40,580 nucleotides of DNA from Blautia sp. (lineage in GTDB: Bacteria > Bacillota > Clostridia > Lachnospirales > Lachnospiraceae): contig JALEHU010000017.1 of the NCBI GenBank assembly GCA_022770365.1, positions 1-40,580 on the forward strand, read 5' to 3'. The notes beneath the pieces are model-generated. The model saw only the letters and a program-made list of their open reading frames with translations, was not told the DNA's origin and made no database searches. The translations under genes were made by a program, and so were the position numbers. Positions 1-40,580 of the stretch are shown here, in pieces (within the stretch, counting starts at the first letter, position 1; each line of letters starts with the position of its first letter).

Positions 1-13
1 GGAATGAATAATT

Positions 14-1201
14 ATGGCTGATAAGAGAGATTACTACGAAGTCCTGGGCGTGAGCAAAACCGCCGATGACGCAGAGTTAAAAAAAGCATATCGTAAATTA
101 GCCAAAAAATATCACCCGGATGTAAATCCGGGTGATAAAGAAGCAGAAGCAAAATTCAAAGAAGCTACAGAAGCATACACCATCTTAAGTGATCCGGATA
201 AGAGAAGACAGTATGATCAGTTTGGTCATGCCGCCTTTGAAAACGGCGGAGGCGGCGGTGCCGGAGGCTTTGGCGGTTTTGATTTTAGTGGCGCTGATAT
301 GGGCGACATCTTTGGCGATATTTTTGGTGATTTATTTGGCGGCGGAAGCAGGAGACGCGCGAACAGCGGTCCTATGAAAGGCGCCAATCTTCGTGCGCGT
401 GTGAATATTACTTTTGAGGAAGCGGTATTCGGATGCGACAAAGAACTGGAGATTATGCTGAAGGATGAATGTCCTACCTGTCATGGAACCGGCGCAAAAC
501 CCGGCACGCAGCCGATTACCTGTCCGAAATGTAACGGCGAAGGTCAGATCGTTTACACACAGCAGTCCATGTTCGGCATGGTTCGTAATGTTCAGACCTG
601 TCCGGACTGTCATGGAACCGGTAAGGTGATCAAGGATAAATGTACTGTATGCCGTGGTACAGGATATACTTCCTCTAGAAAGAAGATTCAGGTATCTGTA
701 CCGGCCGGTATTGACAATGGACAGAGCATCCGCATCCGTGAAAAAGGGGAACCAGGAACGAATGGCGGACCGAGAGGCGATCTGCTGGTAGAGGTAAATG
801 TAGCCCGTCATCCGATTTTCCGGAGACAGGATATGGATATTATCTCCACCGCACCGATTACTTATGCACAGGCTGCCCTTGGCGGCAAAGTCCGGATCAG
901 CACAGTTGACGGCGATGTAGAATATGAAGTAAAACCGGGCACACAGACAGATACCCGTATCCGTCTGAAGGGCAAAGGTGTTCCGTCTCTTCGCAATAAG
1001 AACGTCAGAGGTGACCACTATGTAACTCTGGTAGTTCAGGTACCGACGAATCTGAACAGTGAAGCAAAAGAAGCTCTTCGCAGATTTGATGAGGCGTGCG
1101 GTAATACTCCGTCATCAGGCAGTCAGACTTCTTCCGGTGAAAAAGGCGAGAAGAAGAAAAAGAGTTTCATGGATAAATTAAAAGAGACTTTCGAAGAATA
1201 G
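14..1201 (+). CDS. dnaJ: Chaperone protein DnaJ
   Basis: Cytosolic Hsp40 co-chaperone that delivers unfolded clients to DnaK and stimulates its ATPase. The 395-residue protein has the full type I layout: a J domain (residues 1-70) with the HPD motif at 34-36, a Gly/Phe-rich stretch at about 75-115, four zinc-binding repeats ([32 protein letters not shown]) at about 150-215, and two client-binding beta domains. The C-terminus ends in a basic then acidic tail. The ATG lies 13 nt from the window edge, so its ribosome site is only partly visible and dnaK, the usual upstream partner, would be outside. A strong terminator at 1258 closes the unit. Identity is certain from domains and length. Confidence 0.98.
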
Positions 1202-1257
1202 GTATAAAATAAAACAGATATTAAGAATAGATATAAAAAACAGATATAAAAATTATG

Positions 1258-1288
1258 GAAAAGAGGAGGATTCCTCTTTTCTTTTTTT
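1258..1288 (+). terminator. Rho-independent terminator after dnaJ
   Basis: A perfect 10-bp stem (1258-1267 with 1272-1281) closes a GGAT loop and is followed by a run of T. It separates dnaJ from prmA, so prmA is expected to start from its own promoter in the 1289-1345 stretch; I could not pick a convincing one. Confidence 0.9.
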
Positions 1289-1357
1289 GCTGATTCGTGT
1301 ATGATATAAAGAATAGCGTGCTGGAACGTGTTTTTGAGAATAGATAGGAGAATGTTT

Positions 1358-2311
1358 ATGAAGTGGAATCGCTTTACAGTAAAAACGAAAACAGAGGCCG
1401 AGGATATTGTAATCTGTACACTGGCTGAGGTTGGTGTGGAAGGTGTGGAAATTCAGGACAAGCAGCCGCTTACAGAAGAGGATAAGGCGCAGATGTTCGT
1501 TGATATTATGCCGGAAGGACCGGCGGATGACGGCGTTGCATATTTGAATTTTTATCTGGAAGAAGACGCAGATAAGGAGAAGATTCTCTCAGATGTCCGC
1601 GCTGCCCTGGATGAACTGAAAAGTTATATGGATATCGGAGATGCTACGATTGAAGAGTCCCAGACAGAAGATAAGGACTGGATCAATAACTGGAAAGAGT
1701 ATTTCCATCAGTTTTATGTAGATGACATTTTAATCGTTCCGTCCTGGGAAGAAGTGAAGGAAGAGGACAGAGATAAAATGATCCTTCACATTGATCCGGG
1801 CACTGCGTTTGGAACCGGTATGCATGAGACTACTCAGCTGGTAATCCGTCAGCTGAAGAAATATGTGACAAAAGATACAGAACTTCTGGATGTGGGAACC
1901 GGAAGCGGAATTCTTGGTATTGTGGCATTGAAGCTCGGAGCTGCCCATGTGGTGGGAACAGACCTGGACCCATGTGCGATCCCTGCAGTTGCGGAGAATA
2001 AAGAGGCAAACCAGATTCCTGACAAGGCTTTTGACATGATGATCGGAAATATCATAGATGACAAAGAAGTTCAGGATAAGGTCGGCTATGAAAAATATGA
2101 CATCGTAGCAGCCAATATTCTGGCAGATGTACTTGTTCCTCTGACTCCGGTAATTGTAAATCAGATGAAGAAAGGCGCATATTACATTACTTCAGGCATT
2201 CTGGATGTCAAAGAAGAAGTGGTGACAGATGCAGTAAAAAAAGCGGGTCTGACACTGGTGGAAGTGACAAGACAGGGCGAATGGGTTTCTGTAACAGCCA
2301 GAAAGGACTGA
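1358..2311 (+). CDS. prmA: Ribosomal protein L11 methyltransferase PrmA
   Basis: Uses S-adenosylmethionine to methylate lysine side chains and the N-terminus of ribosomal protein L11. The 317-residue protein has the small N-terminal substrate-recognition domain (about 1-100) and a Rossmann methyltransferase domain with the SAM-binding motif DVGTGSGILGIVALKLGA and the family motif NILA near residue 245. I chose ATG 1358 rather than the upstream GTG 1328 or ATG 1352: AGGAG at 1346-1350 is 7 nt from it, and the resulting length fits the family. It is followed after 3 nt by rsmE, a conserved Firmicute pairing, so the two are co-transcribed. Confidence 0.96.
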   Translation: MKWNRFTVKTKTEAEDIVICTLAEVGVEGVEIQDKQPLTEEDKAQMFVDIMPEGPADDGVAYLNFYLEEDADKEKILSDVRAALDELKSYMDIGDATIEESQTEDKDWINNWKEYFHQFYVDDILIVPSWEEVKEEDRDKMILHIDPGTAFGTGMHETTQLVIRQLKKYVTKDTELLDVGTGSGILGIVALKLGAAHVVGTDLDPCAIPAVAENKEANQIPDKAFDMMIGNIIDDKEVQDKVGYEKYDIVAANILADVLVPLTPVIVNQMKKGAYYITSGILDVKEEVVTDAVKKAGLTLVEVTRQGEWVSVTARKD

Positions 2312-2314
2312 GAT

Positions 2315-3061
2315 ATGCAGCGCTTTTTTGTGGAACCTCACCAGATTGATGAGGAAAATCATCAGATTCATATTACAGGCACAGATGTGAATCATATTCG
2401 CAACGTGCTTCGGATGAAGACCGGAGAAGAACTGTGGATCAGTGACGGTGCCAGCAGGGAATATCACTGTACGATAGAAGCTTATGAGGAAGAGGAAGTG
2501 CTGCTTCATATTCTCTATGCCCAGGAGCCGGATTATGAACTGCCAAGCCGCATTTATCTGTTTCAGGGACTCCCGAAAGCGGACAAAATGGAGTTGATCA
2601 TCCAGAAGGCAGTAGAACTTGGAGTTCATGAAATCATACCGGTTGAGACCAGACGCTGCGTAGTGAAGCTGGATGGCAGAAAATCCGAAAAGAAGGTTTC
2701 CCGCTGGCAGCAGATTTCCGAAAGTGCGGCAAAACAGTCCAAGAGAATGCTGGTGCCCCAGATTCACAGTGTCATGACTTTCAAAGAGGCGCTGGAATAT
2801 GCAGGGGAACTGGATATCCTGCTGATTCCATACGAATTGGCAAAAGGGATGAAGGAGACCAGAGAAATTCTGGATGAAATTATCCCCGGACAGTCGATCG
2901 GAATCTTTATCGGCCCGGAAGGCGGGTTTGAAGAAACAGAAGTGGAATCTGCTGTTATGGCAGGTGCCAGAGAGATTACACTGGGACATCGTATTTTGCG
3001 TACTGAGACAGCCGGGCTTGCGATTTTATCTGTACTTATGTTCCGGCTTGAGGAGAACTAA
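2315..3061 (+). CDS. rsmE: 16S rRNA (uracil-1498-N3)-methyltransferase RsmE
   Basis: Methylates N3 of U1498 in 16S rRNA in the assembled small subunit. The protein (248 residues) is of normal length, with an N-terminal PUA-like RNA-binding region and a C-terminal SPOUT fold. The knot signature is visible as IGPEGGFEETEVE followed by LGHRILRTETAGLAILSVL, which binds SAM. The ATG is 3 nt after the prmA stop. It is followed after 15 nt by a cysteine desulfurase gene with its own ribosome site (AAAAGGAAAA), so the run prmA to thiI is probably one transcript. Confidence 0.96.
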   Translation: MQRFFVEPHQIDEENHQIHITGTDVNHIRNVLRMKTGEELWISDGASREYHCTIEAYEEEEVLLHILYAQEPDYELPSRIYLFQGLPKADKMELIIQKAVELGVHEIIPVETRRCVVKLDGRKSEKKVSRWQQISESAAKQSKRMLVPQIHSVMTFKEALEYAGELDILLIPYELAKGMKETREILDEIIPGQSIGIFIGPEGGFEETEVESAVMAGAREITLGHRILRTETAGLAILSVLMFRLEEN

Positions 3062-3076
3062 AAAGGAAAAATAATT

Positions 3077-4231
3077 ATGGAAGCATATTTTGATAATTCA
3101 GCCACGACCAGATGTTATGATTCCGTCAGGGATATTGTGGTGAAAACCATGACAGAAGATTTTGGCAATCCTTCCGCCATGCATAAAAAAGGAATCGAAG
3201 CCGAGAATTATGTAAAAGAATCGGCAAGGATCCTTGCCGGATTAATGAAGGTTACCGAAAAAGAAATCCTGTTTACGTCCGGTGGAACAGAGTCCAATAA
3301 TCTGGCTCTGATCGGCGGAGCAATGGCAAATAAGCGAAGCGGAAATCACATCATCACCACATCCGTTGAGCACGCGGCAGTGGGACAGCCGGCTGCTTAT
3401 CTGGAGGAACTTGGGTTTGAAGTAACCTATCTTCCTGTAGATGAGCGCGGAGTGGTGAAACTGGATGCATTGGAAGAAGCTCTGCGTCCTGATACGATTC
3501 TGGTTTCCACCATGTATGTCAATAATGAAGTCGGATCAGTCATGCCCATAGAACAGATTGGCAAAATGGTACATCAGAAAAGCCCGAAAGCTCTATATCA
3601 CGCAGATGCGATCCAGGCTTTCGGAAAATACCGCATTTATCCCAAAAAACTGGGAATTGATCTGATGTCCGTAAGTGCCCACAAAATCCATGGCCCCCAA
3701 GGTGCCGGCTTTTTGTACATCAGCGAAAAAGCAAAAGTACAGCCGCAGATCCTTGGCGGCGGACAGCAGAACGGAATGCGCTCCGGCACAGATAATGTTC
3801 CGGGAATTGCCGGACTTGGTGTGGCTGCAAAGGAAATCTACGATCATTTTGACGAAAATATAGAACATCTGTATGAACTGAAGGAACGTCTGGCAGAGGG
3901 ACTTTTATCAATGGAGAATGTCCGGATCAACGGTATGGCAGTCCGTGAGGGTGCGCCGCAGATCTTAAGCGCAAGCTTTTTGGGAATCCGCAGTGAAGTT
4001 CTGCTTCATACGCTGGAGGAACGGGAAATTTACGTGTCCGCAGGAAGCGCGTGCTCCAGCCATAAGCGCAAAGCCAGCAGTACCCTTACTGCCATGGGAA
4101 TGCCGAAAGATCAGAAAGAAAGTACCGTGCGTTTCAGCTTTTCAGAGGAAAATACGCTGGAAGAAGTGGATTACTGCCTGAGTGTACTGAAAGAGGTTGT
4201 ACCGATGCTCCGCAGATATGCCCGTCACTGA
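3077..4231 (+). CDS. Cysteine desulfurase (IscS/NifS-like), probable ThiI partner
   Basis: PLP enzyme that removes sulfur from cysteine as an enzyme-bound persulfide. The 384-residue protein shows the fold type I aminotransferase layout, with the PLP lysine at K203 in SAHKIHGPQG and the persulfide cysteine at C326 in the mobile loop AGSACSSHK, the long-loop (group I) form. It lies 70 nt upstream of thiI. That pairing, as with NifZ/ThiI in Bacillus subtilis, suggests it feeds ThiI for 4-thiouridine in tRNA rather than general Fe-S assembly, although a wider role cannot be excluded. A second, sequence-divergent cysteine desulfurase lies at 28304. Confidence 0.93.
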   Translation: MEAYFDNSATTRCYDSVRDIVVKTMTEDFGNPSAMHKKGIEAENYVKESARILAGLMKVTEKEILFTSGGTESNNLALIGGAMANKRSGNHIITTSVEHAAVGQPAAYLEELGFEVTYLPVDERGVVKLDALEEALRPDTILVSTMYVNNEVGSVMPIEQIGKMVHQKSPKALYHADAIQAFGKYRIYPKKLGIDLMSVSAHKIHGPQGAGFLYISEKAKVQPQILGGGQQNGMRSGTDNVPGIAGLGVAAKEIYDHFDENIEHLYELKERLAEGLLSMENVRINGMAVREGAPQILSASFLGIRSEVLLHTLEEREIYVSAGSACSSHKRKASSTLTAMGMPKDQKESTVRFSFSEENTLEEVDYCLSVLKEVVPMLRRYARH

Positions 4232-4301
4232 AAACTGACATCTTACAAAAGGCAGATTGTGAAAGAGAATGTGTTTCATATGCAGGGAAAAGGAGAAAAT
4301 T

Positions 4302-5483
4302 ATGATATTTCATGCATTTTTGATAAAATACGCGGAAATTGCCATAAAAGGAAAAAACCGCTATCTGTTTGAAGATGCTCTTGTAAAACAGATGCGGATT
4401 GCCCTTTCCAAAGTAGAAGGGGAGTTCAGAGTTACGAAAGAACAGGGCAGGGTTTACGTTTTCTGTCCGGAAGAATATGATTTTGACGAAGCAGTGGAAG
4501 CACTTCAGAGAGTATTCGGCATTGTGGAGATCTGCCCCGTTGTGATCTATGAGGACCATGGCTTTGAACAGATGGCGAAGGATGTGGTAAGCTATATGCA
4601 TGCCCGCTATCCGGAATTTGCCGGTACTTTTAAGGTTTATACAAGAAGAGCAAAGAAATCTTATCCGATGACATCCATGGAGGTCAGCGCTGAGATCGGC
4701 GGGAGAATTTTGGACGAATTTCCCGATGCTTCTGTGGATGTACACGAGCCGCAGCTTACGGTATCTGTGGAGATCCGTGAGAAGATTTATGTATACTCCG
4801 ATTCCATTCAGGGCCCCGGCGGTATGCCGATCGGCACCAACGGCAAGGCAATGCTTCTGCTTTCCGGCGGAATTGACAGCCCGGTAGCCGGTTACATGAT
4901 CGCGAAGCGCGGCGTTAAAATTGATGCAGTCTATTTCCATGCTCCGCCATATACAAGCGAACGTGCAAAGCAGAAAGTAGTCGACCTGGCAAGATTAGTA
5001 GCAAGGTACAGCGGACCGATCCGCCTGCATGTAGTAAACTTTACAGATATCCAGCTGTATATATATGATCAGTGTCCCCATGACGAGCTTACAATTATCA
5101 TGCGCCGTTATATGATGCGTATTGCAGAGCATTTTGCACGTAAGGAAAAATGTCTTGGGCTGATCACGGGAGAGAGTATCGGACAGGTGGCCAGTCAGAC
5201 TCTTCAGAGCCTTGCTGCGACAAATGAAGTGTGTACAATGCCGGTTTATCGTCCTGTCATTGGTTTTGACAAACAGGAAATTGTTGAAATATCCAGAAAA
5301 ATCAATACATTTGATACATCCATTCTTCCATATGAAGACTGCTGTACAATTTTTGTGGCAAAGCATCCTGTTACAAAACCAAATCTGAATGTGATCCGTA
5401 AATCAGAAACGAAACTGGAAGAAAAGATTGACCAGCTGATGGAAGAAGCGCTGAGAACAACAGAAATCATTGAGATAGAGTAA
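4302..5483 (+). CDS. thiI: tRNA 4-thiouridine synthetase ThiI
   Basis: Adenylates U8 of tRNA and replaces its oxygen with sulfur; in many bacteria it also serves thiazole synthesis. The protein (393 residues) has an N-terminal ferredoxin-like and THUMP RNA-binding region (about 1-165) and a PP-loop ATP pyrophosphatase domain with SGGIDSP at about residue 187. The C-terminal rhodanese domain of the E. coli protein is absent, as is usual in Firmicutes. ATG 4302 was chosen over ATG 4269 because AAGGAGA precedes it at the right spacing and the protein then begins at the conserved MIFHAFLIKYAEIAIKGKN region. Confidence 0.95.
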   Translation: MIFHAFLIKYAEIAIKGKNRYLFEDALVKQMRIALSKVEGEFRVTKEQGRVYVFCPEEYDFDEAVEALQRVFGIVEICPVVIYEDHGFEQMAKDVVSYMHARYPEFAGTFKVYTRRAKKSYPMTSMEVSAEIGGRILDEFPDASVDVHEPQLTVSVEIREKIYVYSDSIQGPGGMPIGTNGKAMLLLSGGIDSPVAGYMIAKRGVKIDAVYFHAPPYTSERAKQKVVDLARLVARYSGPIRLHVVNFTDIQLYIYDQCPHDELTIIMRRYMMRIAEHFARKEKCLGLITGESIGQVASQTLQSLAATNEVCTMPVYRPVIGFDKQEIVEISRKINTFDTSILPYEDCCTIFVAKHPVTKPNLNVIRKSETKLEEKIDQLMEEALRTTEIIEIE

Positions 5484-5499
5484 AGCCGGAGAAGGGGAT

Positions 5500-5529
5500 A
5501 AAAAAAGAGGAACTGTGATCAGTTCCTCT
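5500..5529 (-). terminator. Terminator of the HPr-like gene
   Basis: A 10-bp stem (5506-5515 with 5520-5529) with a TGAT loop is followed, when read on the minus strand, by seven T. On the plus strand there is no T run, so thiI is probably stopped only weakly here. Confidence 0.85.
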
Positions 5530-5543
5530 GTGTTACCCTGTGA

Positions 5544-5780
5544 TCAGTCGATTACATACTGATTGACAACTTTCATAACCTCTTCCAGAGAAGCTCCGTC
5601 GGCGTGAACGTTCAGGTCGATGGGCTTGGATAAATCCAGGCTGAAAATTCCCATGATAGATTTTGCATCAATTACGTATCTTCCGGATACCAGATCAAAA
5701 TCGCAGTCGAATTTGCTGATTTCATTTACAAATGCCTTTACTTTATCAATGGAGTTCAGTGAGATTTTAGCTGTTTTCAT
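5544..5780 (-). CDS. HPr-like protein without the phospho-histidine
   Basis: A 78-residue protein with the HPr fold signature: the central segment SGRYVIDAKSIMGIFSLDLS matches the helix-2 region around Ser46, where HPr kinase acts in Firmicutes. The N-terminal motif with the phosphorylatable His15 is missing; the protein has no histidine there and reads ISLNSIDKVKAFVNEI. It therefore should not carry phosphate between Enzyme I and sugar-specific EII proteins, but could still be a regulatory (Crh-like) partner. Crh also lacks His15, but the context gives no specific clue. It is a single-gene unit with its own promoter (TTGACT-N17-TAAGAT) and terminator, transcribed against thiI. Confidence 0.85.
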   Translation of the reverse strand: MKTAKISLNSIDKVKAFVNEISKFDCDFDLVSGRYVIDAKSIMGIFSLDLSKPIDLNVHADGASLEEVMKVVNQYVID

Positions 5781-5823
5781 GATTAGAACCTCCCTATTAG
5801 TTAGTATATTTATTTACAGCTTT

Positions 5824-5852
5824 ATCTTACTCATCCCCCCATGAAAAGTCAA
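5824..5852 (-). promoter_or_regulatory. SigA-type promoter of the HPr-like gene
   Basis: On the minus strand TTGACT (5852-5847) and TAAGAT (5829-5824) are separated by exactly 17 nt. The start codon is about 37 nt past the expected transcription start, and a GGGAGG ribosome site lies between. Confidence 0.75.
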
Positions 5853-5892
5853 GGTGTAAAGAAATAAAATTTAAATTAAAAGTGAGAAAAAT

Positions 5893-7209
5893 ATGAAGAA
5901 AAAGGTTGCACTTCACAATTTAGGCTGCAAGGTCAATGCTTATGAAGTGGAGGCTATGCAGCAGCTTCTGGAGCAGTCCGGGTATGAAATCGTACCTTTT
6001 GAGCCGGGAGCTGATATCTATGTGATCAATACCTGTACCGTTACGAATATTGCCGACAGGAAATCCCGGCAGATGCTGCATAAGGCAAAAAAAATGAATC
6101 CGGATGCCATTGTGGTGGCTACGGGATGCTATGCACAGACGGACACAGGAAAATTAAGTACAGATGATGCAGTTGATCTGATTCTGGGAAATAACCAGAA
6201 AAAAAATATTGCAGAAGCAATTGAGGAATATGAGGCAGAACATCAGAAAACTGCGCGTGTGATCAAAATCAACCAGACAAAGGAATATGAAGATCTTTCC
6301 ATAGGATATACCGCTGAACATGTTCGCGCTTATATTAAGGTACAGGATGGGTGCAATCAGTTCTGTACTTACTGTATTATTCCCTATGCAAGGGGAAGGG
6401 TGCGCAGCCGCCGGCCTGAGAGCATTTTGAAGGAAGTACATGCACTGGCAGAACGCGGATATCAGGAAGTGGTTCTGACAGGTATCCACTTAAGCTCTTA
6501 CGGTGTGGATTTTGAAGAAGAAAACTGCAATCTGCTGGAACTTATCCGGATGGTCCACCAAGTGGAAGGCATCAGGAGAATCCGTCTCGGATCTCTGGAG
6601 CCGGGAATCGTGACAGAGGAATTTGCCAGGGAAATTTCCGCAATGCCCAAAGTCTGCCCGCATTTTCACCTGTCACTTCAGAGCGGATGTGACGAAACTC
6701 TGAAACGCATGAACCGGCGCTATGATTCCAGAGAGTATGCAAAGCGGTGTGAGCTTCTCCGGAAATATTATAAAAATCCTGCACTTACTACGGATGTGAT
6801 CGTGGGTTTCCCCATGGAAACAGAAGAGGATTTTCAGAAGTCTTATGACTTTGTGGATCAGATTCATTTTTATGAGACACATATTTTTAAATATTCCAGA
6901 CGTCAGGGAACAAAGGCTGCCGCCATGGACGGACAGCTTACGGAAGCTGTAAAAGCAGAGCGAAGTGATAAAATGCTGGAGCTTCACGAGCGCCATTCGA
7001 AAGAATATGAGTCCTCTGTGCTTGGAAAAACGCTGGAAGTTCTTCTGGAAGAGGAAATTCTGGTGAATGGAAATGCCTATTATGTGGGTCATAGCTGTGA
7101 ATATATCAAAACAGCTGTCGAAAAACGGGACGGAATCGGCATTAATGATATTGTATCAGTGAGAGCCGAAAAGTTTCTTGAGAATCATCTGATTTTAGGT
7201 ACGTTATAG
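5893..7209 (+). CDS. mtaB: tRNA t6A37 methylthiotransferase MtaB
   Basis: Radical-SAM enzyme that converts t6A37 to ms2t6A37 in ANN-decoding tRNAs. The 438-residue protein has the three methylthiotransferase modules: an N-terminal UPF0004 domain whose cysteines hold the auxiliary cluster (GCKVNAYEVE, NTCTVTN, ATGCYAQ), a radical SAM barrel with C154, C158 and C161 in CNQFCTYC, and a C-terminal TRAM RNA-binding domain. The NTCTVTNIADRKSRQ context and a conserved YARGRVRSR stretch place it with MtaB rather than MiaB or RimO. It is transcribed divergently from the HPr-like gene. Confidence 0.95.
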   Translation: MKKKVALHNLGCKVNAYEVEAMQQLLEQSGYEIVPFEPGADIYVINTCTVTNIADRKSRQMLHKAKKMNPDAIVVATGCYAQTDTGKLSTDDAVDLILGNNQKKNIAEAIEEYEAEHQKTARVIKINQTKEYEDLSIGYTAEHVRAYIKVQDGCNQFCTYCIIPYARGRVRSRRPESILKEVHALAERGYQEVVLTGIHLSSYGVDFEEENCNLLELIRMVHQVEGIRRIRLGSLEPGIVTEEFAREISAMPKVCPHFHLSLQSGCDETLKRMNRRYDSREYAKRCELLRKYYKNPALTTDVIVGFPMETEEDFQKSYDFVDQIHFYETHIFKYSRRQGTKAAAMDGQLTEAVKAERSDKMLELHERHSKEYESSVLGKTLEVLLEEEILVNGNAYYVGHSCEYIKTAVEKRDGIGINDIVSVRAEKFLENHLILGTL

Positions 7210-7252
7210 AATCATATACGATCATCTGATTTTGGGCGCTTTGGAGTGCCGT

Positions 7253-7267
7253 TTACAATAATTGTAA
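7253..7267. promoter_or_regulatory. Fur/PerR-family-like 7-1-7 palindrome
   Basis: TTACAATAATTGTAA is a perfect 7-1-7 inverted repeat. Fur, Zur and PerR boxes of Firmicutes share this geometry with AAT-N-ATT in the centre, as here; it differs from the PerR consensus only by the symmetric T-to-C and A-to-G pair. It ends 3 nt before the proposed -35 of the ireB promoter, a sensible place for control. No regulator was identified in the window. Confidence 0.45.
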
Positions 7268-7270
7268 GTT

Positions 7271-7298
7271 TTGATTGTATTTTACATGGAATTATATT
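7271..7298 (+). promoter_or_regulatory. Probable promoter of ireB-ruvX-DUF1292
   Basis: TTGATT (7271-7276) and TATATT (7293-7298) are separated by 16 nt, followed about 39 nt later by the ireB start. The region is AT-rich, so chance matches are possible. Confidence 0.45.
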
Positions 7299-7336
7299 AA
7301 AATGAATTAGAAATAATAATAAGGACGTGAGAGAAA

Positions 7337-7609
7337 ATGACAGAGTCTAATCTGGGAAATACCCAATATTTCAGGACAAAACCTGATCAGGAACTGGAAG
7401 TAAAAGAAGTTCTGGACCTGGTATATACTGCAATGGATGAGAAAGGCTACAATCCTGTGAATCAGATCGTAGGCTATATTATGTCAGGAGATCCGACTTA
7501 TATTACCAGTCATAAGGGTGCAAGAAGCATGATCATGAAGGTCGAGAGAGATGAGCTGGTGGAAGAGCTTCTGAACGAGTATATCAAGAACAGATCCTGG
7601 GAGCGCTGA
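7337..7609 (+). CDS. ireB: IreB family regulatory phosphoprotein (UPF0297)
   Basis: A 90-residue cytosolic protein of the UPF0297 family. In Enterococcus faecalis IreB is a substrate of the Ser/Thr kinase IreK and limits cephalosporin resistance; whether it does so here is unknown. The family pattern is clear: an N-terminal Thr/Ser-rich start ([12 protein letters not shown]), then [20 protein letters not shown] and [12 protein letters not shown]. It begins a conserved Firmicute block, with ruvX 3 nt downstream and DUF1292 overlapping ruvX. SD AAGGACGTGAG precedes the ATG. Confidence 0.92.
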
Positions 7610-7612
7610 TAT

Positions 7613-8062
7613 ATGCGTATTCTGGGATTGGATTACGGTTCCAGGACCGTCGGGGTTGCAGTCAGTGATCCGCTTGGACTGACTGCGCAGGGACTGGAGA
7701 CCATCTGGAGAAAACAGGAGAACAAGCTTCGTCAGACACTGGCGCGCATTGAAGCGCTTGCAGAAGAGTATCAGGCGGAACGGATTGTCGTAGGATATCC
7801 GAAAAACATGAACAATACGATCGGAGAGCGGGCCTTGAAATCACTGGAGTTCAAGGAGATGCTTGAGAGAAGGACCGGCCTGCCTGTTATTATGTGGGAT
7901 GAGAGGCTTACGACAGTGGAAGCCAACCGGACACTGATGGAAGCCGGAGTGCGCCGTGAGAACCGGAAGCAGTATATAGATGAACTGGCAGCCGTATTTA
8001 TTTTGCAGGGATATCTGGATTCCCTTGCGCTGAATAAGGAAGAACATCATGGAGAAAATTAA
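7613..8062 (+). CDS. ruvX: Holliday junction resolvase-like RuvX/YqgF nuclease
   Basis: RNase H-like nuclease of the YqgF family, linked to 16S rRNA 5' end processing and proposed to resolve Holliday junctions. The 149-residue protein is of usual length, with the first acidic residue in [19 protein letters not shown], the [11 protein letters not shown] motif and the final [14 protein letters not shown] helix with its acidic residue. It starts 3 nt after ireB, and its last 14 nt overlap the next gene, showing tight co-translation. Confidence 0.95.
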
Positions 8063-8306
8063 ATTTCAGTCAGATGACGAGACAGTCGAAGAGTTTTATA
8101 TTGAAGAGCAGACCAGAATCGGAGGTACTGCCTATCTGCTGGTATCGGATTCTCAGGAAGAAGAAGCCACTGTATATATTATGAAGGATATATCGGAGGA
8201 AACCAGCCAGGAAGCCTGCTATGTGATGGTTGAAGATGAAGAAGAGCTGAATGCTGTTTTTAAGGTCTTTGAACAGATGATGGAAGATGTGGATTTTGAG
8301 TATTGA
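8049..8306 (+). CDS. DUF1292 family protein (YrzB-like)
   Basis: A very acidic 85-residue protein of the DUF1292 family, function unknown. The family pattern is seen in the early [19 protein letters not shown], the central EATVYIMKD, and the closing [20 protein letters not shown]. It overlaps ruvX by 14 nt and completes the ireB-ruvX-yrzB order found across Firmicutes. In many Clostridia a fur gene follows; here a 344-bp stretch without a recognisable gene follows instead. Confidence 0.88.
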
Positions 8307-8650
8307 TTGATTTAGAAATATTAATGATGAGTCATATCAGAAATGAATCATATTAATAATGAATCATGATAATTACGCAATTTATTCTGTTTATCGGGAT
8401 AGTTTTGAGTAATACACCGGCAAAGCCGGAAATTGTTTAAAAGGGCAGATTGACACTGATCCGTTTGCTGCGGGAGTATTTCGGCAGCATCATAAATCCT
8501 GCGCGGCAGGTATATTTTCTGTGCCCGGAAAATTGTAATAAGAGCCTTCAGATACCTGGAAACGTGAACTGTCGGGTATTGAAGAAAATTGGATTCAGAG
8601 TCCGGTAAAGGGAATGAATTGCACAGCAAATAATGTGGAGGTGCAATTGA
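8307..8650. other. 344-bp intergenic stretch, no gene recognised
   Basis: No frame gives a convincing protein. Visible items are imperfect direct repeats of AATGAATCAT near 8341-8368, a small hairpin CCGGC-AAA-GCCGG at about 8418, and the RNase J ribosome site GGAGG at 8637-8641. I looked for remnants of a Fur-family gene, expected here in related Clostridia, and did not find a persuasive one. Confidence 0.5.
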
Positions 8651-10501
8651 TTGAAGAACGACAACAATGAGATTTACAACAGGAAGAGCAGCCAGAGTGC
8701 TGCTGATTCGAAGAAGCAGGCAGCAAAGAATATGAAATACAAACAGCAGTCCAGAAATAACAGACGAACGGAAGATAAATACGGCGAAAAGAATTCCAAA
8801 CCTACATTTAAAGAATCTGTAAAAGCGGCAGCCCGCAAGGGGCGCAAAACCCTGTCAAAACTGAAGATCATTCCGCTGGGAGGTCTGGAACAGATCGGAA
8901 TGAATATTACTGCATTTGAATATGAAGACAGTATCGTAGTTGTAGACTGCGGACTTTCTTTCCCGGAAGATGATATGCTGGGAATTGACCTTGTTATTCC
9001 GGACGTCACATACTTAAAAGAGAATATTACCAAGGTGAAGGGGTTTGTGATCACTCATGGACATGAGGATCATATTGGAGCATTGCCATATGTACTGAAA
9101 GACATCAATGTTCCGATTTATTCCACCAAACTGACTCTTGCCCTGATCAGCAATAAACTGAAAGAGCACAATCTTGTGCGTACAACGAAATTAAAAGAAG
9201 TAAAACATGGACAGGTTATCAATCTGGGTGATTTTTCCATCGAATTTATTAAGACGAACCACAGTATTCAGGATGCATCTGCGCTGGCTATTTATTCACC
9301 GGCGGGTATTGTGGTGCACACAGGTGACTTTAAGGTGGATTATACACCTGTATTTGGTGATGCCATTGACCTGCAGCGCTTTGCGGAAATCGGAAAGAAA
9401 GGCGTTCTGGCACTGATGGTTGACAGTACCAATGCGGAACGTCCCGGATTTACCATGTCCGAACGAACAGTGGGAAGAGTGTTTGACAACCTGTTTAATG
9501 AATATAAGAATTCCCGTATTATAATTGCGACATTTGCGTCCAATGTGGATCGTGTACAGCAGATCATCAATACAGCATACCGTTTTGGAAGAAAAGTTGC
9601 AGTGGAAGGACGCAGCATGGTGAATGTTATTTCCACAGCATCTGAGCTGGGCTATCTGCGTATTCCTGAAAATACTCTGATTGAAATTGATCAGGTGAAG
9701 AATTATCCGGATGAGCAGGTTGTACTGATCACTACAGGCAGTCAGGGTGAATCCATGGCAGCGCTTTCACGTATGGCTGCAAATATTCACAAAAAGATTA
9801 CCATTAAGCCAAATGATACGATCATATTCAGTTCCAACCCGATCCCGGGCAATGAGAAAGCCGTTTCCAAAGTCATTAATGAGCTTTCCATGAAGGGAGC
9901 CAAGGTTATTTTCCAGGATGCACATGTTTCCGGACATGCATGCCAGGAAGAAATCAAATTGATCTATTCCCTTGTACGACCGAAATATGCGATTCCGGTC
10001 CATGGAGAATATCGTCATCTGACAGCTCAGAAACATATCGTGGAAGATCTGGGAATCCCGAAAGAAAACATCTTTATTCTGTCTTCCGGAAATGTTCTGG
10101 AACTGGATGATCAGAGCGCGGAAGTTACAGGTACCGTACACACCGGCGGAATCCTGGTAGACGGACTCGGTGTGGGAGATGTGGGAAATATCGTACTTCG
10201 TGACCGCCAGCATCTGGCAGAAGATGGGATTATGATCGTTGTTATGACCCTGGAGCGTCACAGTAATGTGGTTCTCGCAGGACCGGACATCGTGTCCCGC
10301 GGTTTTGTCTATGTCCGTGAATCCGAAGATCTGATGGATGAAGCCAGAGATGTTGTTGAGGACGCACTGGATGCCTGCCTTTCCAAAAATATTACAGACT
10401 GGGGCAGAATCAAGACTATGGTGAAAGATGCGCTCAGTGATTTCCTCTGGAAACGTACCAAGAGAAGTCCTATGATTCTTCCGATCATCATGGAGGCCTG
10501 A
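8651..10501 (+). CDS. rnj: Ribonuclease J
   Basis: Metallo-beta-lactamase/beta-CASP nuclease with 5'-3' exonuclease and endonuclease activity in mRNA turnover and rRNA maturation. Residues 1-70 form a basic, low-complexity extension; the catalytic domain begins at about 73 (IPLGGLEQIGMNI). The zinc motif THGHEDH is at 135-141, with further ligands in HTGDFKVD and in the later VHGEYRH. The start is TTG, 9 nt after GGAGG, which fixes it. It is longer than the usual 555 residues because of the N-terminal extension. A YlbF-family gene follows 3 nt after the stop, which suggests a shared role in RNA decay. Confidence 0.95.
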   Translation: MKNDNNEIYNRKSSQSAADSKKQAAKNMKYKQQSRNNRRTEDKYGEKNSKPTFKESVKAAARKGRKTLSKLKIIPLGGLEQIGMNITAFEYEDSIVVVDCGLSFPEDDMLGIDLVIPDVTYLKENITKVKGFVITHGHEDHIGALPYVLKDINVPIYSTKLTLALISNKLKEHNLVRTTKLKEVKHGQVINLGDFSIEFIKTNHSIQDASALAIYSPAGIVVHTGDFKVDYTPVFGDAIDLQRFAEIGKKGVLALMVDSTNAERPGFTMSERTVGRVFDNLFNEYKNSRIIIATFASNVDRVQQIINTAYRFGRKVAVEGRSMVNVISTASELGYLRIPENTLIEIDQVKNYPDEQVVLITTGSQGESMAALSRMAANIHKKITIKPNDTIIFSSNPIPGNEKAVSKVINELSMKGAKVIFQDAHVSGHACQEEIKLIYSLVRPKYAIPVHGEYRHLTAQKHIVEDLGIPKENIFILSSGNVLELDDQSAEVTGTVHTGGILVDGLGVGDVGNIVLRDRQHLAEDGIMIVVMTLERHSNVVLAGPDIVSRGFVYVRESEDLMDEARDVVEDALDACLSKNITDWGRIKTMVKDALSDFLWKRTKRSPMILPIIMEA

Positions 10502-10504
10502 GAA

Positions 10505-10843
10505 ATGGAAGCAGTCAATAAAAACATCAAAGTATTTCTTTCACTTATCAAAAAAACGAATGTGTATAAAGAATATAAAAAACAGGAAGAGATTCTGAGC
10601 AGAAATCCTGAACTTCTGGAAAGGGTGGATCAGTTTCGCGCGAACAATTTTCAGATTCAGAACGAAGCCGGAAGTGATAATCTTTTTCATGTTGCGGAAC
10701 AGCTTTGCAGGGAATCGGCAGAACTCCGGCGTTATCCGGAAGTCAATGCGTTCCTGGATGCTGAGCTTGCTTTGTGCAAAATGATGCAGAACATCTGCAG
10801 AGAGCTGGTGGAGGGAATTGATGTACACATGCCAAATCTGTAA
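10505..10843 (+). CDS. YlbF family protein (RNA-decay associated regulator)
   Basis: A 112-residue helical protein of the YlbF/YmcA (Com_YlbF) family. In Bacillus subtilis YlbF, YmcA and YaaT form the Y-complex that works with RNase Y in mRNA processing. The pattern KKTNVYKEYKKQEEILSRNPEL, followed by paired helices and a C-terminal hydrophobic helix, fits the family. It begins 3 nt after RNase J, so an RNA-decay role with RNase J is a reasonable inference, but no catalytic motif is present. Confidence 0.85.
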   Translation: MEAVNKNIKVFLSLIKKTNVYKEYKKQEEILSRNPELLERVDQFRANNFQIQNEAGSDNLFHVAEQLCRESAELRRYPEVNAFLDAELALCKMMQNICRELVEGIDVHMPNL

Positions 10844-10932
10844 TGCTGGTACATTAGTTTCAGAGTAACTCGACCATTCGCCGGTCCTCGGATCTGAATT
10901 CACTGGTGAAAAATACCGAAAGGATGGAAGTT

Positions 10933-11334
10933 ATGGGTAATACAAAAGAACGGGTAGGAGCAGCCGGTGTAGCTGTCGCAGGTGGAATTTTCAGGATCGT
11001 ACTGTATGTATGTGTGGTATTTTTGATTTTTTGGATTGGAAAATCCACCTATCAATTTGGATACGATATCTTTAATCAGCAGGCTATGAGCCCCGGAGAA
11101 GGGCAGGAAGTAACTGTTGTGATCAAAGAGGACACTTCTGTGTATGATATAGCGAAAACCCTTGAGCGTAAGGGTCTGATTAAAGATGCACTTGTATTCT
11201 GTGTACAGGAAAAACTATCCAATTACAGCGGCCAGTTACGGCCCGGTACATATCTGCTGAGTACAGCATATACGCCCACCAGGATCATGTCGATCTTGGC
11301 AGGAGATACGGAGCAGGAGGGAAATAACTCGTGA
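10933..11334 (+). CDS. Short MltG-like membrane protein lacking the catalytic domain
   Basis: A 133-residue protein with one transmembrane helix near residues 18-40 and an extracytoplasmic LysM-like subdomain (VTVVIKEDTSVYDIAKTLE, then LRPGTYLLS) as in MltG/YceG. MltG is an endolytic murein transglycosylase that ends glycan strands, but the catalytic YceG domain that should follow is absent, so enzyme activity is not expected. Short forms like this are familiar in Lachnospiraceae. The locus matches the yrrL-yrrM-yrrN/O order of B. subtilis, in which yrrL is mltG. I chose ATG 10933 with AAGGA about 8 nt upstream; GTG 10906 and ATG 10924 are alternatives. Confidence 0.75.
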   Translation: MGNTKERVGAAGVAVAGGIFRIVLYVCVVFLIFWIGKSTYQFGYDIFNQQAMSPGEGQEVTVVIKEDTSVYDIAKTLERKGLIKDALVFCVQEKLSNYSGQLRPGTYLLSTAYTPTRIMSILAGDTEQEGNNS

Positions 11335-11993
11335 TAGTGGAAGAGAGGATGCGTACTTATATAAATTCGCTGGATATGGGCAATACGCCGCTTCTGGAGG
11401 AATTGGAGCAGTATGCGCAGGAATCCCGTGTACCGATTATCCGCAGGGAAATGCAGAGTTTTATAAAGGTGCTTCTGGCAATTCATAAGCCGAAGCGTAT
11501 TCTGGAGGTGGGGACAGCCGTTGGCTTCTCCACACTTCTTATGTGTGAATATGGTCCGCAGGATCTGACAATTACGACTATCGAGAACTACGAAAAACGA
11601 ATTCCCATAGCCAGGGAAAATTTCAGAAAAGCCGGAAGAGAGAGCCAGATCACGCTCCTGGAAGGTGATGCAGGGAAATATCTGAGAGAACTGGACGGGA
11701 CATTTGACCTGATTTTTATGGATGCGGCAAAGGGTCAGTATATTCACTGGCTGCCGGATGTGATGCGTCTGATGCACCCGGGCAGTATTCTTTTGTCGGA
11801 CAATGTACTGCAGGAAGGGGATATTATCGAGTCCCATTATCTTGTGGAACGCCGCAATCGAACCATATATAAAAGAATGCGGGAATATCTTTATGAACTG
11901 AAACACTGCCCGGAGCTTCTTACGACCATTCTACCACTGGGAGACGGGGTGGCAGTGAGTGTGAAGGTGGAACAGAAACAGGAGGAAATATGA
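11331..11993 (+). CDS. trmR: SAM-dependent O-methyltransferase, probable tRNA 5-hydroxyuridine methyltransferase TrmR
   Basis: A 220-residue class I O-methyltransferase. Motif I is ILEVGTAVGFSTLLM at about residue 56, followed by an acidic TTIENYE, and the metal-binding aspartates appear in FMDAAKGQY and LLSDNVL. In B. subtilis the equivalent, TrmR (YrrM), makes 5-methoxyuridine at tRNA position 34 from 5-hydroxyuridine. The adjacent U32 protein, overlapping by 4 nt, belongs to the family that makes the hydroxyuridine, so context supports this role. The start is GTG inside the preceding stop, with GGAGGG upstream. Confidence 0.82.
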   Translation: MIVEERMRTYINSLDMGNTPLLEELEQYAQESRVPIIRREMQSFIKVLLAIHKPKRILEVGTAVGFSTLLMCEYGPQDLTITTIENYEKRIPIARENFRKAGRESQITLLEGDAGKYLRELDGTFDLIFMDAAKGQYIHWLPDVMRLMHPGSILLSDNVLQEGDIIESHYLVERRNRTIYKRMREYLYELKHCPELLTTILPLGDGVAVSVKVEQKQEEI

Positions 11994-13231
11994 GAAAACC
12001 AGAATTATTAGTACCGGCAAGCAGTCTGGAAGTTCTGAAGATCGCAGTTATTTTTGGAGCAGATGCTGTGTATATCGGCGGTGAAGCTTTCGGGCTCCGC
12101 GCCAAAGCAAAGAATTTTTCCCATGATGACATGGCACAGGGAATCGCTTTTGCCCATGAACATGGAGTAAAGGTTTACGTGACTGTCAATATCCTGGCGC
12201 ATAATTATGACCTTGAGGGTGTCCGTGAATACCTGAAAGAGCTGAAAGAACTGAAGCCGGACGCGCTGATCATTGCAGACCCCGGTATTTTTACCTATGC
12301 CAAAGAAATCTGTCCGGGAATCGAACGGCATATCAGTACTCAGGCAAACAATACCAACTATGAGACTTACCGTTTCTGGTATCAGCTGGGGGCGAAGAGA
12401 GTGGTGACTGCCAGAGAGCTTTCTCTGCAGGAAATCCGTGAGATCCGCGCACATATTCCGGATGATATGGAAATAGAAACTTTTGTTCACGGTGCTATGT
12501 GTATTTCTTATTCCGGAAGATGTCTTCTCAGTAATTATCTGGTGGGAAGAGACGCCAATCAGGGTGCCTGCACACATCCCTGCAGATGGAAATATTCCAT
12601 TGTGGAGGAGACAAGGCCGGGTGAATATATGACGGTTTTTGAAAATGAGAGAGGAACTTATATCTTCAACTCCAAGGATCTCTGCATGATCGAGCATATG
12701 GATGACATCCTCGAGAGCGGCATTGACAGCCTGAAGATCGAAGGTCGTATGAAGACGGCTCTTTATGTGGCAACAGTAGCCAGAACTTATCGCAAGGCAA
12801 TCGACGATTATCTGGAAAGCCCGGAGAAATACAGAGCCAATATGGACTGGTACAGGGAGCAGATTTCCAACTGCACTTACCGCCAGTTTACGACCGGATT
12901 TTTCTATGGGAAGCCTGACCAGAATACGCAGATATATGACAATAACACCTATGTGAAAGAATACACCTATCTTGGTTATGCAGAAACTATGGATGACCGC
13001 GGCTACGTGCAGATTACCCAGAGAAATAAATTTACTGTGGGAGAAACCATAGAAATCATGAAGCCGGACGGACGCAACTTAAGTGTTGTGGTTCGGGCAA
13101 TTTATGATGAAGAGGGAAATTCTGTGGAAAGCGCACCCCACCCTCAGCAGAAACTGTTCGTGGATCTGGGAGAGGGAATTGAAGTTTTTGATTTGCTTCG
13201 TAGAGCGGAGAAGACAGATACAGAAAATTAG
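11990..13231 (+). CDS. Peptidase U32 family protein, TrhP-like tRNA hydroxylation protein
   Basis: A 413-residue U32 protein. The signature FVHGAMCISYSGRCLLSNYL is present at about 165-185, and the cysteines of this motif plus ACTHPCRW are likely Fe-S ligands. Members TrhP1/TrhP2 of B. subtilis and TrhP of E. coli help make 5-hydroxyuridine at tRNA position 34, while others (RlhA) hydroxylate 23S rRNA. The 4-nt overlap with the TrmR-like gene favours the tRNA role. B. subtilis has two such genes in a row; here only one is present. A long terminator follows. Confidence 0.88.
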   Translation: MRKPELLVPASSLEVLKIAVIFGADAVYIGGEAFGLRAKAKNFSHDDMAQGIAFAHEHGVKVYVTVNILAHNYDLEGVREYLKELKELKPDALIIADPGIFTYAKEICPGIERHISTQANNTNYETYRFWYQLGAKRVVTARELSLQEIREIRAHIPDDMEIETFVHGAMCISYSGRCLLSNYLVGRDANQGACTHPCRWKYSIVEETRPGEYMTVFENERGTYIFNSKDLCMIEHMDDILESGIDSLKIEGRMKTALYVATVARTYRKAIDDYLESPEKYRANMDWYREQISNCTYRQFTTGFFYGKPDQNTQIYDNNTYVKEYTYLGYAETMDDRGYVQITQRNKFTVGETIEIMKPDGRNLSVVVRAIYDEEGNSVESAPHPQQKLFVDLGEGIEVFDLLRRAEKTDTEN

Positions 13232-13232
13232 T

Positions 13233-13300
13233 AAAAATGCTTCCTTTAGGAGCAGGCAGTGGCAGAGATGCAGCTGACTGTCGGAAAGGAAGCATTTTTT
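13233..13300 (+). terminator. Extended, bidirectional terminator between U32 gene and sigK
   Basis: A perfect 15-bp stem (13233-13247 with 13285-13299) is capped by a 37-nt partly pairing region. A T run follows on the plus strand, and five T follow on the minus strand, so it can stop both converging transcripts. Confidence 0.85.
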
Positions 13301-13337
13301 GTATCATAGAGAAGTGCTTCGCATTTTCCTATGATAC
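13301..13337. other. Second hairpin next to the terminator
   Basis: Sequences 13301-13317 and 13321-13337 pair over about 16 of 17 positions (outer 9 bp perfect, two G-U pairs and one mismatch inside) around a TTC loop. There is no T run on either side. It may protect 3' ends or block read-through between sigK and the opposing gene. Confidence 0.6.
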
Positions 13338-13395
13338 AATAATCCTTCGGGGAAGATGCGCATTCACGTGAAGGAAATGGAGAACCACTTCCTGG

Positions 13396-14025
13396 TCAGA
13401 CAGTTTCATTGAATAATGCACGCAGTTTCTGCAGTGCATTTTTTTCAATTCGTGATACATAGGAGCGGCTGATGTGCAGTTCTTTTGCAATTTCCCGCTG
13501 TGTCTGTTCTTCATTTCCAAAAAGTCCGTACCGGAAACAGATTACCTGGTATTCCCTGGCTGTAAGGGCTGTTTCCAGAGAATCCATCAGAAGCTGAATG
13601 TCTTTTCTGGTGGAGTATTCCTCTACCACATCTACCGGAGGGCTTTCGAGAATATCCAGAAGGCTGATCTCATTGCCTTCTTTGTCGGTGCCTATGGGTT
13701 CAGAGAGGGATACTTCTCTGGCATGCTTTTTTTTTGACCGAAGCATCATCAGAAGCTCATTATCAATACATCGCGCCGCATAGGTGGAGAGCCTGGTGGC
13801 TTTATCTGAATCAAAGGTGGAAACGGCTTTGATCAGACCTATCGTGCCGATGGAAATCAAATCGTCCAGATCCTCGTCTGTACCCTGATATTTCTTGACA
13901 ACATGGGCTACAAGACGAAGATTATGTTCAATAAGGATTTGCCTTGCTTCTAAATCGCCCCCCTGGTAACGTTGAAGATAATACTTTTCTTCAGCAGATG
14001 TCAAAGGTTTCAAAAAAGCCTTCAA
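13396..14025 (-). CDS. sigK: Sporulation RNA polymerase sigma factor SigK
   Basis: A 209-residue sigma-70 family factor that directs late mother-cell transcription in spore formers. Region 2 reads HNLRLVAHVVKKY and DDLISIGTIGLIKAVSTFD, and region 4 has a helix-turn-helix with REIAKELHISRSYVSRIE. The start MKAFLKPLTSAEEKYYL is typical of SigK; a long hydrophobic or acidic pro-sequence is short or absent. The gene is uninterrupted (no skin element). The start is TTG, preceded by GAGGTGA. Its presence suggests a sporulating lineage, although the gene alone does not prove sporulation. Confidence 0.92.
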   Translation of the reverse strand: MKAFLKPLTSAEEKYYLQRYQGGDLEARQILIEHNLRLVAHVVKKYQGTDEDLDDLISIGTIGLIKAVSTFDSDKATRLSTYAARCIDNELLMMLRSKKKHAREVSLSEPIGTDKEGNEISLLDILESPPVDVVEEYSTRKDIQLLMDSLETALTAREYQVICFRYGLFGNEEQTQREIAKELHISRSYVSRIEKNALQKLRALFNETV

Positions 14026-14152
14026 ATCTTCACCTCAAAGGGGATTTCTATTTATTTTATGCCCGGGACAGGGCGTTCGTGCTTTTCCCATGGGAGATGA
14101 GGTGATGAAATATCAGAAACTGTCAGGACATTACTGCTACAATAGATAATAT

Positions 14153-14600
14153 TTATTTTTTCAGAATCTGCGGATCCAGAAGGAAATCATAAATGTTCAC
14201 GGTCAGGATACCATAGTCATCATAATAAGGCTGCACAATATCTTTTGTAATAATGATCTTCTTGAAAGAATCATCAATCTTTCTGAATGGTCTGATTTCC
14301 TGAGTACGTTTCGCTTCATCAGGCAGCGAGTAAGCAGACTGAATGTAGTATCTGGAAGAACCAAGATTGCATACAAAATTCACTTCCAAACAGTCATAAA
14401 CTCTGCAAAACTCAAAGGGTACATATGCACTTCGTCGCCACGACCGGCGAACTCAGTAGCAATATCTTTGGACAGAAGCTTTGCATTTCTTCCTGTCACG
14501 AATACATCCATATTATCTTTACGCAGATAACCATTCAGAACAAGCGTTATAAGGTGAGAATAGCGGGGCAGAACGTGTTGCCGGTGTCCACGCAAGCTTG
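14153..14600 (-). pseudogene. Remnant of an AAA/DUF4143 ATP-binding protein
   Basis: Two adjoining minus-strand frames carry separate parts of the same family. The first (14595-14380) has YLRKDNMDVFVTGRNAKLLS and EVHMYPLSFAEF, which follow the Walker B region. The second (14389-14153) has the C-terminal nuclease-like part (EVNFVCNLGSSRYYIQSAYS, then IITKDIVQPYYDDYGILTVN). The ATP-binding N-terminus and roughly 200 central residues are gone, and a frame change lies at the join. These ATPases are common, mobile and often decayed in gut Firmicutes. The remnant marks the border between the housekeeping block and the accessory region. Confidence 0.82.
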
Positions 14601-14605
14601 GTCAA

Positions 14606-15538
14606 TCAGCATATCTTCAGCAGTGAATTCAGTTCTTCTGTGAGATAAGTGAAATATTTCTGAGCCAGACTGCTGAGGATATAATTGTTTTTATGGATGT
14701 ATCCAAGATGTAGTTGACCGATATCTTCATTGAGCGGTCTGGCGATTATTTCACCGGTACCTTTGTGAAAACTATCGGCATTGCTGTTGGTGAGATCCGG
14801 ACCGATACTGAAGCAGTCTGTTTTGCGTACAAGTGCTATTTTTGTACATCTGTCTGAAACATGCATATTCTTGTTCAGAATGGTATAGATCAGTAATTCT
14901 TCAGAAAGGGGAGAGATTTCCGTTTCATCATCATAGGTGACAAAAGGATAATCTTCCAGATCTTTAATAGAAATCAGATCTTTTGATGCAAGAGGATGTT
15001 CTTTGCGCAGAAATACATAATTCTGAAGCTGTGCGATTTCGTGGAAATTCATATCCATTGCAGTAAGCTGCGTCTGAAAGGTGTTCAGCTGGGAATTCTG
15101 AAGCGCAACAATTCCAAGCTCACTTCTGCCACTATATACTTCGTTTAAAACAGAAAGAGTATCACATTCCCGGAGTGCCATGTCAAAGGACGACAGATCC
15201 AGATCATTCAGAAAGCTGGTAAATGAACGGACAACGAATGGCAGGTGTTGCGCGGAAATGGAAAAACGTATGGGCAATGATTTGCGGGATGCGTACCGCT
15301 GTTCAAGGTAACGAGTTCTGTCAACAATGTCTTTGGCATATCTTATGAAATCTTCCCCGTCAAGAGTCAGAGAAACACCCCGGTTGGTTCTGTGAAATAG
15401 AGTAATTCCAAGATCCTGTTCCACTTCTTTTACAGCAGTGGACAAAGTAGACTGGGATATGAAAAGCTTTTTAGCTGCCTGTGAAAAAGAACCGCAGTTT
15501 GAAATTTCAATCATATATTTTAGGTTTTGTAAAGTCAT
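14606..15538 (-). CDS. LysR family transcriptional regulator
   Basis: A 310-residue LysR protein: winged helix-turn-helix at 1-60 (NCGSFSQAAKKLFISQSTLS and the wing LGITLFHRTNRGVSLT), a linker helix, and a type 2 periplasmic-like effector domain at about 90-300. Effector unknown. It is divergent from the riboswitch-led nitrogenase-like operon and shares a 470-bp intergenic region, so control of that operon is plausible, in the usual LysR arrangement. The ATG is preceded by CAGGAGA. Repeated TTATAAAAG sequences just upstream may be its binding sites. Its 3' end abuts the decayed ATPase gene. Confidence 0.9.
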   Translation of the reverse strand: MTLQNLKYMIEISNCGSFSQAAKKLFISQSTLSTAVKEVEQDLGITLFHRTNRGVSLTLDGEDFIRYAKDIVDRTRYLEQRYASRKSLPIRFSISAQHLPFVVRSFTSFLNDLDLSSFDMALRECDTLSVLNEVYSGRSELGIVALQNSQLNTFQTQLTAMDMNFHEIAQLQNYVFLRKEHPLASKDLISIKDLEDYPFVTYDDETEISPLSEELLIYTILNKNMHVSDRCTKIALVRKTDCFSIGPDLTNSNADSFHKGTGEIIARPLNEDIGQLHLGYIHKNNYILSSLAQKYFTYLTEELNSLLKIC

Positions 15539-15553
15539 TTTGATCTCCTGTTT

Positions 15554-15573
15554 TTATAAAAGTCTTATAAAAG
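15554..15573. promoter_or_regulatory. Direct repeats in the LysR/operon divergent region
   Basis: TTATAAAAG occurs at 15554-15562 and 15565-15573, 11 bp apart, about one helical turn. A further TATAAAAGATT lies at 15633-15643, matching 15566-15576. Their position between LysR and the promoter of the divergent operon suggests regulator sites, though AT-richness weakens the case. Confidence 0.4.
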
Positions 15574-15641
15574 ATTTCTGATATAGATATACTATCAAAA
15601 TAATTGATAGCAGGCAATGAGAAAAATAAATCTATAAAAGA

Positions 15642-15670
15642 TTGATTCTATAAGGTTTGTATGATATATT
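15642..15670 (+). promoter_or_regulatory. Promoter of the nitrogenase-like operon
   Basis: TTGATT (15642-15647) and TATATT (15665-15670) are spaced by 17 nt. The predicted start, near 15677, leaves about 59 nt before the first stem of the cobalamin riboswitch. Confidence 0.55.
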
Positions 15671-15735
15671 AATATGGTAGAAAATTCTGACAGCAATATA
15701 AAAAATAGATAGCTGTAAGTATTTTTGAAAGTTAG

Positions 15736-15877
15736 ATGAAATATTTTATGGAAACCGGTCAGAAGCCGGTGCGGTGCTGCCACTGTAGGACGGAGCCGGG
15801 ATAAACGACACTGAAGAGAATCTTTGGGAAGTCGCCCGCAGGCGTTGATGTCAAGCCAGGATACTTGAATATTTCAT
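15736..15877 (+). promoter_or_regulatory. Cobalamin riboswitch 1
   Basis: Features of the cobalamin aptamer are visible in order: a closing P1 stem (15736-15745 with 15868-15877, 10 bp), the GCCACTG core at about 15769-15775, and a B12-box variant AAGCCAGGATACTTG at 15853-15867 just before the 3' half of P1. Two intrinsic terminators follow before the first gene, fitting transcriptional shut-off when a cobalamin binds. The CTTTGT at 15884 could pair with ACAAAG at 15917 and compete with the first terminator. Which cobalamin form it binds cannot be read directly. Confidence 0.88.
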
Positions 15878-15918
15878 AGGATCTCTTTGTCTGACAGGTC
15901 ATTGGACAGAGGGAAAAC

Positions 15919-15942
15919 AAAGGAAGGAATGTTCCTTTTTTT
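15919..15942 (+). terminator. Riboswitch 1 expression-platform terminator, first
   Basis: AAAGGAA and TTCCTTT form a 7-bp stem around a 6-nt loop, followed by T. It is 42 nt after the aptamer. Confidence 0.65.
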
Positions 15943-15948
15943 GTGTAC

Positions 15949-15979
15949 CCCTTTTCCAATATTGGAAAAGGGTTTTTTT
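15949..15979 (+). terminator. Riboswitch 1 expression-platform terminator, second
   Basis: A strong 10-bp stem, extensible to a 12-bp palindrome (15949-15972), is followed by seven T. It sits 30 nt before the ATG of the first binding protein. Confidence 0.82.
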
Positions 15980-16008
15980 GACCTCAAAAAAGAAAGTGAG
16001 GAAAGAAT

Positions 16009-17097
16009 ATGAACAAAAGAACAGTAAGAAAAACAATTGCATCTGTAATAGCGGCTACTTTGGCAGTGACAGCGTCAGTACCGGTTTTTGCAGAAAGTGA
16101 GGAGAACACATCTTCAGAAATACGTCAGGTAACGGATGCAGCCGGTAATGTGGTAGAGGTGCCGGCAGATATTTCCAAAATTGCAGTTACTCCCCTTCCA
16201 TGGTCATCAGTCATTTTTGCAATCGATGGAACGTCTGAACGTATGACATCAGTAAATCCGGGTGCGATGACTGCTTATACCGGTCATTTTTTTGAAAAGC
16301 TCGATTCTCATTATGGCGAACTGGATACATCAAATATAGGCAAGGATTTTTCCATAAATATGGAGGCACTGGCAAGTGACGGTGTACAGGCCTGCGTAAT
16401 CTGGGACTATCAGACAGATGAGGCAAAGCAGCTCTCTGATATTGGGATTACCCCTGTTATGGTAAAAAATGAAACGGTAGAAGAACTGCAGGAGAGCTTC
16501 CGTGCAATAGGAGAATTGCTGGGAAAAGAAGAACGGGCACAGGAATTTATAGATCTTTACGGTGAAACATATGATGAAATTAAATCTTATCAGGATCAGG
16601 TTGCTGAAGCAGAGAAGCCAAAAGTTCTGTATCTTCGTAATTCCGAACTGAAATTACAGGGTAATGACAACTTTATTAAAGAAGCAATGGAAATGGCCGG
16701 CGCTGATAATGTCGCCGCAGATGCATCGGATATTTCCATGGAAGAAATACTGGAAATCAATCCTGACATCATTTTCCTCAGCTGGTTTGATGGCTTTACA
16801 CCTGATGATCTGTACGAAAACCGTATTGACGGACAGGATTGGAGTACAGTTAATGCAGTGATCAATAAAAAAGTTTACAAAACACCGCTTGGTATTTACC
16901 GCTGGGATGCACCGGGGGTTGAAACACCTCTTATGATGAAGTGGCTTGCTGCCATGATTCAGCCTGAGATTTTTGCAGATATTGATATGAAACATGAAGT
17001 AACGGATTATTTCCAGGATTATTTTGAATATTCCGTCACAGATGAAGATTACGCACAGATTATGTGTGATGCGGAAAATACGAACAGCGTAAAATAA
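16009..17097 (+). CDS. ABC transporter substrate-binding protein 1 (BtuF/FhuD/FepB fold)
   Basis: A 362-residue extracytoplasmic binding protein of the PF01497 type, which captures corrinoids, haem or iron chelates. A Sec signal peptide (residues 1-28, ending VPVFA) is followed by the family start RQVTDAAGNVVEVP and two lobes joined by a long helix. The signal lacks a lipobox cysteine, unusual for a binding protein in a monoderm. The C-terminal block GQDWS...VYK.PLGIYRWDA is shared with the second binding protein at 21694, so the two are paralogues. It is the first gene after cobalamin riboswitch 1, which favours a corrinoid-related ligand, unproven. Confidence 0.88.
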   Translation: MNKRTVRKTIASVIAATLAVTASVPVFAESEENTSSEIRQVTDAAGNVVEVPADISKIAVTPLPWSSVIFAIDGTSERMTSVNPGAMTAYTGHFFEKLDSHYGELDTSNIGKDFSINMEALASDGVQACVIWDYQTDEAKQLSDIGITPVMVKNETVEELQESFRAIGELLGKEERAQEFIDLYGETYDEIKSYQDQVAEAEKPKVLYLRNSELKLQGNDNFIKEAMEMAGADNVAADASDISMEEILEINPDIIFLSWFDGFTPDDLYENRIDGQDWSTVNAVINKKVYKTPLGIYRWDAPGVETPLMMKWLAAMIQPEIFADIDMKHEVTDYFQDYFEYSVTDEDYAQIMCDAENTNSVK

Positions 17098-17108
17098 GAG
17101 GGCAGTGA

Positions 17109-18137
17109 ATGAATGATCATAAGATAAAAAAGCATTCTTACGGTATTCTGCTGACAGGAATGATTGCAGCGATGCTGGCTCTGACTGTTATAGCGACAGG
17201 AGTGGGGAGATATTACATCTCCCCTCTTAATGTAATGAAAATTCTCTTATCAGGAATTTTGGATATCCCCGTTTCATGGGAAGCACAGGCAGAAAGCGTG
17301 ATATTTACACTTCGTCTCCCCCGTATTCTGTCTGCTCTTCTGGTTGGAATGGCATTGTCTTTGTCCGGGGCTTCTTATCAGGGAGTGTTTAAAAATCCTC
17401 TTGTGGCACCTGATATGCTCGGTGTATCAGCAGGAGCCTGTGTAGGAGCATCAACTGCAATCCTTTTTCATGCCAGTCAGCTGGGAATACAGGTGGCTGC
17501 TTTTGCCGGGGGGATCCTGGCAGTTGCAGCTGCAACGACAATTCCCCGGGTGATCAGAAATAATTCTATGATGACACTGGTATTGGCAGGCGTTATTGTC
17601 AGTGGTCTTATGAATTCCATACTCGGACTGCTGAAATATCTGGCAGACCCGGATACTCAGCTGGCTTCCATCACACACTGGCAGCTTGGAAGTCTTGCCG
17701 CCTCCGTATGGAGGGATATCATCTATATCGGACCTCCGATTATAGCAGCGGCATTTTTTCTGATCATGTCCAGATGGAGAATCAATATCCTGTCCCTTGG
17801 GGAAAATGAGGCAAAGTCTCTGGGAACGGATATAAAAAAAGCAAGAGGGCTTGTGATTATCTGTGCTACGATTCTTACAGCAAGCGCTGTATGTATCAGC
17901 GGAACGATCGGCTGGATCGGTCTTGTGATTCCTCATCTCGGGCGTATGCTGGTGGGGCCGGACAACCGCAAACTGATTCCGGTATCGGCGGTTTTGGGAG
18001 CTGCTTTCTTATTACTGATCGATACACTGGCTCGTGTTTTGACAAGTGCGGAGCTGCCTCTCAGTATCCTGACCGGAATAATTGGAGCACCTTTTTATTT
18101 TTATTTATTACTGAAGCAGAGGATGAAGCTGTCATGA
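17109..18137 (+). CDS. FecCD/BtuC-family permease 1
   Basis: A 342-residue inner-membrane permease with about ten helices, the usual size for BtuC, FhuB-half or FecCD proteins. Family landmarks are LRLPRILSALLVGMALSLSG, YQGVFKNPLVAPDMLGVSAG, WQLGSLAA and the coupling segment GWIGLVIPHLGRMLVGPDNR that contacts the ATPase. It starts 11 nt after the binding protein, and its stop overlaps the ATPase start (ATGA), so the three make one importer. The ligand is unknown; context suggests corrinoid or a related chelate. Confidence 0.93.
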   Translation: MNDHKIKKHSYGILLTGMIAAMLALTVIATGVGRYYISPLNVMKILLSGILDIPVSWEAQAESVIFTLRLPRILSALLVGMALSLSGASYQGVFKNPLVAPDMLGVSAGACVGASTAILFHASQLGIQVAAFAGGILAVAAATTIPRVIRNNSMMTLVLAGVIVSGLMNSILGLLKYLADPDTQLASITHWQLGSLAASVWRDIIYIGPPIIAAAFFLIMSRWRINILSLGENEAKSLGTDIKKARGLVIICATILTASAVCISGTIGWIGLVIPHLGRMLVGPDNRKLIPVSAVLGAAFLLLIDTLARVLTSAELPLSILTGIIGAPFYFYLLLKQRMKLS

Positions 18138-18922
18138 TATTGGATGTTAGGAATCTGTCTTTTGGTTACCATAAAGATCGTATTTTGTTTAGAAATGTTA
18201 ATTTTTCAGTAGAGAAAGGAGAAGTTTTCAGTATCCTGGGATCTAATGGAATAGGAAAATCCACACTGTTAAATTGTATAGCAAACCTTCTGACACCTTT
18301 TGAGGGAGAAATCAGCCTTAATGGAGTTCCTATGAAAAACATGGATCTGAAAGAAATTGCAAAAACAATCGGTTACGTGCCGCAGATGCATGATGTTGCT
18401 TATGCATATGAAGTCAGAGATTATATTGTAATGGGACGAGCTCCTTATCTGGGAATGTTTGGAAAACCATCAGAAGAAGATTATCGGCTGGCAGATAAAA
18501 CAATGGACGAGCTGGGAATTTCTCATCTGGCAGGACGGGCATATACGGAATTAAGCGGAGGTGAACGCCAGCAGGTTTCCATAGCAAGGGCCATTGTGCA
18601 GCAGCCGGATATTATTATCCTTGATGAACCGACCAATCATCTGGATTATGGAAATCAGCTGCGAATGATTCATATGATACGCAAACTGGCGCAGAGCGGT
18701 TATGGAGTGATAATCACAAGCCATATGCCGGATCATGTACTGCTTTTGGATGGCAACGTAGGAATTCTGGGAGATGACGGACAGCTGCGTGTTGGGACAA
18801 CCAGAGAAATTATGACGAAAGAAAATCTGGAAGAATTATATCATGTGGAGATTTTTATGATACATGTTGATGAAGTAGGACGGGATGTCTGTGTTGCAGG
18901 AAAAGCAGAAGATATGAAATAG
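18134..18922 (+). CDS. ABC transporter ATPase 1 (BtuD/FhuC-type)
   Basis: A 262-residue cytosolic ATPase of a metal-chelate or corrinoid importer. Walker A is GSNGIGKST, the signature LSGGERQQVSIARA, Walker B IIILDEPTNHLD, and the switch histidine follows in IITSHMPDH. I start the gene at ATG 18134, overlapping the permease stop by 4 nt; the open frame extends upstream but only inside the permease gene. It is followed after 44 nt by the NifH-like gene with its own ribosome site. Confidence 0.93.
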   Translation: MILDVRNLSFGYHKDRILFRNVNFSVEKGEVFSILGSNGIGKSTLLNCIANLLTPFEGEISLNGVPMKNMDLKEIAKTIGYVPQMHDVAYAYEVRDYIVMGRAPYLGMFGKPSEEDYRLADKTMDELGISHLAGRAYTELSGGERQQVSIARAIVQQPDIIILDEPTNHLDYGNQLRMIHMIRKLAQSGYGVIITSHMPDHVLLLDGNVGILGDDGQLRVGTTREIMTKENLEELYHVEIFMIHVDEVGRDVCVAGKAEDMK

Positions 18923-18966
18923 AGTGCCGGTCATAAGATATGTATTTTGGGGCAGGGAGGAACCTG

Positions 18967-19818
18967 ATGAAAAAAATTGCTTTTTACGGCAAGGGAGGTA
19001 TTGGAAAATCAACGATAGCAGCCAATATCTCTGCTTTATATTCCGCAGAAGGCGGAAAAGTGCTGCATATAGGATGTGATCCCAAAGCTGATTCCACCAG
19101 GTTGTTAATGAGGAGAAGAATCCCGACCGTACTGGAGCAGCTGGAAAAGCTGAATGATGGCCTGACGGAAGGTGATATTCTTTTTGAAGGAAAACATGGT
19201 GTCTGGTGTGCAGAAGCAGGAGGACCGCAGGCTGGTATGGGATGTGCAGGACTTGGAATTACTTCTGCAGTAAATGAGCTGGAAAGACTGGGGATCATGT
19301 CCGGAAGCTGGGATATGATTGTTTATGATGTTTTAGGTGATGTAGTCTGCGGAGGTTTTTCGGTTCCTATGAGGAAGCATTATGCAGATCAGATTTATAT
19401 TGTGACATCAGCAGATTATATGTCACTTTATGCTGCCAATAATATACTGAAAGGGTGCAGGCATTATTCCGGCAAAGACAGAAATCTGGCTGCAGGTCTG
19501 ATATTAAATCATATTAAAAATAATCAGGAAATGATGATAGGCTGCAGGTTTGCAGACCGAACAGGAATTCCTGTTGCGGCATGCCTCAGAGAAAGCAGTG
19601 AAATGCAGGCGGCAGATTATAAGAATGCTCTTTTTACAGAAGTTTTTCCGGAAGGAGAAAACGCGATGGAAATTCGTTTTCTGCTTCAGCGAATACTGGA
19701 ATATAATGAAGAAACTGATACCGGATATAGGTCTTACGGGGAACAGGAAATACATCCTATGGATGAAATGCAGATAGAGGGATTTCGAAAAGAGATTTTA
19801 TATGAATACAAAATGTGA
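18967..19818 (+). CDS. NifH-like (nitrogenase iron protein family) ATPase
   Basis: A 283-residue homologue of NifH/BchL/CfbC: a homodimeric ATPase that passes low-potential electrons from a bridging [4Fe-4S] cluster to a component 1 protein. Walker A is YGKGGIGKST (7-16). Both bridging cysteines are kept, C93 in AGMGCAGLGI and C128 in DVLGDVVCGGF (switch II). The Arg that is ADP-ribosylated in nitrogen fixers is Leu here. No nitrogenase genes (nifK, E, N, B) are nearby, so this is a nitrogenase-like reductase component. ATG 18967 is preceded by GGGAGG; ATG 18940 has no ribosome site. Its end overlaps the next gene by 17 nt. Confidence 0.93.
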   Translation: MKKIAFYGKGGIGKSTIAANISALYSAEGGKVLHIGCDPKADSTRLLMRRRIPTVLEQLEKLNDGLTEGDILFEGKHGVWCAEAGGPQAGMGCAGLGITSAVNELERLGIMSGSWDMIVYDVLGDVVCGGFSVPMRKHYADQIYIVTSADYMSLYAANNILKGCRHYSGKDRNLAAGLILNHIKNNQEMMIGCRFADRTGIPVAACLRESSEMQAADYKNALFTEVFPEGENAMEIRFLLQRILEYNEETDTGYRSYGEQEIHPMDEMQIEGFRKEILYEYKM

Positions 19819-21634
19819 AATAGAACAGGTGATGATATCTGATCGGGAAATGGAACATAATGCGGCATCTTTGATTTTTGAGCAGGATGGTATCGTTCTT
19901 GTTGCCGTTGGTTCTCTGGCTTGTGTCAGGTCTCTGTGGTTTCAGGCATATAGGAGAGGCAGACTTGCGCAGTTTAGGGGCTGTGCATTGCCTTCCTGGA
20001 ATTATGCGGCAGGAAAAAATGCGGATGTGATCCGTGAAATAATAAAGGAAGCAGCACAATACACAGATACAAAAGGTATTATTGTTTATGCATCCTGCAT
20101 GGAGTATCTGACCCAGTGGGAGCCGGACACAGAAAAAGTTATTTGCGGAGAAAAAAACATTCCCGTAAAAGTTCTGTTTCGCGGTCCACTGACAAAGAGA
20201 AGCGGTAATCCGGTGAAACATCTGGAAGGACTGTTTGCTGAGATGGGAATCCCGGTGAAAAATGATCTTGAAAATAATCTGGAAAGAGAACTGGACGAAA
20301 GAAAACCGGAAAAAGGAAAGCAGGACTGCATGAATCAGAAGTCAGAGATTGATGAGCAGAGACTTGATATACTTCCGCCTGCAGCACCTGATTTTTCGGG
20401 AGTGATGGATTTTCTGTCCGGAATAGACTGCAATGCAGTGCTGATCAGTCCCGGAGGCTGCAAAAGCTGTATTGAGCATGTGGACGGACAGATAGGAAAT
20501 GTGCAGGATAACTGCCAGTACGGAACCAGATTCACAGACCTGTCAGTAACAGGAGGATGTGAAGAAGCTCTTGTGGATGTGATAGACGGGATGTTCTGCG
20601 ATTCGAAGCCTGTATTTCTGACCGGCAGTGCTGTTATGCAGACAATAGGTTTTGATGATGAATATCTGATAGAACAATTGTCTGCCAGGGGAAGAAAATC
20701 TCTGTTTTTTAAGAGCAGCGGCTTTGAAGGCTGTCCGGAGGCTGTTGATTCTGCGATGATGAAGGTGGGAAAGCTGTATTTCCAAAATCCGGGAAAATGT
20801 CAGAAGAATCTGGTACTGATTACGGGGTATACGAGTCTGGCAACAGGCGGTAAAGAAACACTGCAGCCGGTTATTGACAGACTGAAGAAAAATAGCATGG
20901 AAGTGCTGTATCTGGGAGAAAAATGGCGGACAGAAAAAAATCCCCTGCCTGCTGTAATCTGGATGGTATCAGCAGAAGGAATCTCTGTTACAAAATGGAT
21001 GCAGGAAGAATATGGGATTCCATGTGTCATTGGACGTAATCTGGAGAAAACCTATGCAGATGAACTTGCGGACGAGATCATAGCATATGCAGAAATGCCG
21101 GACACAGGAAGTGCATATAGAGATGGATCAGACACAGAAATTGCATGCAAAGATAGATCCGATGCAGCAATTGCATGTAAGGACAGACCGGAGAAAGGAA
21201 CTTTACATAAATACTGGGGTGAGATTAATAAAATTTCATTTCCGGAAAATACTGCCATGCTAAATAAAAAGGCTGAATCTTCCAAAAAAACAGTGTGGAT
21301 TTTGGGAGAGCCTGTTCTTACCATCAGTTTATATCGTTTTTGTAATCTGTATTACAAAGAAATGGAGTACAGAACTGCTATATATATACCAACATCAGGA
21401 ATGAAGCGGGTTTATGGGCAGCTTTCTGATGACTGGATTTACCTGCATTCACAGGAAGAAATGGCAGAAATAATATGTGAAGGAACTGTTATTGCAGATG
21501 AATTTATAATCCGGTTTTTACGGAACCGACACCCGGATATAAAAGGAATTACTGTCAGATTTCCTGAAATCAGCGGTAACCGCAGTACAAAATGCGGAAA
21601 ATGCAAAGAAGACATACAGAATCATTATTCATGA
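19802..21634 (+). CDS. Nitrogenase component 1-like protein (NifD/NifK superfamily) with extra N-terminal domain
   Basis: A 610-residue partner of the NifH-like protein. Residues about 190-420 look like the first two domains of a component 1 subunit: ISPGGCKSCIEH (C220, C223), TDLSVTGGCEEAL, then LTGSAVMQTIGFDDE, SSGFEG, and a second Rossmann part. A third part starts near 498 (KKTVWILGEPVLT). The first 155 residues resemble another component 1 first domain, with VAVGSLACVRS (C41), C61 and YASCMEYL (C99) in the order of the P-cluster-type cysteines. The protein may thus combine two subunit-like halves. A linker at about 440-465 holds three 30-nt repeats, and the C-terminus has CGKC (598-601). 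The substrate is unknown. Tetrapyrrole or corrinoid reduction, by analogy with CfbCD and BchLNB, is my inference. Confidence 0.8.
   Translation: MNTKCEIEQVMISDREMEHNAASLIFEQDGIVLVAVGSLACVRSLWFQAYRRGRLAQFRGCALPSWNYAAGKNADVIREIIKEAAQYTDTKGIIVYASCMEYLTQWEPDTEKVICGEKNIPVKVLFRGPLTKRSGNPVKHLEGLFAEMGIPVKNDLENNLERELDERKPEKGKQDCMNQKSEIDEQRLDILPPAAPDFSGVMDFLSGIDCNAVLISPGGCKSCIEHVDGQIGNVQDNCQYGTRFTDLSVTGGCEEALVDVIDGMFCDSKPVFLTGSAVMQTIGFDDEYLIEQLSARGRKSLFFKSSGFEGCPEAVDSAMMKVGKLYFQNPGKCQKNLVLITGYTSLATGGKETLQPVIDRLKKNSMEVLYLGEKWRTEKNPLPAVIWMVSAEGISVTKWMQEEYGIPCVIGRNLEKTYADELADEIIAYAEMPDTGSAYRDGSDTEIACKDRSDAAIACKDRPEKGTLHKYWGEINKISFPENTAMLNKKAESSKKTVWILGEPVLTISLYRFCNLYYKEMEYRTAIYIPTSGMKRVYGQLSDDWIYLHSQEEMAEIICEGTVIADEFIIRFLRNRHPDIKGITVRFPEISGNRSTKCGKCKEDIQNHYS
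21109..21192 (+). repeat. Three degenerate 30-nt in-frame repeats in the component 1-like gene
   Basis: Units beginning GACACAGGAAGTGCAT, GACACAGAAATTGCAT and GATGCAGCAATTGCAT follow each other at 30-nt spacing, encoding variants of S(D)xxIACKDRSD. They sit in a predicted flexible linker, so they are likely a recent in-frame expansion with little effect on the domains. Confidence 0.75.
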
Positions 21635-21665
21635 TATGTAAAATACTGGATTCAGTATTTACATA
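21635..21665. other. Hairpin between component 1-like gene and second importer
   Basis: TATGTAAAATACTG (21635-21648) pairs with CAGTATTTACATA (21653-21665), with one bulged A, around a GATT loop. No T run follows, so it is more likely an mRNA processing or stability element than a terminator. It may set different levels for upstream and downstream genes. Confidence 0.6.
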
Positions 21666-21693
21666 AACATAACTTAACAGGAGGATAAGAAAA

Positions 21694-22806
21694 ATGAAAC
21701 AAAAAATCATGAAAAGAATTGCGGTCGCAGCATTATCAGCCAGCATGGCATTATCGGGTTCTGCCGGTTATGTATTTGCCTCTGAAGCTGAAGAAACAAA
21801 AACAGTTGTAGATTCTATGGAAAATGAGGTTGTAATTCCTGCGGAAATTGACAGCCTGGCTATTTTGCCTATGCCGTGGATTTCGGTTGTATATGCATTA
21901 AACGGAAGCGGAGATATTATTACGGGTATGCAGCAGGTGGCAAAGAATTCATACAACACCAGTATGCTAAAAGTTCTTGCTCCGGAGCTTGAGGATACCA
22001 ATACCTCATTTTTTGCGGACGGAGAGTTTAATTTTGAAGAGCTGGCCAAAATTGATCCGGATGTTATGATACTGTTTGAAAGCCAAAGCAAATTTATTGA
22101 TAAATTAAACGAAGTTGGTATTCCTGCTGTAACAATTAAATATGCAGATTCTTTTGATACATTATGGAATGACTTCAGCATTATTGGTGATGTATTAAGT
22201 AAAGAAGAAAGGGCACAATCATTTGTTGATTATCAGAAAGAAGATATTGCGTATCTGGAAAGCAAAGCGGATCAGCTTGATAAAGATAATCCGGTCAAGG
22301 TTTTGCAGCTGTACATGAGCGATCTTCAGGTTTGTGATAACAGTGGTACATTTAATGCAGCAGTTAACCATGCAGGCGGAGTAAATGTTGCTCAGACAAC
22401 ACTGGAAGCTTCCTCAGAAGTTCAGGTTAACATGGAACAGATACTGGCATGGAATCCGGACGTTATTCTGTTATCAAATTTTGACGATATGGTTCCGGAT
22501 GATTTTTACAGTAATTCATTTGACGGCCAGGATTGGAGTCAGGTAAAAGCTGTCCAGGATCACAGAGTTTATAAGATTCCTCAGGGTATTTACCGTTGGG
22601 ATGCAGACTGCCCATGTACGGAAACGACTCTTTGTGCAAAATGGATGGCACGAGTGATTAATCCGGATATATTCGATGATTTTGATCTGAAGCAGGATGT
22701 GAAAGACTTTTATAAAGATTTCTTTGATTACGAGCTTTCAGATGAAGAAATCGATACTATTCTGGCAGCGGAGGCAAATGCAGATTCCGTACAGTTATTT
22801 GACTGA
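21694..22806 (+). CDS. ABC transporter substrate-binding protein 2 (BtuF/FhuD/FepB fold)
   Basis: A 370-residue exported binding protein, paralogous to the one at 16009. A Sec signal peptide covers about residues 1-30 (ending GYVFAS) and again lacks a lipobox cysteine. Family parts are KTVVDSMENEVVIP, FNFEELAKIDPDVMILF and MEQILAWNPDVILL. The C-terminal block GQDWSQVKAV...VYKIPQGIYRWDA is nearly the same as in the first protein, but a CPCTETTLC insert (three cysteines) replaces PGVETPLM. Those cysteines could touch a metal or ligand. A strong AGGAGG site precedes the ATG. Ligand unknown. Confidence 0.87.
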   Translation: MKQKIMKRIAVAALSASMALSGSAGYVFASEAEETKTVVDSMENEVVIPAEIDSLAILPMPWISVVYALNGSGDIITGMQQVAKNSYNTSMLKVLAPELEDTNTSFFADGEFNFEELAKIDPDVMILFESQSKFIDKLNEVGIPAVTIKYADSFDTLWNDFSIIGDVLSKEERAQSFVDYQKEDIAYLESKADQLDKDNPVKVLQLYMSDLQVCDNSGTFNAAVNHAGGVNVAQTTLEASSEVQVNMEQILAWNPDVILLSNFDDMVPDDFYSNSFDGQDWSQVKAVQDHRVYKIPQGIYRWDADCPCTETTLCAKWMARVINPDIFDDFDLKQDVKDFYKDFFDYELSDEEIDTILAAEANADSVQLFD

Positions 22807-22812
22807 TAATGT

Positions 22813-23826
22813 ATGTCTATGAAAAAGAAGAAAAAATCATTAATTAAATGGTCAGTATTGTGGATCTGTTTTGGAGCAGTGGCATTCGTGTCACTGCTTC
22901 TGGGCAGATATATGGTAGCTCCGGGTCAGGTGTTTGATATCTTAGTCAGAGCTGTGACAGGTAACTTATGCGGAGAAATTGAAGAATCTGTTATAATAAA
23001 TATCCGTCTTCCAAGAATTCTTATAACATTACTGATAGGGGCAGGAATGGCAGCTTCGGGAACAGCATTTCAGGGTTTGTTTCAAAATCCGCTGGTCAGT
23101 CCGGATGTATTGGGCGTAAGCTCGGGAGCTGCTTTTGGGGCTGTTCTTGGAATTATTGTTTCAGGACTTGGTTATTTTTCTATGGCGCTTGCGATGATAT
23201 GTGGAGTTCTCAGTGTTGCAATGACTTATATACTTTCAAAGGTGAAAGGACAAAGCACGGTATTGTCATTGGTTCTATCCGGAATGATCGTGCAGGCATT
23301 AATGAATGCGCTGGTATCATTGTTGAAGTATACAGCAGATCCTTACAGTAAACTTCCGGCTATTACGTATTGGCTGATGGGCAGTTTCTCTACTGCCAGT
23401 TATAATGATCTGAAGCTTGTGGGAATTCCGGTTGCAGTAAGTTTGCTGATTCTTTTTCTGCTTCGGTGGCGGATTAATATACTTTCACTTGGAGATGAGG
23501 AGGCCGCTGCACTGGGAGTAAATCCAGTCAGAATCAGAGTACTGATTATTGCGTCATCAACTGTAATTTCCGCATGCAGTGTAACAATAGCCGGGGTTAT
23601 TGGATGGGTAGGACTTGTTATTCCCCATATTACACGAATGATTTTCGGAGTGGATCACAAAGATATTATTCCCGCATCGATGCTACTTGGAGGAATTTAT
23701 CTTACAGTAATTGATCTGATAGCCCGTTCTGCAATGGAATCGGAAATACCGATAGGTATTCTGACAGCATTGATTGGTGCACCTGTTTTTGCAGTATTAT
23801 TTAAAAAAACAGGGGGTGGTTCCTGA
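22813..23826 (+). CDS. FecCD/BtuC-family permease 2
   Basis: A 337-residue ten-helix permease, paralogous to that at 17109. Landmarks are IRLPRILITLLIGAGMAASG, FQGLFQNPLVSPDVLGVSSG, YWLMGSFSTASYNDL and GWVGLVIPHITRMIFGVDHK. It begins 6 nt after the binding protein and overlaps the ATPase by 1 nt (TGATG). Two ATGs (22813 and 22819) are in frame; neither has a clear ribosome site, which suggests translational coupling. Confidence 0.93.
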   Translation: MSMKKKKKSLIKWSVLWICFGAVAFVSLLLGRYMVAPGQVFDILVRAVTGNLCGEIEESVIINIRLPRILITLLIGAGMAASGTAFQGLFQNPLVSPDVLGVSSGAAFGAVLGIIVSGLGYFSMALAMICGVLSVAMTYILSKVKGQSTVLSLVLSGMIVQALMNALVSLLKYTADPYSKLPAITYWLMGSFSTASYNDLKLVGIPVAVSLLILFLLRWRINILSLGDEEAAALGVNPVRIRVLIIASSTVISACSVTIAGVIGWVGLVIPHITRMIFGVDHKDIIPASMLLGGIYLTVIDLIARSAMESEIPIGILTALIGAPVFAVLFKKTGGGS

Positions 23827-24611
23827 TGCTGGAAATTAAGGGAGGATGTTTTGGATATATAAAAGGTGAGGACATACTTAGAGATATCAGTTTTTCTCTT
23901 GAAGACGGGAAAATCATGACGGTTCTGGGCCAAAATGGAATCGGGAAAACAACTTTGCTGAAATGCATAGCCGGAATTCTGAAATGGACAAAAGGGAATG
24001 CCTTTATAGACGGTAATAAGATCAGGGAAACAAAGGATATTAAAGGTCTGGGGTATGTACCGCAGGCGCATCCCATGTCTTTTTCATATACAGTAAGGCA
24101 GATTGTGATGATGGGAAGAGCGTCATTTATTCATACATTTGCAATACCATCTTTAAAGGACAAAGAAATAGTGGAAGATGCAATGAAGGAAGTAGGAATT
24201 GCAGAATTGGCCGATCGCCCGTGTAATACTCTGAGCGGTGGGCAGATACAGCTTGCTTTTATTGCCAGAGCACTTGTATCGGATCCAAAGATCATGATTC
24301 TGGACGAGCCGGAATCTCACTTGGATTTTAAGAATCAGTTCCTGATTTTAAAACTGATAGAAGATTTATCGAGAAAAAAGAAGATGTCCTGTATTATCAA
24401 TACACATTTTCCGGAACATGCATTGTTGATTTCAGACAAAACACTTATTCTGGGAAGAGAAAAATACATTTTTGGAAATACAGAGGAAATTGTTACTGAG
24501 AAGAATATAGCGGATTTCTTTGATATCCGGGCACGAATTATTGATGTGCCTGATACGCAGGGGCATCGGAAAGCATTTGTTGTGACAGATGTCATAAAAG
24601 ACAGAGTATAA
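23826..24611 (+). CDS. ABC transporter ATPase 2 (BtuD/FhuC-type)
   Basis: A 261-residue ATPase closing the second importer. Walker A is GQNGIGKTT, the signature LSGGQIQLAFIARA (Gln-Ile-Gln-Leu in place of the usual GExQxV), Walker B IMILDEPESHLD, and the switch histidine lies in INTHFPEH. The start overlaps the permease stop by one base. No terminator is visible between it and the next promoter, so transcripts may run into the second riboswitch leader. Confidence 0.92.
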   Translation: MLEIKGGCFGYIKGEDILRDISFSLEDGKIMTVLGQNGIGKTTLLKCIAGILKWTKGNAFIDGNKIRETKDIKGLGYVPQAHPMSFSYTVRQIVMMGRASFIHTFAIPSLKDKEIVEDAMKEVGIAELADRPCNTLSGGQIQLAFIARALVSDPKIMILDEPESHLDFKNQFLILKLIEDLSRKKKMSCIINTHFPEHALLISDKTLILGREKYIFGNTEEIVTEKNIADFFDIRARIIDVPDTQGHRKAFVVTDVIKDRV

Positions 24612-24644
24612 TTCCAGAATGCAAGGCAGAGTTTAATTCCAGAA

Positions 24645-24673
24645 TTGACAAAAGAATAACAATTTGATATTCT
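24645..24673 (+). promoter_or_regulatory. Promoter of the hydrogenase leader
   Basis: A consensus -35 TTGACA (24645-24650) and TATTCT (24668-24673) are 17 nt apart. It begins 33 nt after the ATPase 2 stop and about 18 nt upstream of the predicted start of the leader RNA. The preceding AATTCCAGAAT is repeated at 24610 and 24635. Confidence 0.65.
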
Positions 24674-24697
24674 AATGATGTGTAATTGAATATTGCA

Positions 24698-24869
24698 GTA
24701 TCAGGTGCAGAGTTCTTTTCAGGGACTCTGAAGAGGGAATCAGGTGAGAATCCTGAGCGAACTGGTCACTGTATGCAGGGAGCGAGCTTCGATAACCATT
24801 GCATGACCCATAAAGATGTGAGAAGGTGAAGTGAGCATTGATCTGCAAGTCAGGAAACCTGCCTGGTAC
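24698..24869 (+). promoter_or_regulatory. Cobalamin riboswitch 2
   Basis: The classic cobalamin core is present: GAGGGAATCAGGTGAGAATC with TCCTGAGCG and then GGTCACTGT (24732-24773), and a near-consensus B12 box AAGTCAGGAAACCTGCC at 24847-24863. P1 is formed by 24698-24704 with 24863-24869, including a G-U pair. It matches the consensus better than riboswitch 1. A terminator lies at 24955 and further hairpins lie before the [FeFe] hydrogenase gene, which is the only gene that follows directly. Confidence 0.92.
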
Positions 24870-24954
24870 ATGAGATGTGCTCCAGATACAGCGCAAACAT
24901 CCAGCCGGGTCATACGACAGAAACAGGAACAGAAGAGAAGAATGATCCGATAGA

Positions 24955-24988
24955 AGTGTCTGCAATGGGTAGCAGCCACTGTTTTTTT
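24955..24988 (+). terminator. Riboswitch 2 terminator
   Basis: AGTGTCTGC (24955-24963) pairs with GCAGCCACT (24972-24980), one mismatch, around an 8-nt loop, followed by G and seven T. The distance of 86 nt from the aptamer leaves room for an anti-terminator. Confidence 0.75.
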
Positions 24989-25067
24989 GTAAAAAACAAC
25001 CCTGATTTATGTAAAAAATAATGGATGGGCTCTTAGCAAGAAAAATACACAATATAGACCTCCAAAG

Positions 25068-25109
25068 TTCTGCCGGTATTGAATCAGCTACTATTAGATA
25101 CCGGCAGAA
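25068..25109 (+). other. 12-bp hairpin in the hydrogenase leader
   Basis: TTCTGCCGGTAT (25068-25079) pairs perfectly with ATACCGGCAGAA (25098-25109) around an 18-nt loop. No T run follows; instead a terminator starts at once. It could be an anti-terminator, a protein site or a second regulatory fold. Confidence 0.7.
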
Positions 25110-25110
25110 A

Positions 25111-25146
25111 CCCCGACAGATATGGAAATGCTGTCGGGGATTTTTG
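25111..25146 (+). terminator. Second terminator in the hydrogenase leader
   Basis: CCCCGACAG (25111-25119) pairs with CTGTCGGGG (25131-25139), followed by A and five T. It lies only 24 nt before the hydrogenase start, so full-length expression needs read-through of this site. Confidence 0.85.
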
Positions 25147-25169
25147 CATAAAGAAAGGAGAAAACAATT

Positions 25170-26699
25170 ATGAGAGGTGTTTATACTTCAGTCAATGACA
25201 TCCGGAAGCGCGTTTATGCGGAAGTAGCAAGATTATCGTATGACTATCAGGATGGAGACTTGTCTCAAATGGAACAGATTCCATACAGAATCATTCCGGG
25301 AGAAGTCTCTACATATCGGGAAAGCGTATTTCTGGAGAGAGCAATTGTTAAGGAGAGAATGCGTCTTGCCATGGGGCTTCCGCTGCGTGCGGCTTCCGAA
25401 CATGCTCCCGTATCAGAAGGAGCACTGGAATGTGTGAGACCGGAGAAATATTATCAGCCTCCGCTGATCAATATTATCAAGTTTGCCTGCCACAAATGTC
25501 CGGATAATGTAGTAAAAGTAACAGATGCCTGCCAGGGCTGTCTGGCACATCCGTGCAAAGAGGTCTGCCCCAAAAAAGCCGTTTCCTTTGAAAATGGAAA
25601 ATCAGTGATCAATCAGGAAAAATGTATCAAGTGCGGAAAATGCGTCAGTGCATGTGCATATGGAGCTGTCGTAAAACTGGAGCGTCCCTGCGCAAGAGCC
25701 TGCGGGATGGATGCCATTGGTTCCGATGAGTTCGGAAGAGCGGACATTGATCAGGAAAAATGCGTGTCCTGCGGAATGTGCCTTGCAAACTGTCCGTTTG
25801 GCGCGATTGCAGATAAAGCACAGATTTTCCAGACTATTCAGGCAATCAAAAGTGATACGCCGGTGTATGCGGCAATTGCACCTGCTGTGACAGGCCAGTT
25901 TGGTCCGAAGATGACACCGGATAAGATACGTTCTGCATTTCAGGCACTCGGTTTTACGGATGTTGTGGAAGTAGCAATCGGTGCAGATCTCTGTACCATG
26001 GAAGAAGCCAGAGATTTTGTGGAGGAAGTTCCGGAAAAACTGCCCTTTATGGCGACTTCCTGCTGTCCGGCATGGTCCATGATGGCAAAAAAACTGTTTC
26101 CTGAGTACAGCGAATGCATTTCCATGGCACTGACACCCATGGTGCTGACAGGAAGACTGATCAAAAAGCAGCATCCTGGCTGTAAAGTGGCTTTTATCGG
26201 ACCCTGTGCAGCCAAAAAACTGGAAGCGGGCAGAAGGACGATACGCAGTGATATTGACTTTGTGCTGACGTTTGAAGAAGTAATGGGAATGTTTGAAGCG
26301 AAGAAAATCAATTTTACGAAGCTTGAAGAACAGCACAGCATGCATGGAGCAAGTGCTGACGGCAGGGGCTTTGCAGTCAGCGGAGGTGTTGCAGAAGCTG
26401 TGGTAAACTGTATTAAAGAGCTTTACCCGGATAAAGAAGTAAAAGTGGAAAATGCGGAAGGCCTTGCAAACTGCAGGAAGCTTCTGACTATGGCTAAAGC
26501 AGGAAAATATAACGGCTATCTTCTGGAAGGAATGGCATGCCCCGGCGGATGCGTGGCAGGAGCAGGAACAATACAGCCGATTGCAAAATCCACAGCAGCA
26601 GTGAAACTCCGGAAAAAAACATCAACCCATGCACATGCCATACAGAGTAATTATAAGGATTTACTGAAACAGCTGGAAGAAATAGATAAAAGCATATGA
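25170..26699 (+). CDS. Monomeric [FeFe] hydrogenase, group B
   Basis: Cytosolic [FeFe] hydrogenase (509 residues) that interconverts protons and H2, or senses redox state. The H-cluster motifs are complete: TSCCPAW (C298, C299), IGPCAAKKLE (C346) and EGMACPGGCVAGAG (C457, C461). Upstream lie a Cys-rich segment (about 107-133) and two [4Fe-4S] ferredoxin-type motifs (CIKCGKCVSAC and CVSCGMCLANCPFG). The N-terminal VNDIRKRVYAEVARL start and overall size fit group B enzymes common in Clostridia, whose role is poorly known. No hydE, F, G maturation genes are in the window. It follows cobalamin riboswitch 2. AAAGGAGAA precedes the ATG. Confidence 0.93.
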   Translation: MRGVYTSVNDIRKRVYAEVARLSYDYQDGDLSQMEQIPYRIIPGEVSTYRESVFLERAIVKERMRLAMGLPLRAASEHAPVSEGALECVRPEKYYQPPLINIIKFACHKCPDNVVKVTDACQGCLAHPCKEVCPKKAVSFENGKSVINQEKCIKCGKCVSACAYGAVVKLERPCARACGMDAIGSDEFGRADIDQEKCVSCGMCLANCPFGAIADKAQIFQTIQAIKSDTPVYAAIAPAVTGQFGPKMTPDKIRSAFQALGFTDVVEVAIGADLCTMEEARDFVEEVPEKLPFMATSCCPAWSMMAKKLFPEYSECISMALTPMVLTGRLIKKQHPGCKVAFIGPCAAKKLEAGRRTIRSDIDFVLTFEEVMGMFEAKKINFTKLEEQHSMHGASADGRGFAVSGGVAEAVVNCIKELYPDKEVKVENAEGLANCRKLLTMAKAGKYNGYLLEGMACPGGCVAGAGTIQPIAKSTAAVKLRKKTSTHAHAIQSNYKDLLKQLEEIDKSI

Positions 26700-26914
26700 G
26701 TAAGTGTTCTGTCAGGCGGATATGACAGGCTGTAAAAATGATAAAATAGTATACTTTCTTTGTAAAAATCCGGAAGAATAAACGGAATATGTTCTTTATA
26801 ATATAAATGGAAATTAACACGCGGAAAAAATACGTAAAAAAACGTAAACATAAAACAAAAACAAGTGGATTGCGGAGTCTGCCTGATTATCTTTCAAGAA
26901 AGGAATCAAATATC

Positions 26915-28282
26915 ATGAAACAGAAAGCTATGGAAATGAAACTTGTTGTAAGACCGCTTGTGGGATGTCTGACCCACACACATTTCTGGGAAGGTCCGTG
27001 CAGGGCAGGCCGTTATGAAGACATGACAGTGGAAGCGGAAACAGAAGCAGCTGATCAGGCATTTAAAGCCTCAGTGGAAGGTTTGAATGATGTGATCAGC
27101 GAGGTAGAGTTTAAAGAACCGCTTGATGTACGGTATAATGAAAGTTTTACTGTGGATAAGGAATTGTTTGATAAAATCGGAGAGAATCTGGATGAAATTG
27201 ACTGTTTCCTCTGTATGGGATGGAGAATCCCGAAACTGGAACGTTACAGAAAACCGGTGGTTATCTGGCAGAATGGAAACGAGGGTATTGATTTTGCAGC
27301 ATATTGCCGTTCTATTGGAGTTGAAGCTTATGTATGTATGGATCTTCAGGACGTAAATGAGATCATGCATATTTTATGGGTTCGTAAAGCGGTGCAAAAT
27401 ACAAGAGCACTTGTTCTTACTGCAGGATCCCAGCCTACCTTCGGTATTCAGAGCCTGATCCGGGATCCTGAAATCCTGAGACAGCGCTATGGTATGGAAG
27501 TTGTGAAACTGCCTTTTACCTCTATTTTTAAATATATGGATGAGATTACAGATGAAGAAGCCAAACCAATTGCGGACAGGCTTATAGCAGGATCTTCTGA
27601 TACACAGGTAAATACTGACTGGTTTATCAATGATATCAAATATTATCTGGCAGCAAAGAAAATGATGGATATTTATGACTGCAACGCTTTTTCAACAGCA
27701 TGTCATGAATTGTGTACTACGGAAATTCCGCAGAATCGCAAATTTACTCCATGTATGTGCCACTCGATCATGAAAGATGAAGGAATCCCAAGTGGCTGCG
27801 AGGAAGACCTGAACGCACTTATGGCAATGGTGATTATGCAGTATGCTGCAAAGAGGCCTGCATTTATGGGAAATCCAAATCATGAGACAGACGAACTTCT
27901 CCGCATTCATCATGCTGTTCCTGCATTATGTATGAATGGTTATGGTACAAAACCGCTGGAGTATAAGCTCTGGGCATTCACCGGTCAGGGATTCGGCGGC
28001 AAGCTCCAGGTGGATTTCACAGAGAATGCAGATGACTATGTGACACTCGGCAGATTTAATCCTGCAGGTGACACCATGTGCATTAAGACCGGAGAGGTCA
28101 TACGGTCTGAATATGCAGCAACCTACTGCAGCCCGTATTATTATATTAAGATGGATGATGCAAGGGAATATATGCATAATCTGGCTGGATTCGGACATCA
28201 CCAGGTCCTGGTTTTCGGTGATTACAGTAAAATGCTGAAGAAGATAGCGAAAGTGATGAATTTTAATATTCTGGAAGGCTGA
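26915..28282 (+). CDS. L-fucose/L-arabinose isomerase family protein
   Basis: A 455-residue protein of the FucI/AraA fold. Metal-dependent members interconvert aldoses and ketoses. The C-terminal domain is recognisable: TPCMCHSIMKDEGIPSGCEE holds a likely metal-binding glutamate, IHHAVPAL a likely metal-binding histidine, then FTGQGFGGKLQVDF and GRFNPAGDTMCIKTG. The substrate cannot be told, and no sugar kinase or aldolase is near, so a fucose role is not supported by context. I chose ATG 26915 (AAAGGA upstream), not ATG 26807, whose lysine-rich leader is atypical. A TATAAT at 26797 may be a -10, so this may be its own unit. Confidence 0.75.
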   Translation: MKQKAMEMKLVVRPLVGCLTHTHFWEGPCRAGRYEDMTVEAETEAADQAFKASVEGLNDVISEVEFKEPLDVRYNESFTVDKELFDKIGENLDEIDCFLCMGWRIPKLERYRKPVVIWQNGNEGIDFAAYCRSIGVEAYVCMDLQDVNEIMHILWVRKAVQNTRALVLTAGSQPTFGIQSLIRDPEILRQRYGMEVVKLPFTSIFKYMDEITDEEAKPIADRLIAGSSDTQVNTDWFINDIKYYLAAKKMMDIYDCNAFSTACHELCTTEIPQNRKFTPCMCHSIMKDEGIPSGCEEDLNALMAMVIMQYAAKRPAFMGNPNHETDELLRIHHAVPALCMNGYGTKPLEYKLWAFTGQGFGGKLQVDFTENADDYVTLGRFNPAGDTMCIKTGEVIRSEYAATYCSPYYYIKMDDAREYMHNLAGFGHHQVLVFGDYSKMLKKIAKVMNFNILEG

Positions 28283-28303
28283 TATAAGAGGAGAGAGGGA
28301 AAA

Positions 28304-29458
28304 GTGATCTATTTAAATAATGCGGCCACCTCGTATCCAAAACCTTCCTGCGTAAAAGAAGCTTTGCAGGCGTACCTGAACAGTACGCCTGCTTCGCAGT
28401 TTCGGGGAAGTGAGCAGATCGGAAGACCCGATACAGAGGAAATATGCAGAAAAAACCTGGGGAAAATCCTTGGTATTAAGGAAACGGGAAGAATCTATTT
28501 TTCTTCGGGTGCTACGGAAGCTCTGAATACCATTCTGTGCGGGATGTCAGATCTGCTGGAGGATGGTGAGATATTAGTGACACAGACAGAACATAACAGT
28601 GTTCTGCGGCCGATCCTGAATCATAAATGCCTGAAGAAATTTCAGATGGTGACAGTTCCGTGTACTATGGACGGTGAAGTGACGGCGGAAGCTCTGGAAA
28701 AGTCTGTAACAGACCGAACGCGGGCGATTATTGTGAATCATTGTTCCAACGTTACGGGAAGAGTTCAGGATATGAACAGGATCGGAGAATTCGCCCGCAG
28801 ACATCATCTGTTCTTTGCGGCGGATGTATCACAGAGCGCGGGGTGCCTTCCTGTCTGTGCAGATGAATGGGGCGTGGATGCGCTGGCATTTACCGGACAT
28901 AAGAGCTTAATGGGAATTCCGGGAACCGGAGGGTATTATATCAGTCCTGTGTGGAAAATGAGACCTTTGCAGTATGGCGGAACAGGCAGAAACAGTTCAC
29001 AGCTTATTTACGAAGAGGGCGATTATGAATATGAGACAGGGACACAGAACCTTCCGGGAATTGCAGCTCTAGGTGCCGCAACCGAATATATACTGGAAAC
29101 CGGTCTACAGACGATCATGGAACGGGAAGAGCATCTCATGAGGATTCTTTATGAAGGACTTGGCGCTATGAGCGGCATTACGGTATATGGCAGCAGAGAG
29201 ACCTGCAAAGGACCTGTGATGAGCTTTAATTTCAAAAATTTGTCGCCATCAGATGCCGCTTATATTTTCCAGAATATATATGGAATAACGGTGCGGACCG
29301 GTCTTCATTGTTCTCCGCTGATCCATCAGGCAATGGGAACGGAAAAACAGGGTACCGTCAGAATCAGTATATCCTGTTTTACGACGGAAGAAGAGATTAT
29401 GGAATTTCTGAAGGCGGCAGGTCAGATGGCATGCGCCGGAATCGGAGAGAAAATATGA
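28304..29458 (+). CDS. Cysteine desulfurase-like class V aminotransferase (group II type)
   Basis: A 384-residue PLP enzyme. It has the start MIYLNNAATSYPKP, the PLP-lysine K200 in TGHKSLMG, and C336 in RTGLHCSP at the place of the sulfur-carrying cysteine, as in the SufS/CsdA group. It differs from the thiI-linked enzyme at 3077, which has the long-loop form. The start is GTG, with GAGAGGGA upstream, 21 nt after the isomerase. The next gene overlaps it by 4 nt, which suggests a dedicated partner. It may supply sulfur to a particular Fe-S protein or to a selenium/sulfur reaction; neither is proven. Confidence 0.88.
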   Translation: MIYLNNAATSYPKPSCVKEALQAYLNSTPASQFRGSEQIGRPDTEEICRKNLGKILGIKETGRIYFSSGATEALNTILCGMSDLLEDGEILVTQTEHNSVLRPILNHKCLKKFQMVTVPCTMDGEVTAEALEKSVTDRTRAIIVNHCSNVTGRVQDMNRIGEFARRHHLFFAADVSQSAGCLPVCADEWGVDALAFTGHKSLMGIPGTGGYYISPVWKMRPLQYGGTGRNSSQLIYEEGDYEYETGTQNLPGIAALGAATEYILETGLQTIMEREEHLMRILYEGLGAMSGITVYGSRETCKGPVMSFNFKNLSPSDAAYIFQNIYGITVRTGLHCSPLIHQAMGTEKQGTVRISISCFTTEEEIMEFLKAAGQMACAGIGEKI

Positions 29459-29739
29459 GAATTACAGGAAAAATGGAATCCAGGGAAAAATGCGCCGAGT
29501 CGGGCTGGTTTGCCTGGGATTATCTGACAGATGATGCCATTGACAGAGATTTTATTCTGAGCCTTCGTCCATTAGGCGGATTTGTTTATCTTGATATGTT
29601 AAAAGAACCGTTTTTTAAAATAGAGAGCGACTATTATATGATCAAAGGAATCCAGGGAAGAAATTATTTCAGGATTGCTGTTCATGGGAAGCATGAAGAG
29701 AAACTCAGAGAAATAGAAGAATATCTGGAACAATATTAA
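29455..29739 (+). CDS. Small protein of unknown function paired with cysteine desulfurase
   Basis: I do not recognise this 94-residue protein. It is soluble, with no signal peptide or transmembrane helix, has one cysteine (C13) near the N-terminus, and a mixed alpha/beta pattern. The middle contains RPLGGFVYLDMLKEPFFKIE, and the C-terminus ends in a charged helix (KHEEKLREIEEYLEQY). Its ATG overlaps the desulfurase stop (ATGA), so it is translated with it. A sulfur acceptor or adapter role is a guess from this coupling alone. A frame upstream stays open to 29308 inside the desulfurase gene, but without a likely start. Confidence 0.7.
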   Translation: MRITGKMESREKCAESGWFAWDYLTDDAIDRDFILSLRPLGGFVYLDMLKEPFFKIESDYYMIKGIQGRNYFRIAVHGKHEEKLREIEEYLEQY

Positions 29740-29815
29740 CTGATAACAGCTGTGCAACGATGTCAAATATGCGAAACAGCTGATACTGTATATAAATTAT
29801 AAGGAGAGATGATTT

Positions 29816-31414
29816 GTGAAAAAAAAGAAAATACAGAAATTCTATTGTTGGTTTCGGGTTTTGATTCAAATCCTGGCTTTCATCCTGATCCCGGGAATGT
29901 TTACTTATGTATTCTCTGCATTGGGAATGATTGTTACAGCTGTATTTAAAGGAAAGATAGACTGGGAAACGCTGAAAATTCCTGTATGGATGCTGATTGC
30001 CACAGTTCCGGCAACGGTGCTGACCGGTCGTTTCTTTTGCGGTTTTTTCTGTAGTTTTGGAGCTGCTCAGGATTTTTTGTGGTATCTGTCACAGAAAGTT
30101 TTTCACATGAATTTTCGAATACAGGGAAAAACAGACCGGATATTGAAAACGGCGAAATACGTTATCCTTCTCTTTTATATCAGCTGTGTCTGGTCAGGCA
30201 TTCTGAAATTACCTTTTTCAGGACCGTGGACTGTTTTTGGACAGTATACTTCTATTGGAAATTGGCCGGGAATACAACCGGTTCTTTCCATCGGTGGTTT
30301 CTTGCTGATTTGCATTTTTATCGGTTCTTTTTTTGTCCAGCGCTGCTTTTGCCGTTATTTATGTCCTGTCGGGGCAGTGTACGGCATGATATCAAAATTT
30401 CATTTTCTGAAAATTCGAAAGCCCGGAACGGAATGTGGTTCATGCCATTTATGCAGTACAAAATGCAGTATGGGAATTAATTTAAATGAAACAGATCAGG
30501 TTAACACGGGTGCCTGTATTCAATGTCAGCAATGTATTGCGTGCTGCCCAAAAGAAAATGTACAGGCTGATAAAAAATATGCTGTTTTCATCGGAGTTGG
30601 AATCACAGCTTTGACAATTTTAATATCTTCAATCGGTATGAAAATGATCATCAAAATGGCAGATCCGCAAAATCTGAGTACTGTACATACGGAAATACAA
30701 ACTTATCAGGATGGGATTTACACAGGTGAAGGACAGGGTTATCGCGGAAGTATCGGTGTCACAGTAGAGGTTGAAAATGGAGAAATCGTCAAAATTCAGT
30801 TGGAGGATTATCTGGATGACAGACAATACATGGACCAGGTGGAAAAACAGTTACTACCGGCTATTATCCAAATTCAAAGTACAGAAATCGATACGGTATC
30901 CGGTGCAACTTTCAGCAGTAAGGGCGTTTTGGATGCGGTAAAAAATGCGCTGAATCAAAAGGATGATGAGTCAGAGCAGGAGCAAAAAGAAGAATTCCTG
31001 GAAGCCGGGCGTTTCAGAAATCTGAAAGATGGGTTTTATACCGGAAGCGCCGATGCTTTTCGTGGAGATGTAGAAGTTCAGGTAACAGTCGAAAATCAAA
31101 AAGTAAAAGATATTGCTATAATATCTTATTGTGATACAGAAGAATACTTTTTCAAGGCAGCTCCTGCAGTAATCGAAGAGATAAAGACAGAGCAAAGTCT
31201 GAATGTAGATGCGGTATCCGGGGCTACTTACAGCAGTAACGGGATCATTCAGGCCGTAGCGAATGCCCTTGAGATACCGGAGGACCAGTATGAGCCAAGA
31301 GAAGGACGCAATCTTAAAGCAAAGGGAAAACAGCATGGTCATATTGTAAAGCATTACATAAGCAGTCAGGATGAATATGAGGAGAAGGTAAACAAATATA
31401 ATACCGATGAATAA
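29816..31414 (+). CDS. Membrane 4Fe-4S protein with two FMN-binding domains (NosR/RnfG-related)
   Basis: A 532-residue electron-transfer protein. The N-terminal half has about five membrane helices with NapH/NosR-type cysteine motifs (RFFCGFFCSFGAAQD and RCFCRYLCPVGAVYG), then two [4Fe-4S] motifs (CGSCHLCSTKC and CIQCQQCIACCP). After a further helix come two FMN-binding domains whose SGATFSS (T365) and SGATYSS (T471) threonines fit covalent FMN attachment by ApbE; no apbE is in the window. The layout suggests electron flow between the cytosol and extracytoplasmic flavins. The partner is unknown. The start is GTG with AAGGAGAGA upstream. Confidence 0.88.
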   Translation: MKKKKIQKFYCWFRVLIQILAFILIPGMFTYVFSALGMIVTAVFKGKIDWETLKIPVWMLIATVPATVLTGRFFCGFFCSFGAAQDFLWYLSQKVFHMNFRIQGKTDRILKTAKYVILLFYISCVWSGILKLPFSGPWTVFGQYTSIGNWPGIQPVLSIGGFLLICIFIGSFFVQRCFCRYLCPVGAVYGMISKFHFLKIRKPGTECGSCHLCSTKCSMGINLNETDQVNTGACIQCQQCIACCPKENVQADKKYAVFIGVGITALTILISSIGMKMIIKMADPQNLSTVHTEIQTYQDGIYTGEGQGYRGSIGVTVEVENGEIVKIQLEDYLDDRQYMDQVEKQLLPAIIQIQSTEIDTVSGATFSSKGVLDAVKNALNQKDDESEQEQKEEFLEAGRFRNLKDGFYTGSADAFRGDVEVQVTVENQKVKDIAIISYCDTEEYFFKAAPAVIEEIKTEQSLNVDAVSGATYSSNGIIQAVANALEIPEDQYEPREGRNLKAKGKQHGHIVKHYISSQDEYEEKVNKYNTDE

Positions 31415-31483
31415 TAAAAGCCTGTCTCCACATGGAAACTGAAAAATAAGTGACGGGTGATTATAAAAGACCATAAATGCAAA

Positions 31484-31516
31484 ACGAAAGGCAGATCCCG
31501 ATGATCTGCCTTTCGT
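31484..31516 (-). terminator. Hairpin terminator between converging genes
   Basis: A perfect 14-bp stem (31484-31497 with 31503-31516) with a 5-nt loop. On the minus strand a short T4 run follows, serving the metal ATPase; on the plus strand there is no T run. Confidence 0.7.
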
Positions 31517-31554
31517 GATATCAAAAACAATTTTAAGTATTTTATAAAAATGTG

Positions 31555-33285
31555 TTAGCTTTTCTTATACAGAATCCGAATAGAATTCAGTACGCAGAGC
31601 ATGGCAACACCTGTGTCTGCAAATACAGCCATCCACATGGAAGCAAAGCCACATAGTCCCAGAATCATGACCATGATTTTTATTACCAGCGCAAAGATGA
31701 CATTTTGCCAGGAAATACTGCTGGTTGACTTTGCAATGGCAAGTGCCTGTGGGATTGCTTCCATACTGGAAGTCATAAATACCACATCAGCAGCTTCAAT
31801 CGCCGCATCAGCACCGCTTCCCATGGCTGCACCTACGTCAGCACCTGCAAGAACAGGCGCATCATTGATACCGTCACCGACAAACATAACAGCGCCGTAT
31901 TTATTACGAATATTGTTCAGTTCTGAAAGTTTATCCTGAGGAAGGAGTCGGGCATGTACTTCATCGATACAGGTTGCCTGTGCTACGGCATCGGCGCTGT
32001 CCTGGGCATCTCCGGTGAGCATGATTGTGGCGATTCCCTGTTTCTTGATCTGTGAAACGGCAGATTTGGCATCTTCTTTGACTGTATCGGAAATCACCAG
32101 ATATCCGATGAACTTTCCGTTTCTGGCAGCCAGAACTTCCGTTCCAAAGTTATTCTTTTCATAACCGTCAAGGGAAATATGGAATTTCTCCATGAATTTC
32201 CGGTTGCCGCAGAGGATTTCATCTTCGGATAGGATAGCACGGATACCGTGACCAGAGATTTCTTCTACAGAAGAAGGTCGTATAATCGTAAGATTCTGTT
32301 CCTTTGCAGCTGTCACAATACTGTTTCCTATAGGATGAGTAGAAGTCAGTTCACAGCTTGCACACCAGGAAAGAAGCTGCTTTTCGGTTACCTGATTGTC
32401 GAAAGGTACTGCTTTTTGAAGGACAAAGTTTCCTTTCGTAATGGTTCCTGTTTTATCCATCACAATAGCATTTACATCTTTCATGGCTTCCAGAGAAACA
32501 CCGCCTTTAAAAAGAATGCCACGTTTGGAACCGGCGCCAATTCCGGAAAAAAATGCCAGAGGGACACTGAGAACCAGTGCACATGGGCAGCTCATAACCA
32601 GAAAGCTGAGTGCTGTATAAACCCAGTAATTCCAGTTTCCGGTAAAGAGTGACGGGATGATTGCGGTGCATGCAGCCAGGACTACAACAAAAGGAGTATA
32701 AATTCTCGCAAATTTTGTAATGAAACGGTCAATTTTTGGTTTATTGGCCGCCGCATTTTCCACAGAATCCAGAATTCGGGTAACCATGGATTCTTCCAGG
32801 ATTTTTTCCACACGGATTTTAAGAAGTCCGGAGGTATTTATACAGCCGGACGTTACTTCGTCACCGTATCCTGCTTTAACAGGAACCGGCTCTCCGGTAA
32901 TAGGAGAAGTGTCAATGCGGCTTTCTCCTTCAACAATGACTCCGTCCAGAGGTACACGGTCACCGGGGCGAATCAGCAGAATGTCTCCTACATTGGCAGC
33001 TTCAGCAGCAATGACTTTGATATCTTCACCTATGACAAGGTTTACCACTTCAGGACGCATGTCAACAGCGTCCATAATCTGACCGCGGCTTTTTTCGACG
33101 GCAATATGTTCGAACACTTCTCCGATTCTGTAAAACAGCATGACACCAACGGCTTCAGGGTATTCATGGATGGCAAAAGCACCTAAGGTAGCAATGCTCA
33201 TGAGGAAATTTTCATCAAAAATCCGTCCCTTGAGCAGATTTTTTACTGCGGTCAGAACAATCTCAGATCGTAAGCGTGGCTGCAA
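31555..33285 (-). CDS. P1B-type heavy-metal ATPase, N-terminally truncated
   Basis: Metal-exporting P-type ATPase (576 residues remain). The catalytic parts are intact: TGEP at about 130, the CPC metal site (233-235), phosphorylation site DKTGT (D277), the HPIGN motif, and GDGINDAP. The last helices carry K...FADTGV, as in the Zn/Cd (P1B-2) group. The front is missing: normal proteins have two more helices and often a metal-binding domain before FDENFLMS. The only start is TTG 33285, just past the point where the sequence switches to a MATE gene on the other strand. Without these helices function is doubtful, so it is probably a decaying gene. Confidence 0.85.
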   Translation of the reverse strand: MQPRLRSEIVLTAVKNLLKGRIFDENFLMSIATLGAFAIHEYPEAVGVMLFYRIGEVFEHIAVEKSRGQIMDAVDMRPEVVNLVIGEDIKVIAAEAANVGDILLIRPGDRVPLDGVIVEGESRIDTSPITGEPVPVKAGYGDEVTSGCINTSGLLKIRVEKILEESMVTRILDSVENAAANKPKIDRFITKFARIYTPFVVVLAACTAIIPSLFTGNWNYWVYTALSFLVMSCPCALVLSVPLAFFSGIGAGSKRGILFKGGVSLEAMKDVNAIVMDKTGTITKGNFVLQKAVPFDNQVTEKQLLSWCASCELTSTHPIGNSIVTAAKEQNLTIIRPSSVEEISGHGIRAILSEDEILCGNRKFMEKFHISLDGYEKNNFGTEVLAARNGKFIGYLVISDTVKEDAKSAVSQIKKQGIATIMLTGDAQDSADAVAQATCIDEVHARLLPQDKLSELNNIRNKYGAVMFVGDGINDAPVLAGADVGAAMGSGADAAIEAADVVFMTSSMEAIPQALAIAKSTSSISWQNVIFALVIKIMVMILGLCGFASMWMAVFADTGVAMLCVLNSIRILYKKS

Positions 33286-34010
33286 CCTGGCGCGTTCTGA
33301 TAAAATCTGATTTTCTGGAAGAGAAGATCCGTCTTATGAGAATAAAGATCTGCAAAGAACATATGGGAATCATGCTCAAAAAGGGTTTTCCATTAGCACT
33401 CCAGTCTATGCTGTTTCCGGTTGCCAATTCCATTGTTCAGGCCAGTGTAAATACAATGGGAACAAACAGCATTGCGGCCTGGGGAATCTGTGATAAGCTG
33501 GATTTACTGATCTGGCTGATTGCAGATGCCATGGCGCCTGCGCTTACCACCTACACAGCACAGAATATTGGAGCAGGCAAGTATGAAAGAGTAAAAAAAG
33601 GTGCTTTGATCGGTACCGGGTTATCGGTAATTTCAGTAGGCCTCATAAGTGCTGTCCTATACTTTGGATCCGGTATGATCGGTCCCTGGTTTATTGACGC
33701 AAAGGATGTTCCGGCACTGATTCCGCTGGTTGTGAAATATATGCAGATGATGGCACCATTCTTTATCTTTTATGCTGTGGCAGAAGCACTTTCAGGAGAC
33801 TGCTGTGGTCTTGGGGAGACGCTGACGCCGATGATCACCACTTTGCTTACCATCTGTCTTTTCAAGGCTGTCTGTATTTTTGCTGTTTTACCGAAATTTG
33901 GTACGATGGAGTGTATTGTGTGGATTTACATTGCTTCCTGGATTCTGGCAGGAATGGCATTTACTGTTTTGTATATTAGAAAGTCCAGGAGGATTTCGGT
34001 CATCCGGTGA
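33261..34010 (+). pseudogene. C-terminal half of a MATE efflux transporter
   Basis: About 250 residues that match the second half of a MATE-family drug/sodium antiporter: IMLKKGFPLALQSMLFPVAN, ASVNTMGTNSIAAWGICDKL, TYTAQNIGAGKYERVKKG and GLGETLTPM. Intact MATE proteins have about 450 residues and twelve helices; the first six are absent. Family-like sequence can be followed back to SQIVSVAATWRVLIKS at 33261, beyond which the DNA belongs to the opposing ATPase gene. No ribosome site is evident before GTG 33276. I regard it as a broken gene created by the same rearrangement as the ATPase truncation. Confidence 0.82.
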
Positions 34011-34119
34011 GACTCTCCCCTTCCATAAAAAACCGGGGGATGGGGATACGAGGCATGCACTTTTTGGTGAAGTACTGCATAAAAACGGCATTTTAAGAAC
34101 CGAAAAAATAAGTAAAAAA

Positions 34120-34135
34120 TAACCCTGGGGGTAGG
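34120..34135. promoter_or_regulatory. CsoR-type operator candidate 1
   Basis: TAACCCTGGGGGTAGG contains a C-run/G-run pseudo-palindrome like the TACCCC-GGGGTA sites bound by CsoR/RcnR-family repressors. It abuts the TTGTAT -35 of the next promoter. A similar site lies at 35320, and a gene of this repressor family lies between them. Confidence 0.6.
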
Positions 34136-34163
34136 TTGTATTCGCACTGTAATCTGTTAAAAT
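34136..34163 (+). promoter_or_regulatory. Promoter before the structured leader and DJ-1-like gene
   Basis: TTGTAT (34136-34141) and TAAAAT (34158-34163) are 16 nt apart, directly after operator candidate 1. Confidence 0.55.
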
Positions 34164-34310
34164 ATCATTACAGGCAATCGATGATGCCAAAAGCACTTAT
34201 GAAAGTACATCAGACCTCCATAAAAAATGAATGATGTGCGGGAGAATGAATGGACCCAGTGAATTTCTCCTGAAAGGCAGTTATAGGAGAAACTATGGCT
34301 GCCTTTTTTT
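34164..34310 (+). promoter_or_regulatory. Structured leader RNA with attenuator, class not recognised
   Basis: A 5' region with several stems: GGCA-TGCC near 34173-34188, GTACATCA (34205-34212) with TGATGTGC (34232-34239), and GGGAGAA (34240-34246) with TTTCTCC (34264-34270). The TTTCTCC can instead pair with GGAGAAA (34286-34292), which is the loop of the terminator that follows. This is the switch logic expected of an attenuator or riboswitch. I could not match it to the cobalamin, glycine, SAM, NiCo, fluoride, Mn or T-box classes. Confidence 0.5.
34274..34310 (+). terminator. Terminator in the DJ-1-like gene leader
   Basis: A 12-bp stem with two G-U pairs (34275-34286 with 34293-34304) is closed by a GAGAAA loop and followed by seven T. 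It lies 84 nt before the start codon, so expression needs read-through. Confidence 0.85.
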
Positions 34311-34394
34311 ACCCTTGCGCTTTTAGTACATCGGTTTCGAAATAACTACTGGAAAGCTGGAATGACAATTAATAATGGATAAGGAGAGGAATGG

Positions 34395-34982
34395 ATGAAG
34401 GTTAATTTATTTTTATTTGATGATTTTGATACGATGGATGCCTTTGTGCCGGCTGAGGTCTTTGGTAAGCTGCCTGAGTATTTTCATGTGGAATACTGCT
34501 CTGTGAAAGGCGATTTTGTGACAAGTCTGCAGGGAGTGAAGGTATGGACAGATTATCTTGATGAGCAGACAGCGGGGGATATTCTGGTTATTCCCGGCGG
34601 AAAAGGGGCAAGAAGACTGATCAGGGATGATGAAAACTTATGCAGATTGCTGAAAAAGGCAGCAGATCAGCATTCTTTCTGCGTTATGCTGGGAAGCGGT
34701 ACATTGCTGATGGCTCAGACCGGGATACTGTACCGCAGAAGAATTTGCGACTGCCCGCTGGACAAAAACTGGAACAGGATGTTTACTGCGGCAATATACA
34801 GGACATCAGGAGCCAGGTGGGTGGCTGACGGCAAGAATTATTCAGCATCCAATCCTCTGGCCGGCATGGATATGTGTCTGAGTATTCTTGCGGATCTGAC
34901 AGACCTGAAGATAGCGGAGACGATGGCGGAGGAGCTGGGATATCAGTGGGATCCGGACGAGGAGGATGGTATTTATCGGTAA
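34395..34982 (+). CDS. DJ-1/PfpI family protein lacking the usual nucleophilic cysteine
   Basis: A 195-residue protein of the DJ-1/PfpI superfamily, which includes glyoxalases, chaperones and AraC-type ligand domains. The start VNLFLFDDFDTMDAFVPAEVFG and LVIPGGKGARRL fit the fold, and the conserved early glutamate (E20) is kept. At the nucleophile elbow, where relatives read VCTGS, this protein reads VMLGSGT, so Gly stands where Cys is expected. Catalysis by the normal route is therefore unlikely. The gene follows a structured leader and a CsoR-type operator candidate and overlaps a CsoR-family gene by 17 nt, which suggests a metal- or stress-linked accessory role. Confidence 0.75.
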   Translation: MKVNLFLFDDFDTMDAFVPAEVFGKLPEYFHVEYCSVKGDFVTSLQGVKVWTDYLDEQTAGDILVIPGGKGARRLIRDDENLCRLLKKAADQHSFCVMLGSGTLLMAQTGILYRRRICDCPLDKNWNRMFTAAIYRTSGARWVADGKNYSASNPLAGMDMCLSILADLTDLKIAETMAEELGYQWDPDEEDGIYR

Positions 34983-35253
34983 TCAGGGTGATAAGGAAGT
35001 CAACTATGATAAGGCTATTCTCAACCGTATTTCCAGATCTGCAGGACATCTGAAAGCTGTCAGAAGAATGGTGGAGGATGAACGGGACTGCAGCGAAGTC
35101 CTGATTCAGCTTGCGGCAGTGAAAGCGGAGCTTACAAATGCAAGTAAAGAAATTCTTAAACGATATATTCAGGATACGATAGACGATGCGGTTGAAAATA
35201 AAGAACCGGAAAAAATAAAAGAAATCGATAAGGCTGTGGATTGGTTTTTCTGA
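34966..35253 (+). CDS. CsoR/RcnR/FrmR-family transcriptional repressor with atypical ligands
   Basis: A 95-residue all-helical DUF156 repressor, whose relatives sense Cu(I), Ni/Co, persulfide or formaldehyde and bind G/C-run operators. The family core is LNRISRSAGHLKAVRRMV and DCSEVLIQLAAVKAEL. The first ligand, C42, is kept, but the positions of the CsoR His and second Cys appear as Y67 and T71, so the sensing chemistry should differ. The ATG overlaps the preceding gene, and GAGGAGG lies directly against it, an abnormally short spacing, so translation may be coupled. CsoR-type sites lie on both sides, at 34120 and 35320. Confidence 0.85.
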   Translation: MVFIGNQGDKEVNYDKAILNRISRSAGHLKAVRRMVEDERDCSEVLIQLAAVKAELTNASKEILKRYIQDTIDDAVENKEPEKIKEIDKAVDWFF

Positions 35254-35319
35254 TGTGCTGTTGTTATTGCTGATATCTGTTAACGGAATAGAAAGATATG
35301 ACAAATTGGAATATCAGAG

Positions 35320-35335
35320 TATCCCCGGGGGTGGC
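35320..35335. promoter_or_regulatory. CsoR-type operator candidate 2
   Basis: TATCCCCGGGGGTGGC is a C4G5 pseudo-palindrome similar to the site at 34120. It lies just before a weak promoter (TTCTGG, 17 nt, TAGAAT ending at 35364) for the importer operon at 35419. Confidence 0.62.
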
Positions 35336-35418
35336 TTCTGGTTCCTATTGTCTGATGTTAGAATAAAACAGATAAAACTAACTGAGGAAACAATCAGATT
35401 AAAAGGAGGAACAGAAAA

Positions 35419-37008
35419 ATGAAAAAAAGAAGAACAGCACTGCTGCTCACAGGTATGATGCTTATGAGTATGGGAGCATCAGTAACCGTCACAGCAGAGG
35501 AAACTTCAAAAGATGAACTTGTAATTGCAGTAGGTGACATGACTGACGGAACTTATGATGCATGCATGGGAAGTACCATGTACGGAACAGACATTTTTTA
35601 TTCGTCTCTGCTGAAGGTTAACAAAGAAATAGGAATAGATCCTGACCTTGCAAAGGATTATACAGTCAGCGATGATGGGCTTGTTTATACGTTCAACTTA
35701 CGTGATGATATAAAATTTTCAGATGGAGAACCGGTAACAGCGGAAGACGTTGTTTTTACATTTGAAACGATTAAAGAAACCGGCGGTAGCGTTGATGTTT
35801 CCATGATGGATAAGGTGGAAGCATTAGATGATTATACTGTACGGTTTACTTTAAGCAGACCGTTTTCCCCGTTTGTAAGAACGGTAGCACTTCAAGGAAT
35901 TGTTGCAAAACATGCATATGATGAAAATTATGCTGCAAATCCTGTCAGCAGCGGTCCATTTAAAGTGAAGCAGCTTGACATCGGACAGCAGCTGATTGTG
36001 GAACCAAATGAATACTATTATGGCGATAAACCGGAATTCAGTCAGATCACATTCCTGAATATTGATGAAGAAACCGCTCTTTCCTATGCTCAGTCCGGTA
36101 TGCTTGATGTGGTTAAAATCAATCCGGAATACGCATATGAAGAAGTAGAAGGCATGCATCTGGAAACATACGCAACATCCGACAACAGAGGCTTTGCACT
36201 TCCATGCATTCCGGAGACAGAACTTTCAGATGGCAGAATTGTCGGTAATAATGCTACATGTGATCCGGCTGTCAGAAAAGCATTGAATATCGGTATCAGC
36301 AGACAGGAAATCATTGACAATGCATTAAATGGCATAGGTACTCCTGCATGGGTTCGTTTCCAGAATCTTCCATGGGCGAATATGGAACCGGGACTGGAAG
36401 ACGGTCAGGTGGAAGAAGCATGCAAAATTCTGGAAGAAGCAGGCTGGGTGGATGAGGATGGCGATGGTGTTCGCGAAAAAGACGGTGTAAAATGTGCGAT
36501 CACTATTACCGGCCGTACAGACGACCTTCAGAGATATAATCTTGCAGTTGCGCTTGCTGAAAATGCAAAACCGCTTGGGATTGATATTACTGCGGAGGCA
36601 GCAGACTGGACAACATGTAAAGAAGAAGGAAGACTGAAACCGACATGTATCGGTACCGGAGATTATAGTTTTTATGATGTATACAGTGCTTTCTCATCTG
36701 ATTTTGCAGATCCGGAGCTTGTCAGCCTGAGTAATTCGCCGATGTACACGAATGAAAAAGTAGATGAATATCTGAATAAGGCTATGGCGGCACTGACAGA
36801 GGAAGAAGCTATCGAAAATCTGATGCTTGCACAGTACGATGGTGAGACGGGAGTAAATGTTGATCTTCCTTATATCTGGCTGGTGAATATTGACCATACA
36901 TACTTTGTAAGAGACGGTCTGGATGTTGGTGACCAGATGGTTCATCCTCACGGTCATGGACTTCCGATTATCCAGAACATGAATGAATGGACTTTTACAG
37001 AAGAATAA
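35419..37008 (+). CDS. Peptide/nickel-type ABC transporter substrate-binding protein (SBP family 5)
   Basis: A 529-residue exported binding protein of the OppA/DppA/NikA family. The signal peptide (about 1-26, ending VTVTAEE) lacks a lipobox cysteine. Family features are DLAKDYTVSDDGLVYTFNL, DDIKFSDGEPVTAEDVVFTF and SSGPFKV. Near the C-terminus a VHPHGHG motif (H509, H511, H513) could bind a metal. Together with the adjacent metal-type repressor and operator this favours nickel or cobalt, free or chelated, over plain peptides, but the family is broad. AAGGAGGA precedes the ATG. It heads a five-gene operon. Confidence 0.9.
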   Translation: MKKRRTALLLTGMMLMSMGASVTVTAEETSKDELVIAVGDMTDGTYDACMGSTMYGTDIFYSSLLKVNKEIGIDPDLAKDYTVSDDGLVYTFNLRDDIKFSDGEPVTAEDVVFTFETIKETGGSVDVSMMDKVEALDDYTVRFTLSRPFSPFVRTVALQGIVAKHAYDENYAANPVSSGPFKVKQLDIGQQLIVEPNEYYYGDKPEFSQITFLNIDEETALSYAQSGMLDVVKINPEYAYEEVEGMHLETYATSDNRGFALPCIPETELSDGRIVGNNATCDPAVRKALNIGISRQEIIDNALNGIGTPAWVRFQNLPWANMEPGLEDGQVEEACKILEEAGWVDEDGDGVREKDGVKCAITITGRTDDLQRYNLAVALAENAKPLGIDITAEAADWTTCKEEGRLKPTCIGTGDYSFYDVYSAFSSDFADPELVSLSNSPMYTNEKVDEYLNKAMAALTEEEAIENLMLAQYDGETGVNVDLPYIWLVNIDHTYFVRDGLDVGDQMVHPHGHGLPIIQNMNEWTFTEE

Positions 37009-37023
37009 CAGGGGAATAAACAG

Positions 37024-38004
37024 ATGAACACTCTGAAATATTTGGGAAGTACACTGATTCGTATGCTGCTTCTTCTTTTTGGCGTATCAATCGTCTGCTT
37101 CTTTCTGATCATATCTTCACCGATCGATCCGGTTGACGCATATGTAGGGTCGGAATCCAATATTTCACAGGAACAGAAAGATGTTATCGCTGAACACTGG
37201 GGGCTGAATGATCCCCCGGTTCAGCGATATATTACATGGATGAAAAATCTGCTCCATGGTGATATGGGAGACTCTATAGCATTTAAAAAGCCTGTTGTAC
37301 AGGTGCTGAAAGAGCGTTTCGTGACGTCTCTTGTTCTGATGATAACGGCATGGGTTATTTCCGGTATCCTGGGCTTTATTCTGGGAATCCTGTCAGGAGT
37401 ATTCTCAGGGAGTGTTATGGACCGTATTATTAAAACTTTTTGTTTTATCTTATCGTCAACTCCTGCTTTCTGGATCGGCCTGCTGCTTCTGATCGTATTT
37501 TCTGTCAATCTTGGGTGGTTTCCGGTTGGATTTGCAGTTCCGGTAGGCAAGGCGGCGGAAGATGTAACTCTTCTGGACCGGATCTATCATTTAATACTTC
37601 CGGCATTTACGCTTAGCATTACCGGCGTGTCCAATATTGCTCTGCATACAAGACAGAAAATTATAGATGTTATGAAAAGTGAATATGTACTCTTTGCAAC
37701 GGCAAGGGGAGAAACTACATGGCAGGTAATTAAAAGACACGGGCTTCGCAATATAGCGATTCCGGCAATTACACTGCAGTTTGCTTCTTTTAGTGAATTG
37801 TTCGGGGGAAGCGTACTTGCAGAGCAGGTTTTTTCTTATCCCGGACTGGGAAACGCGGCAACAACGGCTGGCCTAAAGAGTGATGTTCCGCTGCTTCTTG
37901 GTGTGGCACTTTTTTCCGTATTGTTTGTTTTTGCAGGAAATTTCATTGCAAATCTGCTTTATGGCATATTGAATCCTGAGATACGGGAGGGCAGTGAAAA
38001 ATGA
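37024..38004 (+). CDS. Peptide/nickel ABC transporter permease (DppB/NikB-type)
   Basis: A 326-residue permease with about six helices. It shows the usual N-terminal helix, the SPIDPVDAYVGSE loop that resembles the GDPV region of DppB, and the coupling motif with EYVLFATARGETTWQVIKRHGLRN. It starts 15 nt after the binding protein and overlaps the next gene by 4 nt. Confidence 0.93.
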   Translation: MNTLKYLGSTLIRMLLLLFGVSIVCFFLIISSPIDPVDAYVGSESNISQEQKDVIAEHWGLNDPPVQRYITWMKNLLHGDMGDSIAFKKPVVQVLKERFVTSLVLMITAWVISGILGFILGILSGVFSGSVMDRIIKTFCFILSSTPAFWIGLLLLIVFSVNLGWFPVGFAVPVGKAAEDVTLLDRIYHLILPAFTLSITGVSNIALHTRQKIIDVMKSEYVLFATARGETTWQVIKRHGLRNIAIPAITLQFASFSELFGGSVLAEQVFSYPGLGNAATTAGLKSDVPLLLGVALFSVLFVFAGNFIANLLYGILNPEIREGSEK

Positions 38005-38825
38005 AAAAAATGAACAGACGAACAAAAACAGTAATGCTGGTAATTATCATTGCAGGTATTCTGCTTGCAATTTCTGCCGCAGGATTATTGATGAATCCTG
38101 CGCTGTATGAACCGAATTATGCGGCAAAGAAACTTCCTCCTTGTGCGGCTCACTGGTTCGGTACGGACTACCTGGGAAGAGATATGTTCTGCAGGACGAT
38201 CAAAGGGCTTTCAAACAGTATTATGCTTGGAACAATGGCGGCTGTTTTCAGTGCATTTATGGCATTGTTTCTTGGAATCGTATCGGCGTCTGTGGGCGGG
38301 CGTGCTGACAAAATTATATCGTATTTTGTGGATCTTGTAATGGGAGTTCCGCATATGGTATTGCTGATGCTGATTTCCTTTTCTTTGGGAAAAGGATTGA
38401 AAGGCGTTGTTATTGGTGTGGCACTGACACACTGGCCAAACCTTACCAGGGTTATACGGGGGGAAGTTCTTCAGGTAAAGAATATGCAATATGTAAAAGC
38501 GTCCAAAAAGTTTGGAAAAAGTAATTTCCAGATAGCTTGTCATCATATCATTCCGCATGTTATGCCCCAGTTTCTTGTAGGTCTTCTGCTGCTGTTCCCG
38601 CATGCGATCCTTCATGAAGCAGGAGTAACGTTCCTTGGCTTTGGGCTCAGTGTGGATACACCGGCTATCGGTATTATTCTGTCTGAGTCATTGAAGCATA
38701 TCTCAACAGGAATGTGGTGGCTTGTATTCTTTCCGGGTATCATGCTCGTTGCGGTAGTAATGCTGTTTGACAAACTCGGCGATAATGTGAAATTGCTGAT
38801 AGATCCGTCCAGTGCGCAGGAATAG
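38001..38825 (+). CDS. Peptide/nickel ABC transporter permease (DppC/NikC-type)
   Basis: A 274-residue permease, second half of the membrane pore. Landmarks are HWFGTDYLGRDMFCRTIKG, the coupling segment MQYVKASKKFGKSNFQIACH, and FLGFGLSVDTPAIGIILSE. The ATG overlaps the preceding stop by 4 nt, and the ATPase gene follows after 9 nt with AGGAGAGAGAG. Confidence 0.93.
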   Translation: MKKMNRRTKTVMLVIIIAGILLAISAAGLLMNPALYEPNYAAKKLPPCAAHWFGTDYLGRDMFCRTIKGLSNSIMLGTMAAVFSAFMALFLGIVSASVGGRADKIISYFVDLVMGVPHMVLLMLISFSLGKGLKGVVIGVALTHWPNLTRVIRGEVLQVKNMQYVKASKKFGKSNFQIACHHIIPHVMPQFLVGLLLLFPHAILHEAGVTFLGFGLSVDTPAIGIILSESLKHISTGMWWLVFFPGIMLVAVVMLFDKLGDNVKLLIDPSSAQE

Positions 38826-38834
38826 GAGAGAGAG

Positions 38835-39761
38835 ATGGAACAGAAAAAAAATATATTAAGTGTAAAAAATCTTTCCGTATCTTTCAAAATGTACGATAAA
38901 GGTCTGGAACAGAAAGATTTAAAGGTAATCAGTAATTTAAATATCAGTGTACAGGAAGGTGAGATACTTGCAATTGCAGGGTCATCAGGTTCAGGAAAGA
39001 GCCTGTTTGCAAGTGCCATTCTTGGTATTTTACCGAACAATGCATCTGTTGACGGAATAATGACATATTGCGGAATGGAACTGACGGAAGAACTGCAGAA
39101 GAAACTTCGCGGAAAGGAAATTGCACTGGTTCCGCAGTCGGTGGCTTATCTGGATCCTTTGATGCATGTCGGAAGTCAGGTGGTTGGTGTAAGAGGAACT
39201 CTGGAAAAAATGAAGACAGTTTTTAAACGATATGAGCTGTCAAAAGAGGTGGAGACGATGTATCCGTTTCAGCTTTCCGGAGGAATGGCCCGAAGAATTT
39301 TACTTTCAACGGCAGTGATCGGAGATGCAAGACTGATTGTAGCAGACGAGCCGACACCGGGATTAAGCAAAGAAATGGCAAAGGATGCCATGGGACATTT
39401 GCGTACTCTTGCTGATGAAGGACGTGGTATCATTCTGATTACACATGATATTGACCTTGCCTTTGAATATGCTGACAGAGTTGCGGTTTTTTACGCGGGA
39501 ACAACCGTTGAGACAGCACCGGTTGAAGATTTTCGCAATGGACCGGAGTCTTTGAGACATCCGTATTCAAAAGCTCTTTGGGAAGCTCTTCCTCAAAATG
39601 GTTTTAAACCGATTCCGGGGACACAGCCTTATGCGGGGTCTCTGCCGGAGGGCTGTTTATTCTGGCCGCGCTGTCCTGTGCGGACAGAGGCATGTATGAA
39701 AGGTGAAATACCGTCACGCAGCTTGCGGGGAGGGGAGGTATGTTGCATTCATGCTACTTGA
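38835..39761 (+). CDS. Peptide/nickel ABC transporter ATPase (DppD/NikD-type)
   Basis: A 308-residue ATPase. Walker A is GSSGSGKS, Walker B LIVADEPTPGL, and the switch histidine lies in LITHDIDLAF. The signature region reads LSGGMARRILLSTAV, where Met-Ala replaces the usual Glu/Met-x-Gln. The C-terminal extension CLFWPRCPVRTEACM has the four-cysteine oligopeptide-transporter pattern that often binds an Fe-S cluster. The next gene starts inside its end (11-nt overlap). Confidence 0.92.
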   Translation: MEQKKNILSVKNLSVSFKMYDKGLEQKDLKVISNLNISVQEGEILAIAGSSGSGKSLFASAILGILPNNASVDGIMTYCGMELTEELQKKLRGKEIALVPQSVAYLDPLMHVGSQVVGVRGTLEKMKTVFKRYELSKEVETMYPFQLSGGMARRILLSTAVIGDARLIVADEPTPGLSKEMAKDAMGHLRTLADEGRGIILITHDIDLAFEYADRVAVFYAGTTVETAPVEDFRNGPESLRHPYSKALWEALPQNGFKPIPGTQPYAGSLPEGCLFWPRCPVRTEACMKGEIPSRSLRGGEVCCIHAT

Positions 39762-40353
39762 AGCGAAAAATATCACATTTTCTTATACGAAAAAGAAGAA
39801 GATTCTGGATAATATTTCTCTCGGAATTGAAAAGGGGGAGAGAGTAGCCCTTGTTGGTCCTTCCGGATGCGGAAAAAGTACACTTTCGCAAATTCTGGCA
39901 GGTTATATGAAACCGGATAAAGGTGAAGTCTATTTTGACGGTAAATTGCTTCCTGAAAAAGGGTACTGTCCGGTTCAGCTGATATATCAGCATCCGGAAA
40001 AAGCGATTAATCCAAGATGGAAGCTTGGACGAACGCTTACAGAAGCGTGGGAACCGGACCAGGAATTGCTGGATGATATGGGGATTGAGAAGGAGTGGCT
40101 TACCCGCTACCCGATTGAATTATCCGGAGGGGAAATGCAGCGGTTCTGTATCGCCAGAGCCATGGGACCTGATACAAAATTTGTAATTGCGGATGAAATG
40201 ACAACGATGCTGGATGTGATTACTCAGGCACAAATCTGGGAGTTGCTGCTTCATATCGTTGACAAAAGAAATCTGGGCATGCTTGTGGTCACGCATAATC
40301 CTTTGCTTGCTGAGCGAATTTGTACCAGAGTGATAGAATTTGATAAGATGTGA
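39751..40353 (+). CDS. Peptide/nickel ABC transporter ATPase (DppF/NikE-type), short form
   Basis: A 200-residue ATPase, partner of the preceding one. Walker A is GPSGCGKST, the signature LSGGEMQRFCIARAM, Walker B FVIADEMTTMLD, and the switch histidine is in VVTHNPLLAE. The protein ends just after the nucleotide domain, without the C-terminal extension of about 60-120 residues seen in OppF, closer to NikE-like size. ATG 39751 overlaps the previous stop by 11 nt; GGGGAGGT is 12 nt upstream. Confidence 0.9.
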   Translation: MLLEAKNITFSYTKKKKILDNISLGIEKGERVALVGPSGCGKSTLSQILAGYMKPDKGEVYFDGKLLPEKGYCPVQLIYQHPEKAINPRWKLGRTLTEAWEPDQELLDDMGIEKEWLTRYPIELSGGEMQRFCIARAMGPDTKFVIADEMTTMLDVITQAQIWELLLHIVDKRNLGMLVVTHNPLLAERICTRVIEFDKM

Positions 40354-40440
40354 AGAGATAAAGAGATGTAATATAACAGCTGCTTCATCAGCAAAACGTC
40401 TGACAGCTCTGAGTTTTTGCAAAAGAAAACATAATTTAAC

Positions 40441-40580
40441 CTAGATTATTCACGGCACAGCCGTGAAAGTGGCTGAAAGCCGCATAGCTACTGTATTTTA
40501 ACTGAATATTGTTTTTCACCTATCAAGTGAATGAAAAAAGAGCATCCATTTGTGGTAAAATGAAGGTGTCTAATCTAAAA
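40441..40580 (+). mobile_element. Possible left end of an insertion sequence (truncated by window)
   Basis: The sequence from CCTAGATTATTCACGGC (40441) looks, from memory, like the terminal repeat of IS1380-type elements. It is followed by an 8-bp hairpin (TTCACGGC-ACA-GCCGTGAA), a TTCAC-GTGAA inverted repeat at 40515, and ATG at 40560 opening MKVSNLK, which runs off the window. Only the beginning is visible, so the call is weak; the remainder of the gene would decide it. Confidence 0.3.

Follow-up and report, generated by a model that had tools for sequence, protein, structure and literature searches.

The nitrogenase relatives DPOR (BchLNB), COR (BchXYZ) and CfbCD (NflHD) are not known to use clusters other than [4Fe-4S], and Mar has a cofactor in its D subunit. 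DPOR, COR and CfbCD are described as tetrapyrrole reductases, and Mar and Isr as nitrogenase-like, in PMC11423573. A role in cobalamin reduction was at one time proposed for NflD (PMC3464626), and a 2012 study reported two-subunit NifH-A-B (NifHEN-like) relatives encoded next to ABC transporters, without a function (Dos Santos et al., PMC3464626). Large nitrogenase-like clades have gone without an assigned substrate since they were first noticed, and a locus whose own control element hints at the substrate, as a cobalamin riboswitch does, is uncommon; here we describe such a locus in a 40,580-nucleotide stretch of a Blautia sp. genome (the window).

Gene content of the locus

The gene order reported in a first-pass annotation was borne out by Rfam and Pfam matches: a cobalamin riboswitch leads a substrate-binding protein (SBP), a FecCD-type permease and an ATPase, followed by genes for a NifH-like protein and component 1 and by a second importer, with everything on the + strand. 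The aptamer (RF00174; 15705..15886, 67.9 bits, E 8.1e-15) spans the full model (1-189) and exceeds the gathering threshold of 31.5 bits; an intrinsic terminator with a 10-pair stem and a T7 tail follows at 15949..15972. A weak promoter-like site lies 5′ of the riboswitch (15642..15670, + strand; 9/12 matches in a consensus scan), in a region where such sites are hardly above chance (29 against 23.8 expected from shuffles). Importer 1 consists of SBP1 (16009..17097; Peripla_BP_2, 2.6e-20; nearest solved structure 4ovk, 7e-79), PERM1 (17109..18137; FecCD, 1.9e-83) and ATP1 (18134..18922, with its start at 18134; ABC_tran, 3.1e-36). The NifH-like ATP-dependent reductase (18940..19818; Fer4_NifH, 1.6e-73), whose start may be 18967, overlaps the component-1 gene (19802..21634, 610 aa), and importer 2 comprises SBP2 (21694..22806; Peripla_BP_2, 6.5e-25), the FecCD-type PERM2 (22813..23826) and ATP2 (23826..24611; ABC_tran, 8.8e-32). 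A LysR-family regulator is encoded divergently on the − strand (14606..15538; HTH_1, 2.3e-20; LysR_substrate, 2.3e-10).

A second cobalamin riboswitch (24686..24880, + strand, 94.1 bits), overlooked in the first-pass annotation along with the component-1 fusion described below, leads a neighbouring B12-controlled operon (25170..31414, + strand). This operon encodes a group B [FeFe] hydrogenase (TIGR04105, 615 bits), a cysteine desulfurase family protein, a small ORF, a NapH/NosR-like FMN-binding membrane protein and a protein weakly like sugar isomerase (22.9 of 700 bits), and it is possible that it serves as an electron supply. Elsewhere the Blautia genome holds a cbi cluster with a CbiJ-like fusion (by-eye reading) and a further FecCD-type importer under B12 control, so there is no gap that demands the system described here.

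A fused component-1 protein and its relatives

The locus was initially read as a two-gene reductase with a NifD/K-like component 1. The NifH-like partner stands, but profile matches to the two halves of the second protein, together with fold comparisons, indicate an A-B fusion rather than a free-standing D or K subunit: the N-half matches the A profile at 96.6% (E 6e-10) and the C-half the B profile at 100% (E 2.6e-43), while the Pfam family Oxidored_nitro covers residues 209-411 only (1.2e-9). The A-type half (about aa 21-133; 19862..20200, + strand), with Cys41, Cys61, Cys99 and an RGPxxKR motif, aligns only to residues 58-160 of 436 in A and ends near residue 150, ahead of the domains that hold the cofactor in D-type subunits. 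The B-type half (about aa 187-593; 20360..21580, + strand) contains Cys220 and Cys253. The protein thus links just the cluster-binding domain from an A (NifD/E-side) subunit to a complete B (NifK/N-side) subunit. Cys41, Cys99 and Cys220 are invariant in 14 fused proteins, Cys220 being the sole C-half cysteine present in all of them; Cys61 occurs in ten and Cys253 in nine, and every protein has at least one of these two.

Only one PF00148 match occurs in the genome, which is 85% complete, in keeping with the earlier statement that a separate nifK/E/N-like gene is lacking. A nitrogen-fixing nitrogenase was rejected on the same count, as the nifD,K,E,N set is not present.

Phylogenetic analysis, which the first-pass annotation had proposed, placed the proteins within no characterised group (Nif, Bch and Cfb; Mar/Isr rows are absent from the trees). 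In the NifH tree the seven fused-type rows form one clade (98/98), and in a quick tree of component 1 the 13 fused rows group at 100 and join uncharacterised B subunits at 99 SH-aLRT, giving a B-type clade of 30 rows that includes 17 of the 19 B rows. CfbCD resembles the fused type in having a NifH-like protein and one component-1 gene, and CfbC is the best NCBIfam match of the NifH-like protein (270.3 of 402 bits, under the cut-off); CfbD, however, is a single-type homodimer, whereas component 1 here is an A-B fusion. CfbCD was set aside, as CfbC groups with NifH (98/90) apart from the fused type, and CfbD stands apart from the fused-type rows in the quick tree, where branches are long. DPOR and COR, likewise ATP-driven, have full-length N/Y and B/Z subunits on separate chains; they too were rejected, with the NifH-like protein under the BchL and BchX cut-offs (184.9 of 345 and 163.4 of 331 bits) and Bch rows outside the fused clade in the quick tree. 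MarHDK and IsrHDK (group IV) share the component-1 fold, with 9fmg and 9d9u among the matches, but the cofactor domain of their D subunit has no counterpart in the fused protein.

The ABC-linked NifH-A-B systems share with the fused type a NifH-like protein, A and B subunits with two cysteines in A and one in B, a FecCD-type importer and the same SBP family. In the fused type, by contrast, A is trimmed to its first domain and joined to B, and a cobalamin riboswitch, a LysR-like gene and an extra Cys253 and/or Cys61 are added. The first-pass annotation knew of no described function for the arrangement; two-subunit relatives with neighbouring ABC transporters had, however, been described in 2012 (PMC3464626). 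Among the literature matches listed, whose coverage takes in few subscription papers, there was no cobalamin-controlled or A-B-fused nitrogenase-like enzyme; the combination of A-B fusion and B12 control appears to be new relative to the two-subunit relatives of 2012.

Distribution and predicted control by B12

Fourteen genomes, belonging to two families, were found to carry the fused type. The linkage to a transporter and a riboswitch, set beforehand as a refutation test of the initial reading, held: a FecCD importer adjoins the fused gene in 14/14 loci, and RF00174 lies directly upstream in 12 of the 14, all of which were scanned, across both families. The two exceptions, L033 and L037, showed no RF00174 match even at E ≤ 1. 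A NifH gene is adjacent in 13 loci (L037 lacks one), a LysR-like gene, recognised by eye outside the window, adjoins the cluster in 13, and in L034 the fused gene is truncated. In all 12 riboswitch-led loci the aptamer is followed by a terminator-like hairpin, which compares with 22 of 600 random windows, a lenient control because these windows come from the same loci and are mostly coding. From the terminator we infer the direction of control, in which the fused system would be expressed in B12 shortage and off in ample B12.

An adjacent RF00174 was found in none of 27 scanned loci with non-fused relatives (L040-L044, L079-L084, L045-L049, L053, L155, L156, L160, L161, L009-L012, L014 and L015), about 17 of which include the beginning of the set of genes; for ten (L009, L010, L011, L015, L045, L047, L048, L049, L079 and L082) coverage does not reach the front of the first set, and the scan leaves out L013, L050-L052, L054, L055, L159 and L162. 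L047-L049 and L053 were assigned as relatives by tblastn match, with NifH-like frames also in L049 and L053. At L009 an RF00174 match lies about 8.6 kb from the nitrogenase-like genes, beside another gene, and was counted as not adjacent.

Importer 2 had been regarded as part of the system, a view that did not survive comparison: a second importer occurs in only 1 of the 14 loci. PERM1 falls in one clade with the 13 other fused-type permeases (100/100), which marks the importer 1 permease as co-inherited with the reductase, whereas PERM2 lies outside this clade and clusters, though weakly, with two-subunit-system importers (80/85). Importer 2 is peculiar to this window and outside the conserved system.

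A candidate system for corrinoid or cobalt uptake and reduction

One explanation for these observations, which we favour while rating it slightly more apt to be wrong than right, is a B12-repressed uptake-and-reduction system: an ATP-driven low-potential reductase acting on what is presumably an imported corrinoid or cobalt chelate. Somewhat less probable is the narrower proposal of a nitrogenase-family enzyme for B12, in which a riboswitch-controlled, single-chain A-B component 1 would carry out NifH-driven super-reduction of an imported corrinoid or corrin precursor. In the favoured explanation the NifH-like protein would deliver electrons, with ATP spent, to a single [4Fe-4S] cluster where A and B meet, with Cys41, Cys99 and Cys220 as ligands and Cys61 or Cys253 as the fourth; the cluster would hand them directly to a corrinoid or close cobalt-tetrapyrrole precursor from importer 1, and the Co(II) or Co(I) product could shed an unwanted axial ligand and then undergo adenosylation or be passed to corrinoid proteins. 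A FeMo-co-like cofactor would not be expected, since the A-type half lacks the later domains to hold one.

The corrinoid link drawn in the first-pass annotation is strengthened by the riboswitch-free locus L033, although corrinoid import and remodelling stay conjectural. There, a gene between those for the ATPase and NifH encodes in its C-half the CFeSP large-subunit domain that binds corrinoids (Pfam CdhD, 1.7e-11; PDB 9fzy, 2.9e-18; NCBIfam AcsC-type, 3e-26, at 92 of 306 bits because one domain alone is present); such a gene occurs in 1 of the 14 loci. The importers, described at first as BtuCDF-like, do recall BtuCDF in their FecCD permease, ABC ATPase, Peripla_BP_2 SBP and cobalamin riboswitch, but fall far below the BtuC and BtuF cut-offs. 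Neither SBP is specifically BtuF-like: the BtuF model gives E 5e-4 and 8e-5 (19-22 of 234 bits), and an SBP profile matches 4ovk, the closest solved relative, at 9e-120, HI_1472 at 4e-43 and BtuF at 5e-11. BtuC (224 of 461 and 192-200 of 334 bits) and BtuD (ATP1 under the curated cut-off) were rejected as assignments.

FecCD importers typically carry metal chelates, and the same SBP family spans B12-controlled systems and two-subunit systems without a cobalamin riboswitch (L042, L043 and L046). Both points would suit reductive metal release, an unlikely but serious alternative in which importer 1 takes in a cobalt (or iron) chelate, the reductase turns, for example, inert Co(III) to labile Co(II), and the freed cobalt feeds corrin synthesis; expression in B12 shortage would follow, since cobalt is then the need. 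A related NifH-A-B system on a Sporomusa termitida plasmid, with TonB-dependent receptors, an SBP, two permeases, an ATPase and an esterase-fold hydrolase, points the same way, as do the CbiM-type cobalt importer genes behind a cobalamin riboswitch in the Blautia genome (by eye) and CbiC, present with CobS in all 8 carriers tested of the 14. The CbiC and CobS genes of these eight carriers, with 3 to 48 B12-binding matches in each, also speak for the favoured uptake-and-reduction system, but CobS was found in 4 of 5 same-genus non-carriers tested as well, and B12 synthesis is thus not carrier-specific. The L033 gene, however, better suits a corrinoid, and chelate-synthesis genes were not recognised by eye beside the 14 loci (first 40-50 residues per frame).

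That gene would also suit a reductive activator of corrinoid proteins, a RACo/RamA-like role from Co(II) to Co(I) with the importer merely in the same regulon, which we regard as quite improbable. B12-binding-domain matches occur in all eight carriers tested and reach 48 and 26 in G1030 and G1114, but the Blautia genome has only three, one under the cut-off; a reactivase, moreover, should not go off in plentiful B12, and the importer adjoins in every fused-type locus.

We give very little weight to a scaffold on which metalloclusters or cofactors are assembled in conjunction with metal uptake, as proposed in 2012 for ABC-linked and hydrogenase-maturation-linked two-subunit relatives (PMC3464626). 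Some non-fused systems do have HydE, HydF, TM1266, HypF or HypD genes as neighbours (by model in L080, L083 and L015, by eye in others), and at the fused-type locus L183 genes read by eye as NifX-like and Mrp-like are located about 2-8 kb away from NifH, past the LysR gene. Inspection of the 14 fused-type loci by eye, however, revealed no HydE/F/G or Hyp gene, and the window's [FeFe] hydrogenase is in a separate operon. Equally doubtful is a B12-independent substitute for a B12-dependent enzyme, for example Mar-like methanethiol supply for methionine when MetH is without B12: B12-independent isozymes are often under cobalamin riboswitch control and Mar and Isr are nitrogenase-like, but the A-type half ends before the cofactor-holding domains, Cys220 is the one C-half cysteine common to all fused proteins, and a FecCD importer is unsuited to thioethers.

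The cobalamin riboswitch ties one nitrogenase-like clade to B12 economy and makes its substrate testable. If a B12-dedicated reductase is indeed encoded here, corrin would join chlorins and F430 as tetrapyrroles handled by nitrogenase relatives, through an enzyme whose A-type half is pared to the cluster domain alone. Uptake and reduction of a corrinoid or cobalt chelate would further provide anaerobes' missing route to corrinoid or cobalt rescue by way of ATP-driven electrons; little of the A-type subunit would then be needed for electron delivery, which would bear on the origin of nitrogenase.

Gene cluster and its leader

Downstream of a cobalamin riboswitch (RF00174, 15705-15886, 67.9 bits), the window has a strong hairpin resembling a terminator (15949-15972) and then eight genes on the + strand, encoding a substrate-binding protein (SBP1), FecCD permease and ATPase (importer 1), a NifH-like protein, a NifD/K-like component 1, and a second binding protein (SBP2), FecCD permease and ATPase (importer 2). 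A divergent LysR gene lies upstream (14606-15538). The genome, which is 85% complete, contains seven RF00174 matches and one component 1 match. The latter is of a fused type, joining an A-type cluster domain to a complete B-type subunit.

The next operon (24686-31414) is opened by another cobalamin riboswitch, at 24686-24880, which scores higher (94.1 bits). Here a group B [FeFe] hydrogenase gene comes first, then a gene with weak similarity to a sugar isomerase, a member of the cysteine desulfurase family, a small ORF, and finally a gene for a NapH/NosR-like FMN-binding membrane protein. In genome G000, another cobalamin-riboswitch locus (L060:3024-4259 on contig C53, with L059:14372-17752) begins with a gene resembling a secreted cobalt chelatase (CbiK match, 1.1e-71; signal sequence judged by eye), and a further one (L056:4314-5660, contig C60) was judged by eye to be similar. 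Surface-type genes come after the chelatase-like gene at both, as does a FecCD-type importer on C53.

Distribution and conserved neighborhood

Among 61 relatives, the fused type was found only in the genome of the window. It occurred in 5 of 397 genomes at the family level, at strong scores in no further genome among 392 of the order, and in two more among 391 of the class, whose own family yielded 8 of 40 with those two included. A scan of genome contigs matched Robinsoniella peoriensis, Bilifractor porci, and the Lachnospiraceae MAG S19M_St_40, all three on contigs identical to those of G239, G299, and G118, as well as strain TWA4. In total, the fused type was present in 14 genomes.

An importer adjoins the fused gene at 14/14 loci, NifH at 13 (exception L037), and a LysR-like gene at 13 (exception L033; called by model in the window and by eye elsewhere); these counts and those given next are not independent events, because many members are sister species. 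RF00174 lies directly upstream at 12 loci (window, L032, L034, L035, L077, L078, L178-L183), while L033 and L037 gave no match down to E<=1. At all 12 riboswitch loci, a terminator-like hairpin separates the aptamer from the gene, compared with 22 of 600 random, mostly coding, windows from the same loci analyzed with the same script; at four loci the hairpin falls just behind an over-called start codon. No adjacent RF00174 was found at 27 scanned loci of non-fused relatives, with the start of the gene set in view in ~17. An extra cobalamin riboswitch precedes other genes at three fused-type loci (L077:5067-5225, L179:4984-5143, L181:5046-5204), ~3.3-3.5 kb before the one leading NifH. Among the literature matches listed, none reported a truncated A-B fusion or B12 control of a nitrogenase-like enzyme, and the main text of Dos Santos et al. 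2012 (PMC3464626), which described two-subunit relatives next to ABC transporters and assigned them no function, does not contain the word "riboswitch".

Phylogeny and inheritance of the importers

In the NifH tree, in which BchL/BchX are long outgroup branches, the seven fused-type rows formed one clade (98/98), separate from NifH plus CfbC (98/90) and from other ABC- and Hyp-linked NifH. A quick component 1 tree, which did not include Mar/Isr and had weak deep forks, placed 13 fused C-halves in one clade (100) that joined 17 of 19 uncharacterized B subunits (99); NifDKEN, BchNBYZ, and CfbD fell outside. The 14 importer 1 permeases likewise formed one clade (100/100), whereas the grouping of PERM2 (importer 2) with permeases from two-subunit systems has weak support (80/85). 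We therefore conclude that importer 1 was inherited with the reductase and that importer 2 is a local addition; the first-pass annotation, which had two importers flanking the reductase, holds in the window, but only importer 1 is kept at every locus.

Several relatives have other neighbors. In genomes of the same genus and in others, NifH-A-B genes adjoin HypF/HypD-type genes at L009-L012, L014, L015, L040, L041, L082, and L084 (called by model in L015, by eye in the rest). At some of these loci a TM1266-like gene, also called by eye, immediately precedes NifH; no NiFe hydrogenase was recognized nearby. Maturation genes adjoin NifH-A-B in L080 (HydF and TM1266-type, by model), L083 (HydE, by model), and L041, others being called by eye; L080 and L083 also have a FecCD importer. 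In addition to nif and CfbD, the methanogen Methanospirillum stamsii (L042, L160, L161) encodes three or more nitrogenase-like systems linked to ABC transporters; in one of them a single open frame covers both NifH and component 1.

Putative cluster site of the fused component 1

Across the 14 fused proteins, Cys41, Cys99, and Cys220 (window numbering) are invariant, Cys223 is present in 12, and Cys61 and Cys253 in 10 and 9, with at least one of this last pair in every protein. Cys41 and Cys99 align to NifD residues known as its second and third P-cluster cysteines, and Cys220 to the sole conserved cysteine of B subunits. Such a pattern would be expected if a single [4Fe-4S] cluster sat at the A/B seam and its fourth ligand could be exchanged. 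All eight members from the second family (f77) share an insertion with two further cysteines that the window protein lacks. An RGPxxKR motif (residues 127-133) is invariant in all 14 and absent from four aligned A subunits. At L034 (8752-9705) the fused gene breaks off after the cluster half, with riboswitch, importer, and NifH genes all present.

Candidate substrates and mechanism

Both binding proteins score far below the BtuF cut-off, which speaks against taking the importers for plain BtuCDF systems. Their nearest solved structure is 4ovk, followed by HI_1472, a molybdate/tungstate binder, and 4pag, with BtuF far behind (5e-11 by SBP profile); motifs such as G-x-Y-R are common to both and to three binding proteins of two-subunit systems. 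On these scores and motifs, the ligand may also be a cobalt or iron chelate. The main alternative to a corrinoid or cobalt-tetrapyrrole substrate is a chelate whose metal is released by reduction, which we consider rather unlikely. A Sporomusa termitida plasmid (L155, NZ_CP036260.1) has NifH and two component 1 genes directly behind a FecCD-type importer; TonB-dependent receptors and a hydrolase of esterase fold are encoded there as well. This system, possibly a low-potential siderophore reductase, shows that chelate uptake may be a role of relatives.

We tentatively favor a corrinoid or cobalt-tetrapyrrole substrate, because of the B12 control, the tetrapyrrole habit of cofactor-free nitrogenase relatives, and a corrinoid domain at L033. 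There, at a locus without a riboswitch, a 233-aa gene (L033:11211-11912) lies inside the operon between ATPase and NifH; in its C-half it encodes the domain with which the large subunit of the corrinoid iron-sulfur protein binds corrinoid, and its N-part weakly matches DUF3786 (E 0.027). Same-locus copies apart, phmmer found no match to the corrinoid part in other loci (1517 reading frames, 184 sequences), and a DUF3786 protein 9 kb from the fused gene of L038 matches the N-part only. CbiC and CobS were present in all eight carriers tested (of 14), each with 3 to 48 B12-binding matches, but CobS also occurred in 4/5 same-genus non-carriers, which speaks against specificity.

Beyond gene content, we infer every step of the mechanism. 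Most likely, low cobalamin would let the leader read through and importer 1 would carry the ligand in; the NifH-like protein would then dock on the fused component 1, spend ATP, and pass electrons to the [4Fe-4S] site, which would reduce the ligand directly. The adjoining B12-controlled hydrogenase operon could be a source of the low-potential electrons.
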